Shown here piece by piece: positions 1-64,000 of a stretch of DNA of 64,000 nucleotides. A program made the translations under genes and the position numbers. Location of the stretch: positions 1 to 64,000 of the IMG/VR virus record IMGVR_UViG_3300044624_001994. One strand, 5' to 3'. Numbering within the stretch: the stretch's first letter is position 1; every line of letters begins with the position of its first letter. Origin of the DNA: a virus. The notes below the pieces were generated by a model. It was not told the origin of the DNA and made no database searches. It saw only the letters and a list, made by a program, of their open reading frames with translations.

Positions 1-337
1 TGAGATTTATTGTTGATGTAACTTCCGAATATACGCCTGGAATTGTGACATCTTCAATAAAATACTTTAGGATGTATGTGCCTTCTAAGGTATTTCCATT
101 AGAATCTAACGGAAGATTCACCAAAGGCATAACTTGTAATGAAACTAATGGCGTAAGTGTTCCATCAGGGGTTGCAAAATTAGGTAGTTTTAATGGCGCA
201 ATAGGACCATCAACTCTAAAATATACATTGTACGATACACCTACAAGAGGTGGTACGGATTGAATTTCGGCAACGATTTTTCTATAATTAGCATCGCCTT
301 CTATCAAATTAAATACCGCTGATGGAACAAGTGCCAT
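1..337 (-). CDS. Partial protein of the head/tail operon, C-terminus outside the window
   Basis: An open frame begins at an ATG (reverse complement of 335-337) and stays open to the left edge, so at least 112 residues are present and the stop lies outside. The visible N-terminus starts MALVPSAVFNLIEGDANY and continues with short beta-rich stretches (VGVSYNVYFRVDGPIAPLKLP). I do not recognise the family. It starts 14 bp after the stop of the preceding gene of the structural operon, so a virion component is likely by position only. The beta-rich character would fit a tail or neck protein, but that is inference. Confidence 0.7.
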   Translation of the reverse strand, partial: MALVPSAVFNLIEGDANYRKIVAEIQSVPPLVGVSYNVYFRVDGPIAPLKLPNFATPDGTLTPLVSLQVMPLVNLPLDSNGNTLEGTYILKYFIEDVTIPGVYSEVTSTINL

Positions 338-350
338 TTTGTATGTCTAT

Positions 351-1412
351 TTAAAGGTTATGAGTTTTTTTTACTCCAATGGTTTTTGTTTTTTTTACCA
401 CTTCTTCTTTTACTGGTTCCGGTTCTTCTTCAGTATTTGATATTTCGATAAGTTCTTTTAACGTATCATCTACCGCTTTATCTAAACCATTTCTGTTTTT
501 CTCTTTAATGATTTCGTCTTTTATTGCCAAAATTACCGTTTCGTAATTGTCAATAGAAAACTCAATCAAAGATTCAATTGGCGTTTGATTTTTTGGAACT
601 GTATATAGCAGCTGACCAGCTTTGTTTGTGTTTACTCCCCACTTGTAAACAAAGAATCCTTTTTCAGGAACTTGCATCAATATGCCACGATGTACAGCAT
701 CCAAAACAATACCTTGAAACGTACTTACTTTTGATTCGTACTTTTCAATAAATTCATTCATTTTACCTGCTGCTTTCATTTCTTCAAATTTTTGAAACAA
801 TGACGCTCTAACAATTGATGCAGATTTATCGGTAAAGTTGCCCAATCTCATACCTTGTGCAATCAAACGCAAAGATTCAATGTTGTCGTTTGCAATTGAA
901 TTATAAATATTCAATGCAGCCATCATTGATTTCTGTTGCTCTAATGCCTTTGCATGAGGATCGTGCAATGTAAATACCATTCTACTGCCACGCTTTCTTA
1001 CTGGAGATGTTTCGCATTGAGTATGAAGCATTAAAAATACTGCCATCTCTTTGTCGTTTTCAGTATTTACAGCTAATGTATTGCCTTGAAATTGAATTTT
1101 TCTGGGCGTGTACATGTAATCTGCTTTGCCTTTAGTACCCATATCTTTTCTTGTTCTTGTCTTGTAGTATTGCAACTCAAATTGGTCACCTTCGTAAGTG
1201 CCATTTGTCAAACAAAGAATTGATATTTGTTGTGGGTGAAAAACTTCACCATCTTTTTTTACTGTCATGTTCTGATGCAAATCAAAACGTATAACAGATT
1301 TTGACTTAGTAAATTTGTCTTTTAATTTAAACAAATCAATAAGTTTGTCTGCGGAAACAAGTTCATCCTCATACTTGTTACCACTTACGATACCATTAAG
1401 AATTAATCCCAT
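351..1412 (-). CDS. Unknown virion-associated protein downstream of the capsid gene
   Basis: 353-residue protein starting MGLILNGIVSGNKYEDEL. A longer frame exists to 1469, but that start would lie inside the tRNA gene, so the ATG at 1410-1412 is chosen. The protein is rich in charged helices; the last 40 residues are low-complexity, with acidic EEEPEP and lysine-rich KKTKTIGVKKT stretches. No catalytic motif is visible. It lies two genes after the major capsid protein, where head-completion or neck proteins often sit. The role is unknown; a structural protein is an inference from position. Confidence 0.85.
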   Translation of the reverse strand: MGLILNGIVSGNKYEDELVSADKLIDLFKLKDKFTKSKSVIRFDLHQNMTVKKDGEVFHPQQISILCLTNGTYEGDQFELQYYKTRTRKDMGTKGKADYMYTPRKIQFQGNTLAVNTENDKEMAVFLMLHTQCETSPVRKRGSRMVFTLHDPHAKALEQQKSMMAALNIYNSIANDNIESLRLIAQGMRLGNFTDKSASIVRASLFQKFEEMKAAGKMNEFIEKYESKVSTFQGIVLDAVHRGILMQVPEKGFFVYKWGVNTNKAGQLLYTVPKNQTPIESLIEFSIDNYETVILAIKDEIIKEKNRNGLDKAVDDTLKELIEISNTEEEPEPVKEEVVKKTKTIGVKKTHNL

Positions 1413-1440
1413 AATTTTGTTATTTGAAATTGAAAAATAG

Positions 1441-1512
1441 ACGCAACAGATGGATTCGAACCAACACACTCTTGGTTATGAGCCAAGCAAGCTACCATTA
1501 CTCTATGTTGCG
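1441..1512 (-). tRNA. tRNA-Met (anticodon CAT)
   Basis: The reverse complement folds as a 72-nt cloverleaf: 7-bp acceptor stem CGCAACA/TGTTGCG, a short D-arm with AATGGTA loop, anticodon stem CTTGG/CCAAG with loop CTCATAA giving CAT, five-base variable loop and T-arm with loop TTCGAAT. The T-stem has one T-T mismatch. No CCA is encoded. CAT can be elongator Met or, if the C is lysidine-modified, Ile(AUA); the sequence alone does not decide. It sits in a short gap between the major capsid gene and the next gene and is probably processed from the structural transcript. Confidence 0.85.
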
Positions 1513-1519
1513 TTAAAGT

Positions 1520-1539
1520 GCCTCCCCTTTCGAGGAGGC
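1520..1539 (-). other. Hairpin between capsid gene and tRNA
   Basis: A 6-bp stem GCCTCC/GGAGGC with an 8-nt loop lies 17 bp after the capsid stop codon and 8 bp before the 5' end of the tRNA in the direction of transcription. There is no clear T-tract after it, so it may be a weak terminator, a 3' mRNA stabiliser, or a mark for tRNA release. Only the inverted repeat is directly seen. Confidence 0.5.
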
Positions 1540-1556
1540 TAACAAAACTATGAAGA

Positions 1557-3065
1557 TTAAGCAGGACGCACGAGAGTAATGTGGTTTGCACAAGTACCAT
1601 GGAATGCGATTTCTGCAACCATGCCCATTTTGTACAAATCAAATTGATTCGATGCAATTCTGTATGGTGTTCCCGAACCAGCAACACCAACACCGCTGAT
1701 GTCAGCAATTACTTCTTCACGGCTATACGCACCCAACTGCTTATATTCATAACCAATTGTTGCACGATTATCGCCAGAAGATTTTTCTTTTGCATAACCA
1801 ACAGGGAACATTACTTGCCAGTTAGGATAGTCATAACCAGCTGCACCTGCTCCTACATTCTCATTGAATACAGGCATGCAATAGAAGTAGTAGCGATAGC
1901 CTGATTTCTTAACTGCTCTGAAACCGAATTTCATAGCAAAATCAGATGCATCTAACTTAGGCTTCATTGCATCCATGAACATACCATCACCATACATGTA
2001 GTCCTTAGTCAACATAGCTGCTAAGTCACCATCAAGCAAGTCAATGAGTACGTTCTCGATTTCAATGTTTATGTCAATACCCTGCAATGCCATGATGTCA
2101 TTGATACCGATACGCTCACGCTCGTAGTAACGGCTGATGTCATCAAAGTCTGCCATCTGGAAGTTACCAACAGTATAAGTGTCTGTATTTCCATTGACAG
2201 TTGCAAAGCGGATAAGACCTTCAGTACCGGAAATGTTAACATCAAAACCAAGCTCTGGATTGAACTCTGTAATGTTGTTAATTTGTTGACCCCAAAGCAA
2301 TGCACCATCGCATTCAGTTTCAAATCTCCACATAGCATCAACAGATACTTTTGCAAAGAAAGAACCTGGCTTTCCTTCTACCGGTTCGAAGTACATTTGG
2401 TTCGTCAATTCAGAACCAGTTGAACCAGCAGCTTGCTTTACAATTTGGAAAGTATTACTGTAACGAACTACTCGTGGAACACGACCTTCAGGCAAACCAG
2501 TACCTTCACCCCATGCATTAGATGCAATGAAGTATGCTTCACCTACAACAATGCTTGTTGCAAGGTCAACAGTAGAGTTTACTGGTCTAAGTGTAAGCCT
2601 GTGTGGGGTTACAGAAGTGTCCTTGGCAATGATTTGTGCCATGTTACCATCAGGGAACAATACCAATTCACCTTTGATTGGGTATGATGCCTGTGCGGCA
2701 ACACCAGCTACTGTAACACCTGCGTTGTACATATCACCAGCATCAAGAGAGATGACTACTGAAGTGCCGGGACCTGCCGAAGGAGTTACAATTGTGCCAA
2801 CCGTAATAAGGTTTTTTCTCCATGGATATTCATAATGCCCAATTGTTGGAGCATAAGAACCTCTACGGAAACCCATTGTTTTTAGCATCATGCGGAAACT
2901 GGGCGCATAGTTGTGTCTTTCGAATACTTGAATAAGTTCGTTAGGCTTATACATTTGGTATTGCGAAATAACACCTTGCGATTGATAGTTACCACCTACA
3001 CCACCAAAAGAGTTTGGTCTTAAATCTTGTGTTGATGCAGGGGAAATAAACGGAGTGTATGCCAT
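1557..3065 (-). CDS. Major capsid protein
   Basis: 502-residue protein starting MAYTPFISPASTQDLRP. It has the size and composition of a phage major capsid protein: few charged runs, many beta-type segments with Gly, Tyr and Asn, no signal peptide and no catalytic motif. It follows, in transcription order, terminase, portal and a scaffold-like protein, the classical head-gene order. The identification rests on gene order and overall character rather than on a diagnostic motif; the fold (HK97-type expected) cannot be seen directly. The regular codon pattern over 1.5 kb and the clean gap on each side support the call. Confidence 0.8.
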   Translation of the reverse strand: MAYTPFISPASTQDLRPNSFGGVGGNYQSQGVISQYQMYKPNELIQVFERHNYAPSFRMMLKTMGFRRGSYAPTIGHYEYPWRKNLITVGTIVTPSAGPGTSVVISLDAGDMYNAGVTVAGVAAQASYPIKGELVLFPDGNMAQIIAKDTSVTPHRLTLRPVNSTVDLATSIVVGEAYFIASNAWGEGTGLPEGRVPRVVRYSNTFQIVKQAAGSTGSELTNQMYFEPVEGKPGSFFAKVSVDAMWRFETECDGALLWGQQINNITEFNPELGFDVNISGTEGLIRFATVNGNTDTYTVGNFQMADFDDISRYYERERIGINDIMALQGIDINIEIENVLIDLLDGDLAAMLTKDYMYGDGMFMDAMKPKLDASDFAMKFGFRAVKKSGYRYYFYCMPVFNENVGAGAAGYDYPNWQVMFPVGYAKEKSSGDNRATIGYEYKQLGAYSREEVIADISGVGVAGSGTPYRIASNQFDLYKMGMVAEIAFHGTCANHITLVRPA

Positions 3066-3100
3066 GTTGTTGTTAAGTTTTTAAATTGAATAGTTTAATT

Positions 3101-4162
3101 TTATCTCCATTTTCCATCCATTCCTTCTTTTGCAAGCCTATCCATCTGTTGTTCGTATGCAGATTTTTTAGCTTGCACTTTGGTTTCTTTTCCATCTGCT
3201 CTTCTTACAAGTTCAATGTTGTGTACTTTTGCCAGTTCTTCCATGCGAACATTGGCAGCAACATTTCTCATAAATGTAGCAATGATGTCTTTACCATATT
3301 GGAATAGAAGGGTTCGTTCTGCGAAATCATTCAAATGAGCCATGCCCTCTTTTGTAGGAGGTATCTTGTACATTGTTGCATACTTTGCAATCTCAACATT
3401 AATTTGTTCTCTTGCGGAATCTGGTAATGAAAAATTCAACACCGATTCTTTACCGCCAAGGTCAATTTTAAATTCATGCTGTGGCTTGCTCATAATAGTA
3501 TTGACAACTTTGTGCCAGTTGTTATAAGTCTTTTCAGCGTCAGCTTCAGCTGCTTTCTGCATGCGTAAAGCCTCAGGTTCTTGCAAGTTTACCTTCATCT
3601 GTTGAAGTTTCTTGCGACCTTCTATTGCTGCTTTTTTGATTTTAACACCGCCAATGCCATCAAGATCACCATACTCATCTTCAAGCAATTGTTCCAGTTC
3701 ATCTTCTTTTAGCCCAGGATATTCTTTGCTGTACACCATCTTCATGACATCCTTATCAGTAATTTCATCAATGTTCATCCGCTGCAGCTTGATAAACTCT
3801 TGAATATTATCTTCGGGAACGCCATTCCGATACATCTCGTCTAATTTCTGAACCAACTCATTTGAATACTTTGGGCCTCCCTGATATTCCGTAAGTTGAT
3901 TTTCTAAGTAGCCAAGTTTTTGCTGTAATTCGGCATATTTGTCCTTCGCAGTTAAAGCCTCTTGAAACTGAGAATAATTGTTAATCGAACCACCGGTGGC
4001 CTCCACCAGATAGCTTTCAAATTTATCAATAGGAAGGTCACCAATACTTGGAGGAAGATTTACATCCTGTTGTCCGGGTTGTTCCTGATATGAATTTAGC
4101 AGACTTGCAAATTCATCTGATAAATCAGTCGTTTGAGGATTTGGGTTAAACTCGTTTTGCAT
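3101..4162 (-). CDS. Scaffold-like head assembly protein
   Basis: 353 residues, strongly helical and charged, starting MQNEFNPNPQTTDLSDEF. The N-terminal 50 residues are polar and probably disordered. A coiled-coil-like stretch follows (KDKYAELQQKLGYLENQLTE), then an acidic patch (ELEQLLEDEYGDLDG), and the C-terminus is basic (RLAKEGMDGKWR). A helical charged protein placed between portal and major capsid protein is typical of capsid scaffolds, which often bind the capsid protein through a basic C-terminus. No protease motif is visible. Function inferred from position and composition. Confidence 0.65.
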   Translation of the reverse strand: MQNEFNPNPQTTDLSDEFASLLNSYQEQPGQQDVNLPPSIGDLPIDKFESYLVEATGGSINNYSQFQEALTAKDKYAELQQKLGYLENQLTEYQGGPKYSNELVQKLDEMYRNGVPEDNIQEFIKLQRMNIDEITDKDVMKMVYSKEYPGLKEDELEQLLEDEYGDLDGIGGVKIKKAAIEGRKKLQQMKVNLQEPEALRMQKAAEADAEKTYNNWHKVVNTIMSKPQHEFKIDLGGKESVLNFSLPDSAREQINVEIAKYATMYKIPPTKEGMAHLNDFAERTLLFQYGKDIIATFMRNVAANVRMEELAKVHNIELVRRADGKETKVQAKKSAYEQQMDRLAKEGMDGKWR

Positions 4163-4242
4163 AATTTCTTCGTTTTGTTAATATTTAAGATGTAAAAATA
4201 TAGGATTTATCCTAATAAATTTAATTATTTTTCAAAAAAATA

Positions 4243-6651
4243 TCACAAACCTTGATTTTGCATATTTATTTGCTGCTGTTGTTGGTCTTGCAATGCATAA
4301 TCCATTGTTTTTCCGACTGCTTGCTGTTCAATTTGTCCTGTCAACTGCATTGTAATTTCCGCTAATTTGTGTTTGTGTTTTTGTTCGTTCTCCTGCATTC
4401 TTAATTCGAATTCCATTTGCATCTTTTGCATTGCCATTTGCATCTCCATTTGCAATGTTTGCATTTTAGCTTGTTCTGCTGCTTGTGCAGACTGCGCATT
4501 ACTTTCTGCTTGAGCTTGCATTTCCTGCATTCGCATTTGTTGTTGTGTCCGCATAAATGAAGCTGTGGCTTTTGCAAAATACAACTGTGCCTTTTTTAAA
4601 TCTCCTGATGTAATCATATTATACAACACAAAAAAATCAGCACCCGATATTTGTTGTTGCTGTTGCATTCCAAACAATTGTTGGATAAGCATCTGCCGGT
4701 CCTCCTGTGTAGGTCTAAGATTTATTTTTATACCATAGTCATAGTCGTATAAATCTTTGCCTAATATGACTGTTTTTAAAATATTGTCACCAATCGGTAT
4801 GTAATTGGTTTTAATATCTCCATTCAATACAGATACTTGCCATTTTTGCGCTATATACCGGCATTGGTTTTCATATAAACCATAATACAATTGAAAGTGC
4901 GGTCTTAGTGCATTGTTTGTTGCAGCATTCAAGCCTTCCATAACTTTTACAAGCATATCCTGTTGCTGCGAACTACCATCAGCAACTTCATTGATACCTG
5001 TAACTGAACGTATTTGTTCAATAGAAAAAGCTACATCCTGTAATAGAATAGACAAGTCTTCTTGTACACCGGAAGGCATAAATTGAATTGGCGGCCTATT
5101 ACTGCCAGCCATTTCACCATTCTCCCATTCACCAACCGATTCATAAACAAGTACACCTGTTTTTGGAAACAATTCAATTAGGTCAAGAATAGTATAGTTT
5201 TGATTTCCAATAAGAACTGAATCTTCCATTAAAGATTTATCAACTGCCATCCTTGGACCAGGGGCCATTTTTGACAATAAATTTCTTTTCTTTAATACTG
5301 CCAGCTGTATATCATCTATAAAAGCAATACATCTTTCAATAATTGATGGTGACCTGTCTGAATAAATTGTAATTGGCAATTTTGCTCTTTTTACACCATT
5401 GTGCCCTTGTCTTACAACTGCATATTCTTTGCCATAATCAAAAACATAATCTGTACCAACGATCCATTTGCATCTGTAAACATATTCAATTTCTTTTACA
5501 TCTTTTGCTTTGCCACGCTGTTCATCTCTTTTGTCAAGATTGGCATCTAAGCCAACTTTATCATAAATAGAATTACCATCCTTATGATAACCCATGATGT
5601 AGGCTTCGGCTTCTTTTGCGATAAAATAGAACTCCATTACATCAACAGAAAAGCCATCATACATTGTAGAATTAGTACCTGTGCCAATGTAATCGCCCTT
5701 GGCTGTCCTCTGATACGATAACGGGTCTTCTGATACATAAGAAGCATTGCCACCAAACCCACGATACAACTTGCCTATTTTTTTTAATTCTTCTTCAGAC
5801 ATATTGCATTCCATTCGCAATTGCCCTAATGTTTTTCTTTTTACGAAACCTGCATAATCTATATCTCTGTGGTCTTGGTATTTACTTGGTCGGCATACAA
5901 GTTCTTCCGGAGCAATTCTATCAATTTTTACTATGCCAGTGGCTTTTTCTAAATAGGTCAATGTAGCAGCAATATTCAAATCAATAATATCTTCAACTAT
6001 TTGATTTTTGATTGTTGACCATCCCGATTCATAGTTTGTACATTCAATTGCATCTTGTATCATCAATTCCTGATTCAATCTGAACCCGCCCATCTTATTA
6101 AATATCTCCACATCCTCTGGCGATTCAACTCCTTCGGGTAATTCTACATTTGTAGGCTGTACATTTGTTTGTTGGAACAGTTGCTGCATTGCTGGATTCG
6201 AATACAATTTCATTTTCGAAACTTCCAATATTCTTTCCTTTGTACTTGTTTCATCTATTGCAGTAGTAACTACATCAAAATCCATTGTTATCATTTTACC
6301 TCTAACAATATCTCTGAATTTTGACATTACTTGTACATTATCCCAATTTATATTTAAGTAGCCTTCGTTTTTATTTTTATCGTCACACTGGTCTAATAGG
6401 TCCATATAGATAGTTCTATCCTGCTGTCCTAATGCATACGCTCTTAACTCGTAAAAGGTTCTCCCTGATGGCGTGTAACCACCATAAGGCACTAATGTCC
6501 TATCTGTTGCATATTGGCTCCAAACATACTGCGCCCAACGGAGAAAATATTTCTCATCCATTGAGTCAGGGTCTTTTTCAGTTGGAACTGTATAACTGTT
6601 TTTTTTATACTGTTCCGTATTTATATATGCATTATCTCTGGTGCTTTCCAT
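4243..6651 (-). CDS. Portal protein
   Basis: 802 residues, the usual length for large podovirus portals. It has alternating helical and beta segments, and the last 120 residues are extremely rich in Gln and Met in a long helix (MQQQQQI, then QMRMQEMQAQAE, QMEMQMAMQKMQMEF), as expected for the barrel helices and C-terminal crown. It lies directly after the large terminase and before the scaffold-like gene, the standard place of the portal. The portal forms the ring at the capsid vertex through which DNA enters and leaves. A TATTTTTG hexamer-type promoter motif lies just upstream at 6672-6679. Confidence 0.8.
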   Translation of the reverse strand: MESTRDNAYINTEQYKKNSYTVPTEKDPDSMDEKYFLRWAQYVWSQYATDRTLVPYGGYTPSGRTFYELRAYALGQQDRTIYMDLLDQCDDKNKNEGYLNINWDNVQVMSKFRDIVRGKMITMDFDVVTTAIDETSTKERILEVSKMKLYSNPAMQQLFQQTNVQPTNVELPEGVESPEDVEIFNKMGGFRLNQELMIQDAIECTNYESGWSTIKNQIVEDIIDLNIAATLTYLEKATGIVKIDRIAPEELVCRPSKYQDHRDIDYAGFVKRKTLGQLRMECNMSEEELKKIGKLYRGFGGNASYVSEDPLSYQRTAKGDYIGTGTNSTMYDGFSVDVMEFYFIAKEAEAYIMGYHKDGNSIYDKVGLDANLDKRDEQRGKAKDVKEIEYVYRCKWIVGTDYVFDYGKEYAVVRQGHNGVKRAKLPITIYSDRSPSIIERCIAFIDDIQLAVLKKRNLLSKMAPGPRMAVDKSLMEDSVLIGNQNYTILDLIELFPKTGVLVYESVGEWENGEMAGSNRPPIQFMPSGVQEDLSILLQDVAFSIEQIRSVTGINEVADGSSQQQDMLVKVMEGLNAATNNALRPHFQLYYGLYENQCRYIAQKWQVSVLNGDIKTNYIPIGDNILKTVILGKDLYDYDYGIKINLRPTQEDRQMLIQQLFGMQQQQQISGADFFVLYNMITSGDLKKAQLYFAKATASFMRTQQQMRMQEMQAQAESNAQSAQAAEQAKMQTLQMEMQMAMQKMQMEFELRMQENEQKHKHKLAEITMQLTGQIEQQAVGKTMDYALQDQQQQQINMQNQGL

Positions 6652-6671
6652 AAAAAAGTTTTTATTACGGA

Positions 6672-6679
6672 CAAAAATA
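6672..6679 (-). promoter_or_regulatory. Candidate -7 promoter element before the portal gene
   Basis: Reading leftward the sequence is TATTTTTG, matching the Bacteroidota -7 consensus TAnnTTTG, 20 bp before the portal start codon. No good TTTG -33 element is seen at 19-21 bp, so this is a weak candidate in an AT-rich gap. Confidence 0.3.
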
Positions 6680-6711
6680 GTGATATAAATTTATAAATAA
6701 GTACATGATTA

Positions 6712-8925
6712 TTATCTTTTTCTATTATATTTTCTAAAGTAAGCGACATTATTATTAAATTCCTCCCTTCTTGCTTCAATTCTTTTTTTCATTACTGGTC
6801 CAGCTGCCAATAAAGCAAAACCACAAGCAACAGTTAAATCGCATTCAGTTCTGTTGTAAACTTTAAATTTTCTAAAATCATCAAGTATCAAGTAATGATG
6901 ATAATTATGAACCCTATGAATAACATGCCATTTTAAAGCATCTACATACAAATTTATTATCGGAGCTGATGCTTTAGTGCCTTTTTCCCTTTTTTTGCTT
7001 CCATACTCGGTCCTTGTTTCTTTTGGCCTATCTTTTAAGTATGAACCGAATGACTGGCCATCTTTTTTTGAATTTCTAAAGAACTGTCCAACGCCAGGCT
7101 TATCTTTTTCAAAAAACATCTGCACTCCATAATAGATAGCTGTCTTTAACATATCCTCATAAAATTCGTATGGGTCTTGTGGCCTGTTAGCGTAAACACA
7201 AACAAACGTATCTGTTTTCATTAAATGGACTTCACTATCTTCAATCTCACCATTTTCATCACGATCAAGATTCCCATCAACACTTTCATCATATTTTCGA
7301 TAAACAGCACCAGCACCTCTTGAATGTATTGGACTTCCATCTTCGCCAGCTTTACCTTCAACCATGTGGTCGTAAGGGTCAACTCCAAAACTATAAATAT
7401 CATCGTTGCCCGGCTTATACAATCCCTTACTTACAATTGTACGGTAATTTGGCTTAACAGGAAATTGGCTTATATACCACCGGCCAGTAGGATTAGGATA
7501 GAACTCTACATTGCCACCAAACTGTCCACCTACCCATATTAAGTCACCTCTTACTTCTAATGGTTTTATCGGCCCAGTTTCCGGCATCTTACTTCTCCAG
7601 TTTAATCCATCCTCTATCTGCTGCTTTCTTCTGTCTAATAATACAGGCATAAGAACACAATCATCAATAGGCAAAGTAAATACATCTTGAATGGTAATTG
7701 GGTACTGCCTTTTAAACTGCGCCAATCCTTCCCAATCTCCAATATCTTCAAGTGACTTCCTTGTGTTGTTAATAGTTTCTATTGTCCTTGTTTCATTGTA
7801 AAACCCAAATTCATCTGGCTCGTCAGACATGATACAACTTCTAAAGTATCGGTACAAGCCAGTAATAGTTCTGCCGTTGCCATCTCGCTTATTAGGATTA
7901 GAATTATCCCAAAAAAACTTGATGTTAGCCATGGTTGACATATTCTCACCTGACTTCTTTCCTTTCTTATAATCTTCAACTGTTGTTGTCCATATTGATT
8001 TGCCTACTACTTTTCTATCATTGTTCAATGTCAATGTTCTTCTGATAACAGGCCATTGTTCTCTGATATTGAATGCGGTGATTTTACCAGGTTCATCTAA
8101 GTGATACCTACCTAAACGCTCACCATCATATCGCCCTTGAACAGATGCTTCAAAGTCTATTGATGATTCTATTGGTTTAAATTTGAAATTTGATTCCAGC
8201 AACTTATTGCTTACATTTCCTTTACGCTTCTCATTTGAAATTTTCTTTCTTGTCATCCTTTGTTCGGGATATGCAAACTCTAATGTCTGAGAAGGACTGT
8301 CAGAACCCTTTAAAAACGGCTTGAAGAAAGGTGTCATTTTATTATGGCCCTTGACTAATCGCTTAAAGTTTTTTTCAGCTGCATCGTCTTTTACGTTTTG
8401 CATTCCACCACGCTGATACCTTACCCGGCTACAATACTCCCATATAATAAACAGCGTTTTCTCTGTATCTCCAATACGCCTTGGCTTTATATCAAGCAAT
8501 CCCAAACAATTGCCATCTCTTTCAATAAATTCCCATACAAGAAAAAACTCAACAGCTTCCATTCGAAATTCAGGCAATGTACCTTGTTCTGTATGCCAAA
8601 AATTAAAAAATGTCCATGCCTTGCCAGTAACATATATTTCCTGCCCACCAATAATCCACCATTCGCCATTTCTTCTTTTGTGCCACATCAATGACACAAA
8701 TTCATCCATGACACGTTTAGGCCACATCTTAATGTCACCTGGTATTTGATCTCTTTTAAACTTTTGTTCCTTTAACGGCAATCCATAATTCCGCATTTTA
8801 GATTTTGGCGGTTTTCTTGGAACTGTTACTGGATATTCAAATCCCAAAACATTTATCGTTTCGGGATATGGAGGATAATCTGCTGTATATAAATTGTCCT
8901 TATCAAAATTAAACCTATCATCCAT
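6712..8925 (-). CDS. terL: Terminase large subunit
   Basis: 737 residues. The N-terminal half carries the packaging ATPase: the region around residues 143-160 (LLDIKPRRIGDTEKT) occupies the place of the Walker A loop, and the DEPGKITAF segment resembles the Walker B region. The C-terminal half has the nuclease-type pattern FGVDPYDH and then FYEDMLKTAIYYGVQMFFEKDK, common in TerL proteins. TerL cuts concatemeric DNA and drives it through the portal, whose gene follows directly. The Walker A loop is odd: the usual G-K-S/T is replaced by G-D-T, with a Lys three residues later. A small terminase subunit is not recognised, but the next upstream gene is a candidate. Confidence 0.85.
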   Translation of the reverse strand: MDDRFNFDKDNLYTADYPPYPETINVLGFEYPVTVPRKPPKSKMRNYGLPLKEQKFKRDQIPGDIKMWPKRVMDEFVSLMWHKRRNGEWWIIGGQEIYVTGKAWTFFNFWHTEQGTLPEFRMEAVEFFLVWEFIERDGNCLGLLDIKPRRIGDTEKTLFIIWEYCSRVRYQRGGMQNVKDDAAEKNFKRLVKGHNKMTPFFKPFLKGSDSPSQTLEFAYPEQRMTRKKISNEKRKGNVSNKLLESNFKFKPIESSIDFEASVQGRYDGERLGRYHLDEPGKITAFNIREQWPVIRRTLTLNNDRKVVGKSIWTTTVEDYKKGKKSGENMSTMANIKFFWDNSNPNKRDGNGRTITGLYRYFRSCIMSDEPDEFGFYNETRTIETINNTRKSLEDIGDWEGLAQFKRQYPITIQDVFTLPIDDCVLMPVLLDRRKQQIEDGLNWRSKMPETGPIKPLEVRGDLIWVGGQFGGNVEFYPNPTGRWYISQFPVKPNYRTIVSKGLYKPGNDDIYSFGVDPYDHMVEGKAGEDGSPIHSRGAGAVYRKYDESVDGNLDRDENGEIEDSEVHLMKTDTFVCVYANRPQDPYEFYEDMLKTAIYYGVQMFFEKDKPGVGQFFRNSKKDGQSFGSYLKDRPKETRTEYGSKKREKGTKASAPIINLYVDALKWHVIHRVHNYHHYLILDDFRKFKVYNRTECDLTVACGFALLAAGPVMKKRIEARREEFNNNVAYFRKYNRKR

Positions 8926-8928
8926 AGT

Positions 8929-9576
8929 TTAGAAATTTGGGTCCTCCGCAAACTGTTCTGCATAGCCACCTAATCCATCGTCAGCTGCTCTGTCATTTAT
9001 CATTTTAGCAAGTCGATTATCAGGAAATAATTGGTACTCTATTTCCATTAAATCAAATGTTAGGTCCGTAATTACTTGCGACAACTGCCTTCTTGCATTT
9101 ACATCAGATGCCACGCTACCGTTTTTGTCCGGTACTGGAGGCTGTCTTAAATATTTGTTTAATTGGTGCAAGTTCATCTTACTGGAAAACCACGTTTCAT
9201 ACATGTGGTTGTTCATTATCTTAAAGAACTCATACATGACATTAGAATAAACAGCACCCATGTTTTCTATTTCTTTAAACTCGGCACTTTTAACTCCTAT
9301 TTGTAATGAATGCATTGACTTGCCAGCACGAATATCGAAATTTCTTTCTTCGTAGTGTGGACTTTCGGGGTCTATCATTAATATAACAAAACGCAGAATT
9401 TTGTCTGTATTCTCTTTTCTCCACATTTCGTACTCCGCAGTATCGGGAACAACCCAAAATCTCTTAGGCTTGAATATTTTAAACTCTGAATCCATTGTTT
9501 TCGATGTTGTCACCGAAAATGGATTCAGAGCCATGTGTTCGTACTGCTTATAGTTTATATATACTGATGCCGACAT
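8929..9576 (-). CDS. Unknown protein just before the large terminase
   Basis: 215 residues, starts MSASVYINYKQYEH and ends 3 bp before the TerL start, so translation is probably coupled. Mixed alpha/beta composition with a helical C-terminal half (VNARRQLSQVITDLTFDLMEIEYQLF) and an acidic end. No motif recognised. By position it could be a small terminase subunit or a packaging accessory, but no helix-turn-helix is clear. Confidence 0.75.
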   Translation of the reverse strand: MSASVYINYKQYEHMALNPFSVTTSKTMDSEFKIFKPKRFWVVPDTAEYEMWRKENTDKILRFVILMIDPESPHYEERNFDIRAGKSMHSLQIGVKSAEFKEIENMGAVYSNVMYEFFKIMNNHMYETWFSSKMNLHQLNKYLRQPPVPDKNGSVASDVNARRQLSQVITDLTFDLMEIEYQLFPDNRLAKMINDRAADDGLGGYAEQFAEDPNF

Positions 9577-9578
9577 AG

Positions 9579-10103
9579 TTATCTATTTGCTTCAAGATTG
9601 TTGTTTTTGAAATCATCAATAATTTCATTTGAATTATAGGCATTTATGATTCTATCCTTAACTTCTTGATCATCAACAACAGCACCGTACAAATCAGATG
9701 CAATAAAAACTTCACCTTGGATGCTATAACTTCTTAATGACCTTTTATTGTTTATTTTAATCATCCTTATTAGTCTTTGTAAATTTGCTACGTTGTTTAA
9801 GTTACTACCAACAATAACTAAGGCAGAACGCAAGTTAGCACTTAGTGTTTCATCAATAGTTGATTTTTCCGTAATGTATGATGCCAGTAAACAACTGTTT
9901 GCATAATAAAAATATGATGTTTGACGAGTTGTCCTGTTTTTAATGTCATTAAACAATTGAACTGGTTCTATTGCTTCATATTTTTCAGTTGCATAAAAAT
10001 TGCATTCGTTGTCAAAGTTTTCTTTTTCATCCATTGCTTGCAATATTGCACTAACAATACTTGATGCATTGAATGGGTTATAATTAATAGTAGTGTATTT
10101 CAT
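9579..10103 (-). CDS. Unknown 174-residue protein
   Basis: Starts MKYTTINYNPFNASSIV; it ends 2 bp before the next gene begins, within a tightly packed operon. The sequence is helical with many Asn and Ile and no Cys motif, signal peptide or membrane segment. It is not recognised. Its place between the co-chaperonin genes and the terminase suggests head assembly or packaging, without other support. Confidence 0.75.
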   Translation of the reverse strand: MKYTTINYNPFNASSIVSAILQAMDEKENFDNECNFYATEKYEAIEPVQLFNDIKNRTTRQTSYFYYANSCLLASYITEKSTIDETLSANLRSALVIVGSNLNNVANLQRLIRMIKINNKRSLRSYSIQGEVFIASDLYGAVVDDQEVKDRIINAYNSNEIIDDFKNNNLEANR

Positions 10104-10124
10104 TTTTATAAATTAAAGTGTTGT

Positions 10125-10838
10125 TTAATCAATTATTGCTAATACATCTCTACGCTGCATCCTGTAATAAGGATATTTACCTTCATTTAGTTCTTTATGA
10201 TATGCCCATTCAATTGGCACATTCAATGTTCTTCTAAATAGTATTTTTTTACCGACTGGTATGTCTTGGCCTTCAGGCTTGCCATCAATATAGCTTTTGT
10301 TATGCTCACCTATAAGACGAACTATGCCCATCCCTGGCACTCGTTCATCTTTAATCCACTTTTCGAAACCGCCACCTAAAGCAATCAATTCATCTTTACT
10401 GTAATCAATTGGCTCTACAAATATCCAACCATTTAAAGGAATCTGATTTTCATTGCGCAATGCAAGATACAATGTATCGTAATCAATCAGTAACAATTTT
10501 TTATTTTTATACTCAATGTACTCTCCATTATCCAATACATTTGCATGATTATTGTATCTAAACCATACCATGTCACCAACAGCAAGCTGATTGCAAGTTT
10601 CAAAATCAAGACTGGTTCTTACTGATTCTTGAATAATCTTTTGACTAATAGGGTTTCTGTTTTTTCTCAATTTCTCTATGTAGCCATGGTTGCATACAAG
10701 CCTGTCTGGAAGCATTACTACCTGTCCTGATACTGACCAATGCCTTTCGGGATTAAAGCTGTCGTACAGCTCAAATACGCCATCGCTGGTGTAATGTCCT
10801 TTAGGCATAATCAATACTTTGTTATTCGCTATCTTCAT
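10125..10838 (-). CDS. GroES-like co-chaperonin with two fused GroES domains
   Basis: 237 residues that read as two GroES folds in tandem. Domain 1 (about 1-128): IANNKVLIMPKG as first strand, GQVVMLP, then VGDMVWFRYNN and KKLLLIDYDTLYLAL, which follow the GroES pattern of a G-x-V strand, a VGD-V-F turn and an L-I-x-D-D-I-L-A-I end. Domain 2 (131-237): LNGWIFVEPI, GMGIVRLIGE, VPVGKK-type turn (IPVGKKILFRR) and RRDVLAIID at the very end. GroES caps the GroEL ring and releases substrate into it. The gene lies in the same operon as a GroEL-like gene (14050-15792) and overlaps the next GroES-like gene by 17 bp. Assignment is by pattern recognition; the length between strands in domain 1 is larger than in cellular GroES. 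Confidence 0.7.
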   Translation of the reverse strand: MKIANNKVLIMPKGHYTSDGVFELYDSFNPERHWSVSGQVVMLPDRLVCNHGYIEKLRKNRNPISQKIIQESVRTSLDFETCNQLAVGDMVWFRYNNHANVLDNGEYIEYKNKKLLLIDYDTLYLALRNENQIPLNGWIFVEPIDYSKDELIALGGGFEKWIKDERVPGMGIVRLIGEHNKSYIDGKPEGQDIPVGKKILFRRTLNVPIEWAYHKELNEGKYPYYRMQRRDVLAIID

Positions 10839-11271
10839 CTTCTTCGAATATATTTTTTAGAACTTCGTTAGAAGCCTCGTCAAGCAAATCAATGAATAGT
10901 GTTTTGGCCGCAAGTGACATTTGTTTAAATTGTTCAATTAGCATATTGGCAACTAATTCATCATCGTCTGCTGGATCGATAACTTTTATGTCAAGATGAT
11001 GTACCAAGTAGTAATCATTGCCATTAAATTCAAATAATTGTTTGTTGCCAGCGGGCATTAACACTCTTCGGCCGACTGTAAGTGATGGGTGCATTCCGTA
11101 CACATCATCCTGGCCAACAGAAACAATAATTGCCGAACGAACCTTAGTTTTTCTGTGCGGTTCTTCAAAACCAGAAAAATCGTAAGTCGTTTTGTCCTCA
11201 TAACATAAAACTACATGCCCTTTTGTGACCGTATAAGGGAAAACCGGTGCTTCAATCTTCTTTTGTTTCAT
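10822..11271 (-). CDS. GroES-like co-chaperonin, single domain
   Basis: 149 residues. The central part (about 12-100) has the GroES order: VTKGHVVLCYED, VRSAIIVSVGQDD, then LTVGRRVLMPAGNK, FNGNDYYLVHHLDIKVID, close to the cellular V-GD-V-Y-P-G and D-x-E-Y-L-I-L-x-E-x-D-I-L pattern. A helical acidic tail of about 45 residues (ending FEEDEDSE) is extra. It overlaps the double-domain GroES-like gene and is in the GroEL operon, so both probably work with that chaperonin, perhaps as alternative or mixed caps. A general beta-barrel protein is the alternative. Confidence 0.6.
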   Translation of the reverse strand: MKQKKIEAPVFPYTVTKGHVVLCYEDKTTYDFSGFEEPHRKTKVRSAIIVSVGQDDVYGMHPSLTVGRRVLMPAGNKQLFEFNGNDYYLVHHLDIKVIDPADDDELVANMLIEQFKQMSLAAKTLFIDLLDEASNEVLKNIFEEDEDSE

Positions 11272-11903
11272 TTTCTGTTAATAATTTGAATGATATTAAA
11301 TAATTCTTCTTCAGTTCCACTCATTAAAAGCCTAAATCCTCTGTTTTTTATCAATCTTTCTATTTCGGTAGCCATTTTGTACTTGTTTTTTGACTTGTAG
11401 TAGTCTTTTTTGCTAAAATATACATGGCCGAGAACATCACCACCCATTTTTTCGCCCGAATAAACTTCATTACTGCCAATAATGAACTTATATCGCCTTT
11501 GGCCAAAGAAAACAAAGTCATATTCAACGCTATCAATAGTGTATTCGTCTAAAAGTTCGCTGTCATTTGCTTGAAAATACAATAATCCATCAGGAGTAAC
11601 ATCTAAAAATCGATTCTTAAATATTGGGTCCTTGTAGGTAATGTACTTACCATCTTCCATCTTAACTATCCAGTCATTTTTCTGCACAATATAATCCATC
11701 CACTCGCCTTTATCGTGTGCAATTTTTATAATAGTGCCACAAAATCTAATGACATCTTCAAACACATCTCCATTGTCCTCTATCCATTCTTTTATGCCAG
11801 CAGCATTCTTAATGTGCTTATACATTCCTGCCATTTCCTCATTGAACATAACAGCAGTTACAATTCTTGGCGTAAGTTTTATGTACAGATTTTTATTTGT
11901 CAT
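11268..11903 (-). CDS. Unknown 211-residue protein
   Basis: Starts MTNKNLYIKLTPRIV and ends by a 4-bp overlap (ATGA type) with the single-domain GroES-like gene, so the two are translationally coupled. It has mixed alpha/beta content, many aromatic residues and a basic C-terminal part (KDYYKSKNKYKMATEIERL). No known motif. The coupling suggests a partner in virion morphogenesis, but this is inference. Confidence 0.75.
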   Translation of the reverse strand: MTNKNLYIKLTPRIVTAVMFNEEMAGMYKHIKNAAGIKEWIEDNGDVFEDVIRFCGTIIKIAHDKGEWMDYIVQKNDWIVKMEDGKYITYKDPIFKNRFLDVTPDGLLYFQANDSELLDEYTIDSVEYDFVFFGQRRYKFIIGSNEVYSGEKMGGDVLGHVYFSKKDYYKSKNKYKMATEIERLIKNRGFRLLMSGTEEELFNIIQIINRK

Positions 11904-12114
11904 ACTCTTTATCTACATGCTTAAACAACTCATTCGTTGAACTAACCTTTTTATCCATTATCTTTCCTGCAAAATCATTGCTTATTGGCCCTATCAACAT
12001 AACGCCATAGGTAACAACTGGTCTATTATCTTCATCAATAGGATTGTACATAGTAAATTCTAATGCATCAAGTACAAACCTATGTATTATTTGACCAGGA
12101 ACACTCATTACCAT
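11893..12114 (-). CDS. Unknown 73-residue protein
   Basis: Starts MVMSVPGQIIHRF (a second ATG two codons later is equally possible) at a stop-start junction with the previous gene, and overlaps the next gene by 11 bp. No motif recognised. The junction sequence with the upstream gene is the same 14 bp found at 13228-13241. Confidence 0.65.
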   Translation of the reverse strand: MVMSVPGQIIHRFVLDALEFTMYNPIDEDNRPVVTYGVMLIGPISNDFAGKIMDKKVSSTNELFKHVDKEYDK

Positions 12115-12350
12115 TCAATGATATACCTTAAACATGGAATGTTTATTTCGTCAGAAGCATTTAACTTCCTAACATGATACCCTAACTTTTCCAACTTTGC
12201 AATAATTGAATCAGGTATCTTTTTGTCATAGATGCTTAATGAATACTCACCGCACTCAGCATTGTCTAATATTTTTGCAATTAACGTACTAAAATCAAAC
12301 AACTTTTCATTTTTGAGGTCGGCTAACTCCCTCGCTTTCTTTGATTCCAT
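12108..12350 (-). CDS. Unknown 80-residue protein
   Basis: Starts MESKKARELADLKNEK, a charged N-terminal helix, followed by a small alpha/beta stretch ending IPCLRYIIEW. It overlaps the 3' end of the upstream gene by 44 bp; no later ATG is available, which supports this start although the overlap is long. Function unknown. Confidence 0.6.
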   Translation of the reverse strand: MESKKARELADLKNEKLFDFSTLIAKILDNAECGEYSLSIYDKKIPDSIIAKLEKLGYHVRKLNASDEINIPCLRYIIEW

Positions 12351-12807
12351 TTTCTACTTTGTGTTTATTGTATGCCAAAAAAACCATTTTCTTACATTCT
12401 TCTAAATACCAATCCAACTGGTCCAACGGACATTGGACAACCATGCACATCAATTCTGCCAGCGTACCAACAGTATCAAAACTTGTAGAATCCAATATCT
12501 CCCTTTCTGCTGCTGGAGCAGCGGACTTAAAGTTATTCAAAAACAAATTTACCGCAACCTCAAGGTCATTAAACCTTTTCTTCATAGCAAAGGACATTTT
12601 TTTTGGCTCCATTTCCGCAATGGCAAATCTTGAAGCGTTTAGCACCCCTACCAATAGCCATATTTTAGCTGTCAGTTCATTTACTTGCTTTTCGCCATAC
12701 TTATCTACCATGACTTGTTTTTTCTCCTCTCCAGTCAAATGTGGGTTCTTGTTCCCAACGCCAATAACTTTTACCGAAGACTTACTCGGAACTACATTCT
12801 TGCTCAT
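12307..12807 (-). CDS. Unknown 166-residue helical protein
   Basis: Starts MSKNVVPSKSSVKV. After a basic, probably flexible N-terminus of about 30 residues it is nearly all helix (VNELTAKIWLLVGVL, MKKRFNDLEVAVNLFLNNF, LAELMCMVVQCPLDQLDWYLEE). No catalytic motif and no signal peptide. Not recognised. Confidence 0.7.
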   Translation of the reverse strand: MSKNVVPSKSSVKVIGVGNKNPHLTGEEKKQVMVDKYGEKQVNELTAKIWLLVGVLNASRFAIAEMEPKKMSFAMKKRFNDLEVAVNLFLNNFKSAAPAAEREILDSTSFDTVGTLAELMCMVVQCPLDQLDWYLEECKKMVFLAYNKHKVENGIKESEGVSRPQK

Positions 12808-12810
12808 GCA

Positions 12811-13017
12811 TCAAATTTTAATAATTTCCCTTTTAACATTTTTCCAATACTCTATATCAGCATCCTTGCAATTTTCCAACAATAAATTGATAGCAACCAT
12901 GGCCGATTGCTTGGCAATGATTGTGCAAAGTATTTCATTGCCACATTCAGTATCTTCATTCATCAGTATTAACCGATATTGATGAACCAAACTATATGCT
13001 TCTTGTACACATTCCAT
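12811..13017 (-). CDS. Unknown 68-residue protein
   Basis: Small helical protein, starts MECVQEAYSLVHQYR, four Cys scattered without a metal-binding spacing. Ends 3 bp before the next gene. Function unknown. Confidence 0.6.
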   Translation of the reverse strand: MECVQEAYSLVHQYRLILMNEDTECGNEILCTIIAKQSAMVAINLLLENCKDADIEYWKNVKREIIKI

Positions 13018-13026
13018 ACGATTTAT

Positions 13027-13236
13027 TTAATTGTCATCTTCTGGGTCTGGAGGCAAACCCTTAATTCTGTCCTCTAAAACATCAATCCGATTTTTATACT
13101 TGTCTATTTCTTCTTCCAACTCGCTCATACCATACTCCTGTTCAATTGTCAGCAATGCTTCTAAATAGCCTTTAGCAAATGCCAACTCTCTCATGTACTT
13201 TCGCTTAGTGTATCTTCTGTGATCTGCCATTACCAT
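13027..13236 (-). CDS. Unknown 69-residue coiled-coil protein
   Basis: Starts MVMADHRRYTKRK (the second ATG at 13230 is as likely). A basic N-terminus is followed by a heptad-like helix (EEEIDKYKNRIDVLEDRIKGL) and an acidic tail PPDPEDDN. The start overlaps the stop of the upstream gene in a TAATG arrangement, so translation is coupled. It might help a neighbouring membrane protein, but that is a guess. Confidence 0.6.
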   Translation of the reverse strand: MVMADHRRYTKRKYMRELAFAKGYLEALLTIEQEYGMSELEEEIDKYKNRIDVLEDRIKGLPPDPEDDN

Positions 13237-13574
13237 TCAATCAATGTGTTGCCAATAGAATCTCTTACATGCTTCTCATATTCCAAATGCTTTTGTACAT
13301 TTTTTACCTGCGATAATGTCAGTTCTCTTAACTTACTCAACACTACCATATCTTCTCTCAACTTGCCTATCTCAATAGCTGCTATGCTATCAGCAATGTC
13401 AATGCGCTCCTGCGAGGTTTTTACATCATGCTTTAGCCGGTCCACAAGTTCTTCTAAATCAGAAATTGCTTGTTTTTGCTTATTGTGCTTTGCACCAATA
13501 TCAAAAATGACAATATTGTAAACAATAAACACCAGCACCAAAATGCTATAAACTATCAAATTAAACTTATTCAT
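13230..13574 (-). CDS. Membrane-anchored coiled-coil protein, inner-spanin-like
   Basis: 114 residues: a short N-terminus, one strong membrane segment (about 7-25, LIVYSILVLVFIVYNIVIF), then a long coiled coil to the end (ISDLEELVDRLKHDVKTSQ and on). This N-in, single-pass plus periplasmic coiled-coil plan is that of phage inner spanins (Rz type), which disrupt the outer membrane in Gram-negative lysis. The next gene codes for a secreted protein, as an outer spanin would be. There is no lipobox proof, so the assignment is structural only; a virion-assembly membrane protein is possible. Confidence 0.5.
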   Translation of the reverse strand: MNKFNLIVYSILVLVFIVYNIVIFDIGAKHNKQKQAISDLEELVDRLKHDVKTSQERIDIADSIAAIEIGKLREDMVVLSKLRELTLSQVKNVQKHLEYEKHVRDSIGNTLIEW

Positions 13575-13576
13575 AT

Positions 13577-14047
13577 CTATTTAATTATAACGCCAAATAA
13601 TGCACCTGCACCAAAACCAATCAACCCACCACCAATCCATTTCCAAATCTTTGTCCTATTCCTTCTCTTATCCCTTTTAATGCAATCTATTAACAAATTG
13701 CCATTATGTTCAGTAACGCCCTTCAGCACTTCATATTCATCCAAACATACCTGCAAATGCCTTTCTTTAGCAGATAGAATAGACTGGCTTGCAACAAGCA
13801 TACTGTCACATATACCATTGGCATAAACCAACATACTACTTTCTTCTTTACACCCGGCAATACTACGCTCATAACTGGAAAACAAATCTATGACTCCAGA
13901 TAATTGCTTGTTAGAAATCTTAACAGTATCTCCACTCCTAAGAATCCTAATCTTGTAATTGTTAGCCAGCAGGATAGTATCGGCAACTTGGGCCGATACT
14001 CCTACTGGTAAAATCAAAATACCTATGACTAATAAAAACTTCCACAT
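13577..14047 (-). CDS. Secreted protein with C-terminal membrane segment
   Basis: 156 residues: a signal peptide (MWKFLLVIGILILPVGVSAQ, cleavage likely after SAQ), a helical region with several Cys, a very basic stretch (RDKRRNRTKIWK), and a C-terminal glycine-rich membrane segment (WIGGGLIGFGAGALFGVIIK). It lies 2 bp after the adjacent GroEL-like gene and 2 bp before the spanin-like gene. It could act with that neighbour in lysis or envelope modification. No enzyme motif is visible. Confidence 0.6.
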   Translation of the reverse strand: MWKFLLVIGILILPVGVSAQVADTILLANNYKIRILRSGDTVKISNKQLSGVIDLFSSYERSIAGCKEESSMLVYANGICDSMLVASQSILSAKERHLQVCLDEYEVLKGVTEHNGNLLIDCIKRDKRRNRTKIWKWIGGGLIGFGAGALFGVIIK

Positions 14048-14049
14048 AA

Positions 14050-15792
14050 CTAATGTCTTTCAGGGTACAACATTTTACCTAATACATTATTGTCTTGCTG
14101 CTCTTCCAACTGCAATACCCATTCGGTCAAATACAATTGCTTCGCAACACTCGCTGCATTCTTGACAGCACTGATGACAACATCAGCAGGGTCTATAATG
14201 CCCTTGTCAATGAAATTAACATTTTCACCCTTACCCGGCAACACCCCATCAAAAAATTCAGTTTCGTCTAAAGAAATATCAATGTTTATATCTACTGCTT
14301 CAGGCTTAACAAACAAATTCTCATTGACCTTACAATAAACAACACTCAAACTTTCAACCAAAGCATTATACCCCATAGCGTAATCGTATGTGTGCGAATC
14401 TTCGTCATGCTTAAATCCATCACGCAATGACTGCATGCCCTTTAGATAAGCTATTCCAGCACCTGGAACAATACCACCTTTTAATGAAGCAAAACAGGCC
14501 CTCTGCACATCATCAATAACCATCTTGCGGTAATTTAACTCAATGTCACTATCTCCACCTACATAGATAGTACCCATACCACTTACCAATCTTGATACCC
14601 GGTCACGATACATATCCCTTTCACCCTCAAACTCACTATCTTCAATTGACTGCTTTAACTTTTCTACCAACGTATTCACAGCAGTACGCAAGCTAATCTC
14701 AATCTCAATATCATCAACAAAATCATTCTTTACATCGCTCGGTACAATAATGCACTTGTCCTTCTTCAGTACAAACTTATCACAAACACCAAACTCCAAC
14801 TTCTCCATGTAATCCAACCCTTTTCCAAAGCGGTCAAATACATTGCCAGTAATGTGTGAGAACACCTGCCTTGCACCAGTCAATACCTTCATGTCCTGCA
14901 TATAGTCATATCGCATACCACCAAACGCCGGGGCCTTAACTACTAACACAGGCGCACCATTCTTCGCATTCAATGTCAATGTACTTAATGCACTCCCCTC
15001 TATATCACTTACAATCAAAACCAACGGCCTTTGTTTGCCATTTTCAATACATTGCTGCTTCCAAATAGTCATTATCGGCTGAATTTCATCCCAATCGCTA
15101 ATCTTAATGTCAGCTAACAGCACATAAGGATTAACAAGCTCTATCATTCCACTACCAGCCGACAAAAACTGCTTAAAAGGAATTGTGTGGAACACATAGC
15201 CATCAACCTTCTCAACCCACGTTTCTGGACCATTGCTGTCCTTAACCTCAATAATGCCATTCTCACCAACACTTGTAACCAAATCACTTACCATACAACC
15301 AAGTTCACGATCGCCATTGGCACTAACAATAGCTACATTCTCTAATCGGTCCATAATGATACGACCATTAACAACCATCAATCCCCTCTTATTCAAAATA
15401 AACTGCTTGAAATCTTCAACAGCAGTTTCAATGCCCCTGCATATTTCAAACTTGTTCACTCCCTCATAATCACACAACGAATTTAATAACTTGTAAAGCT
15501 GATTAAACAACAATACCGTACTTGTCGTACCATCACCTACTTCCTTTACAGTCTTGCCAGCAGCATCAATAGCCATCATGGCCATCATATTGTGCAGCTT
15601 ATTCTTCAAATTCAAATACCTCGCAACAGTAACACCATCCTTTGTACTCATTACACCATTAGGCGTATGTATAGCAACTGTCCTTCCCCCAGGCCCCATC
15701 GTACTACACACAATGTCACATACATCTTGTAAGGAACTTAACATCTTTTTCTTAATGTCATCCGCATGAATTGCATCCGTTAAATACTTCAT
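14050..15792 (-). CDS. GroEL-like chaperonin (phage-encoded)
   Basis: 580 residues, slightly longer than cellular GroEL (about 548). The ATPase signatures are present: TMGPGG (31-36), KDGVT (51-55), the phosphate-binding GDGTT (86-90), and the catalytic-Asp segment near MVIDDVQRACFASLKGGIVPGAG, equivalent to the A-x-E-G-V-V-x-G-G-G region. The apical domain is present but diverged (PLVLIVSDIEGSAL and VLVVKAPAFGGMRYDYMQD, equivalent to the cellular KAPGFGDRR). The end lacks the Gly-Gly-Met tail. It folds newly made proteins in an ATP-driven ring; the phage probably needs it for its capsid protein, since two GroES-like genes sit in the same operon. Confidence 0.93.
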   Translation of the reverse strand: MKYLTDAIHADDIKKKMLSSLQDVCDIVCSTMGPGGRTVAIHTPNGVMSTKDGVTVARYLNLKNKLHNMMAMMAIDAAGKTVKEVGDGTTSTVLLFNQLYKLLNSLCDYEGVNKFEICRGIETAVEDFKQFILNKRGLMVVNGRIIMDRLENVAIVSANGDRELGCMVSDLVTSVGENGIIEVKDSNGPETWVEKVDGYVFHTIPFKQFLSAGSGMIELVNPYVLLADIKISDWDEIQPIMTIWKQQCIENGKQRPLVLIVSDIEGSALSTLTLNAKNGAPVLVVKAPAFGGMRYDYMQDMKVLTGARQVFSHITGNVFDRFGKGLDYMEKLEFGVCDKFVLKKDKCIIVPSDVKNDFVDDIEIEISLRTAVNTLVEKLKQSIEDSEFEGERDMYRDRVSRLVSGMGTIYVGGDSDIELNYRKMVIDDVQRACFASLKGGIVPGAGIAYLKGMQSLRDGFKHDEDSHTYDYAMGYNALVESLSVVYCKVNENLFVKPEAVDINIDISLDETEFFDGVLPGKGENVNFIDKGIIDPADVVISAVKNAASVAKQLYLTEWVLQLEEQQDNNVLGKMLYPERH

Positions 15793-15802
15793 AGTTTTTT
15801 AT

Positions 15803-16099
15803 TTATCCGTTAACCAATATTGTTTCCATCTCTACCATGTATGCCTTAAAACAATCAATATGCTCAATCATACTCTTGTTGAATCCCATAATCTGCTTGC
15901 CACTATAATTGATACCCACAACACCTTCCGTTACATTCAGGATAACTTCAAAATTGCCCTTAATGTAAACATAAAAGTCAGCTACAACCTCTCCCGATGC
16001 ACCAAAGTTCTGTGTGCGACCAGACTTTACATACCCCCTGCCAGTCAAAAATGCCTCAACCTTATAAGGACTACTACCTAATTTCTTTTCCTTTTCCAT
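15803..16099 (-). CDS. Unknown 98-residue protein
   Basis: Starts MEKEKKLGSSPYKVEAFL. Beta-rich small protein with the pattern FYVYIKGNFEVILNVTEGVVGI. It abuts the next upstream gene (stop and start adjacent). Not recognised; position in the early part of the leftward operon, before the chaperonin. Confidence 0.7.
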   Translation of the reverse strand: MEKEKKLGSSPYKVEAFLTGRGYVKSGRTQNFGASGEVVADFYVYIKGNFEVILNVTEGVVGINYSGKQIMGFNKSMIEHIDCFKAYMVEMETILVNG

Positions 16100-16450
16100 C
16101 TAATTGTAAATTTTTTGAATTACTGAATCTATTTCTTTAAAATTTGTCTGCAAATGAACCTGATAACCACTGCCTATATGTACCTGATACAAAACATTAA
16201 AATCCATCTCACCCTTGTCATACAACCATACCATCCTAAACTGAATACTGCCATCCTCTTTCTTAATAGCATTGGACAACGTACTTAACCTCTCCATCTC
16301 CCACTCATTAACTCCTACAACCAACACAATCCTATCCCGGTAGTCAATGTGCTTTATCTTATGTAAGTTCATATAAAGTATAGCATGCCTCACAATACCG
16401 CCAGTATGCCCAATGAAATTATCTATAAAATCTTCATCCAATCGCATCAT
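16100..16450 (-). CDS. Unknown 116-residue protein
   Basis: Starts MMRLDEDFIDNFIGHTGG and overlaps the XRE regulator by 4 bp (ATGA), so the two are coupled. It is a small alpha/beta protein without Cys and with IDYRDRIVLVVGVNEWEMERL in the middle. Function unknown; a partner of the regulator is possible by coupling. Confidence 0.7.
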   Translation of the reverse strand: MMRLDEDFIDNFIGHTGGIVRHAILYMNLHKIKHIDYRDRIVLVVGVNEWEMERLSTLSNAIKKEDGSIQFRMVWLYDKGEMDFNVLYQVHIGSGYQVHLQTNFKEIDSVIQKIYN

Positions 16451-16683
16451 TTTTTATTATACTTCGATACCGGTTCAACATGTAATCCAAAATAAGGCTG
16501 AACATTAAAATGCATAAACAACGTGCATATCGTACTCCACTTAGGGTCCACCATTCCATACTCAATCTTCTTAATCGTCAAAAATGATATGCCAGTAGCT
16601 TCCGCTAACTTCCTTCTCGAAAGTTTGTGTGCAGTCCTTATCATTCTTAACGAAATCCCAATAGTAATCGCATCTTCAGCCAT
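16447..16683 (-). CDS. XRE-family (Cro/CI-type) helix-turn-helix regulator
   Basis: 78 residues. A typical five-helix XRE domain covers residues 8-65: LRMIRTAHKLSRRKLAEATG, then ISFLTIKKIEYGMVDPKWSTICTLFMHF, with turn and recognition helix in the expected places. It is the first gene of the leftward operon, next to the divergent control region, and so is a good candidate for controlling the switch between the two directions. The palindrome at 16736-16746 lies in its own leader and may be its operator. Confidence 0.85.
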   Translation of the reverse strand: MAEDAITIGISLRMIRTAHKLSRRKLAEATGISFLTIKKIEYGMVDPKWSTICTLFMHFNVQPYFGLHVEPVSKYNKK

Positions 16684-16735
16684 TTTTGTGTGTCATATAG
16701 CGTATATTATCCCGTTTTTGGCATACTGCACTATT

Positions 16736-16746
16736 CTACTGAGTAG
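16736..16746. promoter_or_regulatory. Palindrome, candidate operator
   Basis: CTACTGAGTAG is a perfect 5-1-5 palindrome located between the leftward promoter and the XRE start codon. Position and symmetry fit an operator for a dimeric repressor such as the XRE protein. No second copy was found nearby. Confidence 0.35.
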
Positions 16747-16771
16747 CACAGTAAGGGATATTAAAGTTGCA

Positions 16772-16802
16772 CAAAAATATAGCTTTTTTACAATTCAGCA
16801 AA
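16772..16802 (-). promoter_or_regulatory. Leftward Bacteroidota-type promoter
   Basis: Reading leftward, TTTG (16802-16799), a 19-bp spacer, then TATTTTTG (16779-16772), an exact match to the Bacteroidota primary-sigma consensus TTTG and TAnnTTTG. Transcription would begin near 16766 and run about 80 nt before the XRE start codon, driving the chaperonin and head operon. Confidence 0.7.
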
Positions 16803-16860
16803 CATTTGCTCATTTTTTTAAAAAGTTGCCTGGTATGTTTGTTAGGGGGTTTTAATATGA

Positions 16861-16914
16861 GAGCGGGGGGGCGGTCGGCGGCTCGGCGAATCGGTTTTTT
16901 ACCCCACCCCCCCC
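16861..16914. other. GC-rich block in the control region
   Basis: In otherwise AT-rich DNA this segment contains seven consecutive G (16865-16871), repeated CGG/GGC units, six T, then CCCC-A and eight C (16907-16914). The G and C runs can pair into a long hairpin. It is unlike any other intergenic sequence in the window. It may be an origin, a packaging or terminus signal, or a strong structure; no protein is supported here. Confidence 0.5.
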
Positions 16915-17193
16915 AAATTCCAGCCAAAACCTAAACCCAAATGCCCAAATGCTTTATTCATGGTCATTTGCTCCCTTGAATCCTCATTTTCCTATAATTT
17001 GCATTATGTTAAATAGAATCTGAAATGCCCATCAGCACTACGTTTCAGCGTTTGTTGTATATTATAGGGAAAAAATGTATTATATATACCGGTCAATTAT
17101 CGTTCTGCTTCCTTCCATCTTGCTTTTTTTGTTCGTTCTGTTCATCCAGTCAGTTTTTTGTCTGTTCGTGAAGGATTTTTATTTGTTGCGTGG

Positions 17194-17201
17194 TATCTTT
17201 G
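17194..17201 (+). promoter_or_regulatory. Candidate rightward -7 promoter element
   Basis: TATCTTTG matches TAnnTTTG, about 60 bp before the first rightward gene. A good TTTG is not at the right distance (the nearest is 33 bp upstream), so it is less certain than the leftward promoter. Confidence 0.4.
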
Positions 17202-17261
17202 GCGAAATAAAACCACACACACAAAAAAGATCTTTTTAACTTTTTTATTTTTTCTCCCTGC

Positions 17262-17612
17262 ATGAACTTACAAAAACTCTTAATTTGTTTAAATACCTCT
17301 GCCTTAAATGTGGCTAATTTTCATTCTTTGCCCTTAGGAGCAATTTATTTGCTTATCTTGATACAAGATAAGGATAACGCAGAAAAAACGCTTAAGACGC
17401 TTATTTTAGAGGTTGAGCAGCTAACAAACGCACACAGCTCAAAAATTGCAGCCGAAAGGCTTATAAATGATAACTACATTGTAAGCCATAACACAAAATT
17501 TTTAATTGGTTCTTCCTTCAATAGGTTTTATTCTTTATCTGCCTTAGGTCGGGAAGTTCTTATATCATTACAGATTGAAACAGACAAGCAGTTAAAAAGT
17601 GTTAAATTTTAG
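17262..17612 (+). CDS. Winged-helix protein, MarR-like, first rightward gene
   Basis: 116 residues. The pattern LPLGAIYLLILIQDKDN, then KTLILEVEQLTNAHSSKIAAERLINDNYIV and FNRFYSLSALGREVLISL follows MarR-type winged helices (recognition helix, wing, and the Y-S-L-T-x-x-G-R-x-L-L end of the wing). As first gene after the divergent region it faces the XRE gene on the other side, so both operons begin with a DNA-binding protein. It is followed by a clear terminator at 17666-17705. Confidence 0.6.
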   Translation: MNLQKLLICLNTSALNVANFHSLPLGAIYLLILIQDKDNAEKTLKTLILEVEQLTNAHSSKIAAERLINDNYIVSHNTKFLIGSSFNRFYSLSALGREVLISLQIETDKQLKSVKF

Positions 17613-17665
17613 CCTTTTTTCTGTGTATTCAATAAATCTTTAAATTATTGAAAAATATTTTTTTT

Positions 17666-17705
17666 GACTGAAATGTAGTTCCAGCCTATGTTTCAGTCTT
17701 TTTTT
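17666..17705 (+). terminator. Rho-independent terminator after the first rightward gene
   Basis: An 8-bp stem GACTGAAA/TTTCAGTC (17666-17673 and 17691-17698) with a 17-nt loop is followed by seven T. It lies 54 bp after the stop of the winged-helix gene. The same stem core CTGAAA/TTTCAG with a 17-nt loop also occurs at 17020-17048 in the control region. Confidence 0.75.
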
Positions 17706-17751
17706 GCTTGTTTCTTAGTGTATGGTTATAAAAAAAAGTTAGCTAAATATT

Positions 17752-17782
17752 TTTTTATTCAAATCTTTTTTCTGAATCTTTG
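17752..17782 (+). promoter_or_regulatory. Candidate promoter before the structured tRNA-like region
   Basis: TTTT (17752-17755), 19 bp, then AATCTTTG (17775-17782), one mismatch each from TTTG and TAnnTTTG. It follows the terminator at 17666-17705 and would start a transcript near 17788 covering the hairpins and the tRNA-like element. Confidence 0.35.
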
Positions 17783-17972
17783 TATGTCCTCAAGCGGAGG
17801 GCATGGATTGAAAATGTGCATATACGCAGTTCTCGTTGAACAACAGATGGCTTTTGCGTACATGGTGTAGTGGTTCTTTGACTTTGTGGGCTTCCTTATT
17901 TGTTGCAATTGTGCAATAGGGCAAATTTACAGAAAGGCGTAAAACGTCGGGTTCGATTCCCGAAATAAGGAC
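17783..17972 (+). ncRNA. Structured non-coding region ending in a tRNA-like cloverleaf
   Basis: Between a terminator and the next gene there is no convincing coding frame but several hairpins: CCTC/GAGG near 17788, a two-part hairpin TACGCA/TGCGTA (17823-17828 and 17855-17860) enclosing GTTC/GAAC, and the tRNA-like part from 17894. The density of stems suggests a stable RNA. Boundaries are approximate, set by the candidate promoter and the end of the tRNA-like element. Confidence 0.4.
17894..17971 (+). other. tRNA-like element, not a normal tRNA
   Basis: A 7-bp acceptor-like stem CCTTATT/AATAAGG, a perfect T-arm (TCGGG, loop TTCGATT, CCCGA), a D-arm-like stem TTGC/GCAA and an anticodon-arm-like stem TTTAC/GTAAA are present in order. 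However the anticodon-like loop has 8 nt without the invariant T33, and nine unpaired bases separate the D-arm and anticodon arm. It could be a degenerate tRNA, a tRNA-mimicking RNA, or the tRNA 3'-end copy carried by an attP site. No integrase is seen in the window. Confidence 0.5.
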
Positions 17973-18006
17973 TATTTATTTATTCATCTTTTTAAAACTT
18001 ACTACC

Positions 18007-18195
18007 ATGTTACAAAAAAAGTATTTTGCTAATCTATCAGTATTGAACGATAGAGTTTATTCTTACAACACTTTCGTAGCTGAAATTTGCCACGAAACAC
18101 AAGAGGTTAAAAGGCTGGGTTTTTGGTCAGTTACCACCAGCAAACATATAAATTATGTTGCTTCCTTGCTTAGATACAAAGTTGTTAACGCTTAA
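18007..18195 (+). CDS. Unknown 62-residue early protein
   Basis: Starts MLQKKYFANLSVLNDRVYSY after an AT-rich leader (CTTATT/TTCAT type) shared with the following genes. Beta-rich small protein with a basic C-terminus. Function unknown; first of the series of very small rightward genes, typical of phage early host-takeover genes. Confidence 0.7.
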   Translation: MLQKKYFANLSVLNDRVYSYNTFVAEICHETQEVKRLGFWSVTTSKHINYVASLLRYKVVNA

Positions 18196-18210
18196 ATAAA
18201 TTTTACTGCT

Positions 18211-18297
18211 ATGTTTATTTACATTCTTTATTATTCGGTCTGTGTTATTATGCTTATTACTTGCTTTGTTGGGTTTTACTATGCTGACAAAAAATAA
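18211..18297 (+). CDS. 28-residue single-pass membrane peptide
   Basis: ATG at 18211, stop TAA at 18295-18297. The peptide is one hydrophobic helix (IYILYYSVCVIMLITCFVGFYY) with a short charged end ADKK. Its stop codon abuts hairpin copy 1 exactly as for the longer neighbours, which supports it as a real gene of the cassette array. Confidence 0.6.
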   Translation: MFIYILYYSVCVIMLITCFVGFYYADKK

Positions 18298-18339
18298 CGG
18301 AACTTGGAGCATGGGCGGAATCGTTTTCCGCCTTCCGTT
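18296..18339 (+). repeat. Intergenic hairpin repeat, copy 1 (type A)
   Basis: 44-bp core that begins inside the stop codon of the upstream gene. Outer stem AACGGAA/TTCCGTT; an 11-nt bulge CTTGGAGCATG on the 5' side; inner stem GGCGGAA/TTCCGCC with loop TCGTT, directly joined to the 3' outer strand. It is followed by an AT-rich leader to the next ATG. Confidence 0.9.
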
Positions 18340-18378
18340 CAAAACTTATTTATTTATTCATCTTAAAACTTAATTTTT

Positions 18379-18594
18379 ATGAAAATTATAATTGAAGACC
18401 AAACACTTTTTGGATTCCAAACTTGGGCAGGAGCAACAGAAACAAAAAATGCTATTTTAAAAGCTGATAAAGGGCATCACTTTGAACTTTTAATTGAGGA
18501 ATTATACCCCGAAGGTTTAACAGATGTTCAATTAAACGACATTTTATGGCATGAGTGGGATTATATTTTCGAACAACTTGGTATAACTGAATAA
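18379..18594 (+). CDS. Unknown 71-residue early protein
   Basis: Starts MKIIIEDQTLFGFQTWAGA. Small acidic alpha/beta protein; the middle HFELLIEELYPEGLTDVQLNDILWHEWDYIFEQLG looks helical. Flanked on both sides by hairpin repeat copies 1 and 2. Function unknown. Confidence 0.75.
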   Translation: MKIIIEDQTLFGFQTWAGATETKNAILKADKGHHFELLIEELYPEGLTDVQLNDILWHEWDYIFEQLGITE

Positions 18595-18637
18595 ACGGAA
18601 CTTGGAGCATGGGCGGAATCGTTTTCCGCCTTCCGTT
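18594..18637 (+). repeat. Intergenic hairpin repeat, copy 2 (type A)
   Basis: Same as copy 1 (inner stem GGCGGAA/TTCCGCC), starting at the last base of the upstream stop codon. Reading from TTG inside the repeat stays open into the next gene, an accident shared by only some copies. Confidence 0.9.
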
Positions 18638-18673
18638 CAAAACTTATTTTTTCACTTTTTAATCTTAAATTTT

Positions 18674-18826
18674 ATGGAACTTTTATCTGTCATGTTAATC
18701 TCTTATTTCTGTCTGTTTTTGGTGTTTGCTTATACAGAAAGACACACCATTATTAAAAACCTATCAGATAGCAAAAAACGCTATTGGGATAGAAACAATT
18801 TCCAAGACTACAATAACTTTTTTTAA
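18674..18826 (+). CDS. 50-residue membrane protein
   Basis: ATG at 18674 chosen because the longer reading would start with TTG inside the hairpin repeat. One membrane segment (LLSVMLISYFCLFLVFAY) is followed by a charged tail (TERHTIIKNLSDSKKRYWDR). Single-pass membrane protein of unknown role. Confidence 0.65.
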   Translation: MELLSVMLISYFCLFLVFAYTERHTIIKNLSDSKKRYWDRNNFQDYNNFF

Positions 18827-18848
18827 CGCTCGCTTAAAACCTTATAAA

Positions 18849-19052
18849 ATGAAAACTTCAGAGTTAAAACAGAATTATTCAATATTTGGCAATAAAGGTA
18901 CTGTTTGGTCAAATACTGCACACATTTATAAATCGGGTCAAGGTTTACTTTGTGGCACTCCTGCACTATCAACTAATTGGGCAGCCATTGAAAAATTAGA
19001 AGAAATCGGATGTAAAGAATGTTTGGCTAAATACAAAGACGAACAAAAATAA
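18849..19052 (+). CDS. Unknown 67-residue Cys-containing protein
   Basis: ATG at 18849 (MKTSELKQNYSIFGN) chosen over an upstream in-frame ATG that would overlap the previous gene. The C-terminal half has a Cys (LLCGTPALS) and a CxxC (IGCKECLAKY), which could hold a metal but is incomplete for a classical zinc finger. No hairpin separates it from the membrane-protein gene, so those two form one cassette. Confidence 0.7.
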   Translation: MKTSELKQNYSIFGNKGTVWSNTAHIYKSGQGLLCGTPALSTNWAAIEKLEEIGCKECLAKYKDEQK

Positions 19053-19095
19053 ACGGAACTTGGAGCATGGGCGGAATCGTTTTCCGCCTTCCGTT
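19052..19095 (+). repeat. Intergenic hairpin repeat, copy 3 (type A)
   Basis: 44-bp core with the type A inner stem, starting at the last base of the stop codon, followed by the AT-rich leader ending in ATG at 19132. Confidence 0.9.
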
Positions 19096-19131
19096 CAAAA
19101 CTTATTTATTCATTCTTAAAATCTCAATTTT

Positions 19132-19443
19132 ATGAGCAGTTTAAAATTAGATAGTGTTTCAATGGTGATGTTAGATGTTAGCAAAATTCACCCTTTTATT
19201 CTTGACTTTATGGTAGGTCAAGCCGAATTTATTGACAATTCGGGAACATTAAACGAGAGTATATATTTTGCATCATTTTTTGCCGATTTTCAGACCATAT
19301 TTATTCCATTGTGGGATTCTGTTGCGACTGAATATAAAGATGGCTCAGAAACCCAATTAAAAGCCTTAGAAGCCATTAAACAATGGTATGAACTTGAAGT
19401 AATTTGTAAAAACTACTTTTATTGTATTTTAACGGGACAATAA
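19132..19443 (+). CDS. Unknown 103-residue early protein
   Basis: Starts MSSLKLDSVSMVMLDVSK. Helical, acidic, with several aromatic residues (DFMVGQAEFIDN, IYFASFFADFQTIF). No motif recognised. Lies between hairpin copies 3 and 4. Confidence 0.75.
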   Translation: MSSLKLDSVSMVMLDVSKIHPFILDFMVGQAEFIDNSGTLNESIYFASFFADFQTIFIPLWDSVATEYKDGSETQLKALEAIKQWYELEVICKNYFYCILTGQ

Positions 19444-19486
19444 CGGAACTATGGAGCATGGGCGGAATCGTTTTCCGCCTTCCGTT
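19442..19486 (+). repeat. Intergenic hairpin repeat, copy 4 (type A)
   Basis: 45-bp core: as type A but with one extra base in the 5' bulge (CTATGGAGCATG), which creates an ATG. Confidence 0.9.
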
Positions 19487-19522
19487 CAAAACTTATTTTT
19501 TCATTCTTAAATTTTTAATCTC

Positions 19523-19810
19523 ATGTCATTACAGAAATTAAACTTTGCCAAATTAGAAGAATTTGAACCTACAATTTACCATGAATTTGTAAATAGTCAA
19601 GGCAAACAAATTCGATTCGTTGAACATCCATTTGATGGTGATGAATACCCAATTATCATTATGTTTATGGAAGATAGAAAAGCATTCAATTCGGAATTTT
19701 ACGATTTAGACGATATGCTTGCCGACCATAAAGATTACGAACCTATGTTAGTAATTGATTCAGAAGGTAAAAAACAATGTGTTTTCGGTTATGAACTAAA
19801 ACTATATTAA
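19523..19810 (+). CDS. Unknown 95-residue acidic early protein
   Basis: Starts MSLQKLNFAKLEEFEPTIYH. Acidic with the pattern HPFDGDEYPIIIMFMEDRKAF and a final strand-rich part (MLVIDSEGKKQCVFGYELKLY). Not recognised. Lies between hairpin copies 4 and 5. Confidence 0.75.
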   Translation: MSLQKLNFAKLEEFEPTIYHEFVNSQGKQIRFVEHPFDGDEYPIIIMFMEDRKAFNSEFYDLDDMLADHKDYEPMLVIDSEGKKQCVFGYELKLY

Positions 19811-19853
19811 ACGGAACTTGGAGCATGGGGAGAATCGTTTTCTCCCTTCCGTT
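19810..19853 (+). repeat. Intergenic hairpin repeat, copy 5 (type B)
   Basis: First copy of the second sub-type: outer stem unchanged, inner stem GGGAGAA/TTCTCCC with the same TCGTT loop. Compared with type A, two base pairs change on both sides so that pairing is kept. Confidence 0.9.
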
Positions 19854-19889
19854 CAAAACTTTATTTATTCATTCTTAAAACTTAATACC

Positions 19890-20174
19890 ATGCAAAAAGC
19901 AAAAGTATTTTTGAACGTAACGGAAACCAATTTTGGCAAATTTCCAACACTACCAAACAATCAAAAAGTGAACAGAGATACAATTGTTTACTATGCTTCA
20001 AAAGTTACTGATAAAGGAAAGGAAAGTATTTTTTTCTTGATAAGGCATAAAGATGCAAAGCTATTAAAAGATAATAATTTTGACATTCAGTCAATTTTAG
20101 TTCCTGCTGGCTTCTATCCAGCTGCAATAAGTTACAAGTATAACGATACAAGACTTGAAATAAACTTTATTTAA
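19890..20174 (+). CDS. Unknown 94-residue early protein
   Basis: ATG at 19890 (MQKAKVFLNVTETNFGKF); the longer frame would begin with TTG in the hairpin. Basic, beta-rich (TIVYYASKVTDKGKESIFFLIRHKD). No hairpin follows this gene: it starts a run of five genes packed without repeats. Confidence 0.7.
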   Translation: MQKAKVFLNVTETNFGKFPTLPNNQKVNRDTIVYYASKVTDKGKESIFFLIRHKDAKLLKDNNFDIQSILVPAGFYPAAISYKYNDTRLEINFI

Positions 20175-20195
20175 AACTCACAAAATTTCGATTCT

Positions 20196-20498
20196 ATGAA
20201 CTTAAACCACCATTTCTGGACAATCAATAAGCAATTCGTTTTAGATGTCTTAAAATACGAACTTGGAAGCGATGTGACAATAATTGATGCATCTTATCGG
20301 AATGACGAATGCCCGAGTTTTGAAATTTCATATCAAGGCAAAGAAGGTAAATTATATTTGCCATCTCATTATGAAGGTGAATTTAGCAATTATATGTTTT
20401 TCGAAGAAAAGGAATTTGAAAACATGGATGACATTAAATATTATTGTAGCTCAAATTTGGGTGAAATATTACAATGCATCAATAATCACATTTTCTAA
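20196..20498 (+). CDS. Unknown 100-residue acidic protein
   Basis: Starts MNLNHHFWTINKQFVLDVLK. Acidic alpha/beta protein with EKEFENMDDIKYYCSSNLGEIL near the end. Not recognised. Short leader of about 20 bp. Confidence 0.7.
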   Translation: MNLNHHFWTINKQFVLDVLKYELGSDVTIIDASYRNDECPSFEISYQGKEGKLYLPSHYEGEFSNYMFFEEKEFENMDDIKYYCSSNLGEILQCINNHIF

Positions 20499-20515
20499 TT
20501 TTAAAACTTATTACA

Positions 20516-20713
20516 ATGCAAAAAGCTATCAAATTACTTGCAAAAGTAAAGACTAAAAGCAATTTCAGACAATTGAATGATACCTACCTACCAATAGATG
20601 AAATGCAGGAAAGCAGGGTAACTTGCTTAGTCTATGACCATGACTACAAAAAGTACATTAAAGTAGATTTTCATCTCACAGAAGTAACAGATTTTAAAAC
20701 AATTCAAAATTAA
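20516..20713 (+). CDS. Unknown 65-residue protein
   Basis: Starts MQKAIKLLAKVKTKSNFRQL. Mixed small protein, basic N-terminus, TYLPIDEMQESRVTCLVYDHDYKKYIKVDFHL in the middle. Function unknown. Confidence 0.65.
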   Translation: MQKAIKLLAKVKTKSNFRQLNDTYLPIDEMQESRVTCLVYDHDYKKYIKVDFHLTEVTDFKTIQN

Positions 20714-20719
20714 CCTACC

Positions 20720-20893
20720 ATGACACACCAGCACGTCTTTTTAAAGACTTTATTTGCAAAGGTAATAGAACCTACCAACAAAGGAGTAAAAGTTCTTACA
20801 ATGGATAAAAAAGGATTCACAAAGACTGAAAAAACAGGCAAGATCCAGTTTTTTAGTACAGACGAATGGAAAACATTATTTAAAGCAATTTAA
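20720..20893 (+). CDS. Unknown 57-residue basic protein
   Basis: ATG at 20720, TAA at 20891-20893. Starts MTHQHVFLKTLFAKVIEPTN, with 12 Lys in 57 residues and KGFTKTEKTGKIQFFSTDEWK near the end. The tight spacing (6 bp after the previous stop, 11 bp to the next start) supports it. Function unknown. Confidence 0.65.
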   Translation: MTHQHVFLKTLFAKVIEPTNKGVKVLTMDKKGFTKTEKTGKIQFFSTDEWKTLFKAI

Positions 20894-20904
20894 ACTCCTA
20901 TTTT

Positions 20905-21144
20905 ATGACAGCAGCAGAAATTAGAACCAACACAAAAAACATGACTTTTGAACAAGCATGTGATTATATTCAAAGCATAGGTCTTGAACTGATTCCTTCA
21001 GAAAACCATCCTTTTCTGAAAAGTTGGGAAGTTAAAAACCATAAGGAATTTAGTCGAATCTCAAGTTATATGGAATACGAACTGAAAGGCGCAAAACTTG
21101 TAAAAAGGAAAGCAGATGTATTGTTTTGTTTTCATGAATTTTAA
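20905..21144 (+). CDS. Unknown 79-residue protein
   Basis: Starts MTAAEIRTNTKNMTFEQACD. Helical N-terminus, basic C-terminus (LKGAKLVKRKADVLFCFHEF). Followed immediately by hairpin copy 6. Not recognised. Confidence 0.7.
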   Translation: MTAAEIRTNTKNMTFEQACDYIQSIGLELIPSENHPFLKSWEVKNHKEFSRISSYMEYELKGAKLVKRKADVLFCFHEF

Positions 21145-21187
21145 CGGAACTTGGAGCATTGGGGAGAATCGTTTTCTCCCTTCCGTT
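21143..21187 (+). repeat. Intergenic hairpin repeat, copy 6 (type B)
   Basis: 45-bp type B core with one extra T in the bulge (CTTGGAGCATTG). It is followed by a second repeat family at 21218-21248 before the next gene, the only place where both occur together. Confidence 0.9.
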
Positions 21188-21217
21188 CAAACTTATTTTT
21201 TAACCTGCTGACGATGA

Positions 21218-21248
21218 TTCGGTGACGATAATAGTTAGCAAAATTTTA
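21218..21248 (+). repeat. Direct repeat family 2, copy 1 (before the RadC gene)
   Basis: Contains CGGTGACGATAATAGTTAGC followed by AAAATTTTA. The same 20-bp core occurs twice in tandem at 25163-25225. It lies 8 bp before the RadC-like start codon and may be a binding site, promoter or iteron. Confidence 0.75.
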
Positions 21249-21255
21249 ATGCCTT

Positions 21256-21795
21256 ATGGAAAATTTAGAATTATTGATTGGCAAAACTGCTGCTAAAAAA
21301 ATCTTTGATAACAATGTCAATGTGATGCAATGCAGCGAGGATTCTATTCAGTATTTAATTGGGAAAAAAGCGGCTGCAAAGATAAGTGCTGCAAAGCAAT
21401 TGTTTGTCGCTAAGGAAGAATCTGAAACGATAAGAAGCAGCAAGAATATTGCAGATATTTTTCGGGAATTAAAGTTTTTGGATATAGAACAAATGCACGT
21501 TTTATGTTTGAACAGAACTAACAAAGTAATAAGCAAGTTTATGCTGTCAAGTGGAGGTAGGTCGGCAACTTTATGCGATATGGCAGTATTGTATAAAAGA
21601 ATATTACTTAGTAATGCCAGCGCATTTTGTGTAGTACACAACCATCCATCGGGCAACAATGCACCTTCGCAAATGGATATAGAATTGACTAAGAAAATAT
21701 ATCAAGCATCTTTAATTCTTGACTTAAAACTTCTTGACCATGTAATTATAGCTGGAGATGATTATTACAGTTTTTGTGACAATGGACATTTATAA
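21256..21795 (+). CDS. RadC-family JAB/MPN protein
   Basis: 179 residues. The C-terminal domain (about 62-179) carries the JAB metalloprotease signature H-x-H-P-S-G at 128-133 followed by Ser138 and Asp141, in the usual spacing, with LCLNRTNKVISKFMLSSGG before it as in RadC. The N-terminal 60 residues are a short helical region in place of the longer helix-hairpin-helix part of cellular RadC. RadC-like proteins are common in mobile elements of Bacteroidota; the biochemical role is not settled, with DNA repair or anti-defence suggested. It lies between hairpin copies 6 and 7. Confidence 0.85.
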   Translation: MENLELLIGKTAAKKIFDNNVNVMQCSEDSIQYLIGKKAAAKISAAKQLFVAKEESETIRSSKNIADIFRELKFLDIEQMHVLCLNRTNKVISKFMLSSGGRSATLCDMAVLYKRILLSNASAFCVVHNHPSGNNAPSQMDIELTKKIYQASLILDLKLLDHVIIAGDDYYSFCDNGHL

Positions 21796-21837
21796 CGGAA
21801 CTTGGAGCATGGGGAGAATCGTTTTCTCCCTTCCGTT
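21794..21837 (+). repeat. Intergenic hairpin repeat, copy 7 (type B)
   Basis: 44-bp type B core beginning inside the RadC stop codon. Confidence 0.9.
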
Positions 21838-21871
21838 CAAAACTTATTTTTTCACTTAATTTTTAATGCTT

Positions 21872-22120
21872 ATGAACTATCAAAAAATGTATGAGGAATT
21901 GCTCGCTGAATTTGAGCAGTACAAAAGAGAATCTGTAAAATGGTCTGTGGATGACTTTTTAACTTACAATGATATTTATGCCGACAAAGGTCTTTATATC
22001 ACAATAGGCAGAGCAAAAAAAGCCTTAGAACACATGATTAAATCACATGATTCCGAATATGGAATTTCTTGGAGTAGTGTTGATTGTTTTTTCAATTTGT
22101 ATGCTTTAAAATCTGAATAA
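21872..22120 (+). CDS. Unknown 82-residue helical protein
   Basis: ATG at 21872 preferred (an ATG two codons earlier exists) because it matches the leader spacing of neighbours. MNYQKMYEELLAEFEQYKRE starts a charged helix. No motif recognised. Two bases separate its stop from the next start. Confidence 0.7.
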   Translation: MNYQKMYEELLAEFEQYKRESVKWSVDDFLTYNDIYADKGLYITIGRAKKALEHMIKSHDSEYGISWSSVDCFFNLYALKSE

Positions 22121-22122
22121 CT

Positions 22123-22296
22123 ATGATGTTTTATTTTTTGATCTTGATAGGCATAGTTAAGCCACAAGACGATGAATTGTATGCTTTTTTTACTCCCGAT
22201 GGCAAAGTATATGAATACTGCTATAAGGAAGAAATTATTGAAGCAATAAAGACTGGGCAATTCTGCTATAATGAAGATTTGCATTTAAACAAATAA
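22123..22296 (+). CDS. Unknown 57-residue protein
   Basis: ATG at 22123 (or the adjacent 22126), stop at 22294-22296. N-terminal MMFYFLILIGIVKPQ is hydrophobic but short, then a small acidic domain (ELYAFFTPDGKVYEYCYKEEI) resembling a beta-hairpin. Its stop overlaps hairpin copy 8, as with the other cassette genes. Confidence 0.6.
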   Translation: MMFYFLILIGIVKPQDDELYAFFTPDGKVYEYCYKEEIIEAIKTGQFCYNEDLHLNK

Positions 22297-22339
22297 CGGA
22301 ACTATGGAGCAAGGGGAGAATCGTTTTCTCCCTTCCGTT
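22295..22339 (+). repeat. Intergenic hairpin repeat, copy 8 (type B)
   Basis: 45-bp type B core with bulge CTATGGAGCAAG. Confidence 0.9.
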
Positions 22340-22374
22340 CAAACTTATTTTTTCACTTTTTAATACTTAAATTT

Positions 22375-22902
22375 ATGTTCGAAATTAAAGCAAAAATAGG
22401 CAATATTGACTTGTCAATGTTTGACCTTAAACAACTAACAGACAATGCTAATTCTTCTGCTGAAGCATTACAGAAACACAATGATGATGTGTATTGTAAA
22501 TTTCAAGAATTCGTTTTAGATTTTATCGAAAAAACAAATTCAGTTTTAGCTAAAATTGGATTAGACGAGAGATTTATAAATACAAATTACCATATTAGAG
22601 AAAATTATATATGTTCACGTTCTAATGGTCTTTATTGTAAATATGATATTGGTCATGGAAGGGCATCAATCTATCTTTATTTTGAAACCGACAAAATAAG
22701 TGATAAATTAACTTATGATTTTAAAGGTCAAATAATAATAAGAAAAAGCTGGAATAATAATTTTATAAGAGAAGAATATGACTTAGAATCAGTAGGTCAG
22801 GTTTTTGAACTTGGAGCAGATGTTATTAAATTTTTTATAATTGATAGAGATGTTACTGATAATGATGCAAGACGGAAATTAGAAAAGGAATTGACCTACT
22901 AA
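22375..22902 (+). CDS. Unknown 175-residue early protein
   Basis: Starts MFEIKAKIGNIDLSMFDLKQ. An N-terminal helical part (EALQKHNDDVYCKFQEFVLDF) is followed by a beta-rich domain with RENYICSRSNGLYCKYDIGHGRASIYLYFETD. No recognised motif. Among the larger proteins of the array. Confidence 0.75.
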   Translation: MFEIKAKIGNIDLSMFDLKQLTDNANSSAEALQKHNDDVYCKFQEFVLDFIEKTNSVLAKIGLDERFINTNYHIRENYICSRSNGLYCKYDIGHGRASIYLYFETDKISDKLTYDFKGQIIIRKSWNNNFIREEYDLESVGQVFELGADVIKFFIIDRDVTDNDARRKLEKELTY

Positions 22903-22946
22903 ACGGAACTATGGAGCATGGGGAGAATCGTTTTCTCCCTTCCGTT
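22902..22946 (+). repeat. Intergenic hairpin repeat, copy 9 (type B)
   Basis: 45-bp type B core with bulge CTATGGAGCATG. The frame from its ATG is open into the next gene. Confidence 0.9.
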
Positions 22947-22982
22947 CAAACTTATTTTTTCACTTTTTTAATCTTTAATTTT

Positions 22983-23519
22983 ATGGCAAATATGTGTTAT
23001 AACTATGTTGTGTTCAGCGGTGAACCAGCAAACATTGAAAAACTCAATCAAAGGATTGATGAAGCTATTGAAACTGAAAAAAGGACTCAATTAGCACAAC
23101 AGATTCATAGTCACGAAGAAATTATTGATAGGCATTTTTTTGATTTAAGCAAAGACATGACTGATGAAACAGAACTGAATATCATGTATGACACAAAATG
23201 GGATAGCAATATCTTAGATGTTGCCAAAATTTGTGTTGAATTTGGAGTAACAGCTAATCATGAATTCAGTGAAACATCTTCTTACATCTATGGAAGCTGT
23301 TCTATTGATGAAAAAGGTAATGTCATTGAAGATACTGCACCAGCTGAATTTTGTGATTTGATTGATTATGACGAAGAAAAAGATGTTTATATCTACAATG
23401 GCGATGAATGGACTTTTCAAGATGAAATTTTTGAATGGGAATATGAAAGATGGAAAGCAAAGCAACCCGAACAATATTGGTTAAAGACTTATAATCTTAA
23501 TGATTTTATAAACAAATAA
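22983..23519 (+). CDS. Api92-like (ferredoxin-like fold) protein
   Basis: ATG at 22983 (MANMCYNYVVFSGEPANIEK) chosen over the ATG within hairpin copy 9. The opening M-C-x-N-x-V-x-F-S-G-x-P-A-x-I and the later MYDTKWDSNI plus AKICVEFGVTANHEFSETSS resemble the Api92/YubB-like family found in phages and conjugative elements, where a W-x-x-K-W-D segment is typical. The family function is not known. 178 residues, acidic. Confidence 0.5.
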   Translation: MANMCYNYVVFSGEPANIEKLNQRIDEAIETEKRTQLAQQIHSHEEIIDRHFFDLSKDMTDETELNIMYDTKWDSNILDVAKICVEFGVTANHEFSETSSYIYGSCSIDEKGNVIEDTAPAEFCDLIDYDEEKDVYIYNGDEWTFQDEIFEWEYERWKAKQPEQYWLKTYNLNDFINK

Positions 23520-23562
23520 CGGAACTATGGAGCAAGGGGAGAATCGTTTTCTCCCTTCCGTT
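23518..23562 (+). repeat. Intergenic hairpin repeat, copy 10 (type B)
   Basis: Last copy, type B, bulge CTATGGAGCAAG; followed by TCTAACTT instead of TCAAACTT. It precedes the sliding clamp gene; downstream of the clamp a different hairpin is used. Confidence 0.9.
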
Positions 23563-23595
23563 CTAACTTATTTTTTAATTTTAATACTTAATTAC

Positions 23596-24714
23596 ATGAA
23601 AATTCAAATCGTAAAAGCAGAATTGCTTGAAGCAATCAAGACAGTTATCAAAATTGTTCCTTCTAAAGCAATTATCCCCGACATTGAAAACATTTGTTTG
23701 CAGGGTAAAAATGGTATTGTTACCATCTCCGGTACTGACCTCACTACTTTTGTAAAGTACACATTGAATCAGAAATCTTACTTTGAAGGTAATTTTGAAT
23801 TTCTGATTGATGCAGCAAAATTTGACAAAATTGCTTCTCTGTGCGATAATTATGTTGAAATGGAGGTAATGGGTGACAAGTGCAAAATAACTACCTTACA
23901 AGGTAATACAACGCTTCCTATATATGAAGCAAGTTGTTTTCCCGATAAGAAAGAAATAGGAGATAAAATAGCTGATTTTAGCGAAAAGCAAAATGTCTTT
24001 TTTCACATCAAAAAAGCTATTGGCTATGTAAGTACAGATGAATTGAGAATAAATATGTGCGGAGTTCATCTTGATATTGTTGATAATACCTTGTCAGTAC
24101 AAGCAACAAACGCAAATATTCTTTATCTACATGATACAGAATGCGTCAGTAAAACCAACACAAGTGTTATTATTCCTGCAAAGACTTGCAAGATCTTGAC
24201 AAGTTTAGAAAATGATGATTTTTCTCTTTATCAAATATCTGGAACTGAATATAGATTCCAATATCAAACGATTGACATATACTTTACTGCAACAGATGCA
24301 AAATACCCACAAGTAAGAAGCATTATTCCAAAGCAAAGTGACCATATCAATGTATTCAGTTTTAAGAAACAAGATATTATTAAGACGATAAGTGCAGTAA
24401 TGATAACTGCCAATATTCAAACAAACGGAATCCAATTCTATGTTGGTGATGAAACAGCTAAAATCAAATCTGTTGACCTTGATAATAACATGGAAAGTGA
24501 AATGGAGCTGAAAGTTAGTATTGACAAAAAAGTTGATGATGTCTTTAAATTTGCTGTCAATGGTAAGTTTATTACAGATGTTATAAACAGCATAAATTTG
24601 CCAAATTCGGAACAAATTACTTTTTACATGAGAGAGTTAAACAAGGCATTGTTATTCTATACAGATGACTTTAAAACGCTTCACATAGTAATGCCAATCG
24701 TATTTAATGACTAA
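23596..24714 (+). CDS. DNA sliding clamp (DnaN-like beta clamp)
   Basis: 372 residues, the length of bacterial beta clamps. The N-terminus fits domain I (ELLEAIKTVIKIVPSKAIIPDIENICLQ, then GTDLTTFVKYTL), the middle shows FHIKKAIGYVSTDELRINMCGVHLDI of domain II, and the end ALLFYTDDFKTLHIVMPIVFND has the M-P peptide-binding pocket end of domain III. It forms the ring that tethers the polymerase to DNA. It closes the hairpin-cassette array; other replisome genes are in the leftward operon. ATG at 23596 is used, not the ATG inside hairpin copy 10. Confidence 0.88.
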   Translation: MKIQIVKAELLEAIKTVIKIVPSKAIIPDIENICLQGKNGIVTISGTDLTTFVKYTLNQKSYFEGNFEFLIDAAKFDKIASLCDNYVEMEVMGDKCKITTLQGNTTLPIYEASCFPDKKEIGDKIADFSEKQNVFFHIKKAIGYVSTDELRINMCGVHLDIVDNTLSVQATNANILYLHDTECVSKTNTSVIIPAKTCKILTSLENDDFSLYQISGTEYRFQYQTIDIYFTATDAKYPQVRSIIPKQSDHINVFSFKKQDIIKTISAVMITANIQTNGIQFYVGDETAKIKSVDLDNNMESEMELKVSIDKKVDDVFKFAVNGKFITDVINSINLPNSEQITFYMRELNKALLFYTDDFKTLHIVMPIVFND

Positions 24715-24730
24715 CAACTTATTTATTCAT

Positions 24731-24757
24731 GGGGCAGTATTTTGCTGCCCTATTTTT
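24731..24757 (+). terminator. Terminator-like hairpin after the clamp gene
   Basis: Stem GGGCAG/CTGCCC (24732-24737 and 24745-24750) with a 7-nt loop and TATTTTTT after it. It is followed by the usual AT-rich leader of the next gene, so it may be a partial terminator inside the operon. Confidence 0.6.
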
Positions 24758-24778
24758 TAATCCTTAATACTTAATATT

Positions 24779-25162
24779 ATGAAATTTGAAATTGTAAACC
24801 TGCAAAATGCAGATGTGCGTAAGAATCGCAAAGAAAACCACTTTTATAAGGAAGATGCAGTTATGACTATTATTGATGGTAGAATACAATGCAAGTTTAT
24901 TGTAAGGTACTATGCAACAAGCAAAACACACTACTGCTGTATATGGCTGACATTACCTAAAACAGCATATATCCATAGTTCTGGCTGGGCTGGTGGTTAT
25001 GGCTATCATAGGGAATCTGCTGCCTTAAATGATGCACTAAAGAATTGTGGCATTGAATTTTATAACTTAGCTGGTACTGGGCAAGGAGAAGAAGCATTGA
25101 AGATGTTGTTTAAGCATTTTTACCCCGATTTGACCTGCATGATTCATACTGCCCATGCGTAA
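24779..25162 (+). CDS. Unknown 127-residue protein
   Basis: Starts MKFEIVNLQNADVRKNRKEN. Has aromatic and glycine-rich core YCCIWLTLPKTAYIHSSGWAGGYGYHRES followed by a helix AALNDALKNCGIEF. I do not recognise a named family. It follows the clamp gene in the same direction. Confidence 0.75.
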   Translation: MKFEIVNLQNADVRKNRKENHFYKEDAVMTIIDGRIQCKFIVRYYATSKTHYCCIWLTLPKTAYIHSSGWAGGYGYHRESAALNDALKNCGIEFYNLAGTGQGEEALKMLFKHFYPDLTCMIHTAHA

Positions 25163-25194
25163 CTCGGTGACGATAATAGTTAGCAAAATTTTTA
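25163..25194 (+). repeat. Direct repeat family 2, copy 2
   Basis: CGGTGACGATAATAGTTAGC core plus AAAATTTTTA, directly followed by copy 3, about 34 bp start to start. Confidence 0.8.
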
Positions 25195-25225
25195 GTTCGG
25201 TGACGATAATAGTTAGCAATTTTTT
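25195..25225 (+). repeat. Direct repeat family 2, copy 3
   Basis: Same core in tandem with copy 2, then AATTTTTTG. It ends 11 bp before the TTG start of the next gene. Identity over the 20-bp core is complete in all three copies. Confidence 0.8.
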
Positions 25226-25236
25226 GCATCCGAACA

Positions 25237-25470
25237 TTGACTGACTATGATAAATGGCTTCATTGCCGGCATCCCAATACGATAGTTTTTATCAAAACAG
25301 ATGCCGGCATTTTAACATTTGATGACGATGCAATAAAAGTAGGAAAAGCAATTTCAAGAATTGTTAAAAACGATATGTTGCTGATACCGGAAAATGTTAA
25401 ACATTTGGAGATGTCACATCTTAGTAGGCTTGGTTACAATGTGAAAGAAATAATTTACTGCTGTGTATAA
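25237..25470 (+). CDS. MutS domain I-like mini-protein
   Basis: 77 residues. TTG start at 25237 (an in-frame stop in the repeat excludes an earlier start). HPNTIVFIKTDAGILTFDDDAIKVGKAI and LLIPENVKHLEMSHLSRLGYNVKEI follow the pattern of the MutS mismatch-recognition domain (F-R-x-G-x-F-Y-x-x-F-x-x-D-A, then P-x-H-x-L-x-x-Y-L-x-x-L-x-x-x-G-Y-x-V). The Phe-x-Glu mismatch-reading residues are not clear, so mismatch binding is doubtful. Last gene of the rightward operon. Confidence 0.45.
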   Translation: MTDYDKWLHCRHPNTIVFIKTDAGILTFDDDAIKVGKAISRIVKNDMLLIPENVKHLEMSHLSRLGYNVKEIIYCCV

Positions 25471-25476
25471 AAACAC

Positions 25477-25506
25477 AAAGGGCACATGACTATTCATGTG
25501 CCCTTT
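25477..25506. terminator. Bidirectional terminator between convergent operons
   Basis: A perfect 13-bp stem (25477-25489 with 25494-25506; core GGGCACATGA/TCATGTGCCC) and a 4-nt loop, T-rich on the right and A-rich on the left, lies between the last rightward gene and the first leftward stop codon. It can stop transcription from both sides. Confidence 0.9.
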
Positions 25507-25527
25507 TTTTGTGCCTTAATTTGGCTT

Positions 25528-26478
25528 CTAAACAGACATTAGCATCTCAATGAAGGTTGGGTCGGGATAGATGTCATTCTTGCCTTGAAAGACATTTCCA
25601 TGCGTGTAAATGCCAGGAACAAGATTGGCTTCTTGAAGCATAAAACCAAAGGCTTTTTCTACTCCTAATTTTTTGATATTTTTTATCAATCCCGACATGA
25701 TGTCCATGCCATGTTCTTCCTTACAATATTCAATAATCTTTTGGCATGATTCAACTTGCTTCAGACTATATTTGTGAAAATACTGGTTGAAACGATAAAC
25801 ATAGCCGAGATCAAATACTTCAGAATCTGATACTGGATTACCATACGCTGTGTAAAACGTATTTTTCTGCAATGCAATCCATGTGTATTTGCCATCTACG
25901 ATTTTATTATAACCGCCTTTTGTTAATCCACCATAGGAACAAATTTCTACGCCAATACTTTCCTTGTGCAATTGTGTGTTGCCGACACCTGCGTGATAGG
26001 CATAGGAATCTTTTGGTATGCATCTGACCATAATACCATCGTTCCCATTGTCTTTGCCAGTAACAGTTAAGCCACCAACAATAAATTCTGTTGCGACTGA
26101 ATTGTTATCATTGGCAAAGAAATCAGCTACTTGGTATGGATTGTCACCACCTGCCGTATGGTGAAAAATCAACCATCGCTTTTTAAATGGTCCGGGGAAA
26201 TAATTTGGTAGCCATCCCGTAGTAATTTGTTTGCCAGCAGGAATAATGTATTCTACGAACTGACTATTTTTAAAATTATCTGAATCTGAATCAGCAGACA
26301 ACAAAACATTCCATGTGATTGGACCAACAATACCATCAGCTACAAGACCATGTAGTATTTGAAATTCAATGACAGCCTTTTCTGTAACTGGACCAAAAAT
26401 GCCATCGGGAATAAGTTTTAAAATTTCTTGCAAAGTAACAACTTCGCTTCCAACACTACCAATTTTAATAGTCTTCAT
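25528..26478 (-). CDS. N-acetylmuramoyl-L-alanine amidase (endolysin)
   Basis: 316 residues. Residues 1-60 form a peptidoglycan-binding domain type 1 (GSVGSEVVTLQEIL, DGIFGPVTEKAVIEFQ, DGIVGPITW). The catalytic Amidase_2/PGRP-like domain follows: zinc ligand His in FHHTAGG (106-107), SYAYHAGVGNTQLHKESIGVEI in the centre and the THGNVFQGKNDIYPDPTF end that supplies the second His and the Asp/Lys. The enzyme cuts the amide bond between muramic acid and the stem peptide. No signal peptide, so it needs a holin; two holin-like genes lie at 37389-37951. It overlaps the next upstream gene by 14 bp if that gene's stop is used. Confidence 0.9.
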   Translation of the reverse strand: MKTIKIGSVGSEVVTLQEILKLIPDGIFGPVTEKAVIEFQILHGLVADGIVGPITWNVLLSADSDSDNFKNSQFVEYIIPAGKQITTGWLPNYFPGPFKKRWLIFHHTAGGDNPYQVADFFANDNNSVATEFIVGGLTVTGKDNGNDGIMVRCIPKDSYAYHAGVGNTQLHKESIGVEICSYGGLTKGGYNKIVDGKYTWIALQKNTFYTAYGNPVSDSEVFDLGYVYRFNQYFHKYSLKQVESCQKIIEYCKEEHGMDIMSGLIKNIKKLGVEKAFGFMLQEANLVPGIYTHGNVFQGKNDIYPDPTFIEMLMSV

Positions 26479-26794
26479 CTCTTAATTTTTTAGATTCATA
26501 AATATCAATTGCTCTTGCTTCTGCTGCTGCTTCTTTATCATAATGATAACTTTCCATCAATGCAGTTTCTAATATATCATTCAAATCATCTTCATTCATT
26601 TCCAGCATTTTTGCTATCTCTTCTGATGTCAGATTTTTCCCATCAACAAATGTATCGTTGATAAATACTTCTTCGTCATCATCAGGTTCTAATGGAACGC
26701 CATATCTATCTCTGCTACCTCTTTGTGCAGGAGAATATTCACCGTAAACATTTATGGTGATTCCATGTAATTCAAGGCTTGTCTGTATTTTCAT
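26465..26794 (-). CDS. Unknown acidic protein, 109 residues
   Basis: ATG at 26794 (MKIQTSLELHGITINVYGEY) preferred; a start six codons earlier is possible. It overlaps the amidase and the upstream gene. After a beta-type N-terminus it is very acidic (EPDDDEEVFIND, EMNEDDLNDILETALMES) and then has an Ala/Glu-rich helix. Highly acidic small phage proteins sometimes mimic DNA, but there is no direct evidence here. Confidence 0.65.
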   Translation of the reverse strand: MKIQTSLELHGITINVYGEYSPAQRGSRDRYGVPLEPDDDEEVFINDTFVDGKNLTSEEIAKMLEMNEDDLNDILETALMESYHYDKEAAAEARAIDIYESKKLRDEDY

Positions 26795-26990
26795 TTTCTT
26801 GTTGTTTTGCAAATTCTACAAATTGTTCCCACGTTTTTTTTCTCATGTGCTTTGTGTAATCCTTTCGAATAAAAGCATCTTTTACTGGATGGTAAACATA
26901 TTCATGTTTGTTTATTTTAATGCCACCAAAACGAACACCAAGGCTTATGTATGGCTGTTGTGATGCATTAAATATTATGATTGCTTCCAT
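26772..26990 (-). CDS. Unknown 72-residue protein
   Basis: Starts MEAIIIFNASQQPYISLGVR, overlapping by one base the stop of the synthetase-like gene. Basic, with YVYHPVKDAFIRKDYTKHMRKKTWEQF. Not recognised. Confidence 0.65.
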   Translation of the reverse strand: MEAIIIFNASQQPYISLGVRFGGIKINKHEYVYHPVKDAFIRKDYTKHMRKKTWEQFVEFAKQQENENTDKP

Positions 26991-27847
26991 TATAGTAAAC
27001 CTGACATTTCCATTGCACGAACAAGACGAGTAAGACCAATGCCACCACCATAACGAGGAAAGAATTTATGTTCTAAAAATTGATTCAATTCTTCTATTAC
27101 TCTGTCATATCCAAACAATTCGAATAGTTTTTCTGAGTATTTTCCACCTTCAATAGCAAAAAATGTTTCTCGCATTTGCTCTACATCGCAACTTCTTTCA
27201 GCTGAACCAATTGTTTCCTGCCCATGCAGAATTACATCGCACTTACTTGCTGTTGCGCCAGCACGTTTCATATTCCAAAAAGGATTTGTATGCTCCGGAA
27301 ATAGGGTAAGGAAAAATACTGGACTTTCATTTTGGCTGATAAGACCTTCTGTTGCAGAATCAATTTCAAGTACATTGTATTTCTTTTGCATCAGCTCATA
27401 AGTTGAGATGACATATTCTTCAGTAAAACCAAGAAATTGCAAAAGTTCTGTTTCTAATGCAATCATCTGTTCGTAATTTCCTGCAGATTCAAATTCAAAC
27501 ATCGGGAATATTTTGTGATGCCTTCCGGGTTCGGGATTTTTCTCATTGCGATAGCTTGTAGTTACACAGCAAAATCCTTTTTGTTCTGGAAAGGTAAGCA
27601 GATAATCTTCCAATGTCATTTGACCTGTCTGTGGTAATGGCCATTCAAGACCATCATAAGAAAACTTTGCAATTGAATGCGGATTTTCGCAAGCTGCAAG
27701 AATAGCAAGTCTGTTCTGTGGATGAACTTCAGCAAATCCATTTTTTCTAATAAAGAATGATCGGAGTAATTCAGTTACTTTAGTGTACTTTTCAAATGGG
27801 ATTTGTGGGTACATCTGTGAATTTAAAAAATCTGATAGCATTTTCAA
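26990..27847 (-). CDS. Class II aminoacyl-tRNA synthetase-like catalytic core (AspRS/AsnRS/AsnA-type)
   Basis: 285 residues. Class II motif 2 is seen as FCCVTTSYRNEKNPEPGRHH then IFPMFEFE, and motif 3 as GGGIGLTRLVRAMEM near the C-terminus; ILHGQETIGSAERSCD resembles the active-site segment of AspRS and AsnRS. There is no OB-fold anticodon-binding domain, so it is a stand-alone core like archaeal asparagine synthetase or other synthetase paralogues. It may make asparagine, charge a small molecule, or modify a protein or tRNA; the sequence does not decide. It lies among lysis genes in the leftward operon. Confidence 0.75.
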   Translation of the reverse strand: MKMLSDFLNSQMYPQIPFEKYTKVTELLRSFFIRKNGFAEVHPQNRLAILAACENPHSIAKFSYDGLEWPLPQTGQMTLEDYLLTFPEQKGFCCVTTSYRNEKNPEPGRHHKIFPMFEFESAGNYEQMIALETELLQFLGFTEEYVISTYELMQKKYNVLEIDSATEGLISQNESPVFFLTLFPEHTNPFWNMKRAGATASKCDVILHGQETIGSAERSCDVEQMRETFFAIEGGKYSEKLFELFGYDRVIEELNQFLEHKFFPRYGGGIGLTRLVRAMEMSGLL

Positions 27848-27862
27848 TTGTTTAAAAAGTGA

Positions 27863-28024
27863 TTAGATAAGAATTTTGTGCGTTGGGCGATAGATACCGT
27901 TGTTATGTTGCCCGGTCTGACTACAAAATTTACCAGGTAATTCTGCAAAATGAATCCAATTTCTGAATGTAGTCTTAATTGTTACTTCCATAACTTCACC
28001 AGTTCTAATATTTTGCGCCTTCAT
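27863..28024 (-). CDS. Unknown 53-residue protein
   Basis: ATG at 28024 (MKAQNIRTGEVMEVTIKTTF); an upstream TTG is less likely. Small, beta-rich, ending TGQHNNGIYRPTHKILI. Preceded by a promoter-like motif and an inverted repeat. Function unknown. Confidence 0.55.
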   Translation of the reverse strand: MKAQNIRTGEVMEVTIKTTFRNWIHFAELPGKFCSQTGQHNNGIYRPTHKILI

Positions 28025-28040
28025 AGTTTTGTTAAATATA

Positions 28041-28086
28041 TCCTGCAAGCAAAAATAGTATTTGTACTTATGTTACTTGCAGGATT
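28041..28086 (-). promoter_or_regulatory. Promoter motif inside a 9-bp inverted repeat
   Basis: TATTTTTG (28057-28050 leftward) matches the -7 consensus. It lies inside the inverted repeat TCCTGCAAG (28041-28049)/CTTGCAGGA (28078-28086). No TTTG is at the -33 position. The layout suggests a regulated promoter for the small gene and the synthetase-like gene. Confidence 0.4.
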
Positions 28087-28098
28087 GGTTGATAAATA

Positions 28099-28626
28099 TT
28101 ATAATTTTTTGTTATAGACTTCATTAAACTTCTTTGCATACTTATCGGTAGCTGTTTTCTGATAGCCTAATGGTCCTCCACACCACATACGAGCCAATTG
28201 TTCGTAGCTTGGGTAATCTCCATACTTTTGGTAATAATAATGGCTGAAAATGCCCATCATTGACCAGAACACATGAGAACTCGATTCAAGGTCAAACATG
28301 CTGTCATGATTGTAGCCTAATACTTTATCAAGCATTGTTCCCTGCAAGCAGATATTATGTATTTGTAAATGACCTTTCGCTCTTCCACCATCTCCAGTTA
28401 CTGCTGACTGCAAATAACAAGAATCTAAATTTGACATGGAAATTGCGCCCGATTCTATTTCTGCTATCGTCTTGAAGAACTTACTATCGCAAGTGTCCTT
28501 GTAAATAGTATCTGTCTTGACAATAATTTTTGCCGGAGCATGAATTATTTTTGCATCTCCTAAGTAGTAATGCCCAAGAACGCCAACTACTAATCCTATA
28601 AGATAGCCTACCAAACCTTTACGCAT
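28099..28626 (-). CDS. Membrane-anchored lysozyme/transglycosylase-like protein
   Basis: 175 residues: one N-terminal membrane segment (GLVGYLIGLVVGVLGHYYLG), a linker and a lysozyme-like domain. Catalytic Glu is expected in IAEIESG; GGRAKGHLQIHN matches the G-A-x-G-x-x-Q-I loop and LARMWCGGPLGYQKTATDKYAKKF matches the W-N-G-G-x-x-Y-x-x-x-Y end of transglycosylases. It probably cuts glycan strands from the outer side of the inner membrane. It overlaps the preceding gene by 19 bp. Confidence 0.7.
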   Translation of the reverse strand: MRKGLVGYLIGLVVGVLGHYYLGDAKIIHAPAKIIVKTDTIYKDTCDSKFFKTIAEIESGAISMSNLDSCYLQSAVTGDGGRAKGHLQIHNICLQGTMLDKVLGYNHDSMFDLESSSHVFWSMMGIFSHYYYQKYGDYPSYEQLARMWCGGPLGYQKTATDKYAKKFNEVYNKKL

Positions 28627-29108
28627 CTGAATACATTTTTAAGTTGTTCAGCTTTCGCTTCAGAAAAATTTTCCTCTACATATCCTCTTGATGTCCACAC
28701 TCGCATTGTCTGTATGTTCTTAGTTGACAATTGCTCGTACTCCCATTGCTTACCAAACACGTTGAGGAAATAAACAACAGCTGAATTTTCGCAATTAAAG
28801 TCATTGTTTGTCTGCAATTCAATTCTTGAATCGTCAGTAAAGAGAATTTGGATTTTAGCTTTTTCCTCAATACATCTTCCAGCACCAACAGCAACTATGC
28901 TAAATATAATGCTTTTGTTTGTTTCCATTACGGTAATATTTAATCCCTGCTGATTGTCAAACGTGACAATAATGCTTTCCTTATTGACATAATATCCTTT
29001 CCCACCGACTTTGTCTTCGTGGTACTTTACCCATTTTTTGCAGTCATCACTCTGACCATAAATAGCTGATGTCAATAGGGCAAATAATAAAACGATTGAA
29101 GTTTTCAT
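28608..29108 (-). CDS. Secreted protein of unknown function
   Basis: 166 residues, ATG at 29108 (MKTSIVLLFALLTSAIYGQS): a signal peptide with likely cleavage after IYG or GQS. The mature part has three Cys and a beta-rich core (IIVTFDNQQGLNITVMETNKSII). No known enzyme motif. It is coupled by overlap to the transglycosylase-like gene, which hints at an envelope role. A longer frame to 29159 overlaps the exonuclease gene and would hide the signal peptide. Confidence 0.7.
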   Translation of the reverse strand: MKTSIVLLFALLTSAIYGQSDDCKKWVKYHEDKVGGKGYYVNKESIIVTFDNQQGLNITVMETNKSIIFSIVAVGAGRCIEEKAKIQILFTDDSRIELQTNNDFNCENSAVVYFLNVFGKQWEYEQLSTKNIQTMRVWTSRGYVEENFSEAKAEQLKNVFRCVKVW

Positions 29109-29127
29109 TGTAAATTGGTTTTTGAAA

Positions 29128-29775
29128 TTAAATAAAATCTTTGATTCGGTAATACACATTCATTGTAGCGATTGTATCTTTTTCGCAGTATCTGACTATA
29201 CTTTCTATGTCATTGTCAATCCAATACTTTTGATACACATCAGAACCCGACATTTCATCTTTAGGCGTTTCAATGCCTAATGTATTGCAGACAACAGCCA
29301 ATGCCGTTTTAAAATTGCTGCCTACGTTCCACATTTCATTTGTATCAATTATCCAGCCAGTTTCCCATGGTTTTAAACCATTTGTGTTGATGAAATTTGG
29401 CACTATAATCGAATGTAAAATATATCGCTTAATTAGGAATGGGATGTCGAAAAACTTTATGCTGTGACCACATATTGTGTCTTTTCCCCTTACTAATTTC
29501 TGCATCATATCAGCAAAATCAATCAGTATTGTTTTTTCATCTCCACTAAAAGATTTTATCTTCTTGTCCTGCAACATATATGATGCGGAGATACAAATTA
29601 CTTTCGAAAATTCTGGATATAATGGTCCTGCTGCCTTGTAAGTATCATTGGGTGTCATGCCCGGCTCTGCGTGTTTCTCGTGGTACTTATCTGCCCATAA
29701 AACAGCAGTAGCTTCTGGTGCAAGTGTCAGCTCCTTATACTCTGTTGTTGTTTCAATATCAATAAAAATCGTCAT
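29128..29775 (-). CDS. DnaQ-like 3'-5' exonuclease (PolB-type)
   Basis: 215 residues. All three exonuclease motifs are seen: Exo I FIDIETT near the N-terminus, Exo II ICGHSIKFFDIPFL at about 100-113, and Exo III YCEKDTIATMNVYY near the end, with the Asp/Glu metal ligands. It resembles the stand-alone predicted 3'-5' exonucleases related to PolB proofreading domains. It lies next to the SSB-like gene and near primase and helicase, so a replication or recombination role is likely. Confidence 0.85.
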   Translation of the reverse strand: MTIFIDIETTTEYKELTLAPEATAVLWADKYHEKHAEPGMTPNDTYKAAGPLYPEFSKVICISASYMLQDKKIKSFSGDEKTILIDFADMMQKLVRGKDTICGHSIKFFDIPFLIKRYILHSIIVPNFINTNGLKPWETGWIIDTNEMWNVGSNFKTALAVVCNTLGIETPKDEMSGSDVYQKYWIDNDIESIVRYCEKDTIATMNVYYRIKDFI

Positions 29776-29786
29776 GCTTGTTTATT

Positions 29787-30647
29787 TTAGAATGGCAAAT
29801 CATCTTCTTTCTCATAGCTTCCATCGTCTTGAAGGCGATACATATCTCCATCTGTATGTTTGTCATCAAGAATCCTTTGAACTTCTATTTTTAAAGCAGT
29901 AAATCTTTCCTTGTCAATTGCTTTTTTGCAGTTGTCATTAAAGAACTTAACCATAGAAGGCCAGTCCTTCAGAATGTCATCAAATGACTTTGATTGTGCT
30001 TTTTTAACAATTCTTCCAACGGCAATTTCAACTTCCTCGGAATACTGCTCCTTGACATCTTTGTTTTCAAGCTGTCTTAGATTGTAGTCTAATTGAATTT
30101 CGCCATCCCAATTACGACCTAACAAATTAGGGTAAACATCGGTGAATAGTTTTTGCCTCCAAAAATCTATTCTTACTTCGTCTTGTGGTTTTCCTTTTGG
30201 AACACCTTTGTAACCACCATTGACTTCATCCCAGTCAGAAAATGCAAATTCCGCTTTTCTCTTATTGCATTTAATTGATACGCCAGGAGAATTTTTGATT
30301 TTTGTTGATGGGTAAACCCATATTTCAAGTTCACCCGGATTCGGTATTCCAAGTAAGATATTGACAATACGTTCCGAAAGGTATGAACCTTCTTTACATC
30401 TCACCACCATTCTCGTATCATGTTCTTGTGGATCGGAATCGTCAGTAAGAATAAATTGCCATTCGTAATGTGGTTCATCATCATTTGGTGCTTTCGCTTT
30501 CATCAGAATAATGTCTTCCAAATAACCACTAAGGGCATCTACCTTTACATCAGCTTCTCCCTTTACATATTTTAGGATAGCTTTTTCTTTACCGCTAATG
30601 CGATAATAAGTTTTGTTTGTCTGATTAGACTTTGTTAATTCAGCCAT
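29787..30647 (-). CDS. Single-stranded DNA-binding protein-like
   Basis: 286 residues. The very C-terminus is acidic and ends EKEDDLPF, the hallmark tail (D-D-x-P-F) by which SSB proteins bind partners. The N-terminal two-thirds is beta-rich with basic residues (YRISGKEKAILKYVKG, MVVRCKEGSYLSERIVNILL), compatible with an OB fold; the C-terminal third is helical before the tail. Its position between exonuclease and primase supports the role. The OB fold itself is not demonstrated by eye. Confidence 0.65.
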   Translation of the reverse strand: MAELTKSNQTNKTYYRISGKEKAILKYVKGEADVKVDALSGYLEDIILMKAKAPNDDEPHYEWQFILTDDSDPQEHDTRMVVRCKEGSYLSERIVNILLGIPNPGELEIWVYPSTKIKNSPGVSIKCNKRKAEFAFSDWDEVNGGYKGVPKGKPQDEVRIDFWRQKLFTDVYPNLLGRNWDGEIQLDYNLRQLENKDVKEQYSEEVEIAVGRIVKKAQSKSFDDILKDWPSMVKFFNDNCKKAIDKERFTALKIEVQRILDDKHTDGDMYRLQDDGSYEKEDDLPF

Positions 30648-30969
30648 TTTGATTGTTTTTTAAAGTTTCTACTAATTTGTTCATTTCGTCATACATCTCC
30701 CAGTTTAATCTGAAGAATGAATTTTTCCTTGTTTTTTTGGCTTTAATGACTAAGCCAATTTTCTGCAAGTTACTCAAACCCATGCTTACAGTTGCACTTG
30801 TATTGTTATCCTCTTTTACGCCTGATAGTGTCAAGTATTCATCCATAATATCCTTGAACTTGACATATCCCTCCGGGTACAAAGATAATATCTCTATGTA
30901 ATACCGGTTGTTTGTAGTCATAGCATTGTATGCTTTTGCTAATTTTTTGTACTGCTCTAATTTATCCAT
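30640..30969 (-). CDS. Winged-helix DNA-binding protein
   Basis: 109 residues from the ATG at 30969, which overlaps the stop of the glucosaminidase gene (ATGGATAA arrangement). Pattern of a winged helix: YYIEILSLYPEGYVKFKDIMDEYLTLSG, then TSATVSMGLSNLQKIGLVIKAKKTRKNSFFRLN. It resembles ArsR/MarR-like small regulators. It is coupled to the SSB-like gene by 8 bp overlap. Target unknown. Confidence 0.6.
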   Translation of the reverse strand: MDKLEQYKKLAKAYNAMTTNNRYYIEILSLYPEGYVKFKDIMDEYLTLSGVKEDNNTSATVSMGLSNLQKIGLVIKAKKTRKNSFFRLNWEMYDEMNKLVETLKNNQNG

Positions 30970-31543
30970 TTTTATCATATTTGTATAGTTCGTATCGTTC
31001 AATAATGCTTATCAGTATTTGTGCGTATTTTGGCTCTGTGGCGTAACCTGCCTTTTTTAATCCGTATGCCCATTTCTTGTAATCTGTTCTTGGTAGCTTT
31101 GTGAGATGCTTGTATCTTGATGCTTGTGCCAGTAGATGGGAATGATACCTATATGACCACCATACAGATTTAAACTTCTCAAATTTGTCTGTCGGAGAAT
31201 CGTCTGCATAAATGCCATACTTCCCCCTACCAGACCATTTCATTCCGAAATGATTATTTTCTCTTTTTGCCAGTCTTGATTGGCCCGCATCGGATTCTAA
31301 TATCGCCTGACCTAATGTTATAGCAACAGGTATATTGTATCGCTTCGCTTCATAAATAGCAACAGCCTTATACCGTTCAATGTAATCTACAACATACTTT
31401 TTCTGATTCATCTTTGGCTCTACCTTTTGAGTAGTATTAACGCCTTTGCCTGATGCTATTGCTGGTGTAGCAATTGGGTGTGTTGTCCTTCTAAATGATT
31501 GCAATAGAAGAAAGACAAAAATTAACGCAAGAATGGTTCTCAT
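30962..31543 (-). CDS. Glucosaminidase (GH73/FlgJ-like) with N-terminal membrane segment
   Basis: 193 residues. N-terminal hydrophobic signal (ILALIFVFLLLQSF). The catalytic domain from about residue 48 shows the GH73 pattern: YNIPVAITLGQAILESDAGQSRLAKRENNHFGMKW with the catalytic Glu in AILESDAG, then YRYHSHLLAQASRY and LKKAGYATEPKYAQILISIIERY. It cuts N-acetylglucosaminyl bonds in peptidoglycan. It has its own promoter upstream (31582-31613). Confidence 0.87.
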   Translation of the reverse strand: MRTILALIFVFLLLQSFRRTTHPIATPAIASGKGVNTTQKVEPKMNQKKYVVDYIERYKAVAIYEAKRYNIPVAITLGQAILESDAGQSRLAKRENNHFGMKWSGRGKYGIYADDSPTDKFEKFKSVWWSYRYHSHLLAQASRYKHLTKLPRTDYKKWAYGLKKAGYATEPKYAQILISIIERYELYKYDKNG

Positions 31544-31581
31544 ACATCTTGATTTTAATTGTTATGTAATAATTGTTAATG

Positions 31582-31613
31582 CAAATTTATAGGTAATTAT
31601 TTTATTATTCAAG
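31582..31613 (-). promoter_or_regulatory. Leftward promoter of the glucosaminidase operon
   Basis: Leftward TAAATTTG (31589-31582) fits TAnnTTTG, and CTTG (31613-31610) lies at a 20-bp spacing as a near-match to TTTG. The expected start is near 31576, about 33 nt before the start codon. Confidence 0.6.
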
Positions 31614-31641
31614 TATTTTTAATAATATTTTTATTCTTTTT

Positions 31642-31649
31642 TATATTTG
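31642..31649 (+). promoter_or_regulatory. Rightward promoter element of a candidate small RNA
   Basis: TATATTTG matches the -7 consensus exactly; a TTTT at about 21 bp upstream is a weak -33. It points opposite to both neighbouring genes. Confidence 0.5.
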
Positions 31650-31655
31650 CATCCT

Positions 31656-31714
31656 CATACATCTATATCTACCTTTAGCCGGCAGTAGGATTCTCAGTCC
31701 GAATGCCGGCTTTT
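31656..31714 (+). ncRNA. Candidate small RNA, antisense to the end of the primase gene
   Basis: Starting about 7 nt after the TATATTTG element, a short transcript of some 60 nt would end in a hairpin GCCGGCA/TGCCGGC (31678-31684 and 31704-31710) followed by TTTTATATTTT. The loop has an inner GGA/TCC pair. No ORF fits. The last bases overlap the primase stop codon on the other strand. Alternatively the hairpin only ends the primase transcript, but it lacks a T-run on that strand. Confidence 0.45.
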
Positions 31715-32918
31715 ATATTTTCTTCGATAGAATACTATTCAGTTCATCTATTAAAGCATATTGGCTCACTCCAGATTGTTCTGCTAATTCTCTTATTAGT
31801 AAATCTCTTTTAAGCATTGACTTTGATTCAGCTATGATTGATAGTACATCTCTTATCTTTTGCTCAATATCGCCTTCTCTTGTTTCGTACAGATATTCAA
31901 TGACAGAAATAGAATCTGGTACATCTTCATCAGTTTTAAACATAGCAGGGTCGATCCCTGGGGCCAGTACAGATACCTCTATGTTTTTTATTCCTGCTGC
32001 TAATAGGTTTTTAATTGCTCTTTCTGTTGCCTTTTTTCCTGCATTGTCACCATCAAAGACCAGTACGCAACTATCTGCATATCTTGCTATGATTTGTGCA
32101 TGCTCAAATGTAAATGATGTTCCCAATGTGCCGACTGTCATAGGCATCCCTATATTGTGCATATTTATTACATCAAATGTTCCTTCTACTATAATTGCTG
32201 TTTTGTGAATTTTAATAGAAGATATGGCTTGGCGCATACCATACAGCACCGTTCCTTTGTGGAATATTTCTGTTTCTTGGGTGTTTAGGTATTTTTGTTT
32301 TGTGTTTGTTAGCGACCTTGCCGTAAAACCTATAATTCTTCCTGCTACATCTTCTATGGGAAATGTTATCCTATCTCGGAATATATTCCCATGTTGACCA
32401 GTTAAACCAACAGATTTTAATGCTTCTTTATCGGCCACTAAATCATATTTGTCTGGAGCATAGCCAATGTTCCATGTTTTTAAGATGTCTGCATTTTTTA
32501 TTCCTCTTTCTACTATGTATCTTTTAATGGCTTTGTTATGCAGTAGTTCGCTTGAAAACTTTATTGCAGCAATTTTTAGTGCTGTGTACATCTGTTGCAG
32601 GTGTTCTATATTTTCCTCTTTGCGCTCTGATACCTTTACGCCATATTCATTTGCAAGTTTACGCATTGCATCTGATTGAGAAATGTTGTCATATTTGGCA
32701 ACAAAACTTATTACATCTCCATTTTCTCCGCAACCGAAACACTTGTAAATCCCTTTCCTATCTGATACAGTAAATGAAGCTGTTTTTTCAGTATGAAATG
32801 GGCAATTAGCAGACAAATTTTGTCCGATATGCTTTAGCTTTCCAATTCTCTGTTCAATCTCTTTTACCAATGATGCTGTTTTTATTACAGCATCAAAATC
32901 TGTTTTGTCATACATCAT
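31713..32918 (-). CDS. dnaG: DnaG-type DNA primase
   Basis: 401 residues. Zinc-binding CHC2-type domain at the N-terminus: C39-P-F-H42 and C60-F-G-C63, with TASFTVSDRKGIYKC between. The catalytic core follows (ERGIKNADILKTWNIGYAP, RITFPIEDVAGRIIGFTAR) and the Toprim site IIVEGTFDVINMHNIG and VLVFDGDNAGKKATERA holds the Glu and Asp metal ligands. The C-terminal helicase-binding part is short. It makes RNA primers for replication with the DnaB helicase encoded nearby. Overlaps the upstream gene by 11 bp. Confidence 0.93.
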   Translation of the reverse strand: MMYDKTDFDAVIKTASLVKEIEQRIGKLKHIGQNLSANCPFHTEKTASFTVSDRKGIYKCFGCGENGDVISFVAKYDNISQSDAMRKLANEYGVKVSERKEENIEHLQQMYTALKIAAIKFSSELLHNKAIKRYIVERGIKNADILKTWNIGYAPDKYDLVADKEALKSVGLTGQHGNIFRDRITFPIEDVAGRIIGFTARSLTNTKQKYLNTQETEIFHKGTVLYGMRQAISSIKIHKTAIIVEGTFDVINMHNIGMPMTVGTLGTSFTFEHAQIIARYADSCVLVFDGDNAGKKATERAIKNLLAAGIKNIEVSVLAPGIDPAMFKTDEDVPDSISVIEYLYETREGDIEQKIRDVLSIIAESKSMLKRDLLIRELAEQSGVSQYALIDELNSILSKKI

Positions 32919-33210
32919 CTATAAATTTTATTATTCGTTCTGAAAAAATTATAATATCATATCTCGTAATTTTTGTTTTAGGGTTACATACATCAATATA
33001 GCCGTAGAATAGCTTATCAATAACAAATACATCACATACGTTCCAGTATCCGTTTTCAATATAATTATGTAGGTAATCATCTGCTATTTGCCTTAATGCC
33101 TTATTCCAGTCAGCAACAGTAAACATATCTTGCATCACACAAGCTAATTTTACGTTATCATTACTTCCTTGCAATAAATCGTACAATTTTGTAGATGTCC
33201 CTGGTTTCAT
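32908..33210 (-). CDS. Unknown 100-residue protein before the primase
   Basis: Starts MKPGTSTKLYDLLQGSNDNV. Helical then beta (DVFVIDKLFYGYIDVCNPKTKITRYDIIIFSERI). No motif. Coupled by overlap to the primase gene, so possibly a replication accessory. Confidence 0.7.
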   Translation of the reverse strand: MKPGTSTKLYDLLQGSNDNVKLACVMQDMFTVADWNKALRQIADDYLHNYIENGYWNVCDVFVIDKLFYGYIDVCNPKTKITRYDIIIFSERIIKFIDDV

Positions 33211-33218
33211 GATAAAAA

Positions 33219-33851
33219 TTATTTTGTATCGTAAAACATTCTATTGCTATCCTCTGTCTGCCATTTTTCGAAACCTTCGCAGTTGTAATATTCTTTGTTG
33301 ACTAAATAATCAGGTTTTTCAGGGAAAGGCTTAGTGACAAATGATGGTTCGCTCCATTTTATTCTATTGTTTGGCTGCAAAGCAATTTGGCCGTTGTCTA
33401 ATAAGATAATATGATGCGACTTATGTTCCATCGGGTCCTCTGATAGACTTAAATCCGTATTTAGGTCATTGCTACCCCAGTTTATTGTAGCGTAGTAGCT
33501 TCCGTTGTACCATTTCTTGTCTTTCATAAAAACAGATACTCGTGTGTCATAGACATAGCTAAGATGAACCAAAGAGAAATTGTACGAAAAGCAGTTCCAT
33601 ATTTGTAGGTAATGGAAAGGCAAGTCTGGATTAGGTGTTTTAGGCTCTAACAATAAAGCATGGGAAGGTAATTTATCCCTCATAACTCCATTGTCCAATA
33701 GGACTTGAAATAATGCAGCTTGACCGGGCATGCACCGAACAGACATAATTACTGCTTCTGTAAATTCATTAAAACCTTTTTTGTTTTGGTAAAGATATTC
33801 ATTCCTTACAAATACTTTTAAAGGGAAGAAATTGTGTTCAATGTGTGCCAT
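33219..33851 (-). CDS. Unknown 210-residue phage protein
   Basis: Starts MAHIEHNFFPLKVFVRNEYL. Beta-rich with many aromatics (HYLQIWNCFSYNFSLVHLSYVYD, WYNGSYYATINWGSND). Its start overlaps the stop of the upstream gene by one base. Not recognised; its position between primase and helicase suggests a role in early replication or takeover. Confidence 0.75.
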   Translation of the reverse strand: MAHIEHNFFPLKVFVRNEYLYQNKKGFNEFTEAVIMSVRCMPGQAALFQVLLDNGVMRDKLPSHALLLEPKTPNPDLPFHYLQIWNCFSYNFSLVHLSYVYDTRVSVFMKDKKWYNGSYYATINWGSNDLNTDLSLSEDPMEHKSHHIILLDNGQIALQPNNRIKWSEPSFVTKPFPEKPDYLVNKEYYNCEGFEKWQTEDSNRMFYDTK

Positions 33852-34048
33852 TACTTTTTTGATTTATAGGTTTTGTTGTAATATTGTTCGCCTTTTTCAT
33901 CCCAACCTAATTGGCGTTGAGAATTAACTGCATCTTTTATCTGCTGCTCAAAAAGTTCTTCGGCTTGTTCAAATAATTCCGCATAATGCCCAGAATCTTC
34001 TAAAAAAAGTGATGGAAGATTTTGTTTTAAAAATTCTACTACTGTCAT
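33851..34048 (-). CDS. Unknown 65-residue protein
   Basis: Starts MTVVEFLKQNLPSLFLEDSG. Acidic helical centre (YAELFEQAEELFEQQIKD) and basic end (NKTYKSKK). Function unknown. Confidence 0.65.
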   Translation of the reverse strand: MTVVEFLKQNLPSLFLEDSGHYAELFEQAEELFEQQIKDAVNSQRQLGWDEKGEQYYNKTYKSKK

Positions 34049-34067
34049 ATAATTTATTTTTATTGTT

Positions 34068-35657
34068 TTAAAAAGGCATATCCGGATCTATATCAATACT
34101 TTCAGATTCACTATTTTTAAGATGTTGATTCGTCTGATTAGTGTAATTAAATGGCTTGTTTTTTAAGCTGGTAAATCTCGTTATAGGAGCATTAAAAAAA
34201 CATTTTACAGTATCTAATGCTCCGTTTCTATGTTTCGAAATAATTAGCTCTGCTATGCCTTCTGTGTTCCCATAATCATCTTCGAAAATTTTGTAATATT
34301 CAGAGCGATAAGTAAACAAAACTATGTCTGCATCCTGCTCTATTGAGCCGCTGTCACGAAGGTCTGATAGTAATGGCCTTTTATCCATTCTTGTTTCACA
34401 TGACCTGCTTAACTGGGAAAGAGCAAATACTGGACAACCAGTAGATTTTGCAATTATCTTTAATCCTCGGCTGTTTTCACCAACTATGTTTTCTCTATTA
34501 GTAATCCTACTATCTATGCCCGACATCAATTGTATGTAATCCACATAGATTTTTTTAATACCATGCTTTTGTTTCATCGCCAATGATTTATCCAAAATGT
34601 ATCTCCAATTTACTCCTGGTGTATCATCAATATAAATTGGTAAATTTGGCAATTCTTCCGATACAAATGTAAGCAATTCTTGTTTTTTGTAATTAACTGC
34701 TGTGTATAAATCGTAATTTTTAATAATGCAAAACATTCTTATAGCCAACTGCAATGCGCTCATTTCAAGTGAGAAGAATGCAATTGGTATTCCTTCTTTT
34801 ACTGATTCAGCTGCATCTGATATTGCAAGTGCCGTTTTACCCATGCCGGGCCTTCCTGCTATAATTATTAAATCTGTCGGCTGCCAACCCTTGGTAACAA
34901 TATCTAATTCCGGAACACAAGAATTTAGGCCAGTAACTCCAGTGCCTTGCTGCAATGATTTTTCATATTTTTCAATATATTCCATCATCTGCTGCGCCAA
35001 CGATACCCCATCTTGATATGTCTTTTGTTGCTGCTGCGCCAGTTGAGATAAATCTTCTATAAGTTTTAAGCGATACTCATGCGCCATGTCCGGATTTGTA
35101 TTAAATGCTTCATGTACTGCCTCGGCACATCTTTTCCAAATTCCCCTTAAAACAAAATAGTCTTGTACTTCTTTTATTCGGTCCATGTAACCAACATCTG
35201 AAATGCAATCTTTAGTAATTGCTTCTAAATATCTTTTTCCCCCAGCTGCTTCTGTTTTCTTATTAGCTTCTAAGTAAACATAAACCGCATCTAATGTCAA
35301 TTCTTTGCCCTTGTTATGCAATTCTTTGCAGGATGACCATATCAATGAGTGTCTTACATCATAAAAATGCTCTGATGTCAATGTAGTGCATTGAGGTAAT
35401 ACTATTCCAGGATAAAGTATAATTCTTGCCAACAATGATGTTTCTGATTCAATGTTATGCGGAGGTGTTTTTTGAAACAAAAATTCCGACAATACTTCTG
35501 TTCCAACATTTTTACTCAATAGATTTTGTAAAGATTCATCCAATTTTTCTTGAAGCCAAATTTGGTCATTGCGGCCCAACACATCTTCGAACTTTTTTAC
35601 TATGCTGTTAACTTCCTCAATAATATGCCTATTGTTGTATTTTACTTTCTTATTCAT
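34068..35657 (-). CDS. dnaB: DnaB-type replicative helicase with SSB-like tail
   Basis: 529 residues. The N-terminal domain (about 70-200) has the DnaB-like LLARIILYPGIVL, AVYVYLEANKKTEAAGGKRYLEAI; the RecA core has Walker A IIAGRPGMGKTALAI, FFSLEMSALQLAIRM, Walker B-type IYVDYIQLMSG, the LSQLSRSCETR motif and LSDLRDSGSIEQDAD. It unwinds DNA at the fork as a hexamer. The last residues, DIDPDMPF, look like the acidic C-terminal tip of SSB, not usual for DnaB. The first 65 residues are an extra helical part. Overlaps the upstream gene by 8 bp. Confidence 0.93.
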   Translation of the reverse strand: MNKKVKYNNRHIIEEVNSIVKKFEDVLGRNDQIWLQEKLDESLQNLLSKNVGTEVLSEFLFQKTPPHNIESETSLLARIILYPGIVLPQCTTLTSEHFYDVRHSLIWSSCKELHNKGKELTLDAVYVYLEANKKTEAAGGKRYLEAITKDCISDVGYMDRIKEVQDYFVLRGIWKRCAEAVHEAFNTNPDMAHEYRLKLIEDLSQLAQQQQKTYQDGVSLAQQMMEYIEKYEKSLQQGTGVTGLNSCVPELDIVTKGWQPTDLIIIAGRPGMGKTALAISDAAESVKEGIPIAFFSLEMSALQLAIRMFCIIKNYDLYTAVNYKKQELLTFVSEELPNLPIYIDDTPGVNWRYILDKSLAMKQKHGIKKIYVDYIQLMSGIDSRITNRENIVGENSRGLKIIAKSTGCPVFALSQLSRSCETRMDKRPLLSDLRDSGSIEQDADIVLFTYRSEYYKIFEDDYGNTEGIAELIISKHRNGALDTVKCFFNAPITRFTSLKNKPFNYTNQTNQHLKNSESESIDIDPDMPF

Positions 35658-36699
35658 AAGTCTTTTGGGTTTTAATAATCGCCTCGTAAAGATGTTTGTA
35701 GTTTCGCTTGTAAGGAGATGTTTCTATTTCTTCAAGTAATTGTAACAACCAGTGCCTACTTTCTATTGTAGTGTCAAATTTCCATGCTAATGTAACCCAT
35801 TCGTTTAATGTTGGTTGAACCATTTTTGACAAGAACTTAGTAGGCTTTATTTTTTCAGCAACTATATTGTAGAATTTTGTAATATCCTTTTCAATAAACT
35901 TGTCCAATCCTTTAGTTTTACCTGAATCTTCCATAGCTTTTATAAATGATTCTTTTTTGCTTTGAAGCGTTTCTCCTTTTACTGGTTTCACTTCTTCTCG
36001 ATCTCTACCCATCCAATCGCAAAATCTTTTAAACAAGTCCGGAAATGTTTTCACCTGCTTGTAGTATTGTTGAGAAAATGAAGCTGCTGCAAATTTCCTC
36101 ACATAGCTTTTAATTTCATCATCCGTTTTTTTGGTTCTTGCCAGTTCACGAGCAAGTTTAAGATTGGATTCGCTTTTAATAAATAATTCTAATTTTTCTA
36201 CTGCATCGCTCATGTCATAGACAGAAAACCTTGGATAGAAATTTTCTGAAAATTGCGAAAATTCATCTTTCTCTATATTATTATTATTTTTTATTAATAT
36301 ATTATTATTTGTTCTCCCTTTGGTCGAATCAAGTTTCTCCTTTTGGGAGATACTTGTTTGCCGACTTTTTTCACTTAAAAGTAAATCGCTAATAGCATCT
36401 GATTTTAACCGATAATGCTTGACTGCCGGCAGGCCCCTTAGTGCCGTTTCAAGCAATCCATGTTCTTCTAACACCTTAACACATTTTAGCTGTACTTTCG
36501 CAGACAATGTTGTTTCTTCTTCTATTTCGGCCTGTGTGCGATAAAAGAAACCATCTGATACTTTATCCGTGCCATCCCAATATAATTGAGCAGAGGCTAA
36601 ATCTGCAAGTAATACGGCAGATTCTAAGCCGATTATCCTTGATAGTTTTTTATTTACTATCAGAAATGACTTTGACGATAAAAGATTTAATACGCTCAT
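35650..36699 (-). CDS. Winged-helix replication initiator or helicase-loader candidate
   Basis: 349 residues. Residues 10-95 form a winged-helix domain (LSRIIGLESAVLLADLASAQ, GFFYRTQAEIEEETTLSAKVQLKCVKVLEEHGLLE, VKHYRL), as in phage replication proteins of the DnaD/O type. A low-complexity linker with Lys, Asn and Ile follows, then a helical C-terminal part. It overlaps DnaB, which commonly follows the loader. No Walker A, so it is not a DnaC-like ATPase. Confidence 0.65.
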   Translation of the reverse strand: MSVLNLLSSKSFLIVNKKLSRIIGLESAVLLADLASAQLYWDGTDKVSDGFFYRTQAEIEEETTLSAKVQLKCVKVLEEHGLLETALRGLPAVKHYRLKSDAISDLLLSEKSRQTSISQKEKLDSTKGRTNNNILIKNNNNIEKDEFSQFSENFYPRFSVYDMSDAVEKLELFIKSESNLKLARELARTKKTDDEIKSYVRKFAAASFSQQYYKQVKTFPDLFKRFCDWMGRDREEVKPVKGETLQSKKESFIKAMEDSGKTKGLDKFIEKDITKFYNIVAEKIKPTKFLSKMVQPTLNEWVTLAWKFDTTIESRHWLLQLLEEIETSPYKRNYKHLYEAIIKTQKTYE

Positions 36700-36802
36700 A
36701 CAAAAAAGGAAGCCACCACCGGGGACTGGTAGCAGACAGTCTTACCGATGATGGCAAATATTTTATTGTTATCAGATGATTATGTACTGCTACCTACACA
36801 AT

Positions 36803-37282
36803 TCACTTTCTAAACTTTGAGAATGCTTTGGCTCTTTGAGCAATCATGTAAGCATCTCTTTTATCTTGTTCACTTTTTAATCCCTTGTAGTTTTCTAAAA
36901 CCATTTTGTCTTGTCTGACTATGGCATCAAATATATTGTTTGGTATTTTTGCACCTTTTTGTTCTGGTGAAATTTCTAAAACATTTTCTGTTCCAAACAC
37001 TACTCTACATACATCTACTGTTGCTTGGCTTATGGCTTGATTTTTTCCTGCATCCCTTGATATTTTGGCAATCACATTTTTATTGCCCTTCATATCAAAT
37101 GTTACATTTTGCATATTTGAATTTTCTATCGCAATCCAAATTTTACTATCATACCTAAACTCGTACACCCATTTTAAAAAATCCAAAAAGCCATTAAAGA
37201 TTATAAACTTCGCAATCGTATCATCCATTATACAAACTGCAAATCCTTTTTGTCTAAATGATGGGTCTATGCCTATATACAT
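36803..37282 (-). CDS. RuvC-like Holliday junction resolvase
   Basis: 159 residues. RNase H-like fold with catalytic acidic residues in order: IGIDPSFRQKGFAV at the start, WIAIENSNM in the middle, and KRDAYMIAQRAKAF at the end, as in RuvC and phage relatives. It resolves branched DNA before packaging. It begins 8 bp after a terminator-type hairpin and about 70 bp after a promoter motif. Confidence 0.75.
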   Translation of the reverse strand: MYIGIDPSFRQKGFAVCIMDDTIAKFIIFNGFLDFLKWVYEFRYDSKIWIAIENSNMQNVTFDMKGNKNVIAKISRDAGKNQAISQATVDVCRVVFGTENVLEISPEQKGAKIPNNIFDAIVRQDKMVLENYKGLKSEQDKRDAYMIAQRAKAFSKFRK

Positions 37283-37292
37283 GATACAAAAT

Positions 37293-37317
37293 AAAAGCCA
37301 GCGATTAACTGGCTTTT
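37293..37317 (-). terminator. Terminator-type hairpin before the RuvC-like gene
   Basis: Stem AAAAGCCAG/CTGGCTTTT (37293-37301 and 37309-37317), 7-nt loop, with T-rich sequence following on the leftward strand. It stands between the promoter motif at 37355-37362 and the RuvC-like start codon, so it could be an attenuator, or end transcripts from the gene at 37389 or of a short RNA. Confidence 0.65.
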
Positions 37318-37354
37318 AAAACTTATTTATTGACCTTATTACTTAATGCCGATA

Positions 37355-37362
37355 CAAATATA
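37355..37362 (-). promoter_or_regulatory. Candidate promoter motif upstream of RuvC-like gene
   Basis: Leftward TATATTTG fits TAnnTTTG; no clear TTTG at 19-21 bp. A start near 37349 would give a 70-nt leader containing the terminator hairpin. Confidence 0.4.
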
Positions 37363-37388
37363 GGAATAGATTTTGAATAAAAAATATT

Positions 37389-37643
37389 TTATGATATTTT
37401 TTCTTTATCATTATTCTCTACTTTTTTCTGTTGCACTTTTCCGTACAGCAATGTTCCAACAAATGCTGCAATTGATGTAAGAAATATAGACATACCAGAC
37501 CAGTCTAATGAGCTGCATTTTGTTGCGTGAATGATAAGGTAAATAAAAACACCAACACATAACAAACAAACGCAAAGTGTTCCAAGGAGAAGTGTCACTC
37601 GCATACTTGAAACATCGGTACTTTCTTTAAGGAAGTTAAACAT
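37389..37643 (-). CDS. Two-pass membrane protein, holin-like
   Basis: 84 residues. Two membrane segments, LLLGTLCVCLLCVGVFIYLII and MSIFLTSIAAFVGTLLYG, with a basic/acidic tail KVQQKKVENNDKEKIS. Size and topology fit a class II holin, which makes holes for the amidase. It is paired with another small membrane protein 5 bp upstream. Confidence 0.55.
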   Translation of the reverse strand: MFNFLKESTDVSSMRVTLLLGTLCVCLLCVGVFIYLIIHATKCSSLDWSGMSIFLTSIAAFVGTLLYGKVQQKKVENNDKEKIS

Positions 37644-37648
37644 ATTAG

Positions 37649-37951
37649 TTAGTTTTTTTCAAGTTTTTCAACAAGGTTGAGTAATTTTTTCATCATTGAT
37701 GTATTGTTTTCAATGACATGATTGTTGGATGCAACAGTTTCCATTAGTTTTGTTCGATCTTCTACAAGATACTCTTCAAGTCTTTTTTCTAATTCTTGTA
37801 TTCTTGATTCGTTTTTCTTATGCCAAACAAAAAACTGTTTGCCCATAAAAACTATAACGCCAATCATTAGCATTGCAAAAATGCCTAATACCCCATAATT
37901 GGTTAAATTGGAAACTACTGCCTGGTCTGCTTGCAATAAGAGTGTGTTCAT
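37649..37951 (-). CDS. Membrane protein with coiled coil, holin/antiholin-like
   Basis: 100 residues: one membrane segment (YGVLGIFAMLMIGVIVFMG) then a coiled coil (NESRIQELEKRLEEYLVEDR and on to the end). This plan is seen in BhlA-like and other phage holins. It is the neighbour of the two-pass protein, so they may form a holin pair. Confidence 0.5.
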   Translation of the reverse strand: MNTLLLQADQAVVSNLTNYGVLGIFAMLMIGVIVFMGKQFFVWHKKNESRIQELEKRLEEYLVEDRTKLMETVASNNHVIENNTSMMKKLLNLVEKLEKN

Positions 37952-37953
37952 TT

Positions 37954-38142
37954 TTATTTGTATTCAGTTATAATTAAATATTTGACCCACCAACAATCAA
38001 TGTTTTCGTTATTAAGTATTTGATACAAAGGTAATATCCAATCTCCATTTGTCATTCTTAATGGAGTAAAAATATGACCTTCTGCATAATGTTTATCTAA
38101 AAGGTATTTTAGTTCTTCTTCATCTAATATACCACCTAACAT
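37954..38142 (-). CDS. Small protein, paralogue of the next one
   Basis: 62 residues, starts MLGGILDEEELKYLLDKHYA. Shares with its neighbour the plan G-L/I-L near the start, L-x-x-x-x-Y in the first helix, F-T/N-P, D-W-I in the middle and W-V-K with E-Y at the end. Likely a duplicated small virion or fibre-associated protein. Function unknown. Confidence 0.65.
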   Translation of the reverse strand: MLGGILDEEELKYLLDKHYAEGHIFTPLRMTNGDWILPLYQILNNENIDCWWVKYLIITEYK

Positions 38143-38153
38143 GTTTTTTATTT

Positions 38154-38375
38154 TTATTCTTCAAATAATGGAGGCTCAGGTTTTGGTGTATATTCAATCA
38201 AAGGTAGTGTTTTTACCCATTGAAATTCAGGAGTCACACATTGGTCAATCTCTTCAACTGAAATTATCCAATCGTCATATGCATCCTGTATTGGGTTAAA
38301 ATAGCTGTCCTCATCGTAAAGCTGACCGACAAGCTCATTTTTTTGCGATTCTGTTAATAGTCCTACGTATGTCAT
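38154..38375 (-). CDS. Small protein, paralogue of the previous one
   Basis: 73 residues, starts MTYVGLLTESQKNELVGQLY; shares the D-W-I and W-V-K-x-L-x-x-I-E-Y positions with its neighbour, plus an extra proline-rich tail PKPEPPLFEE. It overlaps the tail-fibre gene by 4 bp, which suggests a fibre accessory or chaperone. Confidence 0.65.
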   Translation of the reverse strand: MTYVGLLTESQKNELVGQLYDEDSYFNPIQDAYDDWIISVEEIDQCVTPEFQWVKTLPLIEYTPKPEPPLFEE

Positions 38376-40015
38376 AATCTTCCTAATGTTGTATTAAATG
38401 TTACTACTGCATTTCTTAAACTTAATCCTTCTGCTGCTGATAAGCCATCTCCTAAACTATGAAAAGCAATAGACATACTTGCATAATTTGCAGCTGCAGC
38501 AGCATTATTATGAGCAGCAAGATAACAATTTAAAGCAGGTAAAGAATTAGATGTTGTAGTTGTAGTTGGCGTTGTTGAAGTTCCATCAGCTTTAACTATA
38601 AACATATTGTTATTAGCTGTTCTTGACGATGCTCTAAATCCTTTTAATGAAGATGCTGTAACTGGTGATTCAGTATTTGTTATAGATAAATCTCTAAATG
38701 TTAATGTTGCTCCAGATGTTTCTATTGTTGTTCTAAAATTAAACGATGATGAACTTTGCGCTCCACCCATACTTCTTAATCCTGTACCCGAGTTATCTGT
38801 ATTATGATAAAAAGCATGATGATGTGAAAACTGTTGCAATATCGTATTAGCATTTAAAAATGTATCAGCATAACCATTTGTACCATTTGGTAAAGCACCA
38901 GCAGAAGAATGAGTCCACCCACCTATAAAAGAAAGTCTATATGCTGCATTAGTATCTTGTGGATTTACAAGATTCCATTTGTGTGTAGAAGCTGTTCCAC
39001 CTACAAGTGGATAAACTGCTTTCATCTTAGTCCATATTCCTGCTGTTTTTAAATCATTTACAAAAGTATTAACTGCTGACTTTTGAGTGTTATCTGTTAT
39101 TTGTGAAGCATATAAGAAAGCATTTGTTTCATTGTTATATGCTGTATTATAATAGTTTGGATTAAAAGGATTAACATTTCTACCTAATGCGTATTGATAA
39201 CCTTCAACTATTTGATTAAATACTAATGCTTCGGTATCAGTTAATCCATCACCTATTGATGCAAAGGCACATTCACGATTTGAAAAATATTGTGGTGTAT
39301 CTGTTGAACCACCTCCGTGATTATTTGATGCGCCAATAAAATAATTAGTTGATGATGTTGCATTGCTTGGAGCAGCTCCTGTTACTACTTTAGTACCATT
39401 TCTAAAAATATTTATTACATTACTTGCGGTTCTATTACCATTAAAAAATCCTGATGTATCAGTTGCAGATACAAAATTATAAGCTGCTGAATTGTTAAAT
39501 CTAAAATACCAACTTCCTGAATTTCCCAAATCTAAATCTGTATAACTATCGGGTCCAGATTTTAAAGAACCCATGTCTATTCTTAATGATGCAGCAGAGT
39601 TATTAGTTCTTGAATAATAACTCATGTGCCCTGAGTTTAAAGAAAGATGTGTAGCAGAGTTAAGAAATGTATTTGCATAAGCATTAGTTCCATTAGGTGT
39701 TGCGCCTGTTGAACTATGTGTCCATCCTCCTGAAAACACCAATCTAAAAGCTGCATTAGTATCTAAAGGATTTTTTAAATTCCATTTGTGGCTACTTGCT
39801 GTACCACCAACAAATGGAAAAATGGCTTGCATTTTAATCCAAATACCAGCAGCTTTGCAATTAACAACTAAAGTATTTATTGCATTTTTTTGAGTATTAT
39901 CTGTTAAAGATGCGGCAGTAATAAATGCCTGTGCATCTGGGTCAAAAGATGACTTAGCTTTTATATAAGTTCCTATTTTAGAACTTGTATTTCCTGCTTT
40001 TATATATGCTTTCAT
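38372..40015 (-). CDS. Tail fibre protein with a tandem-duplicated 250-residue module
   Basis: 547 residues. Two copies of the same module: copy 1 about 28-280 and copy 2 about 297-547. Both begin with (T/A)-D-N-T-Q-K-x-A-(I/V)-N-T-(L/F)-V, then AGIW-K-M, FVGGTAS-HKWNL or PLVGGTAS-HKWNL, GGWTHSS-GA-PNGTN-YA-TFLN, and end with GDGL(T/S) and LGR. The sequence is Ser/Thr/Asn-rich and beta-type, probably concanavalin-like, as in carbohydrate-binding tail fibres. Copy 2 differs most in the central surface-exposed part. Confidence 0.75.
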   Translation of the reverse strand: MKAYIKAGNTSSKIGTYIKAKSSFDPDAQAFITAASLTDNTQKNAINTLVVNCKAAGIWIKMQAIFPFVGGTASSHKWNLKNPLDTNAAFRLVFSGGWTHSSTGATPNGTNAYANTFLNSATHLSLNSGHMSYYSRTNNSAASLRIDMGSLKSGPDSYTDLDLGNSGSWYFRFNNSAAYNFVSATDTSGFFNGNRTASNVINIFRNGTKVVTGAAPSNATSSTNYFIGASNNHGGGSTDTPQYFSNRECAFASIGDGLTDTEALVFNQIVEGYQYALGRNVNPFNPNYYNTAYNNETNAFLYASQITDNTQKSAVNTFVNDLKTAGIWTKMKAVYPLVGGTASTHKWNLVNPQDTNAAYRLSFIGGWTHSSAGALPNGTNGYADTFLNANTILQQFSHHHAFYHNTDNSGTGLRSMGGAQSSSSFNFRTTIETSGATLTFRDLSITNTESPVTASSLKGFRASSRTANNNMFIVKADGTSTTPTTTTTSNSLPALNCYLAAHNNAAAAANYASMSIAFHSLGDGLSAAEGLSLRNAVVTFNTTLGRL

Positions 40016-41200
40016 CTATGCTTTAGTAATGTTTAAGTTAATAACTGCTGCTGTATTTACTGTAACTGTTATTTTACTACCTATTGCAATAGTATTTGTA
40101 AGCGTATAAGATGCCCCATCATCAAGTATTGTAGTAGTGGGACTATTTAAAATATTGCTTATTGTGTTAATCTTTAAAGCATAAGGAGCATAAATATCAA
40201 CAGTAAGTGCATCAATCAACTCTACTGTATAAACAATACCACTATTAACCCAAAGTGTGCCGTTATACTCTAAAAAATCGCCATTTTCAGCACTTGTGAT
40301 AGTCACATCGTGCAGCTCAGCTAATTCATCTACTCCTTCCTCAACCTTAACAAATATCTTTCCGTTTACTGCGTGTGCATAAGTTACCCAACCAAGTTGA
40401 ACGGGATGATTTGCAGGTTCTATATTTGAAATTCCTCCTGCAACGGTTTCAGATAGCCATAAAGCGTCACCATCTGCCCACGTTTCAGATTGCAAAGAAC
40501 CCGTTGTATCTATACCCCTAACATATCCAAATGTGGTTATAAACCCTTCCTGATTGTTTGCAATGTTTTCCGTTACAAGTCCTAAAATTCCGCTGTGGTT
40601 AGCCTTCGTGTTTGCCTGTGCTAACAAAACAGCTAAACGCTGACCCTGTGAACCCCCTTCACTTGCTGTTCTAATCCTTACAACTTTGTATTCAGATTGC
40701 AGTAGGTTAGCACTTGTTTTATTTACAACTCTGATAACTTCTTCTTGGCCGATTTGTAGCGTTACATTGCCACCTTTAAGACCTATGTCCAAAGTACCAT
40801 CTGTGTTATTCCACGCCAATTCGCCAACACCAACAGAATGTGCTGCTGCTGTGTCAAAACCTAAGTAATCCAAGTCTATAATTCCAGCATTTGCACTATT
40901 ACCAATACCTAAAACACCAGCTAAGTCCTGAGAGCCACCCCCTCCTAATTCAAAAAAAAAAATTTTCTCTAAGATTAAAATTAAGTCAAAAGCGTTGCCA
41001 GTAAATGGATTTAAAGTTCCTGCTAATAATTGAGTAGCAGTTACTTCTTCAGCGTTTAATCTAAATAGTTCAGAACCAAATTTTAACTGCAAAAATTTGT
41101 CATCAATAACATCTATTACAGAATTTGTTGGAACTATTTTAAATACTACTCCAGAATTATCGGCAAAACTTACATTGCCATCATTTCTTATAATTTGCAT
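40016..41200 (-). CDS. Tail fibre or tail-associated structural protein
   Basis: 394 residues, beta-rich with repeated D-G/N-G turns. The segment GELAWNNTDGTLDIGLKGGNVTLQIGQE followed by RVVNKTSANLL is typical of phage fibre proteins. The N-terminus may attach to the tail. A run of 11 A (40952-40962) lies in the coding sequence for EKIFFFELGGGG and could cause slippage. Lies between the duplicated fibre and the 194-residue protein. Confidence 0.6.
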   Translation of the reverse strand: MQIIRNDGNVSFADNSGVVFKIVPTNSVIDVIDDKFLQLKFGSELFRLNAEEVTATQLLAGTLNPFTGNAFDLILILEKIFFFELGGGGSQDLAGVLGIGNSANAGIIDLDYLGFDTAAAHSVGVGELAWNNTDGTLDIGLKGGNVTLQIGQEEVIRVVNKTSANLLQSEYKVVRIRTASEGGSQGQRLAVLLAQANTKANHSGILGLVTENIANNQEGFITTFGYVRGIDTTGSLQSETWADGDALWLSETVAGGISNIEPANHPVQLGWVTYAHAVNGKIFVKVEEGVDELAELHDVTITSAENGDFLEYNGTLWVNSGIVYTVELIDALTVDIYAPYALKINTISNILNSPTTTILDDGASYTLTNTIAIGSKITVTVNTAAVINLNITKA

Positions 41201-41208
41201 CCTATGAG

Positions 41209-41793
41209 TTATTTAGGCTGATTGGTATATATTTGTGTAGGAGTTGATGTTACAACAATCGGGTCATCTGCTAAAAAAGACAGAATTGAACCAGTAACAG
41301 GTCCGGCATCGTCTGGAAATGGATAAACAGACTTTATGTTTTTTGTCATAAAGATTCTTTTAATTCCATCCTGTCCAGTAGCAAATAACATACCCAAGTT
41401 TTTATTAGTACCTTGATACCCGGCAATAGTCGTAATGTTTTGAGTAGTGTAAACATTCTCATATTTAGCTTCCTCAAACATTATCTTTGTACTTGTACCA
41501 TTATGTTCAACCATCTGCTTAATGTGTTGCGTAAAGTAAATTACATTACGACCAGTTTTAAGATTGGTTGTATAAATCATATTCAAGTTGTTCAATGTTA
41601 CATTTTGCTGATTGAATACAGCAGTCAATGTTTCTTGAATTTCATCGGGTTTTTTAGCACCGATATATCGGATGAAAGTCTTAGTTCCCAAATCATTTTG
41701 ATAAATTGAGAAGATTCTTGGAACTGGAACTGCAATTGAATTTGAGTTTCCAACAAGTTTTACTAATATAAATTGACCTTGACCTTTGCTCAT
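41209..41793 (-). CDS. Unknown structural protein of the fibre cluster
   Basis: 194 residues, starts MSKGQGQFILVKLVGNSNSI. Beta/alpha mixed with TVFNQQNVTLNNLNMIYTTN. No signal peptide or motif. Its place between two fibre genes suggests an adaptor or fibre-base protein. Confidence 0.65.
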   Translation of the reverse strand: MSKGQGQFILVKLVGNSNSIAVPVPRIFSIYQNDLGTKTFIRYIGAKKPDEIQETLTAVFNQQNVTLNNLNMIYTTNLKTGRNVIYFTQHIKQMVEHNGTSTKIMFEEAKYENVYTTQNITTIAGYQGTNKNLGMLFATGQDGIKRIFMTKNIKSVYPFPDDAGPVTGSILSFLADDPIVVTSTPTQIYTNQPK

Positions 41794-41812
41794 TGTATTA
41801 TGTTTTTAGTTG

Positions 41813-42985
41813 TTATATTATTACTTTTCTTATTGAACGTGCATTTACAATAGCATTTTTAGTAAAATTTTGCAAACCAAAATCTCCAACACCAACAGCA
41901 TTTATAATACTTGATTCTGAGCTTGACCAGTATGTATTAAATGTTTCTATTGGAGTGCCAAAATTAATTTCAAGCACTGGATTGACTAAAAATCTATTAT
42001 TAAATAATATTCTTAATTCATCTGAAGAAGGTAAATACCAATCAGTAAATCCTCCTGTTGTATTTGAAATGCAATCTTGTGCAGCGCCAGTTAAAAATCC
42101 TGGTTGATTTACAATATTAAATGTATTAAGCATACCATTCCATGTACTTTCTGCATTAGCTGTAATAGATACATTACTCCACGCTACATTAAATATAATT
42201 GTTGGATTCACAATTAAGCATTCGCTAAATGCATTAAGTGGATTTCTAAAAACATAAAATACAACACCTCCTCCAAAAGGTTCACCAATATATCTTGAAA
42301 ATCCACTACTACTTCCGGCAGGCCCCTGCGGACCAATAGGACCTTGTAATCCTGTTGCTCCTTGTGGGCCTTGTGGTCCAGTTGCTCCTTGTGCTGCAAG
42401 TAATGCCCAATTTGCTGTGTCAAGTATTGGATTTGTAACCGATGGACCTACTGGGTTAATGCAAAAATACGATGCACCATTGTAGCTAACTGCATCGTCA
42501 ACTACATAAGTGCTTGATGCAGACCATGTGCCTTGCCAGTTTAATCCTGCCGGCCCTACTGGTCCAGGAACACCTTGCGGGCCTTGTGGGCCAGTTGGCC
42601 CTGCAACGCCTTGCGGACCTTGTGAACCTCCAGTTTGCGCTAATGCTATTTGCGCTGAAAGGGAAACGATGTCCTCGTTTACAAAAATTGGAGAACGGCC
42701 ATTAAAGTAAATTTTACTGTCATTTACTCCTGCCGGCTCAATCAACTTTATCTTATGAAATGGAATTAAAAATTGAGTTGTCGGATCAATGCTACTTGTA
42801 ACATATAGCAATTCTCTTGGACCACATGATAACAATATTGTTGCTAAATTTTCAGAAACCTGCTCTTTTATTGATACTGTATAGATTATTTCTGTCGGAT
42901 TTAAACCAGTTTTTTGTATAATTTCAACTTCTTGTGTTGCCAAAATTAGCTTTTTCCCTGACGATAATTTAGTAACTGTAAGCAT
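41813..42985 (-). CDS. Collagen-repeat tail fibre with C-type-lectin-like (DUF1566/FGE) end
   Basis: 390 residues. Residues 1-115: attachment part. 119-148: collagen-type Gly-x-y repeats (GPQGPQGV). 149-196: a carbohydrate-binding type 5/12-like module (NWQGTWSASSTYVVDDAVSYNGASYFC). 200-225: second collagen block. 230-390: DUF1566 (Lcl-type) domain with FGGGVVFYVF, GGFTDWYLPSSDELRILFN, NTYWSSSESS and an end ARSIRKV. Such domains have a C-type-lectin-like fold and bind receptors. It is a likely adhesin tip. No reverse transcriptase or template repeat for diversification was found. Confidence 0.75.
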   Translation of the reverse strand: MLTVTKLSSGKKLILATQEVEIIQKTGLNPTEIIYTVSIKEQVSENLATILLSCGPRELLYVTSSIDPTTQFLIPFHKIKLIEPAGVNDSKIYFNGRSPIFVNEDIVSLSAQIALAQTGGSQGPQGVAGPTGPQGPQGVPGPVGPAGLNWQGTWSASSTYVVDDAVSYNGASYFCINPVGPSVTNPILDTANWALLAAQGATGPQGPQGATGLQGPIGPQGPAGSSSGFSRYIGEPFGGGVVFYVFRNPLNAFSECLIVNPTIIFNVAWSNVSITANAESTWNGMLNTFNIVNQPGFLTGAAQDCISNTTGGFTDWYLPSSDELRILFNNRFLVNPVLEINFGTPIETFNTYWSSSESSIINAVGVGDFGLQNFTKNAIVNARSIRKVII

Positions 42986-43015
42986 ATTAGTGTTATTTTG
43001 AGGTAAATATAAGTG

Positions 43016-46000
43016 TTAATTATTAAATAGTTTCTTTTTGACATAAGATTTTTTATTAAGATAAATCGTTTCATTGCCTATTTCTATATAGCCATTATTT
43101 AAGAACTTATCATACTCAGCAGTTTTTTCTCTCCATATCTTGTAAATGACTTCAGCATCTTTAATAAACTGCTCATACGCACCTTTTCTATCACCATCTT
43201 CTTGTGTAGATACAAATGCTTCAATGACCTTTTCTAAGTCATTATAATCAGATGATTGCCATAAATCATATTTGTTAGCCATTTCTTTAATACCTTGTAC
43301 AGCTGTAATGTTTTCTATGTCGCTTTTTCTAATAAATCCTGATATTTTCATAATGTCAATAGCATTGTCAAATATTGATTCGGATTCCCAAGATGCCTTG
43401 CCTATAAAACTGTTTTTATCATCGCCAGGCTTATATTTATTTAAAGCTGCATTGTATTCCTTTTCGCTTTCATAGTCATCTCTTTCGGGTACACCAGGGC
43501 GTAATGTTTCAACTGTTTTCGTACCTACTTCTCCGAAAAATGTAAAATATGATTTTATCAAGTGGTCAATATTTCTACTATCTTGACCGCCTAATGCATC
43601 GCCAAGAATATTGCCTAAATAGGAACCAGTTCCTTCTTTCTCTCTATCAGCAACTGGTACTTTAGATTCTCCGTATGGAATAATAGTTGACTTATAAAAC
43701 GTATTATAGTTTGTAGATACTTCTACTATTGGCTTTAAAGTTCCAATAATATCCCACTTTAACTTGTTTGGATTAAATAAAGAATATGCGTTTCCGTAAG
43801 AACCTATATGACCTCTAAATGCTTTTTCCATATCTTTTGTATGAATACCTTGCACTAATCTTTCAGCAGATGTACCCATTAAACCATATTCAAATGGCTT
43901 TGGTATTCTTATCATTTCATTTGACACAGCTGGTATTTTGAAATTATAGAATAGGTCACGCTCGTGCGGAGGCAATTCCATGTATTCGTCTTCATAACCA
44001 CCTAAATATGCCATTGCATAGAAGAAAATAGAAGGCAATGCAGCACCTGCAATTATAGATGAAAATGCTTGTGCCGGATTTTCTCTCATTGCTTGCAACA
44101 TTCTTAATTGACCTTGTAGCTGTGCATTCGAAAATGGTATAACTCTGTTAATTAATTTCATGACAGTACCAATCTTAGCAAAGTCCATCAAATCCCTTGC
44201 TTGATAGGCAGCATATAAAGCAGCATCATACTCGTCATAGCCCAATTTAGTCATAGCGTATTTATATGCAGATTGATATTCTGTAACCCTTGTTACACGT
44301 TCTCCTTGAGCTAACCAATTATCGTAATTATTGTAAATGTTTTTTAATGTTTGAAAATCTACAACAATACTACCTGAACCTTTTTTGGCAAATTTTCTCA
44401 TTTCCCTATAAAGCGCAGCATAGTAATGCTCTCTTGACTTTGTATAATATCCTGCTTGTCCACCACCATACAACTGAAGCATTTTATCAGCATCACTTCT
44501 TGTAAGTGTTGCAATTTCTAATATGTTATCAATTTCTTGTTTTGAGAATCCATATTCCTCCATTGCCGCTCTTGTGTTAAAATTATTATATAGCGTTCTG
44601 CTTATAAATAATTGTTGCTGTAAATCTCTTATGATGTTCCTTGCAGCAAAAAATGGATTTTTGGTAGCTGTAAATCTTACTAATTTGGCTTGCGCCCCAA
44701 CTATGTTTAATGTCATATTGAGCAATGCACTTTGCTTATCTCCTTTAAAAGTAGTAGATAATGCTTCGTAAACGGCCGGGTCAAATTCCCATACTTCACG
44801 CACACCATTATTAAAAATAACAATAGCTGGCCTATCGCCTATTTGCTGATTAGGGGCCATTTGTATCTGTCGGCCGATATTAGCAGTTGCTTGCGGAGAA
44901 CCTTGTTCCATTCCACGATTACTTCTTAATAAATCAGCAAATTGATTGAGCATATAATTTGTATCAGCTTCTTCAATCGCTTTGTACATATTTGTCATTA
45001 AGTTCTCGTATGGATCAAATCTATCCCTTGAACTACCAACAATTTTGTCATCAAATGTTTGTCTTCCTGATGCCGTTTTAAACAATGATGCTTGTGTAGA
45101 ATCATCAAAATTTGTATCAAATCCCGGCGTTGAACTCATGACACGATTCATAGCAACATACTGCAAGTTATTATCTTTGATTTCTTTTACAAATTCAGGA
45201 GATAACCTGCCATGGTCCATCATGTAAAACAAAATTTGGTCCGCAAATACCCGGTATCTTCTTGCTGCCTCTTTTAGCATTTCTTGTTTCTCTGGTGTTA
45301 ATTCAGTTTTGACAGCATTAAGCAGTTCTTTTGCTGCATCAAAGTCATTTTGCCCAAGCAAACCAAGTCCAGATATTACTCTTTGTTTTATCTTGTTCAA
45401 CAATGGATGATTAGATATGTCGGGGTGTAATGTATCATAGTCACTATTTACCCAATCCATCAATTTATCAATTGTTGCAACATTATCAATGTTTATTCTA
45501 AATCCATTGTCAAGTAAAAACTGCGCTTTTTCTTCAGCATTTTTTACCGGGTCTGTTGTTTTTCTATCAATGTTATAAAATTCATATTTAATTTGAGCGT
45601 AGTCGGCATCTGATATTTTATACATATCAAATATCTCTTCCTTTGCAAAACGCTTAGACAACTCAACGGTACGCTCTGCAACCATGTATGAACCTACAAG
45701 TTGCTTTGCTTCTACTATCTCTTTTAATCTTTTTTTAAAGCCTTTAAATCCTGCTTCTAACATACCGAATGGTTCAGAAAGCCAACGAAGTGTTATAGCT
45801 TCTTTTTTGCCAGTCTTTGGATTGGTGTCCATTGCTTGTGTATAACCTTTTGGACCTAATCGAACCATACCATCTTGTTGCAATAGACCAATTTTATCAC
45901 CAATGCCCGGCAATTGCCTTGCAAGCCAGTAAGGGTTTTTAGAAGGTCTAATTTCTTGCATTCCTTTGATGCCCATCAATTGTTTTTGAGCCTTAATCAA

Positions 46001-49000
46001 TGCTTGTTTTTCGTCTGAAAATGCACGTTTTACCTTGTCAATAAAACTCATTTTAAATGCAGTCATGTCATACTGCTTAAATCCCCAAGCCACTAATCTA
46101 TTATCCCACCATCTTGCAAGATTTTCTCTTGCAGAAGATGTAGCCGACAAATCATATTCATTCATTTGATTTGTTGCAATAGCTTTTTGAAAGCTATCCA
46201 ATCCCATCAATCCTCTTAGTGTTTGGCCGATAGATGTAATGTTTGCCAAGTCTTGTTCACCTACTGCCTGTTCAAAAAAGTCATAAAACTCTGGAGCCAA
46301 TCTTTTTGCTTCAGCAGGATTAAGCATATATGCTCTTGTAAACTCTGCTATGCCCTCACCACGCAAGTAAGCCATCGCAGCTGCTTCAGATGCACCCTCT
46401 GGAGGAGGCGATCCAAACGGCCAGAATTTGCTTAATTCAGCATCGAACTGGTCATCTGTTGGTGTCAGCTTTTTGTAGTCTTGAATCAAGTGCCCAAGTT
46501 CATGCACAATAACATCTAAGTCATTTACCTTTCTTATCATTATTGCAGCATTTATAGTATTATAGCTTCCTGCCGCACGAGGACTTCCAGGATAGCCATA
46601 CTTCATAAATGCTTTTAACTTGTTTCTTGCATCACGAATAATCTTTGCAACTTTTACTGGTGACATACCATACAAAGGTGCAACTTTTACACGCTCACCA
46701 TCGGGAGTTAAAGTAGGCGAACCTGTACTTGTTCCCGGTATTGGGTTGGTTGTTGATAAATGCTTGTGTGTTGCTTTGTTTATTTCTTCGGGTGTAAGTG
46801 TACCATTATTGAATTTTTCAATTAATGCTTCCAGTTCAGCTTTTCTATCAATAGGGAAATTCCAAACTTTAAATTTTATATTATAATTTCCACCTAACGC
46901 TTTTAATATATCCTTCATTGGGAAGGAATTTTTAATAGAAATAAACTGTGTTCCTGCTCCTGGAACAGTAACTACTTCCAACTTTACATTGTGTTTTACC
47001 CCTTCTTTTTTCTCATCTCTTTTTTTCTGTCGTTCTTCTTTCTTCTTTTCAACAACAGCTTCAAATTCATCCATTTTATCAAGTTCTGTCTGCGTAGCAG
47101 GGTCAACACCATACCCTTGAAACATACCGAGAATGCCAGTCTTTCTTGTGACTTTTGATTCTTTGTTTGTTTCAGATGGAGTATTGCCATATAAGACAAT
47201 TGCTTGCGCTTCAGACTTAGTATTCCTTCGGCTTACTCTACCCATGACTTGATTGAATACATTGGCATCGTAGCTTGCTTGTGCAACGTATAAGACACGA
47301 GGTCTTGAACCTACTGTATCATCTAAAGAAATACCTGTTGACATCGAATCCATTGAACCGATAATTACATTTACTTCTCCATTTTGAAATTTTCTTACTG
47401 CTTCTGACTTATCAGTTTTAGCTGTTACTTCAGAAAACTTAATACCGGCTGCAGCTAATTCTGCTTTAAGGTTCATAAGAAATGAAGGTCTTGTCACTTC
47501 TGTCATAGAGTAACCATTACCATCCAATCCTTTAATTTTAATATCATTTACATTTTGAGAAACAACAACAACAGACTTGCCATTTGCTAAGTCATTTTTA
47601 ATTCTGATAGCAACTGCCTTGGCTTTATATGATTCAACCAATTTATCAAGCATATTGATTTTTTGCTCTCTAAGTTCACGTTGAATTTTATCATCCAATA
47701 AATCCATGTCGTATTCTGACAATCCTTTATACCTGCCATCCCATGACCTATTGCCATTACTTGTTAGTTGTTGTCCAGTTCTCTTATCTGTATATGGCCC
47801 TTTCTTAACCCTATCAATTCTTGTGTCCCAAGCATAGGTAACATTGTCTATTTCATCAATTTGCTCTGGTGTTAATTCCATTTTGTCATTGGAAATTGTA
47901 CCCCAAAACGGATATTCCCTTCTTATAGACATACCTTCTTGGTATGCTTTCTGCATTACATCATTTATTTTTTTGACTGTATCAGTCATAGACACTCTGC
48001 CATTTCTTGCAAATCCATTTTCGGTAATGATAATGCCAAATGCATCCATGAACTCTTGCTTTGTCATGCCCATCATTTCAGGCATAAAGTACATAGCATT
48101 TTCTATTTTGTCACCGGGCGTAGCAGTTGAATATAAAACCTTATCTGTTTTAATTTTTTCAGATGCTTTATACCTACCAGAATAGTTTTTCAAGTTATGG
48201 GCTTCGTCATAAATAACTAAACCATAATCTCCATCACTTTCTTTTTCAAGACTATTATATGTAATTAATTTGATGCCTTTTGCTTGCAAGTCTATGCCCA
48301 TTGCAAGTGCATCAGGACCAAATGCCGTTTCAATAATCTGCTTGTTTTCTGTTACAATCAGCACTGGCTTGCCGGTCCTTTCCGCTACTTCGACAGCAGC
48401 AGCAATCATTTGCCTTGTCTTGCCTACACCCATGCTATCATTAAGCAAAAATGCCTTTTTATCGTTAGTGTACCAATTTGTAAGCATAAGATTAACCGCA
48501 TACCTTTGATGTTCGTCAAGGTCTGCTCCATATCTTTCTGCTGGCACAAATTGCTCTGTGTCCTTTGGCATTTTATCGTAGTTATGATAACGCAAAGGAG
48601 GCCTTACTCCAGGTTGTTTTTTCTGTTCTATTGGCAATGATTGTTTACCATCAGCTTCGAATCCCAATGCTTCTTTAGATTCTACTTCTTGATCGCCTTC
48701 AGCTACCTTCTCCTGCGTTTTTCTTTTAGCTTCAAACCTAACTTTGTCCTGTACGCTTTTAGTGTAATCTGAGAACCTTGGCGTAGTAGTATCTAATGAA
48801 GGTGGTATTTTACTATTCCAAATGTCATTAAGATATGGCTTAATTCTATCGCCAATCTTTTCAATCATGAATTTATCCCACTCTTCTCTTGTAATCGAAT
48901 CGGGATTGTTTGCAAAAGTTTCTTTAAATTGTTCAACAGCATAGTAGCCTACCTTAACACCAGCTCTGATAATGTCAATTACTTTAACATCTGTTTGCTT

Positions 49001-52000
49001 ACTTTCCGGTCCTTTGCCTAAATTCTTAAATAAATTATCTAAATCCTTTAAGGCATCGTTAAGATTCTTATTGGTTTCAGCTTTTTTATCTTTTACATTT
49101 TTTGCCTTAGATTCTGTCTTAGGCTTAGTAGGTGTCTTTCTTGGTGTTGCCTGTTTTTTAGCAGCTGACTTTTTAGATGTTTTTAAAGATTCTTTGTAGT
49201 CTGGAATTAGCTTCTTAGCAGCTTCAAATGATTCCGCATAAACAGTATTTGTGTCACCGCTTAAATACTCTTGAATGTAAAAATAGTCATCACCACTGAT
49301 AAGACCTTTCTTATACATATCCTTGGCTATATCTGCCGTTAATATGATTTCTACTTCATCAACGTAGTTATCAAATTCTTCATTAGCAGCTTCTAACTCT
49401 TTTTCAGTTTCAGCAGTTTCTGACTTTTTCTCTAATTCTGTTTGCGCTGGAGGAATACCTTTTTCAGCATTTTGCTTGCTATATTCTTCAAAAACCATGT
49501 CATAGATAGTCTTTACCATATCGGGGTGCATGCCAGAATTGATAAGACTTTCTTCGATATTAGCTAATGCAATTTCCGGGTCAACGCCATTTTTAATCAT
49601 CTCATTGAAGATGCTTATGGCATTGTCTGCTCCTATTGTTTCTTGTCGGCCTTTTTCTGTTTCAAAGCCTCCCTTTTCATCTGCAACAATTCCGAGGTCC
49701 TTATTAGATGTTTCATCTTGTTTTCTTCTCGTTTCTTCATCTCTTCCGGTTTTTCCTTCAGGAGCAGTGAACGATAGTTCCCCTGCTGTATTTCCTTCTG
49801 TTCCAAATAAATCCGGGCCAGTCGCTCCTTCTCCTTCAATAGCTGTTGTGGTGTCATAATCTTCAATTTTAAGGTTTAATTTATTATTTTTAAATGCAAG
49901 GTTGAATGCTTCTTCTATGCTTGGAATTTCATACCCTAATGTTTCTAACATTGAGATTTCTCCTTCTTTTACGTTAGTTCTTACTGTTTTTTCATAATCA
50001 GTAAATACTTTAAGAATAGCTTGATGTTTTTTAGTTGGTGTTTTTAGTTCCGGATTTAATCGTTCAATGTCAATGAACAATTTCATCATTGCAAGCTGTA
50101 CAGGATTATATCTTTTTAATGGTATTTCTGTATCATTTGCTTCTTGCATTTGAATCCATGAATCAAAACGCAATCCTTTGCTCAATGCAGCGGTATTGTA
50201 ATACTCCCTCATACCAATTATTGCCATGTGCAAATCATTTTGGTAAGAACGCTCGTAATTAGTACTAAGCATCGGAATAATAATACGCTTAATTGCATCC
50301 TCAGCGTATTGTGGCAATCGATTAACTTCTTGCCATAGGTTGGGATGGCCACCTTCTAATCCCAATTGGAAAATTGCATCTTCTAATGCTTTAGCTAAAT
50401 CTGAAGATAGTTTACCTTCAAATATATTTTGCATTGCTTCTTGACGATTTATTACACCTGCATCAATTAGCAAATCAATAAATTTTTTCCCTGCTGAACG
50501 TATTGCCTGATTTATAGTTTCATCGGGGTCAGCATTTTCTAATAAAACAGTTACAGCTTGTCTAAACTTACCTTTGTCTGCTCTACGTATTCTTGCAATT
50601 GCTTGCGCTTGCGGTCCACCAACATCTATCATGTCAGTGTCCATATAGTTGCCCAATGTTATAGCTTGCTCGTCTGTTGTTTGTATCATACGAACAAGAA
50701 TTGGTGCTTTCATGTTTTTTACAACATTAGGGTCCAATCCAAACAATGCAGCATTTTGAATTAAATACTCTTTGTATTCTTGTGCTTTGTCCGGGTATTC
50801 ATTATAGGCTATTTTTAACCCTTCAGTTCTACCTGTTCCTTGTACAAGTTCACCTCTTTCATTGACTACTGGTGCGCCTATGTATGCAATTGGTCCTTCA
50901 ACAGCCAATGGCGATTCAAGTGCCATTGCTTTTATTTGACCAGCCAATGCAAAATATTCTCCTAAACCCCTTGGCTTTGGTTGTGCTGCACCTAAAAAGA
51001 AATGCATATTTGGGTCACCCTTATAGTGCGATTGTTGTACTTCATCAGCTTCTAACAAAACATACTTTGCAGGAACTTTTGTTTTTGGCGTAAAATATAC
51101 AACAGTATCTCTACCTTCAATTTTATCAGCAATTGGATCGGGTCTAAAATACTTTTCTCCATCAACAACACGATACCCCCTCCTAATGTCTTTTTTGACA
51201 TCATTTTCTGTGTTTTTCTCTGTTGTTTCTTCCGTTAAATTTGGATTCGTAGTACGAGCTACAAATGATTCTCTTCGGTCAACACTTTCAACTGGCCTTC
51301 CTATAATTGATTCAACTGCTTCAACCAATTCAGGATTGTTATTGTTTTTGAGTGCATCCTGATATACTTTTGCAATTTGTTCTGATAGTTTAGGATTCCT
51401 TACGGCCCTGTCAATTGCATCTTGTCTATCAGCGAGAACTTCATTTATAGATTCTGTATCGCTATCTTTACCGAGGACTTCTTCTATATATCCAGTAGCT
51501 GTTTGTGTGACTTTTTCTAAGTCAGACTTGTCGTTATTGTTTAACTCTTGATTGGCAGAATACTTTAGCTGTGTAACATCAACTTGCATTTGACCAATTC
51601 CGCTACCGGCAGGTCCAACTATTACGGCAGCATTCGCTCCATTATATCCTCTAAAACTAACTTCAGTTTCAGTTCCATCTTTTGCTGTGAAAATTACTTT
51701 GTCATCCGGCTGAAATCTTGTTGGAGCATTTGCTTCATTTAGTAATCTTGCAGTTTTTTGTGTCTTACTTTCTTTAGCAGTAAAACCTGATGGAGATTTA
51801 CTTACATTTTCAAGTATTTTTATTATTTTTTCTGCTCTAACAGTTTCAAATAAATTTAAATTGTCATTTTTTAAAGCAGCAATATAATTTTGTATGCTAT
51901 AATTAATATCTGGCCTTTTCATGATATCCATAACTTTAGATAATGGAATCTTTTTACCAGCCTCCTTACTCATAGCCAACCTTACATCATTTACATTTTT

Positions 52001-55000
52001 TATTTGTTCTTTAGTAATACCATCATATAAGTATTTTGCTATTGACCTTGAATCGTCTTTACCTATTGATGCAATAAATTCAGCTTCATTTTTTTCAATT
52101 TCATTTATTTGTTCTATTCTTTGTCTAACTTCAGCTTGTTTTTTAGCTATTTCTTCATCCTTCTTTTTTTCGCTTAGTTCTCTTTTTTCTTTTATTTGCG
52201 CTAATTCGCTATCAGTTGGCTTGTTTTTAAGAAAAGCCTTAACCGCTTCCATGTCTTGTTTAAAATCATTTAACGATAATTCTTTCTTTTCAGGAGTAGT
52301 CTTATTGCTTGTTATAAAATCACTGGTCAATCTAATAGGATTAAGTGTAGGATAATTGAAAAAATCATCCGGTCTTCTTCCTCCCGAAAGTTCTTTAATA
52401 CGATTTAATTCTTTTTGTAGTTCAATAGCTTCATCTACTATATCCTTTAATTCTGGAACCGATTGCAATACTTCTAAAAGCTTTAACGGAACTCCATTTA
52501 AAGATTCAATATATTTTCTTGTTATTTTTTCTGGTATTGGCTGTTGTTGTTTTTCTTTAGCAGCTAATTCAGCAAGTTCTTTGTTTTGTTCTGTAATCGG
52601 TTTAATAACATCATTATCATTGAAATCTGAATATATGTTTTTAAAGTTTTCTTTTGCGCTTGCTTCAAGTATTTCTTCAATGTTTTGTGGCGTATTTTCA
52701 TTAAGTTCAGCAACAGCAAAAGAATAGTTATCTCTTCCAACTGTTGTAGAAGGCCTTGCAGTATCTAATCTAAGTCCAACAACAACATACTTTTTACCTT
52801 TATACTCTATTATTTCAGAAAATGATTTACCGGAGCTTATATTATTCATTACTTGCGTTGAACTCCTTACATCAAAAGAATTCTTAGAAACTGCTTTAAA
52901 TCCTTCAGCAAGTCCTGATAAAATTATATCAGGTTTTACTTTAGCTGGTTGAGGAGTTTTACCTTCTAATGCTGCAATTTCTGCATCATATCTTTTATTA
53001 ATTTCATTTATTTTACTAATAGTTTCTGGGTCATACGCTTTATTAAAATCTTGTTCTGTTTCTAAATAAGGTTTAAATTTAGGTTTACTTTCAAAGTTTC
53101 CTGAATTTACATTTTGAGATTTAGGACTTTTATCAGGTCTATGTTCTGAAGTTCTAAATAACCTATAAAATTTAGCACCTGGAAAATTAGGACTATCTTC
53201 TATTGTTACATAATAAGGATATTCTTTTAATTCATCTTGTCTATTTTTTTCTATTTCAGCTATTGCTTCTGCATTAGATTTTTGAGATGTAGGCATTTCT
53301 TTACCTAACAGCTTTTCAACTGCATCGACCAACATAGGATTGCTCCCATCTGCTTTAGCCTTGTGGTAGGCTTCAGAGATAGCGTTAGCATCATTTTTAA
53401 GCAATTGTTCACTTAACTCTATTTGTTCCTTTAAAGACCTATATTCTTCGTCACTTTCAAAATCTTTGATTCCTTTACTTACAAGTTCTTTAGTTCTTTC
53501 AATTACCTTTTCATATAATTGCTTATTTAAAGCATTTATTTCTTGTGCAGGTATTTCTTTAGTGATGTCCTTTCCCTCCAATGCCTTGGCTGTACTCTCT
53601 ACATCTTTTAATGCAGGATTCTCTTCTTTTTTAGGAGGAGCAGTAAACCCACCTGTGCCGGTTGCCGGAACATTACCTTTGCCAGTAGTAGTTGGCGCAT
53701 TGCCCCTACCTACTGGAGTGAATCCTTCTTTTTGTAATCCAGCTTTGTAATCTTCTATTTTCTTGTCATATCTTTCAATGATTTCATCCATGACAGTTTT
53801 GTCGCTGCCAATAGAATAAACATCATCTAAATAATCTTTATTATTTTCTAACTCTGCATTTCGTTCATCTTTTATCTTTTGTATTTCTGCTTGTTGCGTT
53901 GGAGTTAATTCTTTTGTAGGCTTAACCGTTTCTTTTGTTGCTGGTTTTTTTGTTTTGACATCATCAATCATTTTGTCATATCGATCAATAATATCATCCA
54001 TTACAGTCTTACCGCTGCCATCCGGCAACAGGTCATCTAATTGGTCACGCTTGCTATCTAATTCGTCATTACGCTGACTTTTTAGCTTTTGTATCTCTGC
54101 ATCTTGTTCAGCTGTTGTTTCGGCTACTGGTTGTTGTTTTTCTCTTACAACAGTTTTGGCTTTTAACTCTTCAATCTGTTGGTCGTACCTATCAACAATT
54201 TCATCCATTACAGTCTTACCACCAGTTTTAGATGCTTGTTCTAATTCTTTAATTTTCTGGTCATATTCTTTTGAAATTTTATCCGCTTCAGGAGATGTAG
54301 TAATGACTGCTGAATCTTCTATCGTCATTATGTCATCAAGTTCAGCTTCAGCATCTTTTCTATCTATCAATTCATCACCAATAGTTACAGTTCCTTTTCC
54401 ATTATCAGGTTGAGATAGTGCATTTATAAGTTCCTGCTTTCTCGCTTTTTCTTCGGGAGTTAATTCATCTGCTACTATACCACCATCAGGCAATTTATCT
54501 AATTCTGCTTGTTTCTGTTTCTTTAATTCCTCTATTTGCGCCGTATTGTCAACAGTTACTTCATTGTCAAGTTCGTCTTTTTTGCTATCTAATTCATCGT
54601 TACGCTGGCTTTTTAGCTTTTGTATTTCTGCATCAAGTTCAGCTTGGGTCATAGTAGTTTTGCCAGCACCTTCTCCCTTGCCCTGACCTTCTTTTCCATA
54701 CCCAATTTGTCCAGATTCAGCATCACTTTTCTTGGTTTCTATTAACATATTTAAACCTAACAATTGCTTTTCAATGTTACGTTTATCTTGAATAGCTTGA
54801 ACCAAATTACCACCTGCTCTTACTTCTTCAATTTTAGCTTCAGCATCTTTCAGTTTTTGCTCTAATGAAGCCTTTGTTTGTTCTAAAATCTCTGGAGTTA
54901 GTTTATTTGCAGCTTCCGTAAGTAATCTTCTTTCAGTACCACCAGGCAATTTAGGCAATTGTTCGGCCGCAAATTGGTCAACTGCATCAATACCAACAGC

Positions 55001-58000
55001 TTCAATTTTCATCCTTTCATTTGCATGCTTTTGTGTTACTTTTTCAAGTAATTTTATATCATCAGTTTCTAAATCTCCACGTTTTAATGCACTGGCATTT
55101 TCGGGATTAAGCGCAAGACTTTCAAATTCACTTCTACTTAATGGAACGCCATTATAAGAAAACGAATACACTTCTGCATCACTTTTAAGCGTTTCAATTT
55201 CAGCATCAATTACTTTTACCTTATCAAGTAATTTTGTTCTTTCACTTGAATTTCCATCAATATTGGCATCAAGACGATCGGCTTGTGAAATTAATTTATT
55301 TTTTTCGTACTGCAATGCAGAGTATCTATCAAATTGCTTAGATTTAAAATCAAACGGTATGTCACCATTTTGTGCTTCCATGAACATGTTGTATGCATGT
55401 TTCATAATTTGTCTTGCATCGGCAATTTCTTCTTCTGATATTACTCCTTGGGCTTCTAATGTATCAATTGTTTTAATCAATTGGTCAAGCCTTCCTTTCA
55501 TTGATTCTGCAGAAACATCTTTAGCACTATAATCGTTAAAATATTTCTTTACTTGCTTATTTATTTGACCTAATGCGGACCTGTCTTGAAATCCACCCAT
55601 ACCAACAGCAAATACTAATTCCATAACTCCACCAACTGCCATTATTTCTTGACCTGCATCTGACATTGCAAATTCTTGAAATGTAATATATGGGTCAGTT
55701 GCTGTTACGTTTTTATATTCTTGAAAAAGTTCCTCTGCTGCTCCAGTTGTAATTTGCAAAGCACCTTTACCACCATAACCAACAATAGTTTTAAAAACAT
55801 CTAATTTTTTATTTGTACTTCCAGCTGCACGTATTTTACCTGACTTTTTAAATATATCATAGAATTGCAATGCATCAACTGCTATTAATTGTAAATTTCC
55901 ATCTCTAACATGATTAAATTGCCTTAACGCCTCATCGTATGTTTCTCCATTTGCTAAGGCCTCTTGAAAAGTTCCTGCGGCTTCCATGTTTGCCTCAATA
56001 ACCCTTGATGACGCTGCACCAACAACAGACGCAATAGCTGTTCTTGATGACATTGATAAGCCAGTGCGTGCAAATAGTCCAATAGAGCCTCTTGTTACTA
56101 TACTTCCTACTCCTGCTCCTGGTATCATTAATGGGGCCATACTACCTGCATTTGAGATATACCAATCTGGCTTTAAAAGGTCCATTAAATCAAAATTACC
56201 AAAATCAGGTGTTGGAATATTTGCTCTTATTGAATTATTTGCAGCAAGTCCATAGTCTGGAAATTGAAATGATGGTGCAAAGTATTTTATGCTGCCAAAT
56301 ATAGCATCTTGTAGATTTTGCGTACCATTATACAAAGACGATAACATTTGCTCCGCAACGCCCATCCTATCCCATCTCATTTTTTTTAATTTCTTATCAT
56401 AGGTTTCCATTTCATCCATATAAACCTCTGCAATAGTTTTATACTTATTTTCATATTCCGCCTTTGATATTCCATATCTTTTCTTAAAATCTTCATCTGA
56501 AACACCTGTAAATTTTTCCAAGTCTTTCATTTGAGTTTCAAGTAATTTTGCCCTACTTTTTAAATTTTGTTCATCATTAATTGCCATTTCAAGCAATTTT
56601 GACTTTCGGGTATTAAATATTTTATAGAGGTCTTGGTATTCTTGATTAGATGTCAAAAGAATATTTTCTAATATTTTATTTGCATCCACCGCTTTAATTT
56701 TGCCCGCATCAACATCTGCTTGTAAAGTTTTCTTTTTTTCTTCTAATTCCCTTAATTTATTGTTTTGCCATGTTTTGCTTTGTGATTCCCATTCTTTATT
56801 TATATCATTACCTAATTTTTCGAATTTTGCTTTATACACAGATACATCTCTTGTAAATTGGTCATTAGCAACACCAATATTAGCTGCCATTTTTTTAGCT
56901 TGCTCTTCTAACTCTTTATTTTCTAAAGTTAATTGTTCAGGTGTAGGTAAATTTAATTTTTCTAATGCTCTATTTATTCTACCTTCAAGTAAATCTACAT
57001 TCTCTTGATTATTAGCTCTTTCATACAAATATGTTCTAAGTGCTGATTTTTGTTCAACACTTAAATTAGGATATTCTTTTAAAACTTCTTCTAAGTACGG
57101 TTGTACAAATCTTGCCCTATTTCTTATTGTTGGAGCTAATCCTTTAACCCTCATATTTGGGCCAATAGATGGAGTGTTTAATTCTTGTGCTATCCAAGTA
57201 CCCCATGTTGCTTCATGTTCTTGATAGTATTTATCCCATTCTGCTTTTAATTCACCATATCCTTGTTGAATTTCTTCTTTAGACATTCCGGCTTTTTTAG
57301 CCTCTGCAAGCCAATCTTCAAGAAATGCTTGATTGTATCTACCACCAGTTACTGCATCATATAAATCAGTTTTTTCTTTTAATTTTTCATAAGCAGTATT
57401 CTGTATATTTTCCCAGCTATTTTTATCATTTTTTTTCTTTTCCTCATCTTTTTCTGCCATTTTAATTAAAGACTCATTAAGAGATTGAACCTCTTTTAAA
57501 GCCTTATCTTCTTTTGCAAAAAATTGCTGTGCTGCAATTGGCACATCTTGTTGTGGAAGACTTCTCATGTAACTATCTTCATGCTGTACTTCTTTATACG
57601 CTTCTACTCTTCTATCTTCCAGCCTTGAAATCATTTCCTTTTCTCTACTATCATCAATAGAGCCGCTTACTTTTAACTGTTTTACATTTTCTATTTTTTG
57701 GTCATATTCTGCTTTAACCTCAGTTAATTTTGTATTGTATTCTTTGGTTTTTCTTGCTTCTTCTTCTCTAATTGGTTTATTCGTAAATTTTTCAATACCA
57801 TATTCAAATGGTGAACGATACAACATTGCACCAGCATTTATATCTTCTTCAGTATAATCTTTTACTCCGTAAGCATCAACACCACCAACCAAATTATTTG
57901 CGTAAGGATTTGTCCAATTATTTGTTTGCGTTGTGGTATTGTCTACTGGATTATCATTTGTAATATATTTACTGAAGAGGTCCAGAAATGCGTTTCTTTG

Positions 58001-58294
58001 TTCTTCTTCTTTTGATGAACCAGTTGTAGATTCTTGCGAGGATGTTTCTTTTGGAACTTGATTTTTTTTTTGCTCTACTGGCTTTGTACCATCGCCAAAA
58101 ATACTATTATTAAAAGCGTTGTAATCTTTATACTTGTCAGATATTAAATCTTTTTGCACAAGATAATTATGCAATTCTTTTCTTTCTGCATCTGTCGAAA
58201 AATCTCTTAACAACGCTTCTTCAGTTGTTCCTCCATAAATTTTATTTTCATTCAAAAACTTAATAAGTCTTTGTCTTTCTATTGGATCCGGCAT
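43016..58294 (-). CDS. Giant polyvalent virion protein (DdrB-ParB, SF2 helicase, zincin, LPD38-like)
   Basis: 5092 residues in one open frame of 15.3 kb. Parts in order: N-terminal disordered and long coiled coils (1-690); hydrophobic glycine-rich segments (about 700-760, PLMIPGAGVGSIVTRGSIGLFA, and 860-910); low-complexity coiled coil with a repeated unit (about 1210-1520); a small beta domain near 2150-2200; DdrB-like ParB domain (2400-2560; YVLLEADEVQQSH, AQPKPRG, VQGTGRTEGL); Lys-rich linker; SF2 helicase (about 3250-3770; Walker A MGVGKT near 3285, DEAH near 3360, motif VI GRVSRR); a GGNYNIKFKVWNFP module near 3810; zincin with HELGH near 3928 and a Glu in GEGIAEF; helical region; LPD38-like C-terminus (4530-4900; NPFFAARNIIRD, VIPFSNAQLQGQ). 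These are parts of polyvalent proteins injected with phage or plasmid DNA to protect it. Confidence 0.85.
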   Translation of the reverse strand: MPDPIERQRLIKFLNENKIYGGTTEEALLRDFSTDAERKELHNYLVQKDLISDKYKDYNAFNNSIFGDGTKPVEQKKNQVPKETSSQESTTGSSKEEEQRNAFLDLFSKYITNDNPVDNTTTQTNNWTNPYANNLVGGVDAYGVKDYTEEDINAGAMLYRSPFEYGIEKFTNKPIREEEARKTKEYNTKLTEVKAEYDQKIENVKQLKVSGSIDDSREKEMISRLEDRRVEAYKEVQHEDSYMRSLPQQDVPIAAQQFFAKEDKALKEVQSLNESLIKMAEKDEEKKKNDKNSWENIQNTAYEKLKEKTDLYDAVTGGRYNQAFLEDWLAEAKKAGMSKEEIQQGYGELKAEWDKYYQEHEATWGTWIAQELNTPSIGPNMRVKGLAPTIRNRARFVQPYLEEVLKEYPNLSVEQKSALRTYLYERANNQENVDLLEGRINRALEKLNLPTPEQLTLENKELEEQAKKMAANIGVANDQFTRDVSVYKAKFEKLGNDINKEWESQSKTWQNNKLRELEEKKKTLQADVDAGKIKAVDANKILENILLTSNQEYQDLYKIFNTRKSKLLEMAINDEQNLKSRAKLLETQMKDLEKFTGVSDEDFKKRYGISKAEYENKYKTIAEVYMDEMETYDKKLKKMRWDRMGVAEQMLSSLYNGTQNLQDAIFGSIKYFAPSFQFPDYGLAANNSIRANIPTPDFGNFDLMDLLKPDWYISNAGSMAPLMIPGAGVGSIVTRGSIGLFARTGLSMSSRTAIASVVGAASSRVIEANMEAAGTFQEALANGETYDEALRQFNHVRDGNLQLIAVDALQFYDIFKKSGKIRAAGSTNKKLDVFKTIVGYGGKGALQITTGAAEELFQEYKNVTATDPYITFQEFAMSDAGQEIMAVGGVMELVFAVGMGGFQDRSALGQINKQVKKYFNDYSAKDVSAESMKGRLDQLIKTIDTLEAQGVISEEEIADARQIMKHAYNMFMEAQNGDIPFDFKSKQFDRYSALQYEKNKLISQADRLDANIDGNSSERTKLLDKVKVIDAEIETLKSDAEVYSFSYNGVPLSRSEFESLALNPENASALKRGDLETDDIKLLEKVTQKHANERMKIEAVGIDAVDQFAAEQLPKLPGGTERRLLTEAANKLTPEILEQTKASLEQKLKDAEAKIEEVRAGGNLVQAIQDKRNIEKQLLGLNMLIETKKSDAESGQIGYGKEGQGKGEGAGKTTMTQAELDAEIQKLKSQRNDELDSKKDELDNEVTVDNTAQIEELKKQKQAELDKLPDGGIVADELTPEEKARKQELINALSQPDNGKGTVTIGDELIDRKDAEAELDDIMTIEDSAVITTSPEADKISKEYDQKIKELEQASKTGGKTVMDEIVDRYDQQIEELKAKTVVREKQQPVAETTAEQDAEIQKLKSQRNDELDSKRDQLDDLLPDGSGKTVMDDIIDRYDKMIDDVKTKKPATKETVKPTKELTPTQQAEIQKIKDERNAELENNKDYLDDVYSIGSDKTVMDEIIERYDKKIEDYKAGLQKEGFTPVGRGNAPTTTGKGNVPATGTGGFTAPPKKEENPALKDVESTAKALEGKDITKEIPAQEINALNKQLYEKVIERTKELVSKGIKDFESDEEYRSLKEQIELSEQLLKNDANAISEAYHKAKADGSNPMLVDAVEKLLGKEMPTSQKSNAEAIAEIEKNRQDELKEYPYYVTIEDSPNFPGAKFYRLFRTSEHRPDKSPKSQNVNSGNFESKPKFKPYLETEQDFNKAYDPETISKINEINKRYDAEIAALEGKTPQPAKVKPDIILSGLAEGFKAVSKNSFDVRSSTQVMNNISSGKSFSEIIEYKGKKYVVVGLRLDTARPSTTVGRDNYSFAVAELNENTPQNIEEILEASAKENFKNIYSDFNDNDVIKPITEQNKELAELAAKEKQQQPIPEKITRKYIESLNGVPLKLLEVLQSVPELKDIVDEAIELQKELNRIKELSGGRRPDDFFNYPTLNPIRLTSDFITSNKTTPEKKELSLNDFKQDMEAVKAFLKNKPTDSELAQIKEKRELSEKKKDEEIAKKQAEVRQRIEQINEIEKNEAEFIASIGKDDSRSIAKYLYDGITKEQIKNVNDVRLAMSKEAGKKIPLSKVMDIMKRPDINYSIQNYIAALKNDNLNLFETVRAEKIIKILENVSKSPSGFTAKESKTQKTARLLNEANAPTRFQPDDKVIFTAKDGTETEVSFRGYNGANAAVIVGPAGSGIGQMQVDVTQLKYSANQELNNNDKSDLEKVTQTATGYIEEVLGKDSDTESINEVLADRQDAIDRAVRNPKLSEQIAKVYQDALKNNNNPELVEAVESIIGRPVESVDRRESFVARTTNPNLTEETTEKNTENDVKKDIRRGYRVVDGEKYFRPDPIADKIEGRDTVVYFTPKTKVPAKYVLLEADEVQQSHYKGDPNMHFFLGAAQPKPRGLGEYFALAGQIKAMALESPLAVEGPIAYIGAPVVNERGELVQGTGRTEGLKIAYNEYPDKAQEYKEYLIQNAALFGLDPNVVKNMKAPILVRMIQTTDEQAITLGNYMDTDMIDVGGPQAQAIARIRRADKGKFRQAVTVLLENADPDETINQAIRSAGKKFIDLLIDAGVINRQEAMQNIFEGKLSSDLAKALEDAIFQLGLEGGHPNLWQEVNRLPQYAEDAIKRIIIPMLSTNYERSYQNDLHMAIIGMREYYNTAALSKGLRFDSWIQMQEANDTEIPLKRYNPVQLAMMKLFIDIERLNPELKTPTKKHQAILKVFTDYEKTVRTNVKEGEISMLETLGYEIPSIEEAFNLAFKNNKLNLKIEDYDTTTAIEGEGATGPDLFGTEGNTAGELSFTAPEGKTGRDEETRRKQDETSNKDLGIVADEKGGFETEKGRQETIGADNAISIFNEMIKNGVDPEIALANIEESLINSGMHPDMVKTIYDMVFEEYSKQNAEKGIPPAQTELEKKSETAETEKELEAANEEFDNYVDEVEIILTADIAKDMYKKGLISGDDYFYIQEYLSGDTNTVYAESFEAAKKLIPDYKESLKTSKKSAAKKQATPRKTPTKPKTESKAKNVKDKKAETNKNLNDALKDLDNLFKNLGKGPESKQTDVKVIDIIRAGVKVGYYAVEQFKETFANNPDSITREEWDKFMIEKIGDRIKPYLNDIWNSKIPPSLDTTTPRFSDYTKSVQDKVRFEAKRKTQEKVAEGDQEVESKEALGFEADGKQSLPIEQKKQPGVRPPLRYHNYDKMPKDTEQFVPAERYGADLDEHQRYAVNLMLTNWYTNDKKAFLLNDSMGVGKTRQMIAAAVEVAERTGKPVLIVTENKQIIETAFGPDALAMGIDLQAKGIKLITYNSLEKESDGDYGLVIYDEAHNLKNYSGRYKASEKIKTDKVLYSTATPGDKIENAMYFMPEMMGMTKQEFMDAFGIIITENGFARNGRVSMTDTVKKINDVMQKAYQEGMSIRREYPFWGTISNDKMELTPEQIDEIDNVTYAWDTRIDRVKKGPYTDKRTGQQLTSNGNRSWDGRYKGLSEYDMDLLDDKIQRELREQKINMLDKLVESYKAKAVAIRIKNDLANGKSVVVVSQNVNDIKIKGLDGNGYSMTEVTRPSFLMNLKAELAAAGIKFSEVTAKTDKSEAVRKFQNGEVNVIIGSMDSMSTGISLDDTVGSRPRVLYVAQASYDANVFNQVMGRVSRRNTKSEAQAIVLYGNTPSETNKESKVTRKTGILGMFQGYGVDPATQTELDKMDEFEAVVEKKKEERQKKRDEKKEGVKHNVKLEVVTVPGAGTQFISIKNSFPMKDILKALGGNYNIKFKVWNFPIDRKAELEALIEKFNNGTLTPEEINKATHKHLSTTNPIPGTSTGSPTLTPDGERVKVAPLYGMSPVKVAKIIRDARNKLKAFMKYGYPGSPRAAGSYNTINAAIMIRKVNDLDVIVHELGHLIQDYKKLTPTDDQFDAELSKFWPFGSPPPEGASEAAAMAYLRGEGIAEFTRAYMLNPAEAKRLAPEFYDFFEQAVGEQDLANITSIGQTLRGLMGLDSFQKAIATNQMNEYDLSATSSARENLARWWDNRLVAWGFKQYDMTAFKMSFIDKVKRAFSDEKQALIKAQKQLMGIKGMQEIRPSKNPYWLARQLPGIGDKIGLLQQDGMVRLGPKGYTQAMDTNPKTGKKEAITLRWLSEPFGMLEAGFKGFKKRLKEIVEAKQLVGSYMVAERTVELSKRFAKEEIFDMYKISDADYAQIKYEFYNIDRKTTDPVKNAEEKAQFLLDNGFRINIDNVATIDKLMDWVNSDYDTLHPDISNHPLLNKIKQRVISGLGLLGQNDFDAAKELLNAVKTELTPEKQEMLKEAARRYRVFADQILFYMMDHGRLSPEFVKEIKDNNLQYVAMNRVMSSTPGFDTNFDDSTQASLFKTASGRQTFDDKIVGSSRDRFDPYENLMTNMYKAIEEADTNYMLNQFADLLRSNRGMEQGSPQATANIGRQIQMAPNQQIGDRPAIVIFNNGVREVWEFDPAVYEALSTTFKGDKQSALLNMTLNIVGAQAKLVRFTATKNPFFAARNIIRDLQQQLFISRTLYNNFNTRAAMEEYGFSKQEIDNILEIATLTRSDADKMLQLYGGGQAGYYTKSREHYYAALYREMRKFAKKGSGSIVVDFQTLKNIYNNYDNWLAQGERVTRVTEYQSAYKYAMTKLGYDEYDAALYAAYQARDLMDFAKIGTVMKLINRVIPFSNAQLQGQLRMLQAMRENPAQAFSSIIAGAALPSIFFYAMAYLGGYEDEYMELPPHERDLFYNFKIPAVSNEMIRIPKPFEYGLMGTSAERLVQGIHTKDMEKAFRGHIGSYGNAYSLFNPNKLKWDIIGTLKPIVEVSTNYNTFYKSTIIPYGESKVPVADREKEGTGSYLGNILGDALGGQDSRNIDHLIKSYFTFFGEVGTKTVETLRPGVPERDDYESEKEYNAALNKYKPGDDKNSFIGKASWESESIFDNAIDIMKISGFIRKSDIENITAVQGIKEMANKYDLWQSSDYNDLEKVIEAFVSTQEDGDRKGAYEQFIKDAEVIYKIWREKTAEYDKFLNNGYIEIGNETIYLNKKSYVKKKLFNN

Positions 58295-58335
58295 AATTTA
58301 TTTATTAATATTTTTCTATAATTTTGTTTTATATC

Positions 58336-60102
58336 TTAGAATTTTTTCTTTTTTGTATCTTCAGTATTTGTGTTTCCAGTATTTGTGTTTCCGGTATTCT
58401 TTTGTTGAAATACATTACCGTCACCATAATTAAATCCTTCTCCGAGTACTTCTTGAAATCTTCTTTTTCCTTGTACGCCTTTTAATGCTGACATATAATA
58501 ACGATTAGATGAAGAAGATGGGAAACTTCTAATTCCATTTTCAGGGTCATCCACAGGATTATTTGACAAATCATAGACTATATATTCATATTCGTCAGTT
58601 TTACTTGTAGTTACACCAAATTGGGTTTCAGATTTTAATGTTCCTGGGTCTTTTTTAGCTTTAACTACTAATACTTCACCTTTACTGCTGTTAATTTTTT
58701 CTTTTTGCTCAGGATTGAATAGAGTAACATCAAAACCTCCTAACCATCCACTTCCGAAACTAAATGTTTCGCTTTGGCCTGGAGTATATGCTTCTATAAT
58801 TGTAGAACCATCTTCTGTTTTAGTTCCTATAATATATCCTTGTGATTGTTCTTTAGCAATTTTCTGCTCTTCTGCTGTTTTTCCAAGTTTTCCAACTAAT
58901 GCCTTTCTCCAAATATCATGGTCTTTTTTAATTTCTTGGGTTGTATAACCAGTACCTTCAATGCCTTGTATTTCATCTAATTGACTACCTCTATCAATTT
59001 CTATTTCCACTTGCGTTTTCATGTATCTTTCTAACCACTTAACAGCTCCATCGTAATCTTTTACTCGTTCTCCTTCGGGTGCATCTTTTGTAGTTTCTTT
59101 TAAAAAATCCAATAACTTAGGCTGTAAAGCTAAATTTGCTTTAGCAGTTTCTGTCCATCTTTCAGGAGGTACATCTTTTACATTTTTCCACGTTGTTTTG
59201 CCAAGTTCATACTCGTACTTTCCTTTTTCTACATTAGGTTTAGGTAATACAATAGCTTTTAAATCAAACGGTTTTTTATCATAATAATTTTCAAGCTGCA
59301 TTTTACCTAAAACCTCTTCCTGTGACACACCAGCTTCCTTTGCCTTTGTTTCTATTTCAGAAAACATTTCAGGACTTTGTTGCTTAATATTTGCAAGGTC
59401 AGCTTTTAATGTTAAAACATATTCTCTTTTACTTGGGTCTGCTACTGCTTGACTTATATGACCTTGTAGTCTTTCTTCAGATGGTTCTGGGTCTGTTGTT
59501 GCTATTTGTGCTGCAAATTCACCTAAAAATTTAGTTCTATTAAATTCTGGTCTTGCAATTTCTAAATTTGGAGGCAGTAATCCTTTTTCTTTAATTTCTT
59601 TTAAACTATATTGAGAAAACCATGCTAACAAATTGTCTTTACTTTCTTGTGTGTATTTTCCTTCTTTGTCAGCATCAATAACAGCTTTTTCTTTAACGTA
59701 CATGTCTTTGACCTGCTGTGACATTTTCGCATCTTGGTCAAATAAATCCAATTCAGTTCTGTATCTTAATGCCTCAGGCGTAGTTCCGTTTAACGGATCT
59801 ACACCTGCTGCCATAAGTTGACCACCAAATGTCATTAATTCATTTGCCTTTCCTGTCATTTCAGCATCATGTTGAATCCACCAAGATTCTGTACCGGGTC
59901 TTTTTTTATCCGCTTCTTTTTTAGCTTCAACTGCTGCCTTTTTTTCCTCAGCTTTTAACTTTTGTTGGTCGTCTATTAGACTTGTAAATGCTGCCAACGA
60001 ATCATCCGCTTCGCCAAGAACAACTGCTCTGTCAACACCCTGTTGACCAGTATAAACCGAACCTATTGTACCGCCGGGTCCTCCAAATTGATTTGCTGCC
60101 AT
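58336..60102 (-). CDS. Internal virion-type protein, 588 residues
   Basis: Starts MAANQFGGPGGTIGSVYTGQ and has a long charged helix (KAEEKKAAVEAKKEADKKRPG), many Glu, Lys and Gln, and a repetitive tail NTGNTNTGNTNTEDTKKKKF. No enzyme motif is visible. It overlaps the next upstream gene by one base and precedes the giant polyvalent gene, so it may be another ejected or core protein. Not recognised beyond this. Confidence 0.7.
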   Translation of the reverse strand: MAANQFGGPGGTIGSVYTGQQGVDRAVVLGEADDSLAAFTSLIDDQQKLKAEEKKAAVEAKKEADKKRPGTESWWIQHDAEMTGKANELMTFGGQLMAAGVDPLNGTTPEALRYRTELDLFDQDAKMSQQVKDMYVKEKAVIDADKEGKYTQESKDNLLAWFSQYSLKEIKEKGLLPPNLEIARPEFNRTKFLGEFAAQIATTDPEPSEERLQGHISQAVADPSKREYVLTLKADLANIKQQSPEMFSEIETKAKEAGVSQEEVLGKMQLENYYDKKPFDLKAIVLPKPNVEKGKYEYELGKTTWKNVKDVPPERWTETAKANLALQPKLLDFLKETTKDAPEGERVKDYDGAVKWLERYMKTQVEIEIDRGSQLDEIQGIEGTGYTTQEIKKDHDIWRKALVGKLGKTAEEQKIAKEQSQGYIIGTKTEDGSTIIEAYTPGQSETFSFGSGWLGGFDVTLFNPEQKEKINSSKGEVLVVKAKKDPGTLKSETQFGVTTSKTDEYEYIVYDLSNNPVDDPENGIRSFPSSSSNRYYMSALKGVQGKRRFQEVLGEGFNYGDGNVFQQKNTGNTNTGNTNTEDTKKKKF

Positions 60103-60956
60103 TATTCGTTTGGATTATAATCGTAATAATTTAAATCTGTTGCGCCATAGCCACTACTTGTAAATGGAGTGCCAGGTCCAGTAACATTTCTATTACCGAA
60201 ATTATTGTACATGTTAGGTGCGTCAAATGGCATTAAAGGGTTCATGCCCGCTTGCTTCATTTCATATTCTCTTAATGCTTTTGCGGCATCGGCACTATTG
60301 AATGAGTATTTTTTCTGACCACCACCCATTAGCGAACCACCCATTCCTGCGCCACCGCCTCCGCCGCCTCTACCAACATTTACGCCCTTTTTCATGCCAC
60401 CCATTAACCCACCAATTAAACTTGTGCCAATTCCAGCCAATGAATCAAGACCACCATAAATGTTTTGCCTTGCTGCTCCATACATATCTCTAAACTCGTT
60501 GTACTTGTCACGATATGGCGCAAACTTATTTATTTGCCATTCCTGGTCACGATAATCAGCTATTTGGCCCAATGACTGCATGTATGCTTTTTCATTCGCC
60601 ATTTGCTGATTTAACGCTTGCGTGTTTATCTCTCGCAATTGGTTTGCAGACTGACCTTGTATGTTAGAAATCAATGCAAATGGATTACCTGCTTCAGATG
60701 ATTGAGCAAAGGCATTTGCCGCTTGTTGCTCAACTCGGTCCATATATGCTCCTTGACCGGGCATAAATTTATCAGCATATCTGTTTTGGGCAACATTCAT
60801 TGACCTCAATGCTTCTTCGGGTGTTTTATATTCAGGCCTTTTAAGTCTTGACAATCCTATGCCTGCTTGTGCTTGTTGTTTCATTCCTGTAAACAACTGA
60901 TATGCTGCCGGAACAGCAGAAGTTAATCCTCCTAAAATTGATAGTGGTATAAACAT
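60102..60956 (-). CDS. Glycine-rich internal virion protein
   Basis: 284 residues. The N-terminus MFIPLSILGGLTSAVPAAYQLF is hydrophobic, a long helical Ala/Gln-rich middle (VEQQAANAFAQSSEAGNPFALISN) follows, then GGLDSLAGIGTSLIGGLMGGMKKG and a run of Gly (GRGGGGGGAGMGGSLMGGG). This resembles small ejection proteins that enter the envelope ahead of DNA. It lies between a tail protein and the internal proteins. Confidence 0.65.
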   Translation of the reverse strand: MFIPLSILGGLTSAVPAAYQLFTGMKQQAQAGIGLSRLKRPEYKTPEEALRSMNVAQNRYADKFMPGQGAYMDRVEQQAANAFAQSSEAGNPFALISNIQGQSANQLREINTQALNQQMANEKAYMQSLGQIADYRDQEWQINKFAPYRDKYNEFRDMYGAARQNIYGGLDSLAGIGTSLIGGLMGGMKKGVNVGRGGGGGGAGMGGSLMGGGQKKYSFNSADAAKALREYEMKQAGMNPLMPFDAPNMYNNFGNRNVTGPGTPFTSSGYGATDLNYYDYNPNE

Positions 60957-60960
60957 AATT

Positions 60961-63900
60961 TTATGCTTTAGTGTCCATTGAAAGTGTATGCTCTACATCT
61001 ACACGCCTTAATACGCTAAACTGGCTCGAATTTACTAACTCTAATTCTATTATCAAAATTTCTCCCCTTAAAACTCTTCCATTTAGCAATTTTCTTATTT
61101 CTCTTTCTGTCAAATTTGGTATAGAATTAAACCTTGGGTCTGGGTCAGTTTTATCCCTTAGAAAATCTGCTTTCCATATTCCTTCTTCAACAGAAAAATG
61201 CGATGGGGCTAATTCACTTAACATTCCATTAGGGTATGAATAGCTTTTTGGTGCATAGATGTATGGTGCTGACCATTGATGGTCTGCTTGTATTTGCAAG
61301 TTCCACCAGTTTTTAACTGCTCTTGGTCCATTGTTGGAAACAAATTTTACTTTTGCATTGTACTGGCTGCCAAAAAAATTGCAATGAACACTACCAATGC
61401 CATTGTGTAACCAAAGAATACCATCTTTAAATGATACCAATTTATCACCAACAGCTTGATGCCATTCACCTACATAGTCATTAAAATTATTCCAACGATT
61501 TTTGCCTTCAGCAAATTCTATATTCATTCCTTCTTCAAATAAATCATTTGGCATAAATGACATTCCATACATGCCGTATTCTCGGTGAAAATATCCATAA
61601 ACCCTTGTAAGTTTTCTGTTTACAGGAAATAATTCTCTGCCAATGTTATTAAAATATCTCTTGGCTTTATAATCAGAAATTGAATACTGGCCATTAGTTG
61701 CATATCTCCACACTATACCCTGGTATAAATCTAAGCCATAGACATACCCATCTTGTTCAATAACCGATTCGGGATTATGCGTACCATAGTCAAATTTTAG
61801 TTCATCCGCAATGTTTAAAATTTGGTCTGAACGCCCAATAGAACCTGCCCCAGTCAAATCCAATATTCTATCCTTGCCTACATATATCGGTTGTGTTTTG
61901 TTTTGACACACGCAAAGCAATACATTATCAGCAGCTATCATCTTCATGATAGTGCCATACTTTAAATCCAATGATTGGAAATCAATTGATTTATATGCCG
62001 ACAAACCATTAATTTTAGAATCAGGTATGTATATGCCCGACAATCTTATCCTGTTAAAATAAAATCTTTCTCCAAAATCATCATCTTTTACATTTGGCCT
62101 TCCAATGTCGGAAAATTCACTATCAAATCTATCTGTTATACTTGCATTTTCTACTTGATAATTAAATGTTACTGTATCACCAACAGAATAGTTCTTTACC
62201 CTCCAATAAGTATCGCCACCTGCCAAAAATCCTTCTGCCGGCTGAACACCTACAATTTGATTTTGTAATGTTCCAGCATGCCTTCTTGTTGGCAAACCTG
62301 CATCAAGTATTTTATGACATTCTCCCATTTCAAAAAATACTACTTCTTCATTTTTTTGAGGAGTATATGCTTCAATTAACCATCCTGCTTTAATTTCTCT
62401 AAATATCTCCGGGGTTTCTATGACAAGATAGTATTTAAGGCCATCTCTATAAATACCAACAATTTCAAAGTCATAAATGCCTGTATTTATTACCAATGTA
62501 CCAGTATCGTCTAAGATAAATCTTATTCGGTCTTTAGGTTGTGCCGAAAACCCATTTAAGTTAGTGCCAAAGAAAAACCATTCTACACTATTGCTTGTAG
62601 GTACATCATCAACTATCAATCCACTTAGCTCCAGCATAACGTGCGTGGCATCTCCACTTGAAAAAGATGTTGGAACTGGAGTTGCTTCAACTGAAGATAT
62701 AATTGAGTATTCAACTGAATTTATAATCCATTGTAAATATCTCCTGTAATAACTGTCTTTTGTAAGTACAACACGATAATGCGTTGCCCATTCTGGCGGT
62801 TGACTATAAATTGTCCATACTGGACTTGCACGAGTAAATCCAACGCCTGTTTCAGTAAAATACGGAATACGCAACACATCGCCTTCAGCAACTGTTGCTT
62901 TTCTATTACCACGATCTTCATACACAATACCAGTACGATATACACCACCACGTTTTAAATACCTATCCAACTGAACTATTGCCCCATTTATAGGATAAAC
63001 AATTGTGGTTGCAGTATAAGGATTAGTTGAATCATACGGACTTGAACAGAAATTAGAAACATCTGGAGTTTGTGATTGTATGTTTGGAGGATAGTCATAG
63101 CAATTGTCTGTTGGATATGTAGAAATTAAATTGTCATCATTACGATAATCGAAGTCATAAGGACAATAAATAGTTATTGAATAACCACCAAGTATATCAG
63201 TAAACTGAGGTCTGCCATTTCTTTGATACCATACTAACACATTTTTTAAAGGCGTTCCATTGTTTTCTTCAATATTGCCTTCAATAATTGTTTTGTTTTT
63301 GGTAGTTACAACTTTATCTACATTATAGATAATAACTTGTGTTGCTAAGTTTAATCTAAAATTTGTTAAACCATCTCCATTAGAATCAACATCTGTATTA
63401 GTCCATAATGCTTCTAAACCATTGTTATACATAACAAGCCCAGTATCAGGCGGTGATGCACCTGCCCACTGTAAATTTCTTGTTGTATTTGCACAAGCAT
63501 CTCTGACAGCGATTCTCGTTTCTTTTATATCTGATAAATCTTGATTGATAAAAAATGGGTCAAACATAGCTGTTAACCATAATGTCCATCCATAGCCATT
63601 ATGGTCTGTAACCAAATTAGAACTTAATGAAAAATCAATAGTTACGCCATCTAAATAGTTACCCAAAGGAACCCATTGGAAAAGCAAGCTACCGTTCCAT
63701 CCTTGCAAAAATATATTTTGTCTTTCTACGCCAATAGCACCTCTTCTAATAGAATTTGTACTTGCATTTCCATTAGCATCTAAATAATAAAATTCACAAC
63801 CGGCATACGCATTGTTAAATGGTACTGCATCTGATGTTACGCCTATTTCCCAATTTTGTATTAATATTGGTCCATACCCTGGTTCTGATGATAAATCAAA

Positions 63901-64000
63901 TATATTCCCAGCTAATGTTAAATCAAGAGTTCTTTCGTATTGGGCCTCACCTGCTAATAATGAACCTGCACAATCAATAACTGGAGCAGATGTTCTTTGC
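60961..64000 (-). CDS. Large tail protein, N-terminus outside the window
   Basis: The frame is open to the right edge with no stop from 60961 onward, so at least 1013 residues are present; an internal TTG at 63708 is not needed as a start. Beta-rich with aromatic turns. Around 63240-63300 lies a carboxypeptidase-regulatory-like domain (IEGNIEENNGTPLKNVLVWYQ, then TDILGGYSITI), common in Bacteroidota surface proteins and phage tails. Later parts show repeated Y/W-G-x motifs (SDIGRPNVKDDDFGERFYFNR, YGTIMKMIAADNVLLCV). Probably a tail-hub, needle or fibre-base protein. Confidence 0.75.
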   Translation of the reverse strand, partial: QRTSAPVIDCAGSLLAGEAQYERTLDLTLAGNIFDLSSEPGYGPILIQNWEIGVTSDAVPFNNAYAGCEFYYLDANGNASTNSIRRGAIGVERQNIFLQGWNGSLLFQWVPLGNYLDGVTIDFSLSSNLVTDHNGYGWTLWLTAMFDPFFINQDLSDIKETRIAVRDACANTTRNLQWAGASPPDTGLVMYNNGLEALWTNTDVDSNGDGLTNFRLNLATQVIIYNVDKVVTTKNKTIIEGNIEENNGTPLKNVLVWYQRNGRPQFTDILGGYSITIYCPYDFDYRNDDNLISTYPTDNCYDYPPNIQSQTPDVSNFCSSPYDSTNPYTATTIVYPINGAIVQLDRYLKRGGVYRTGIVYEDRGNRKATVAEGDVLRIPYFTETGVGFTRASPVWTIYSQPPEWATHYRVVLTKDSYYRRYLQWIINSVEYSIISSVEATPVPTSFSSGDATHVMLELSGLIVDDVPTSNSVEWFFFGTNLNGFSAQPKDRIRFILDDTGTLVINTGIYDFEIVGIYRDGLKYYLVIETPEIFREIKAGWLIEAYTPQKNEEVVFFEMGECHKILDAGLPTRRHAGTLQNQIVGVQPAEGFLAGGDTYWRVKNYSVGDTVTFNYQVENASITDRFDSEFSDIGRPNVKDDDFGERFYFNRIRLSGIYIPDSKINGLSAYKSIDFQSLDLKYGTIMKMIAADNVLLCVCQNKTQPIYVGKDRILDLTGAGSIGRSDQILNIADELKFDYGTHNPESVIEQDGYVYGLDLYQGIVWRYATNGQYSISDYKAKRYFNNIGRELFPVNRKLTRVYGYFHREYGMYGMSFMPNDLFEEGMNIEFAEGKNRWNNFNDYVGEWHQAVGDKLVSFKDGILWLHNGIGSVHCNFFGSQYNAKVKFVSNNGPRAVKNWWNLQIQADHQWSAPYIYAPKSYSYPNGMLSELAPSHFSVEEGIWKADFLRDKTDPDPRFNSIPNLTEREIRKLLNGRVLRGEILIIELELVNSSQFSVLRRVDVEHTLSMDTKA

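Follow-up and report, generated by a model that had tools for sequence, protein, structure and literature searches.

A tRNA-like element lacking the anticodon arm recurs at gene junctions of a phage early operon and of unrelated phages, and is a candidate site of mRNA processing

The RNAs mascRNA and menRNA fold like tRNAs, having an acceptor, a D-like arm, a T-arm and an anticodon region that is reduced; they are embedded in longer RNAs (nuclear lncRNAs of animals), and are matured by RNase P (PMC11693755). In animal mitochondria, tRNA-shaped structures punctuate polycistronic transcripts, standing at gene boundaries where they abut stop codons; these separators are functional tRNAs. RNase P reads the stack of T-stem and acceptor from the elbow (PMC4919913), and its substrates include non-tRNA phage and intergenic RNAs, namely phi80 M3 RNA, the P1/P7 C4 antisense RNA, T4 gene 32 mRNA and intergenic transcripts (PMC11143913). 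Cluster K mycobacteriophages, finally, carry SAS, a 13-bp sequence linked to start codons, and the inverted repeat ESAS of 17 bp, which are repeated between small non-structural genes and in part form inverted repeats (PMC3203893).

The elements analysed here resemble mascRNA and menRNA in their arms and in being embedded in longer RNA, and the mitochondrial separators in their position. They differ from the former in lacking the short helix that mascRNA and menRNA keep in the anticodon region, and in that their processing is predicted; they differ from the latter in being truncated, non-decoding mimics that we suppose to be cut. M3, C4 and T4 gene 32 are, unlike them, single cases with no conserved three-arm fold and no repetition between genes, and PMC3203893 does not describe tRNA-like features for SAS or ESAS. 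Searches of the open-access literature returned no description of the element.

The window, by which we mean the whole 64,000-nt stretch of DNA analysed, contains ten copies in one early-type operon. All ten had been listed in the original prediction as hairpins at stop codons, and all are present on the + strand, 44-45 nt long, each beginning on a gene's TAA stop 0-2 nt before the end of that codon, so that its last one or two A are the first bases of the stem. They lie at 18296..18339 (copy 1; AACGGAA CTTGGAGCATG GGCGGA ATCGTTT TCCGCC TTCCGTT), 18594..18637 (copy 2), 19052..19095 (copy 3), 19442..19486 (copy 4, with a 12-nt linker), 19810..19853 (copy 5, with the second T-stem type GGGAGA/TCTCCC), 21143..21187 (copy 6, again with a 12-nt linker), 21794..21837 (copy 7), 22295..22339 (copy 8), 22902..22946 (copy 9) and 23518..23562 (copy 10, whose tail CTAAC is as in other phages), and each matches both our descriptor and the covariance model R3 (see below; E 1.8e-15 for copy 1). 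The antisense strand of the window holds no copy, and a search of the 69.8-kb virus record with up to three mismatches allowed found no further ones. The spacing of 33-40 bp to the next start originally given holds for eight copies (33-39 nt) but not for copy 6 (68 nt from element end to start, with another repeat inside the gap) or copy 7 (28 or 34 nt, by the start codon chosen); from stop to start, 8/10 of the gaps carrying a copy measure 76-80 nt. Likewise, the hairpins do separate genes at ten junctions, whereas six tight junctions (2-22 nt) have none.

A terminator scan places canonical intrinsic terminators on the + strand upstream of the array (17666..17698) and downstream of the last operon gene (24729..24753), a DnaN-like clamp (23596-24714). 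The first unit of the array is a longer tRNA-like element (17894..17970, + strand), a descriptor match with a 7-bp acceptor, a 5-bp T-stem, a TTCGATT loop and a 46-nt linker in which no anticodon stem is recognisable. The ATG at 18007 follows it after 36 nt, its T-arm (17948-17962) is the only other match of R3 in the window, and neither ARAGORN nor the Rfam tRNA model calls it.

Each copy is a tRNA-like structure on a 44-nt scale that is missing the anticodon arm. What was originally described as an inner stem-loop is a T-arm, the outer stem corresponds to the acceptor, and the "asymmetric bulge" forms a miniature D-arm whose UGG loop is conserved. Descriptor and covariation together give an acceptor helix of 7 (6) bp, a very small D-arm whose stem is 2 bp and whose loop is UGG, and a T-arm with a stem of 5-7 bp and a 7-nt NTCGNNT loop (consensus NUCGNNU in RNA; ATCGTTT in the window type), followed by a 3' tail. 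Acceptor stem and T-arm, with a loop of the TTCRA type, thus agree with canonical tRNA. The linker of 9-20 nt has room for the D-arm-like hairpin only, in the variants CA-UGG-UG, CU-UGG-AG, UA-UGG-UA and AA-UGG-UU; elements of the Gordonia phage VanLee have full D-stems, e.g. GCTC-TGGT-GAGC. The tail, N-C-W-A-A, resembles the ends of Bacteroidota tRNA genes: in a Sphingobacterium genome, C74 is present in 14/14 tRNA genes and is followed by A/T in 13/14.

Selection on the structure had been proposed from the change of inner stem between copies 1-4 and copies 5-10, in which two adjacent pairs do covary. Because covariation in two blocks amounts to about one evolutionary event, this inference is weak on window data, and the pairs changed on both sides there are not unusual by shuffling (169/500); the homologues of other phages support it strongly. 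A stem-blind pattern, containing only letters of the loop, linker and tail, was searched in IMG/VR and found many contigs whose stem sequences differ yet pair. Its matches form a bimodal distribution, with 0-1 of the 13 pairs mismatched in 20 of them, at least 5 in 12 and no match in between, and the W-W pair of the linker is complementary in 20/20 folders vs 7/12 non-folders. A second, tail-blind pattern yielded 36 folders and 18 non-folders: C directly follows the acceptor in 30/36 folders, a stop codon lies at -12..+4 in 26/36 folders vs 2/18 non-folders, and an ATG lies at most 60 nt away in 30/36 vs 6/18. When 24 distinct elements without gaps are compared, 98.3% of cells are paired, double-sided changes occur at 14 of the 15 pairs, and the covariation score is 0.85, compared with 0.18 for shuffled and 0.12-0.24 for slid alignments; G-U pairs occur in 17/504 cells. 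Homologues that vary without pairing, named in the original prediction as evidence that would speak against it, were looked for, and the opposite was found, pairing being kept. The covariance model R3, built from sequences outside the window, recovers all ten copies (E 2e-11 to 2e-15); nothing in a 445-kb control fell below E 0.1.

Sequence comparison places the same element between the genes of many unrelated phages, whose G+C ranges from 0.31 to 0.66 and in which the distance to the next start is 13-56 nt. Cultured Mycobacterium phages Phantastic and Rockstar carry it unannotated, as does an operon of VanLee, where it fills 16/17 gaps longer than 40 nt and where a strict descriptor returns 14 sense, 0 antisense and 0 shuffled matches. 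Genomes hold several copies (10 in the window, 10 in G410, 9 in G433, 16 in VanLee), and in L141, a phage of 124 kb, copies follow one another in tandem (3754-4314) where long ORFs are lacking. Copy 9 precedes a DUF1281-like gene (22983-23519), a neighbour that the element also has in record L108; the element is absent from the distant relatives for this gene (L040, L041, L110 and L111), and the contig of the closest relative (L042/G001, whose terminase is 67% identical) breaks within the early region. Three of 395 Bacteroidia genomes searched scored, two of them through 3' halves of real tRNA-Leu and the third through a probable element preceding an ORF. Exact-hairpin patterns gave chance matches only in IMG/VR and GTDB genomes because the stem letters are not conserved, and DNA similarity search of phage and plasmid records returned no homologue.

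The elements escape standard annotation: ARAGORN and the Rfam tRNA model (RF00005) do not call them, they reach the threshold of no Rfam family, and the GenBank records inspected annotate no feature at them. The nearest family is mascRNA-menRNA (RF01684; E 0.013), to which two VanLee elements score 26.8 and 23.0 bits, below its gathering score of 42.5 bits; the window copies have no RF01684 match.

The elements combine a covariation-backed structure, homology across phages, sense orientation and a position at gene junctions with features that guide RNase P to its substrates (a 12-bp-class acceptor/T stack, an elbow, an unpaired 5' flank and N73-C74). Among the functions originally offered, a processing site is the best supported, and we consider it reasonably probable that the element is a cis-acting tRNA mimic at which host tRNA maturation enzymes cut the phage mRNA; that cutting occurs, by which enzyme and with what benefit, we infer. 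In this reading each copy is transcribed within the polycistronic early mRNA, immediately behind a stop codon and 13-40 nt ahead of the next start; its acceptor and T-arm form a coaxial stack of 12-13 bp, the GG of the mini D-arm loop can contact the UC in the loop of the T-arm to make the elbow, and the tail N73-C74-W-A-A resembles the end of a tRNA gene. RNase P would cut at the 5' edge, at or beside the stop codon; in addition or instead, tRNase Z or 3' exonucleases would cut past the discriminator, turning the long transcript into mRNAs with defined ends, one of them capped by a stable tRNA-like fold; candidate benefits are the mRNA ends themselves, stability and per-gene control. In many copies the cut is predicted inside the UAA stop, like the tRNA borders of mitochondrial genes. 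As to whether the elements form an undescribed, widespread class of anticodon-less tRNA, used as intercistronic punctuation by phages of at least two host phyla, at which host RNase P (and tRNase Z) would produce the individual mRNAs, we regard the case as evenly balanced.

Several observations stand against cutting. For copies starting on TAA, RNase P is predicted to cut inside the stop codon itself, which would yield a message lacking a stop, unless cutting follows translation or the message is tailed. The full CCA preferred by E. coli RNase P is missing, the tail being CWAA; tRNA genes of a plausible host group are likewise without a full CCA. With RNA energies, ViennaRNA gives the outer stem a probability of 0.01-0.8, the GGA of the linker competing for the same 3' arm, and does not favour this stem in several copies of the window; with DNA parameters, its central pairs form at >0.9. 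The six tight junctions, moreover, have no element.

The mimic could instead act uncut, bound in the message by a factor that recognises tRNA, such as EF-Tu, the ribosome, a phage protein or an aminoacyl-tRNA synthetase, and would then control termination, re-initiation or mRNA stability between neighbouring genes. EF-Tu and the ribosome also read the acceptor/T-stack and elbow, so these features suit this explanation too, as do the stop-start location, the fairly fixed spacing in the window and the inclusion of the stop codon in the fold of many copies. Yet the distance to the next start varies widely among phages, the C74 tail would be unnecessary, and the class II synthetase-like gene (26990-27847, PF00152) is missing in 15 related or element-bearing records, and we think this unlikely. 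A dedicated synthetase partner was rejected, phrog_29758 being restricted to the window phage. Stable 40-48-nt tRNA-like RNAs that act in trans and serve as decoys, whether for defence nucleases that cut tRNA, for modification enzymes or for systems that sense tRNA, would fit the many copies per genome and the L141 tandem array; nearly all copies are nevertheless sense and bound to gene junctions, neither of which a trans RNA would need, and there is no anticodon loop as bait for anticodon nucleases, which makes this quite improbable.

We give very little credence to ordinary intercistronic hairpins whose likeness to tRNA arms is due to chance, be they RNase III sites or leaky intrinsic terminators. 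The stem is stable and a T-rich stretch lies downstream in the window phage, but this stretch begins ~7 nt past the stem and is thus not a terminator tail. The partial terminator originally suggested is unsupported, since the geometry is wrong, the terminator scan calls none of the ten copies, none has a U-tract within ~2 nt of a G+C-rich stem, and the phage's canonical terminators differ; over such a range of G+C, terminators would also not be expected to share the UGG of the linker, the UCG of the loop, the lengths of the helices and the C of the tail. An element acting as DNA (an attC-like cassette site, an ssDNA hairpin or a promoter hairpin for a phage RNA polymerase) would explain why ssDNA folding robustly gives the drawn shape and why copies border small gene units. 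Its use of G-U pairs and an orientation that follows the genes make this a highly doubtful reading. N4-type virion-RNA-polymerase promoter hairpins, our first idea, came to look improbable: the giant ORF of 5092 aa encodes a polyvalent protein (ddrB-ParB, SNF2-like helicase, LPD38), and no RNA polymerase domain was found in it or in the other large ORFs tested. Integron attC, defined by R''/R' boxes (RYYYAAC...GTTRRRY) with spacer and extrahelical bases, was rejected, the ends AACGGAA...TTCCGTT-CAAA containing no GTTRRRY box by eye, and so was a leader peptide begun at the linker TTG/ATG, whose frame agrees with that of the next gene in just 4/10 copies.

If host tRNA enzymes do cut at these elements, phages would run a mitochondria-like tRNA punctuation with stripped-down tRNAs, which would account for many of the 75-100-nt gaps that separate small phage genes and would link the expression of phage genes to a ribozyme essential to the host. 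The idea can now be tested in cultured Mycobacterium and Gordonia phages, and the elements would offer minimal substrates from nature on which RNase P's recognition of the acceptor, of the elbow and of the 3' tail can be told apart.

Ten nearly identical copies of a 44-45-nt element lie on the plus strand of the window at 18296-23562, within a small-gene operon bounded by canonical intrinsic terminators at 17666-17698 and 24729-24753. The copies had been predicted to sit at stop codons, and all ten start on the TAA of the preceding gene; the regular spacing to the next start holds for eight gaps (76-80 nt from stop to ATG) but not for copy 7 (70 nt) or copy 6 (111 nt), the latter because a different repeat (TTCGGTGACGATAATAGTTAGCAAAATTTT) occupies the same gap. 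A second repeat, GGTGACGATAATAGTTAGCAA(AA)TTTT, is unrelated to the element and has three intergenic copies in the same cluster (21221, 25166 and 25199, plus strand), and a search of other IMG/VR contigs for an exact 20-nt match found none.

The element's outer stem is an acceptor stem and its inner stem-loop is a T-arm. What had been read as an 11-nt bulge is instead a miniature D-arm, a stem of two pairs capped by a UGG loop (CA-UGG-UG, CU-UGG-AG, UA-UGG-UA and AA-UGG-UU); Gordonia phages have complete D-stems, e.g. GCTC-TGGT-GAGC. The tRNA elbow pair set joins the D-loop GG with the T-loop UC. The outermost pair is absent in 19 of 42 distinct elements, and without it the stack is 6+6 = 12 bp plus a discriminator-like base, whereas tRNA builds the same 12 bp as 7+5. 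With a tail-blind pattern, C comes next in 30 of 36 folders (matches whose expected stems pair). All 14 distinct tRNA genes of a Sphingobacterium genome lack CCA and have C74, then A or T in 13, which is the element's N-C-W-A-A tail. The element is too small to hold an anticodon arm as well, and we therefore regard it as an anticodon-less tRNA mimic; a tRNA proper was rejected, the decoding arm being missing, and the hairpins are not terminators, although a partial terminator had been suggested as one possibility. No Rfam family reached threshold for the elements; the best match, mascRNA-menRNA, was weak, and membership of RF01684 was rejected on a score below threshold.

Copies 1-4 and 5-10 differ in two neighbouring base pairs and no others, which the original prediction took to mean that the RNA structure is under selection. 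Because the copies are recent paralogues, these changes amount to about one event; 169 of 500 shuffles matched the double-sided pair count in the window, and on RNA folding the linker GGA of several copies preferentially pairs with the 3' arm. The window alone therefore leaves selection plausible rather than demonstrated, but pairing is kept in homologues elsewhere (98.3% of cells in 24 distinct gap-free elements). An IMG/VR pattern built from linker, loop and tail letters only (CWTGGWGCNNGN7TCGNNTN13CWAA), whose loop letters derive partly from the window and whose stems are independent of it, yielded 40 stretches with 32 distinct matches. These were bimodal over the 13 expected pairs (20 with 0-1 mismatches, 12 with 5-12, none in between), and the two linker W positions, unconstrained by the pattern, were complementary in 20/20 folders versus 7/12 non-folders. 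Across the 24 gap-free elements, double-sided changes are seen at every one of the 13 pairs in the acceptor and T-stem and at one of the two linker pairs, with a covariation score of 0.85 against 0.18 when shuffled and 0.12-0.24 when slid. Linker pair C8-G14 is held constant by the pattern itself; elements later found by the model carry U-A and A-U there. A covariance model trained without window sequences (R3) recovered all ten copies (E 1.8e-15 to 2.4e-11); its sole other window match was the T-arm of a longer element at 17894, and 445 kb of control loci gave no match below E 0.1. We are nearly certain of the element's structure and family.

Exact-hairpin searches succeeded in no collection searched. 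Searching for homologues of the neighbouring DUF1281-like gene led to another phage locus, L108, where this gene is flanked by elements in the same layout and with very different sequence (AGACAGG CATGGTGCTCG GAGGGG CTCGTTT CCCCTC CCTGTCT CTAA); in one copy the T-loop, TTCGACT, is that of a textbook tRNA. Ten loci were then scanned on both strands with a descriptor that specifies no stem letters and asks for an outer stem of 7 bp, 8-16 nt of 5' linker, an inner stem of 5-6 bp and a 7-nt loop NTC[GA]NNN, the two arms adjoining each other on the 3' side. Its only short-type matches were the ten window copies and the three L108 copies. The descriptor script also picks longer tRNA-like forms directly 5' of early genes, including one at 17894-17970 in the window, 36 nt upstream of the first small gene. 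Others, with TTCGA T-loops, lie at 3204-3308, 3451-3570 and 6520-6578 in L108 and 817-919 in a further locus, L111; their linkers span 28-89 nt, most immediately precede early genes, and they are possible intermediates between a real tRNA and the mini form.

In IMG/VR, 61 loci, some of them on the same contig, hold 42 distinct elements of 44 nt, with G+C of 0.31-0.66. Window-like arrays occur in two other contigs (G410, 10 copies in 7 kb; G433, 9 copies). The element is present in Mycobacterium phages Phantastic (L205) and Rockstar and in Isca; in the first two it is itself unannotated and lies between annotated genes 80 nt apart. Gordonia phage VanLee has a leftward operon of small genes with 17 gaps longer than 40 nt. 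The element is present in 16 of these, and a Shine-Dalgarno-like stretch and then ATG generally come after it; the strict descriptor gave 14 sense matches, with 0 antisense and 0 in shuffles. Morgana has at least seven elements. Streptomyces phage Endor2 gives weaker matches. Its annotated tRNA-Arg (L246, 4379-4461) and an annotated CDS overlap; they belong to an operon of small genes in which the other gaps give weak mini-tRNA matches, and the tRNA-Arg is worth re-checking as tRNA-like punctuation. A 124-kb phage contig (L141) has about five elements in tandem, with 60-100-nt spacers, in a stretch (3754-4314) that has no long ORFs. One subtype is followed by a further conserved hairpin-rich sequence, CTCTGCTCACAGCAGGCTCGTAATGCAACGAGGGGAGGGG (L116 5350(-), L119 8786, L132 943(-), L150 1285, L151 4125(-)), with which it perhaps forms a larger RNA.

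Among the tailed-phage genes of the 69.8-kb virus record to which the window belongs are those for the portal, terminase, primase, DnaB and a 5092-aa polyvalent protein, and one with a crAss-like muzzle domain; gene content and leaders make a Bacteroidota host plausible. The polyvalent protein (43016-58294, minus strand; ddrB-ParB, SNF2/ResIII-like helicase and LPD38 domains) is probably ejected together with the phage DNA. A 285-aa class II synthetase-like core (PF00152, phrog_29758; 26990-27847, minus strand), not found in 15 other records tested, would by its length have no space for the usual anticodon-binding domain. The only called tRNA, a tRNA-Met (CAT) at 1440-1512 on the minus strand, also lies between genes, with 27 nt separating it from the ATG at 1412; its tail (T-CTATTT) is of the same kind as the element's, and it possibly also serves as punctuation.

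RNase P measures along the T-stem/acceptor stack, starting at the elbow (PMC4919913); its known substrates include intergenic transcripts as well as the phage RNAs M3, C4 and T4 gene 32 (PMC11143913). The parts that the element keeps (fixed-length acceptor/T stack, elbow and N-C tail) are those RNase P uses, and the lost anticodon arm is required for decoding only; from these, together with the position at stop codons, we propose that the elements are processed as tRNA punctuation, a function we consider moderately likely. A separator role agrees with their sense orientation at stop codons within polycistronic operons of small genes. RNase P would cut at the 5' edge, tRNase Z or exonucleases would cut at the 3' edge, or both would happen. 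For copies starting on TAA, the predicted RNase P cut falls inside the stop codon (between UA and A, or U and AA), a conflict that might be avoided if cutting follows translation, if tails restore the stop or if it is cutting at the 3' edge that matters; it does not arise in VanLee and many other phages, because there the stop lies a few nt upstream of the element. This class of element is of high interest because it is widespread, has gone unannotated and can be tested directly in phages that are in culture.
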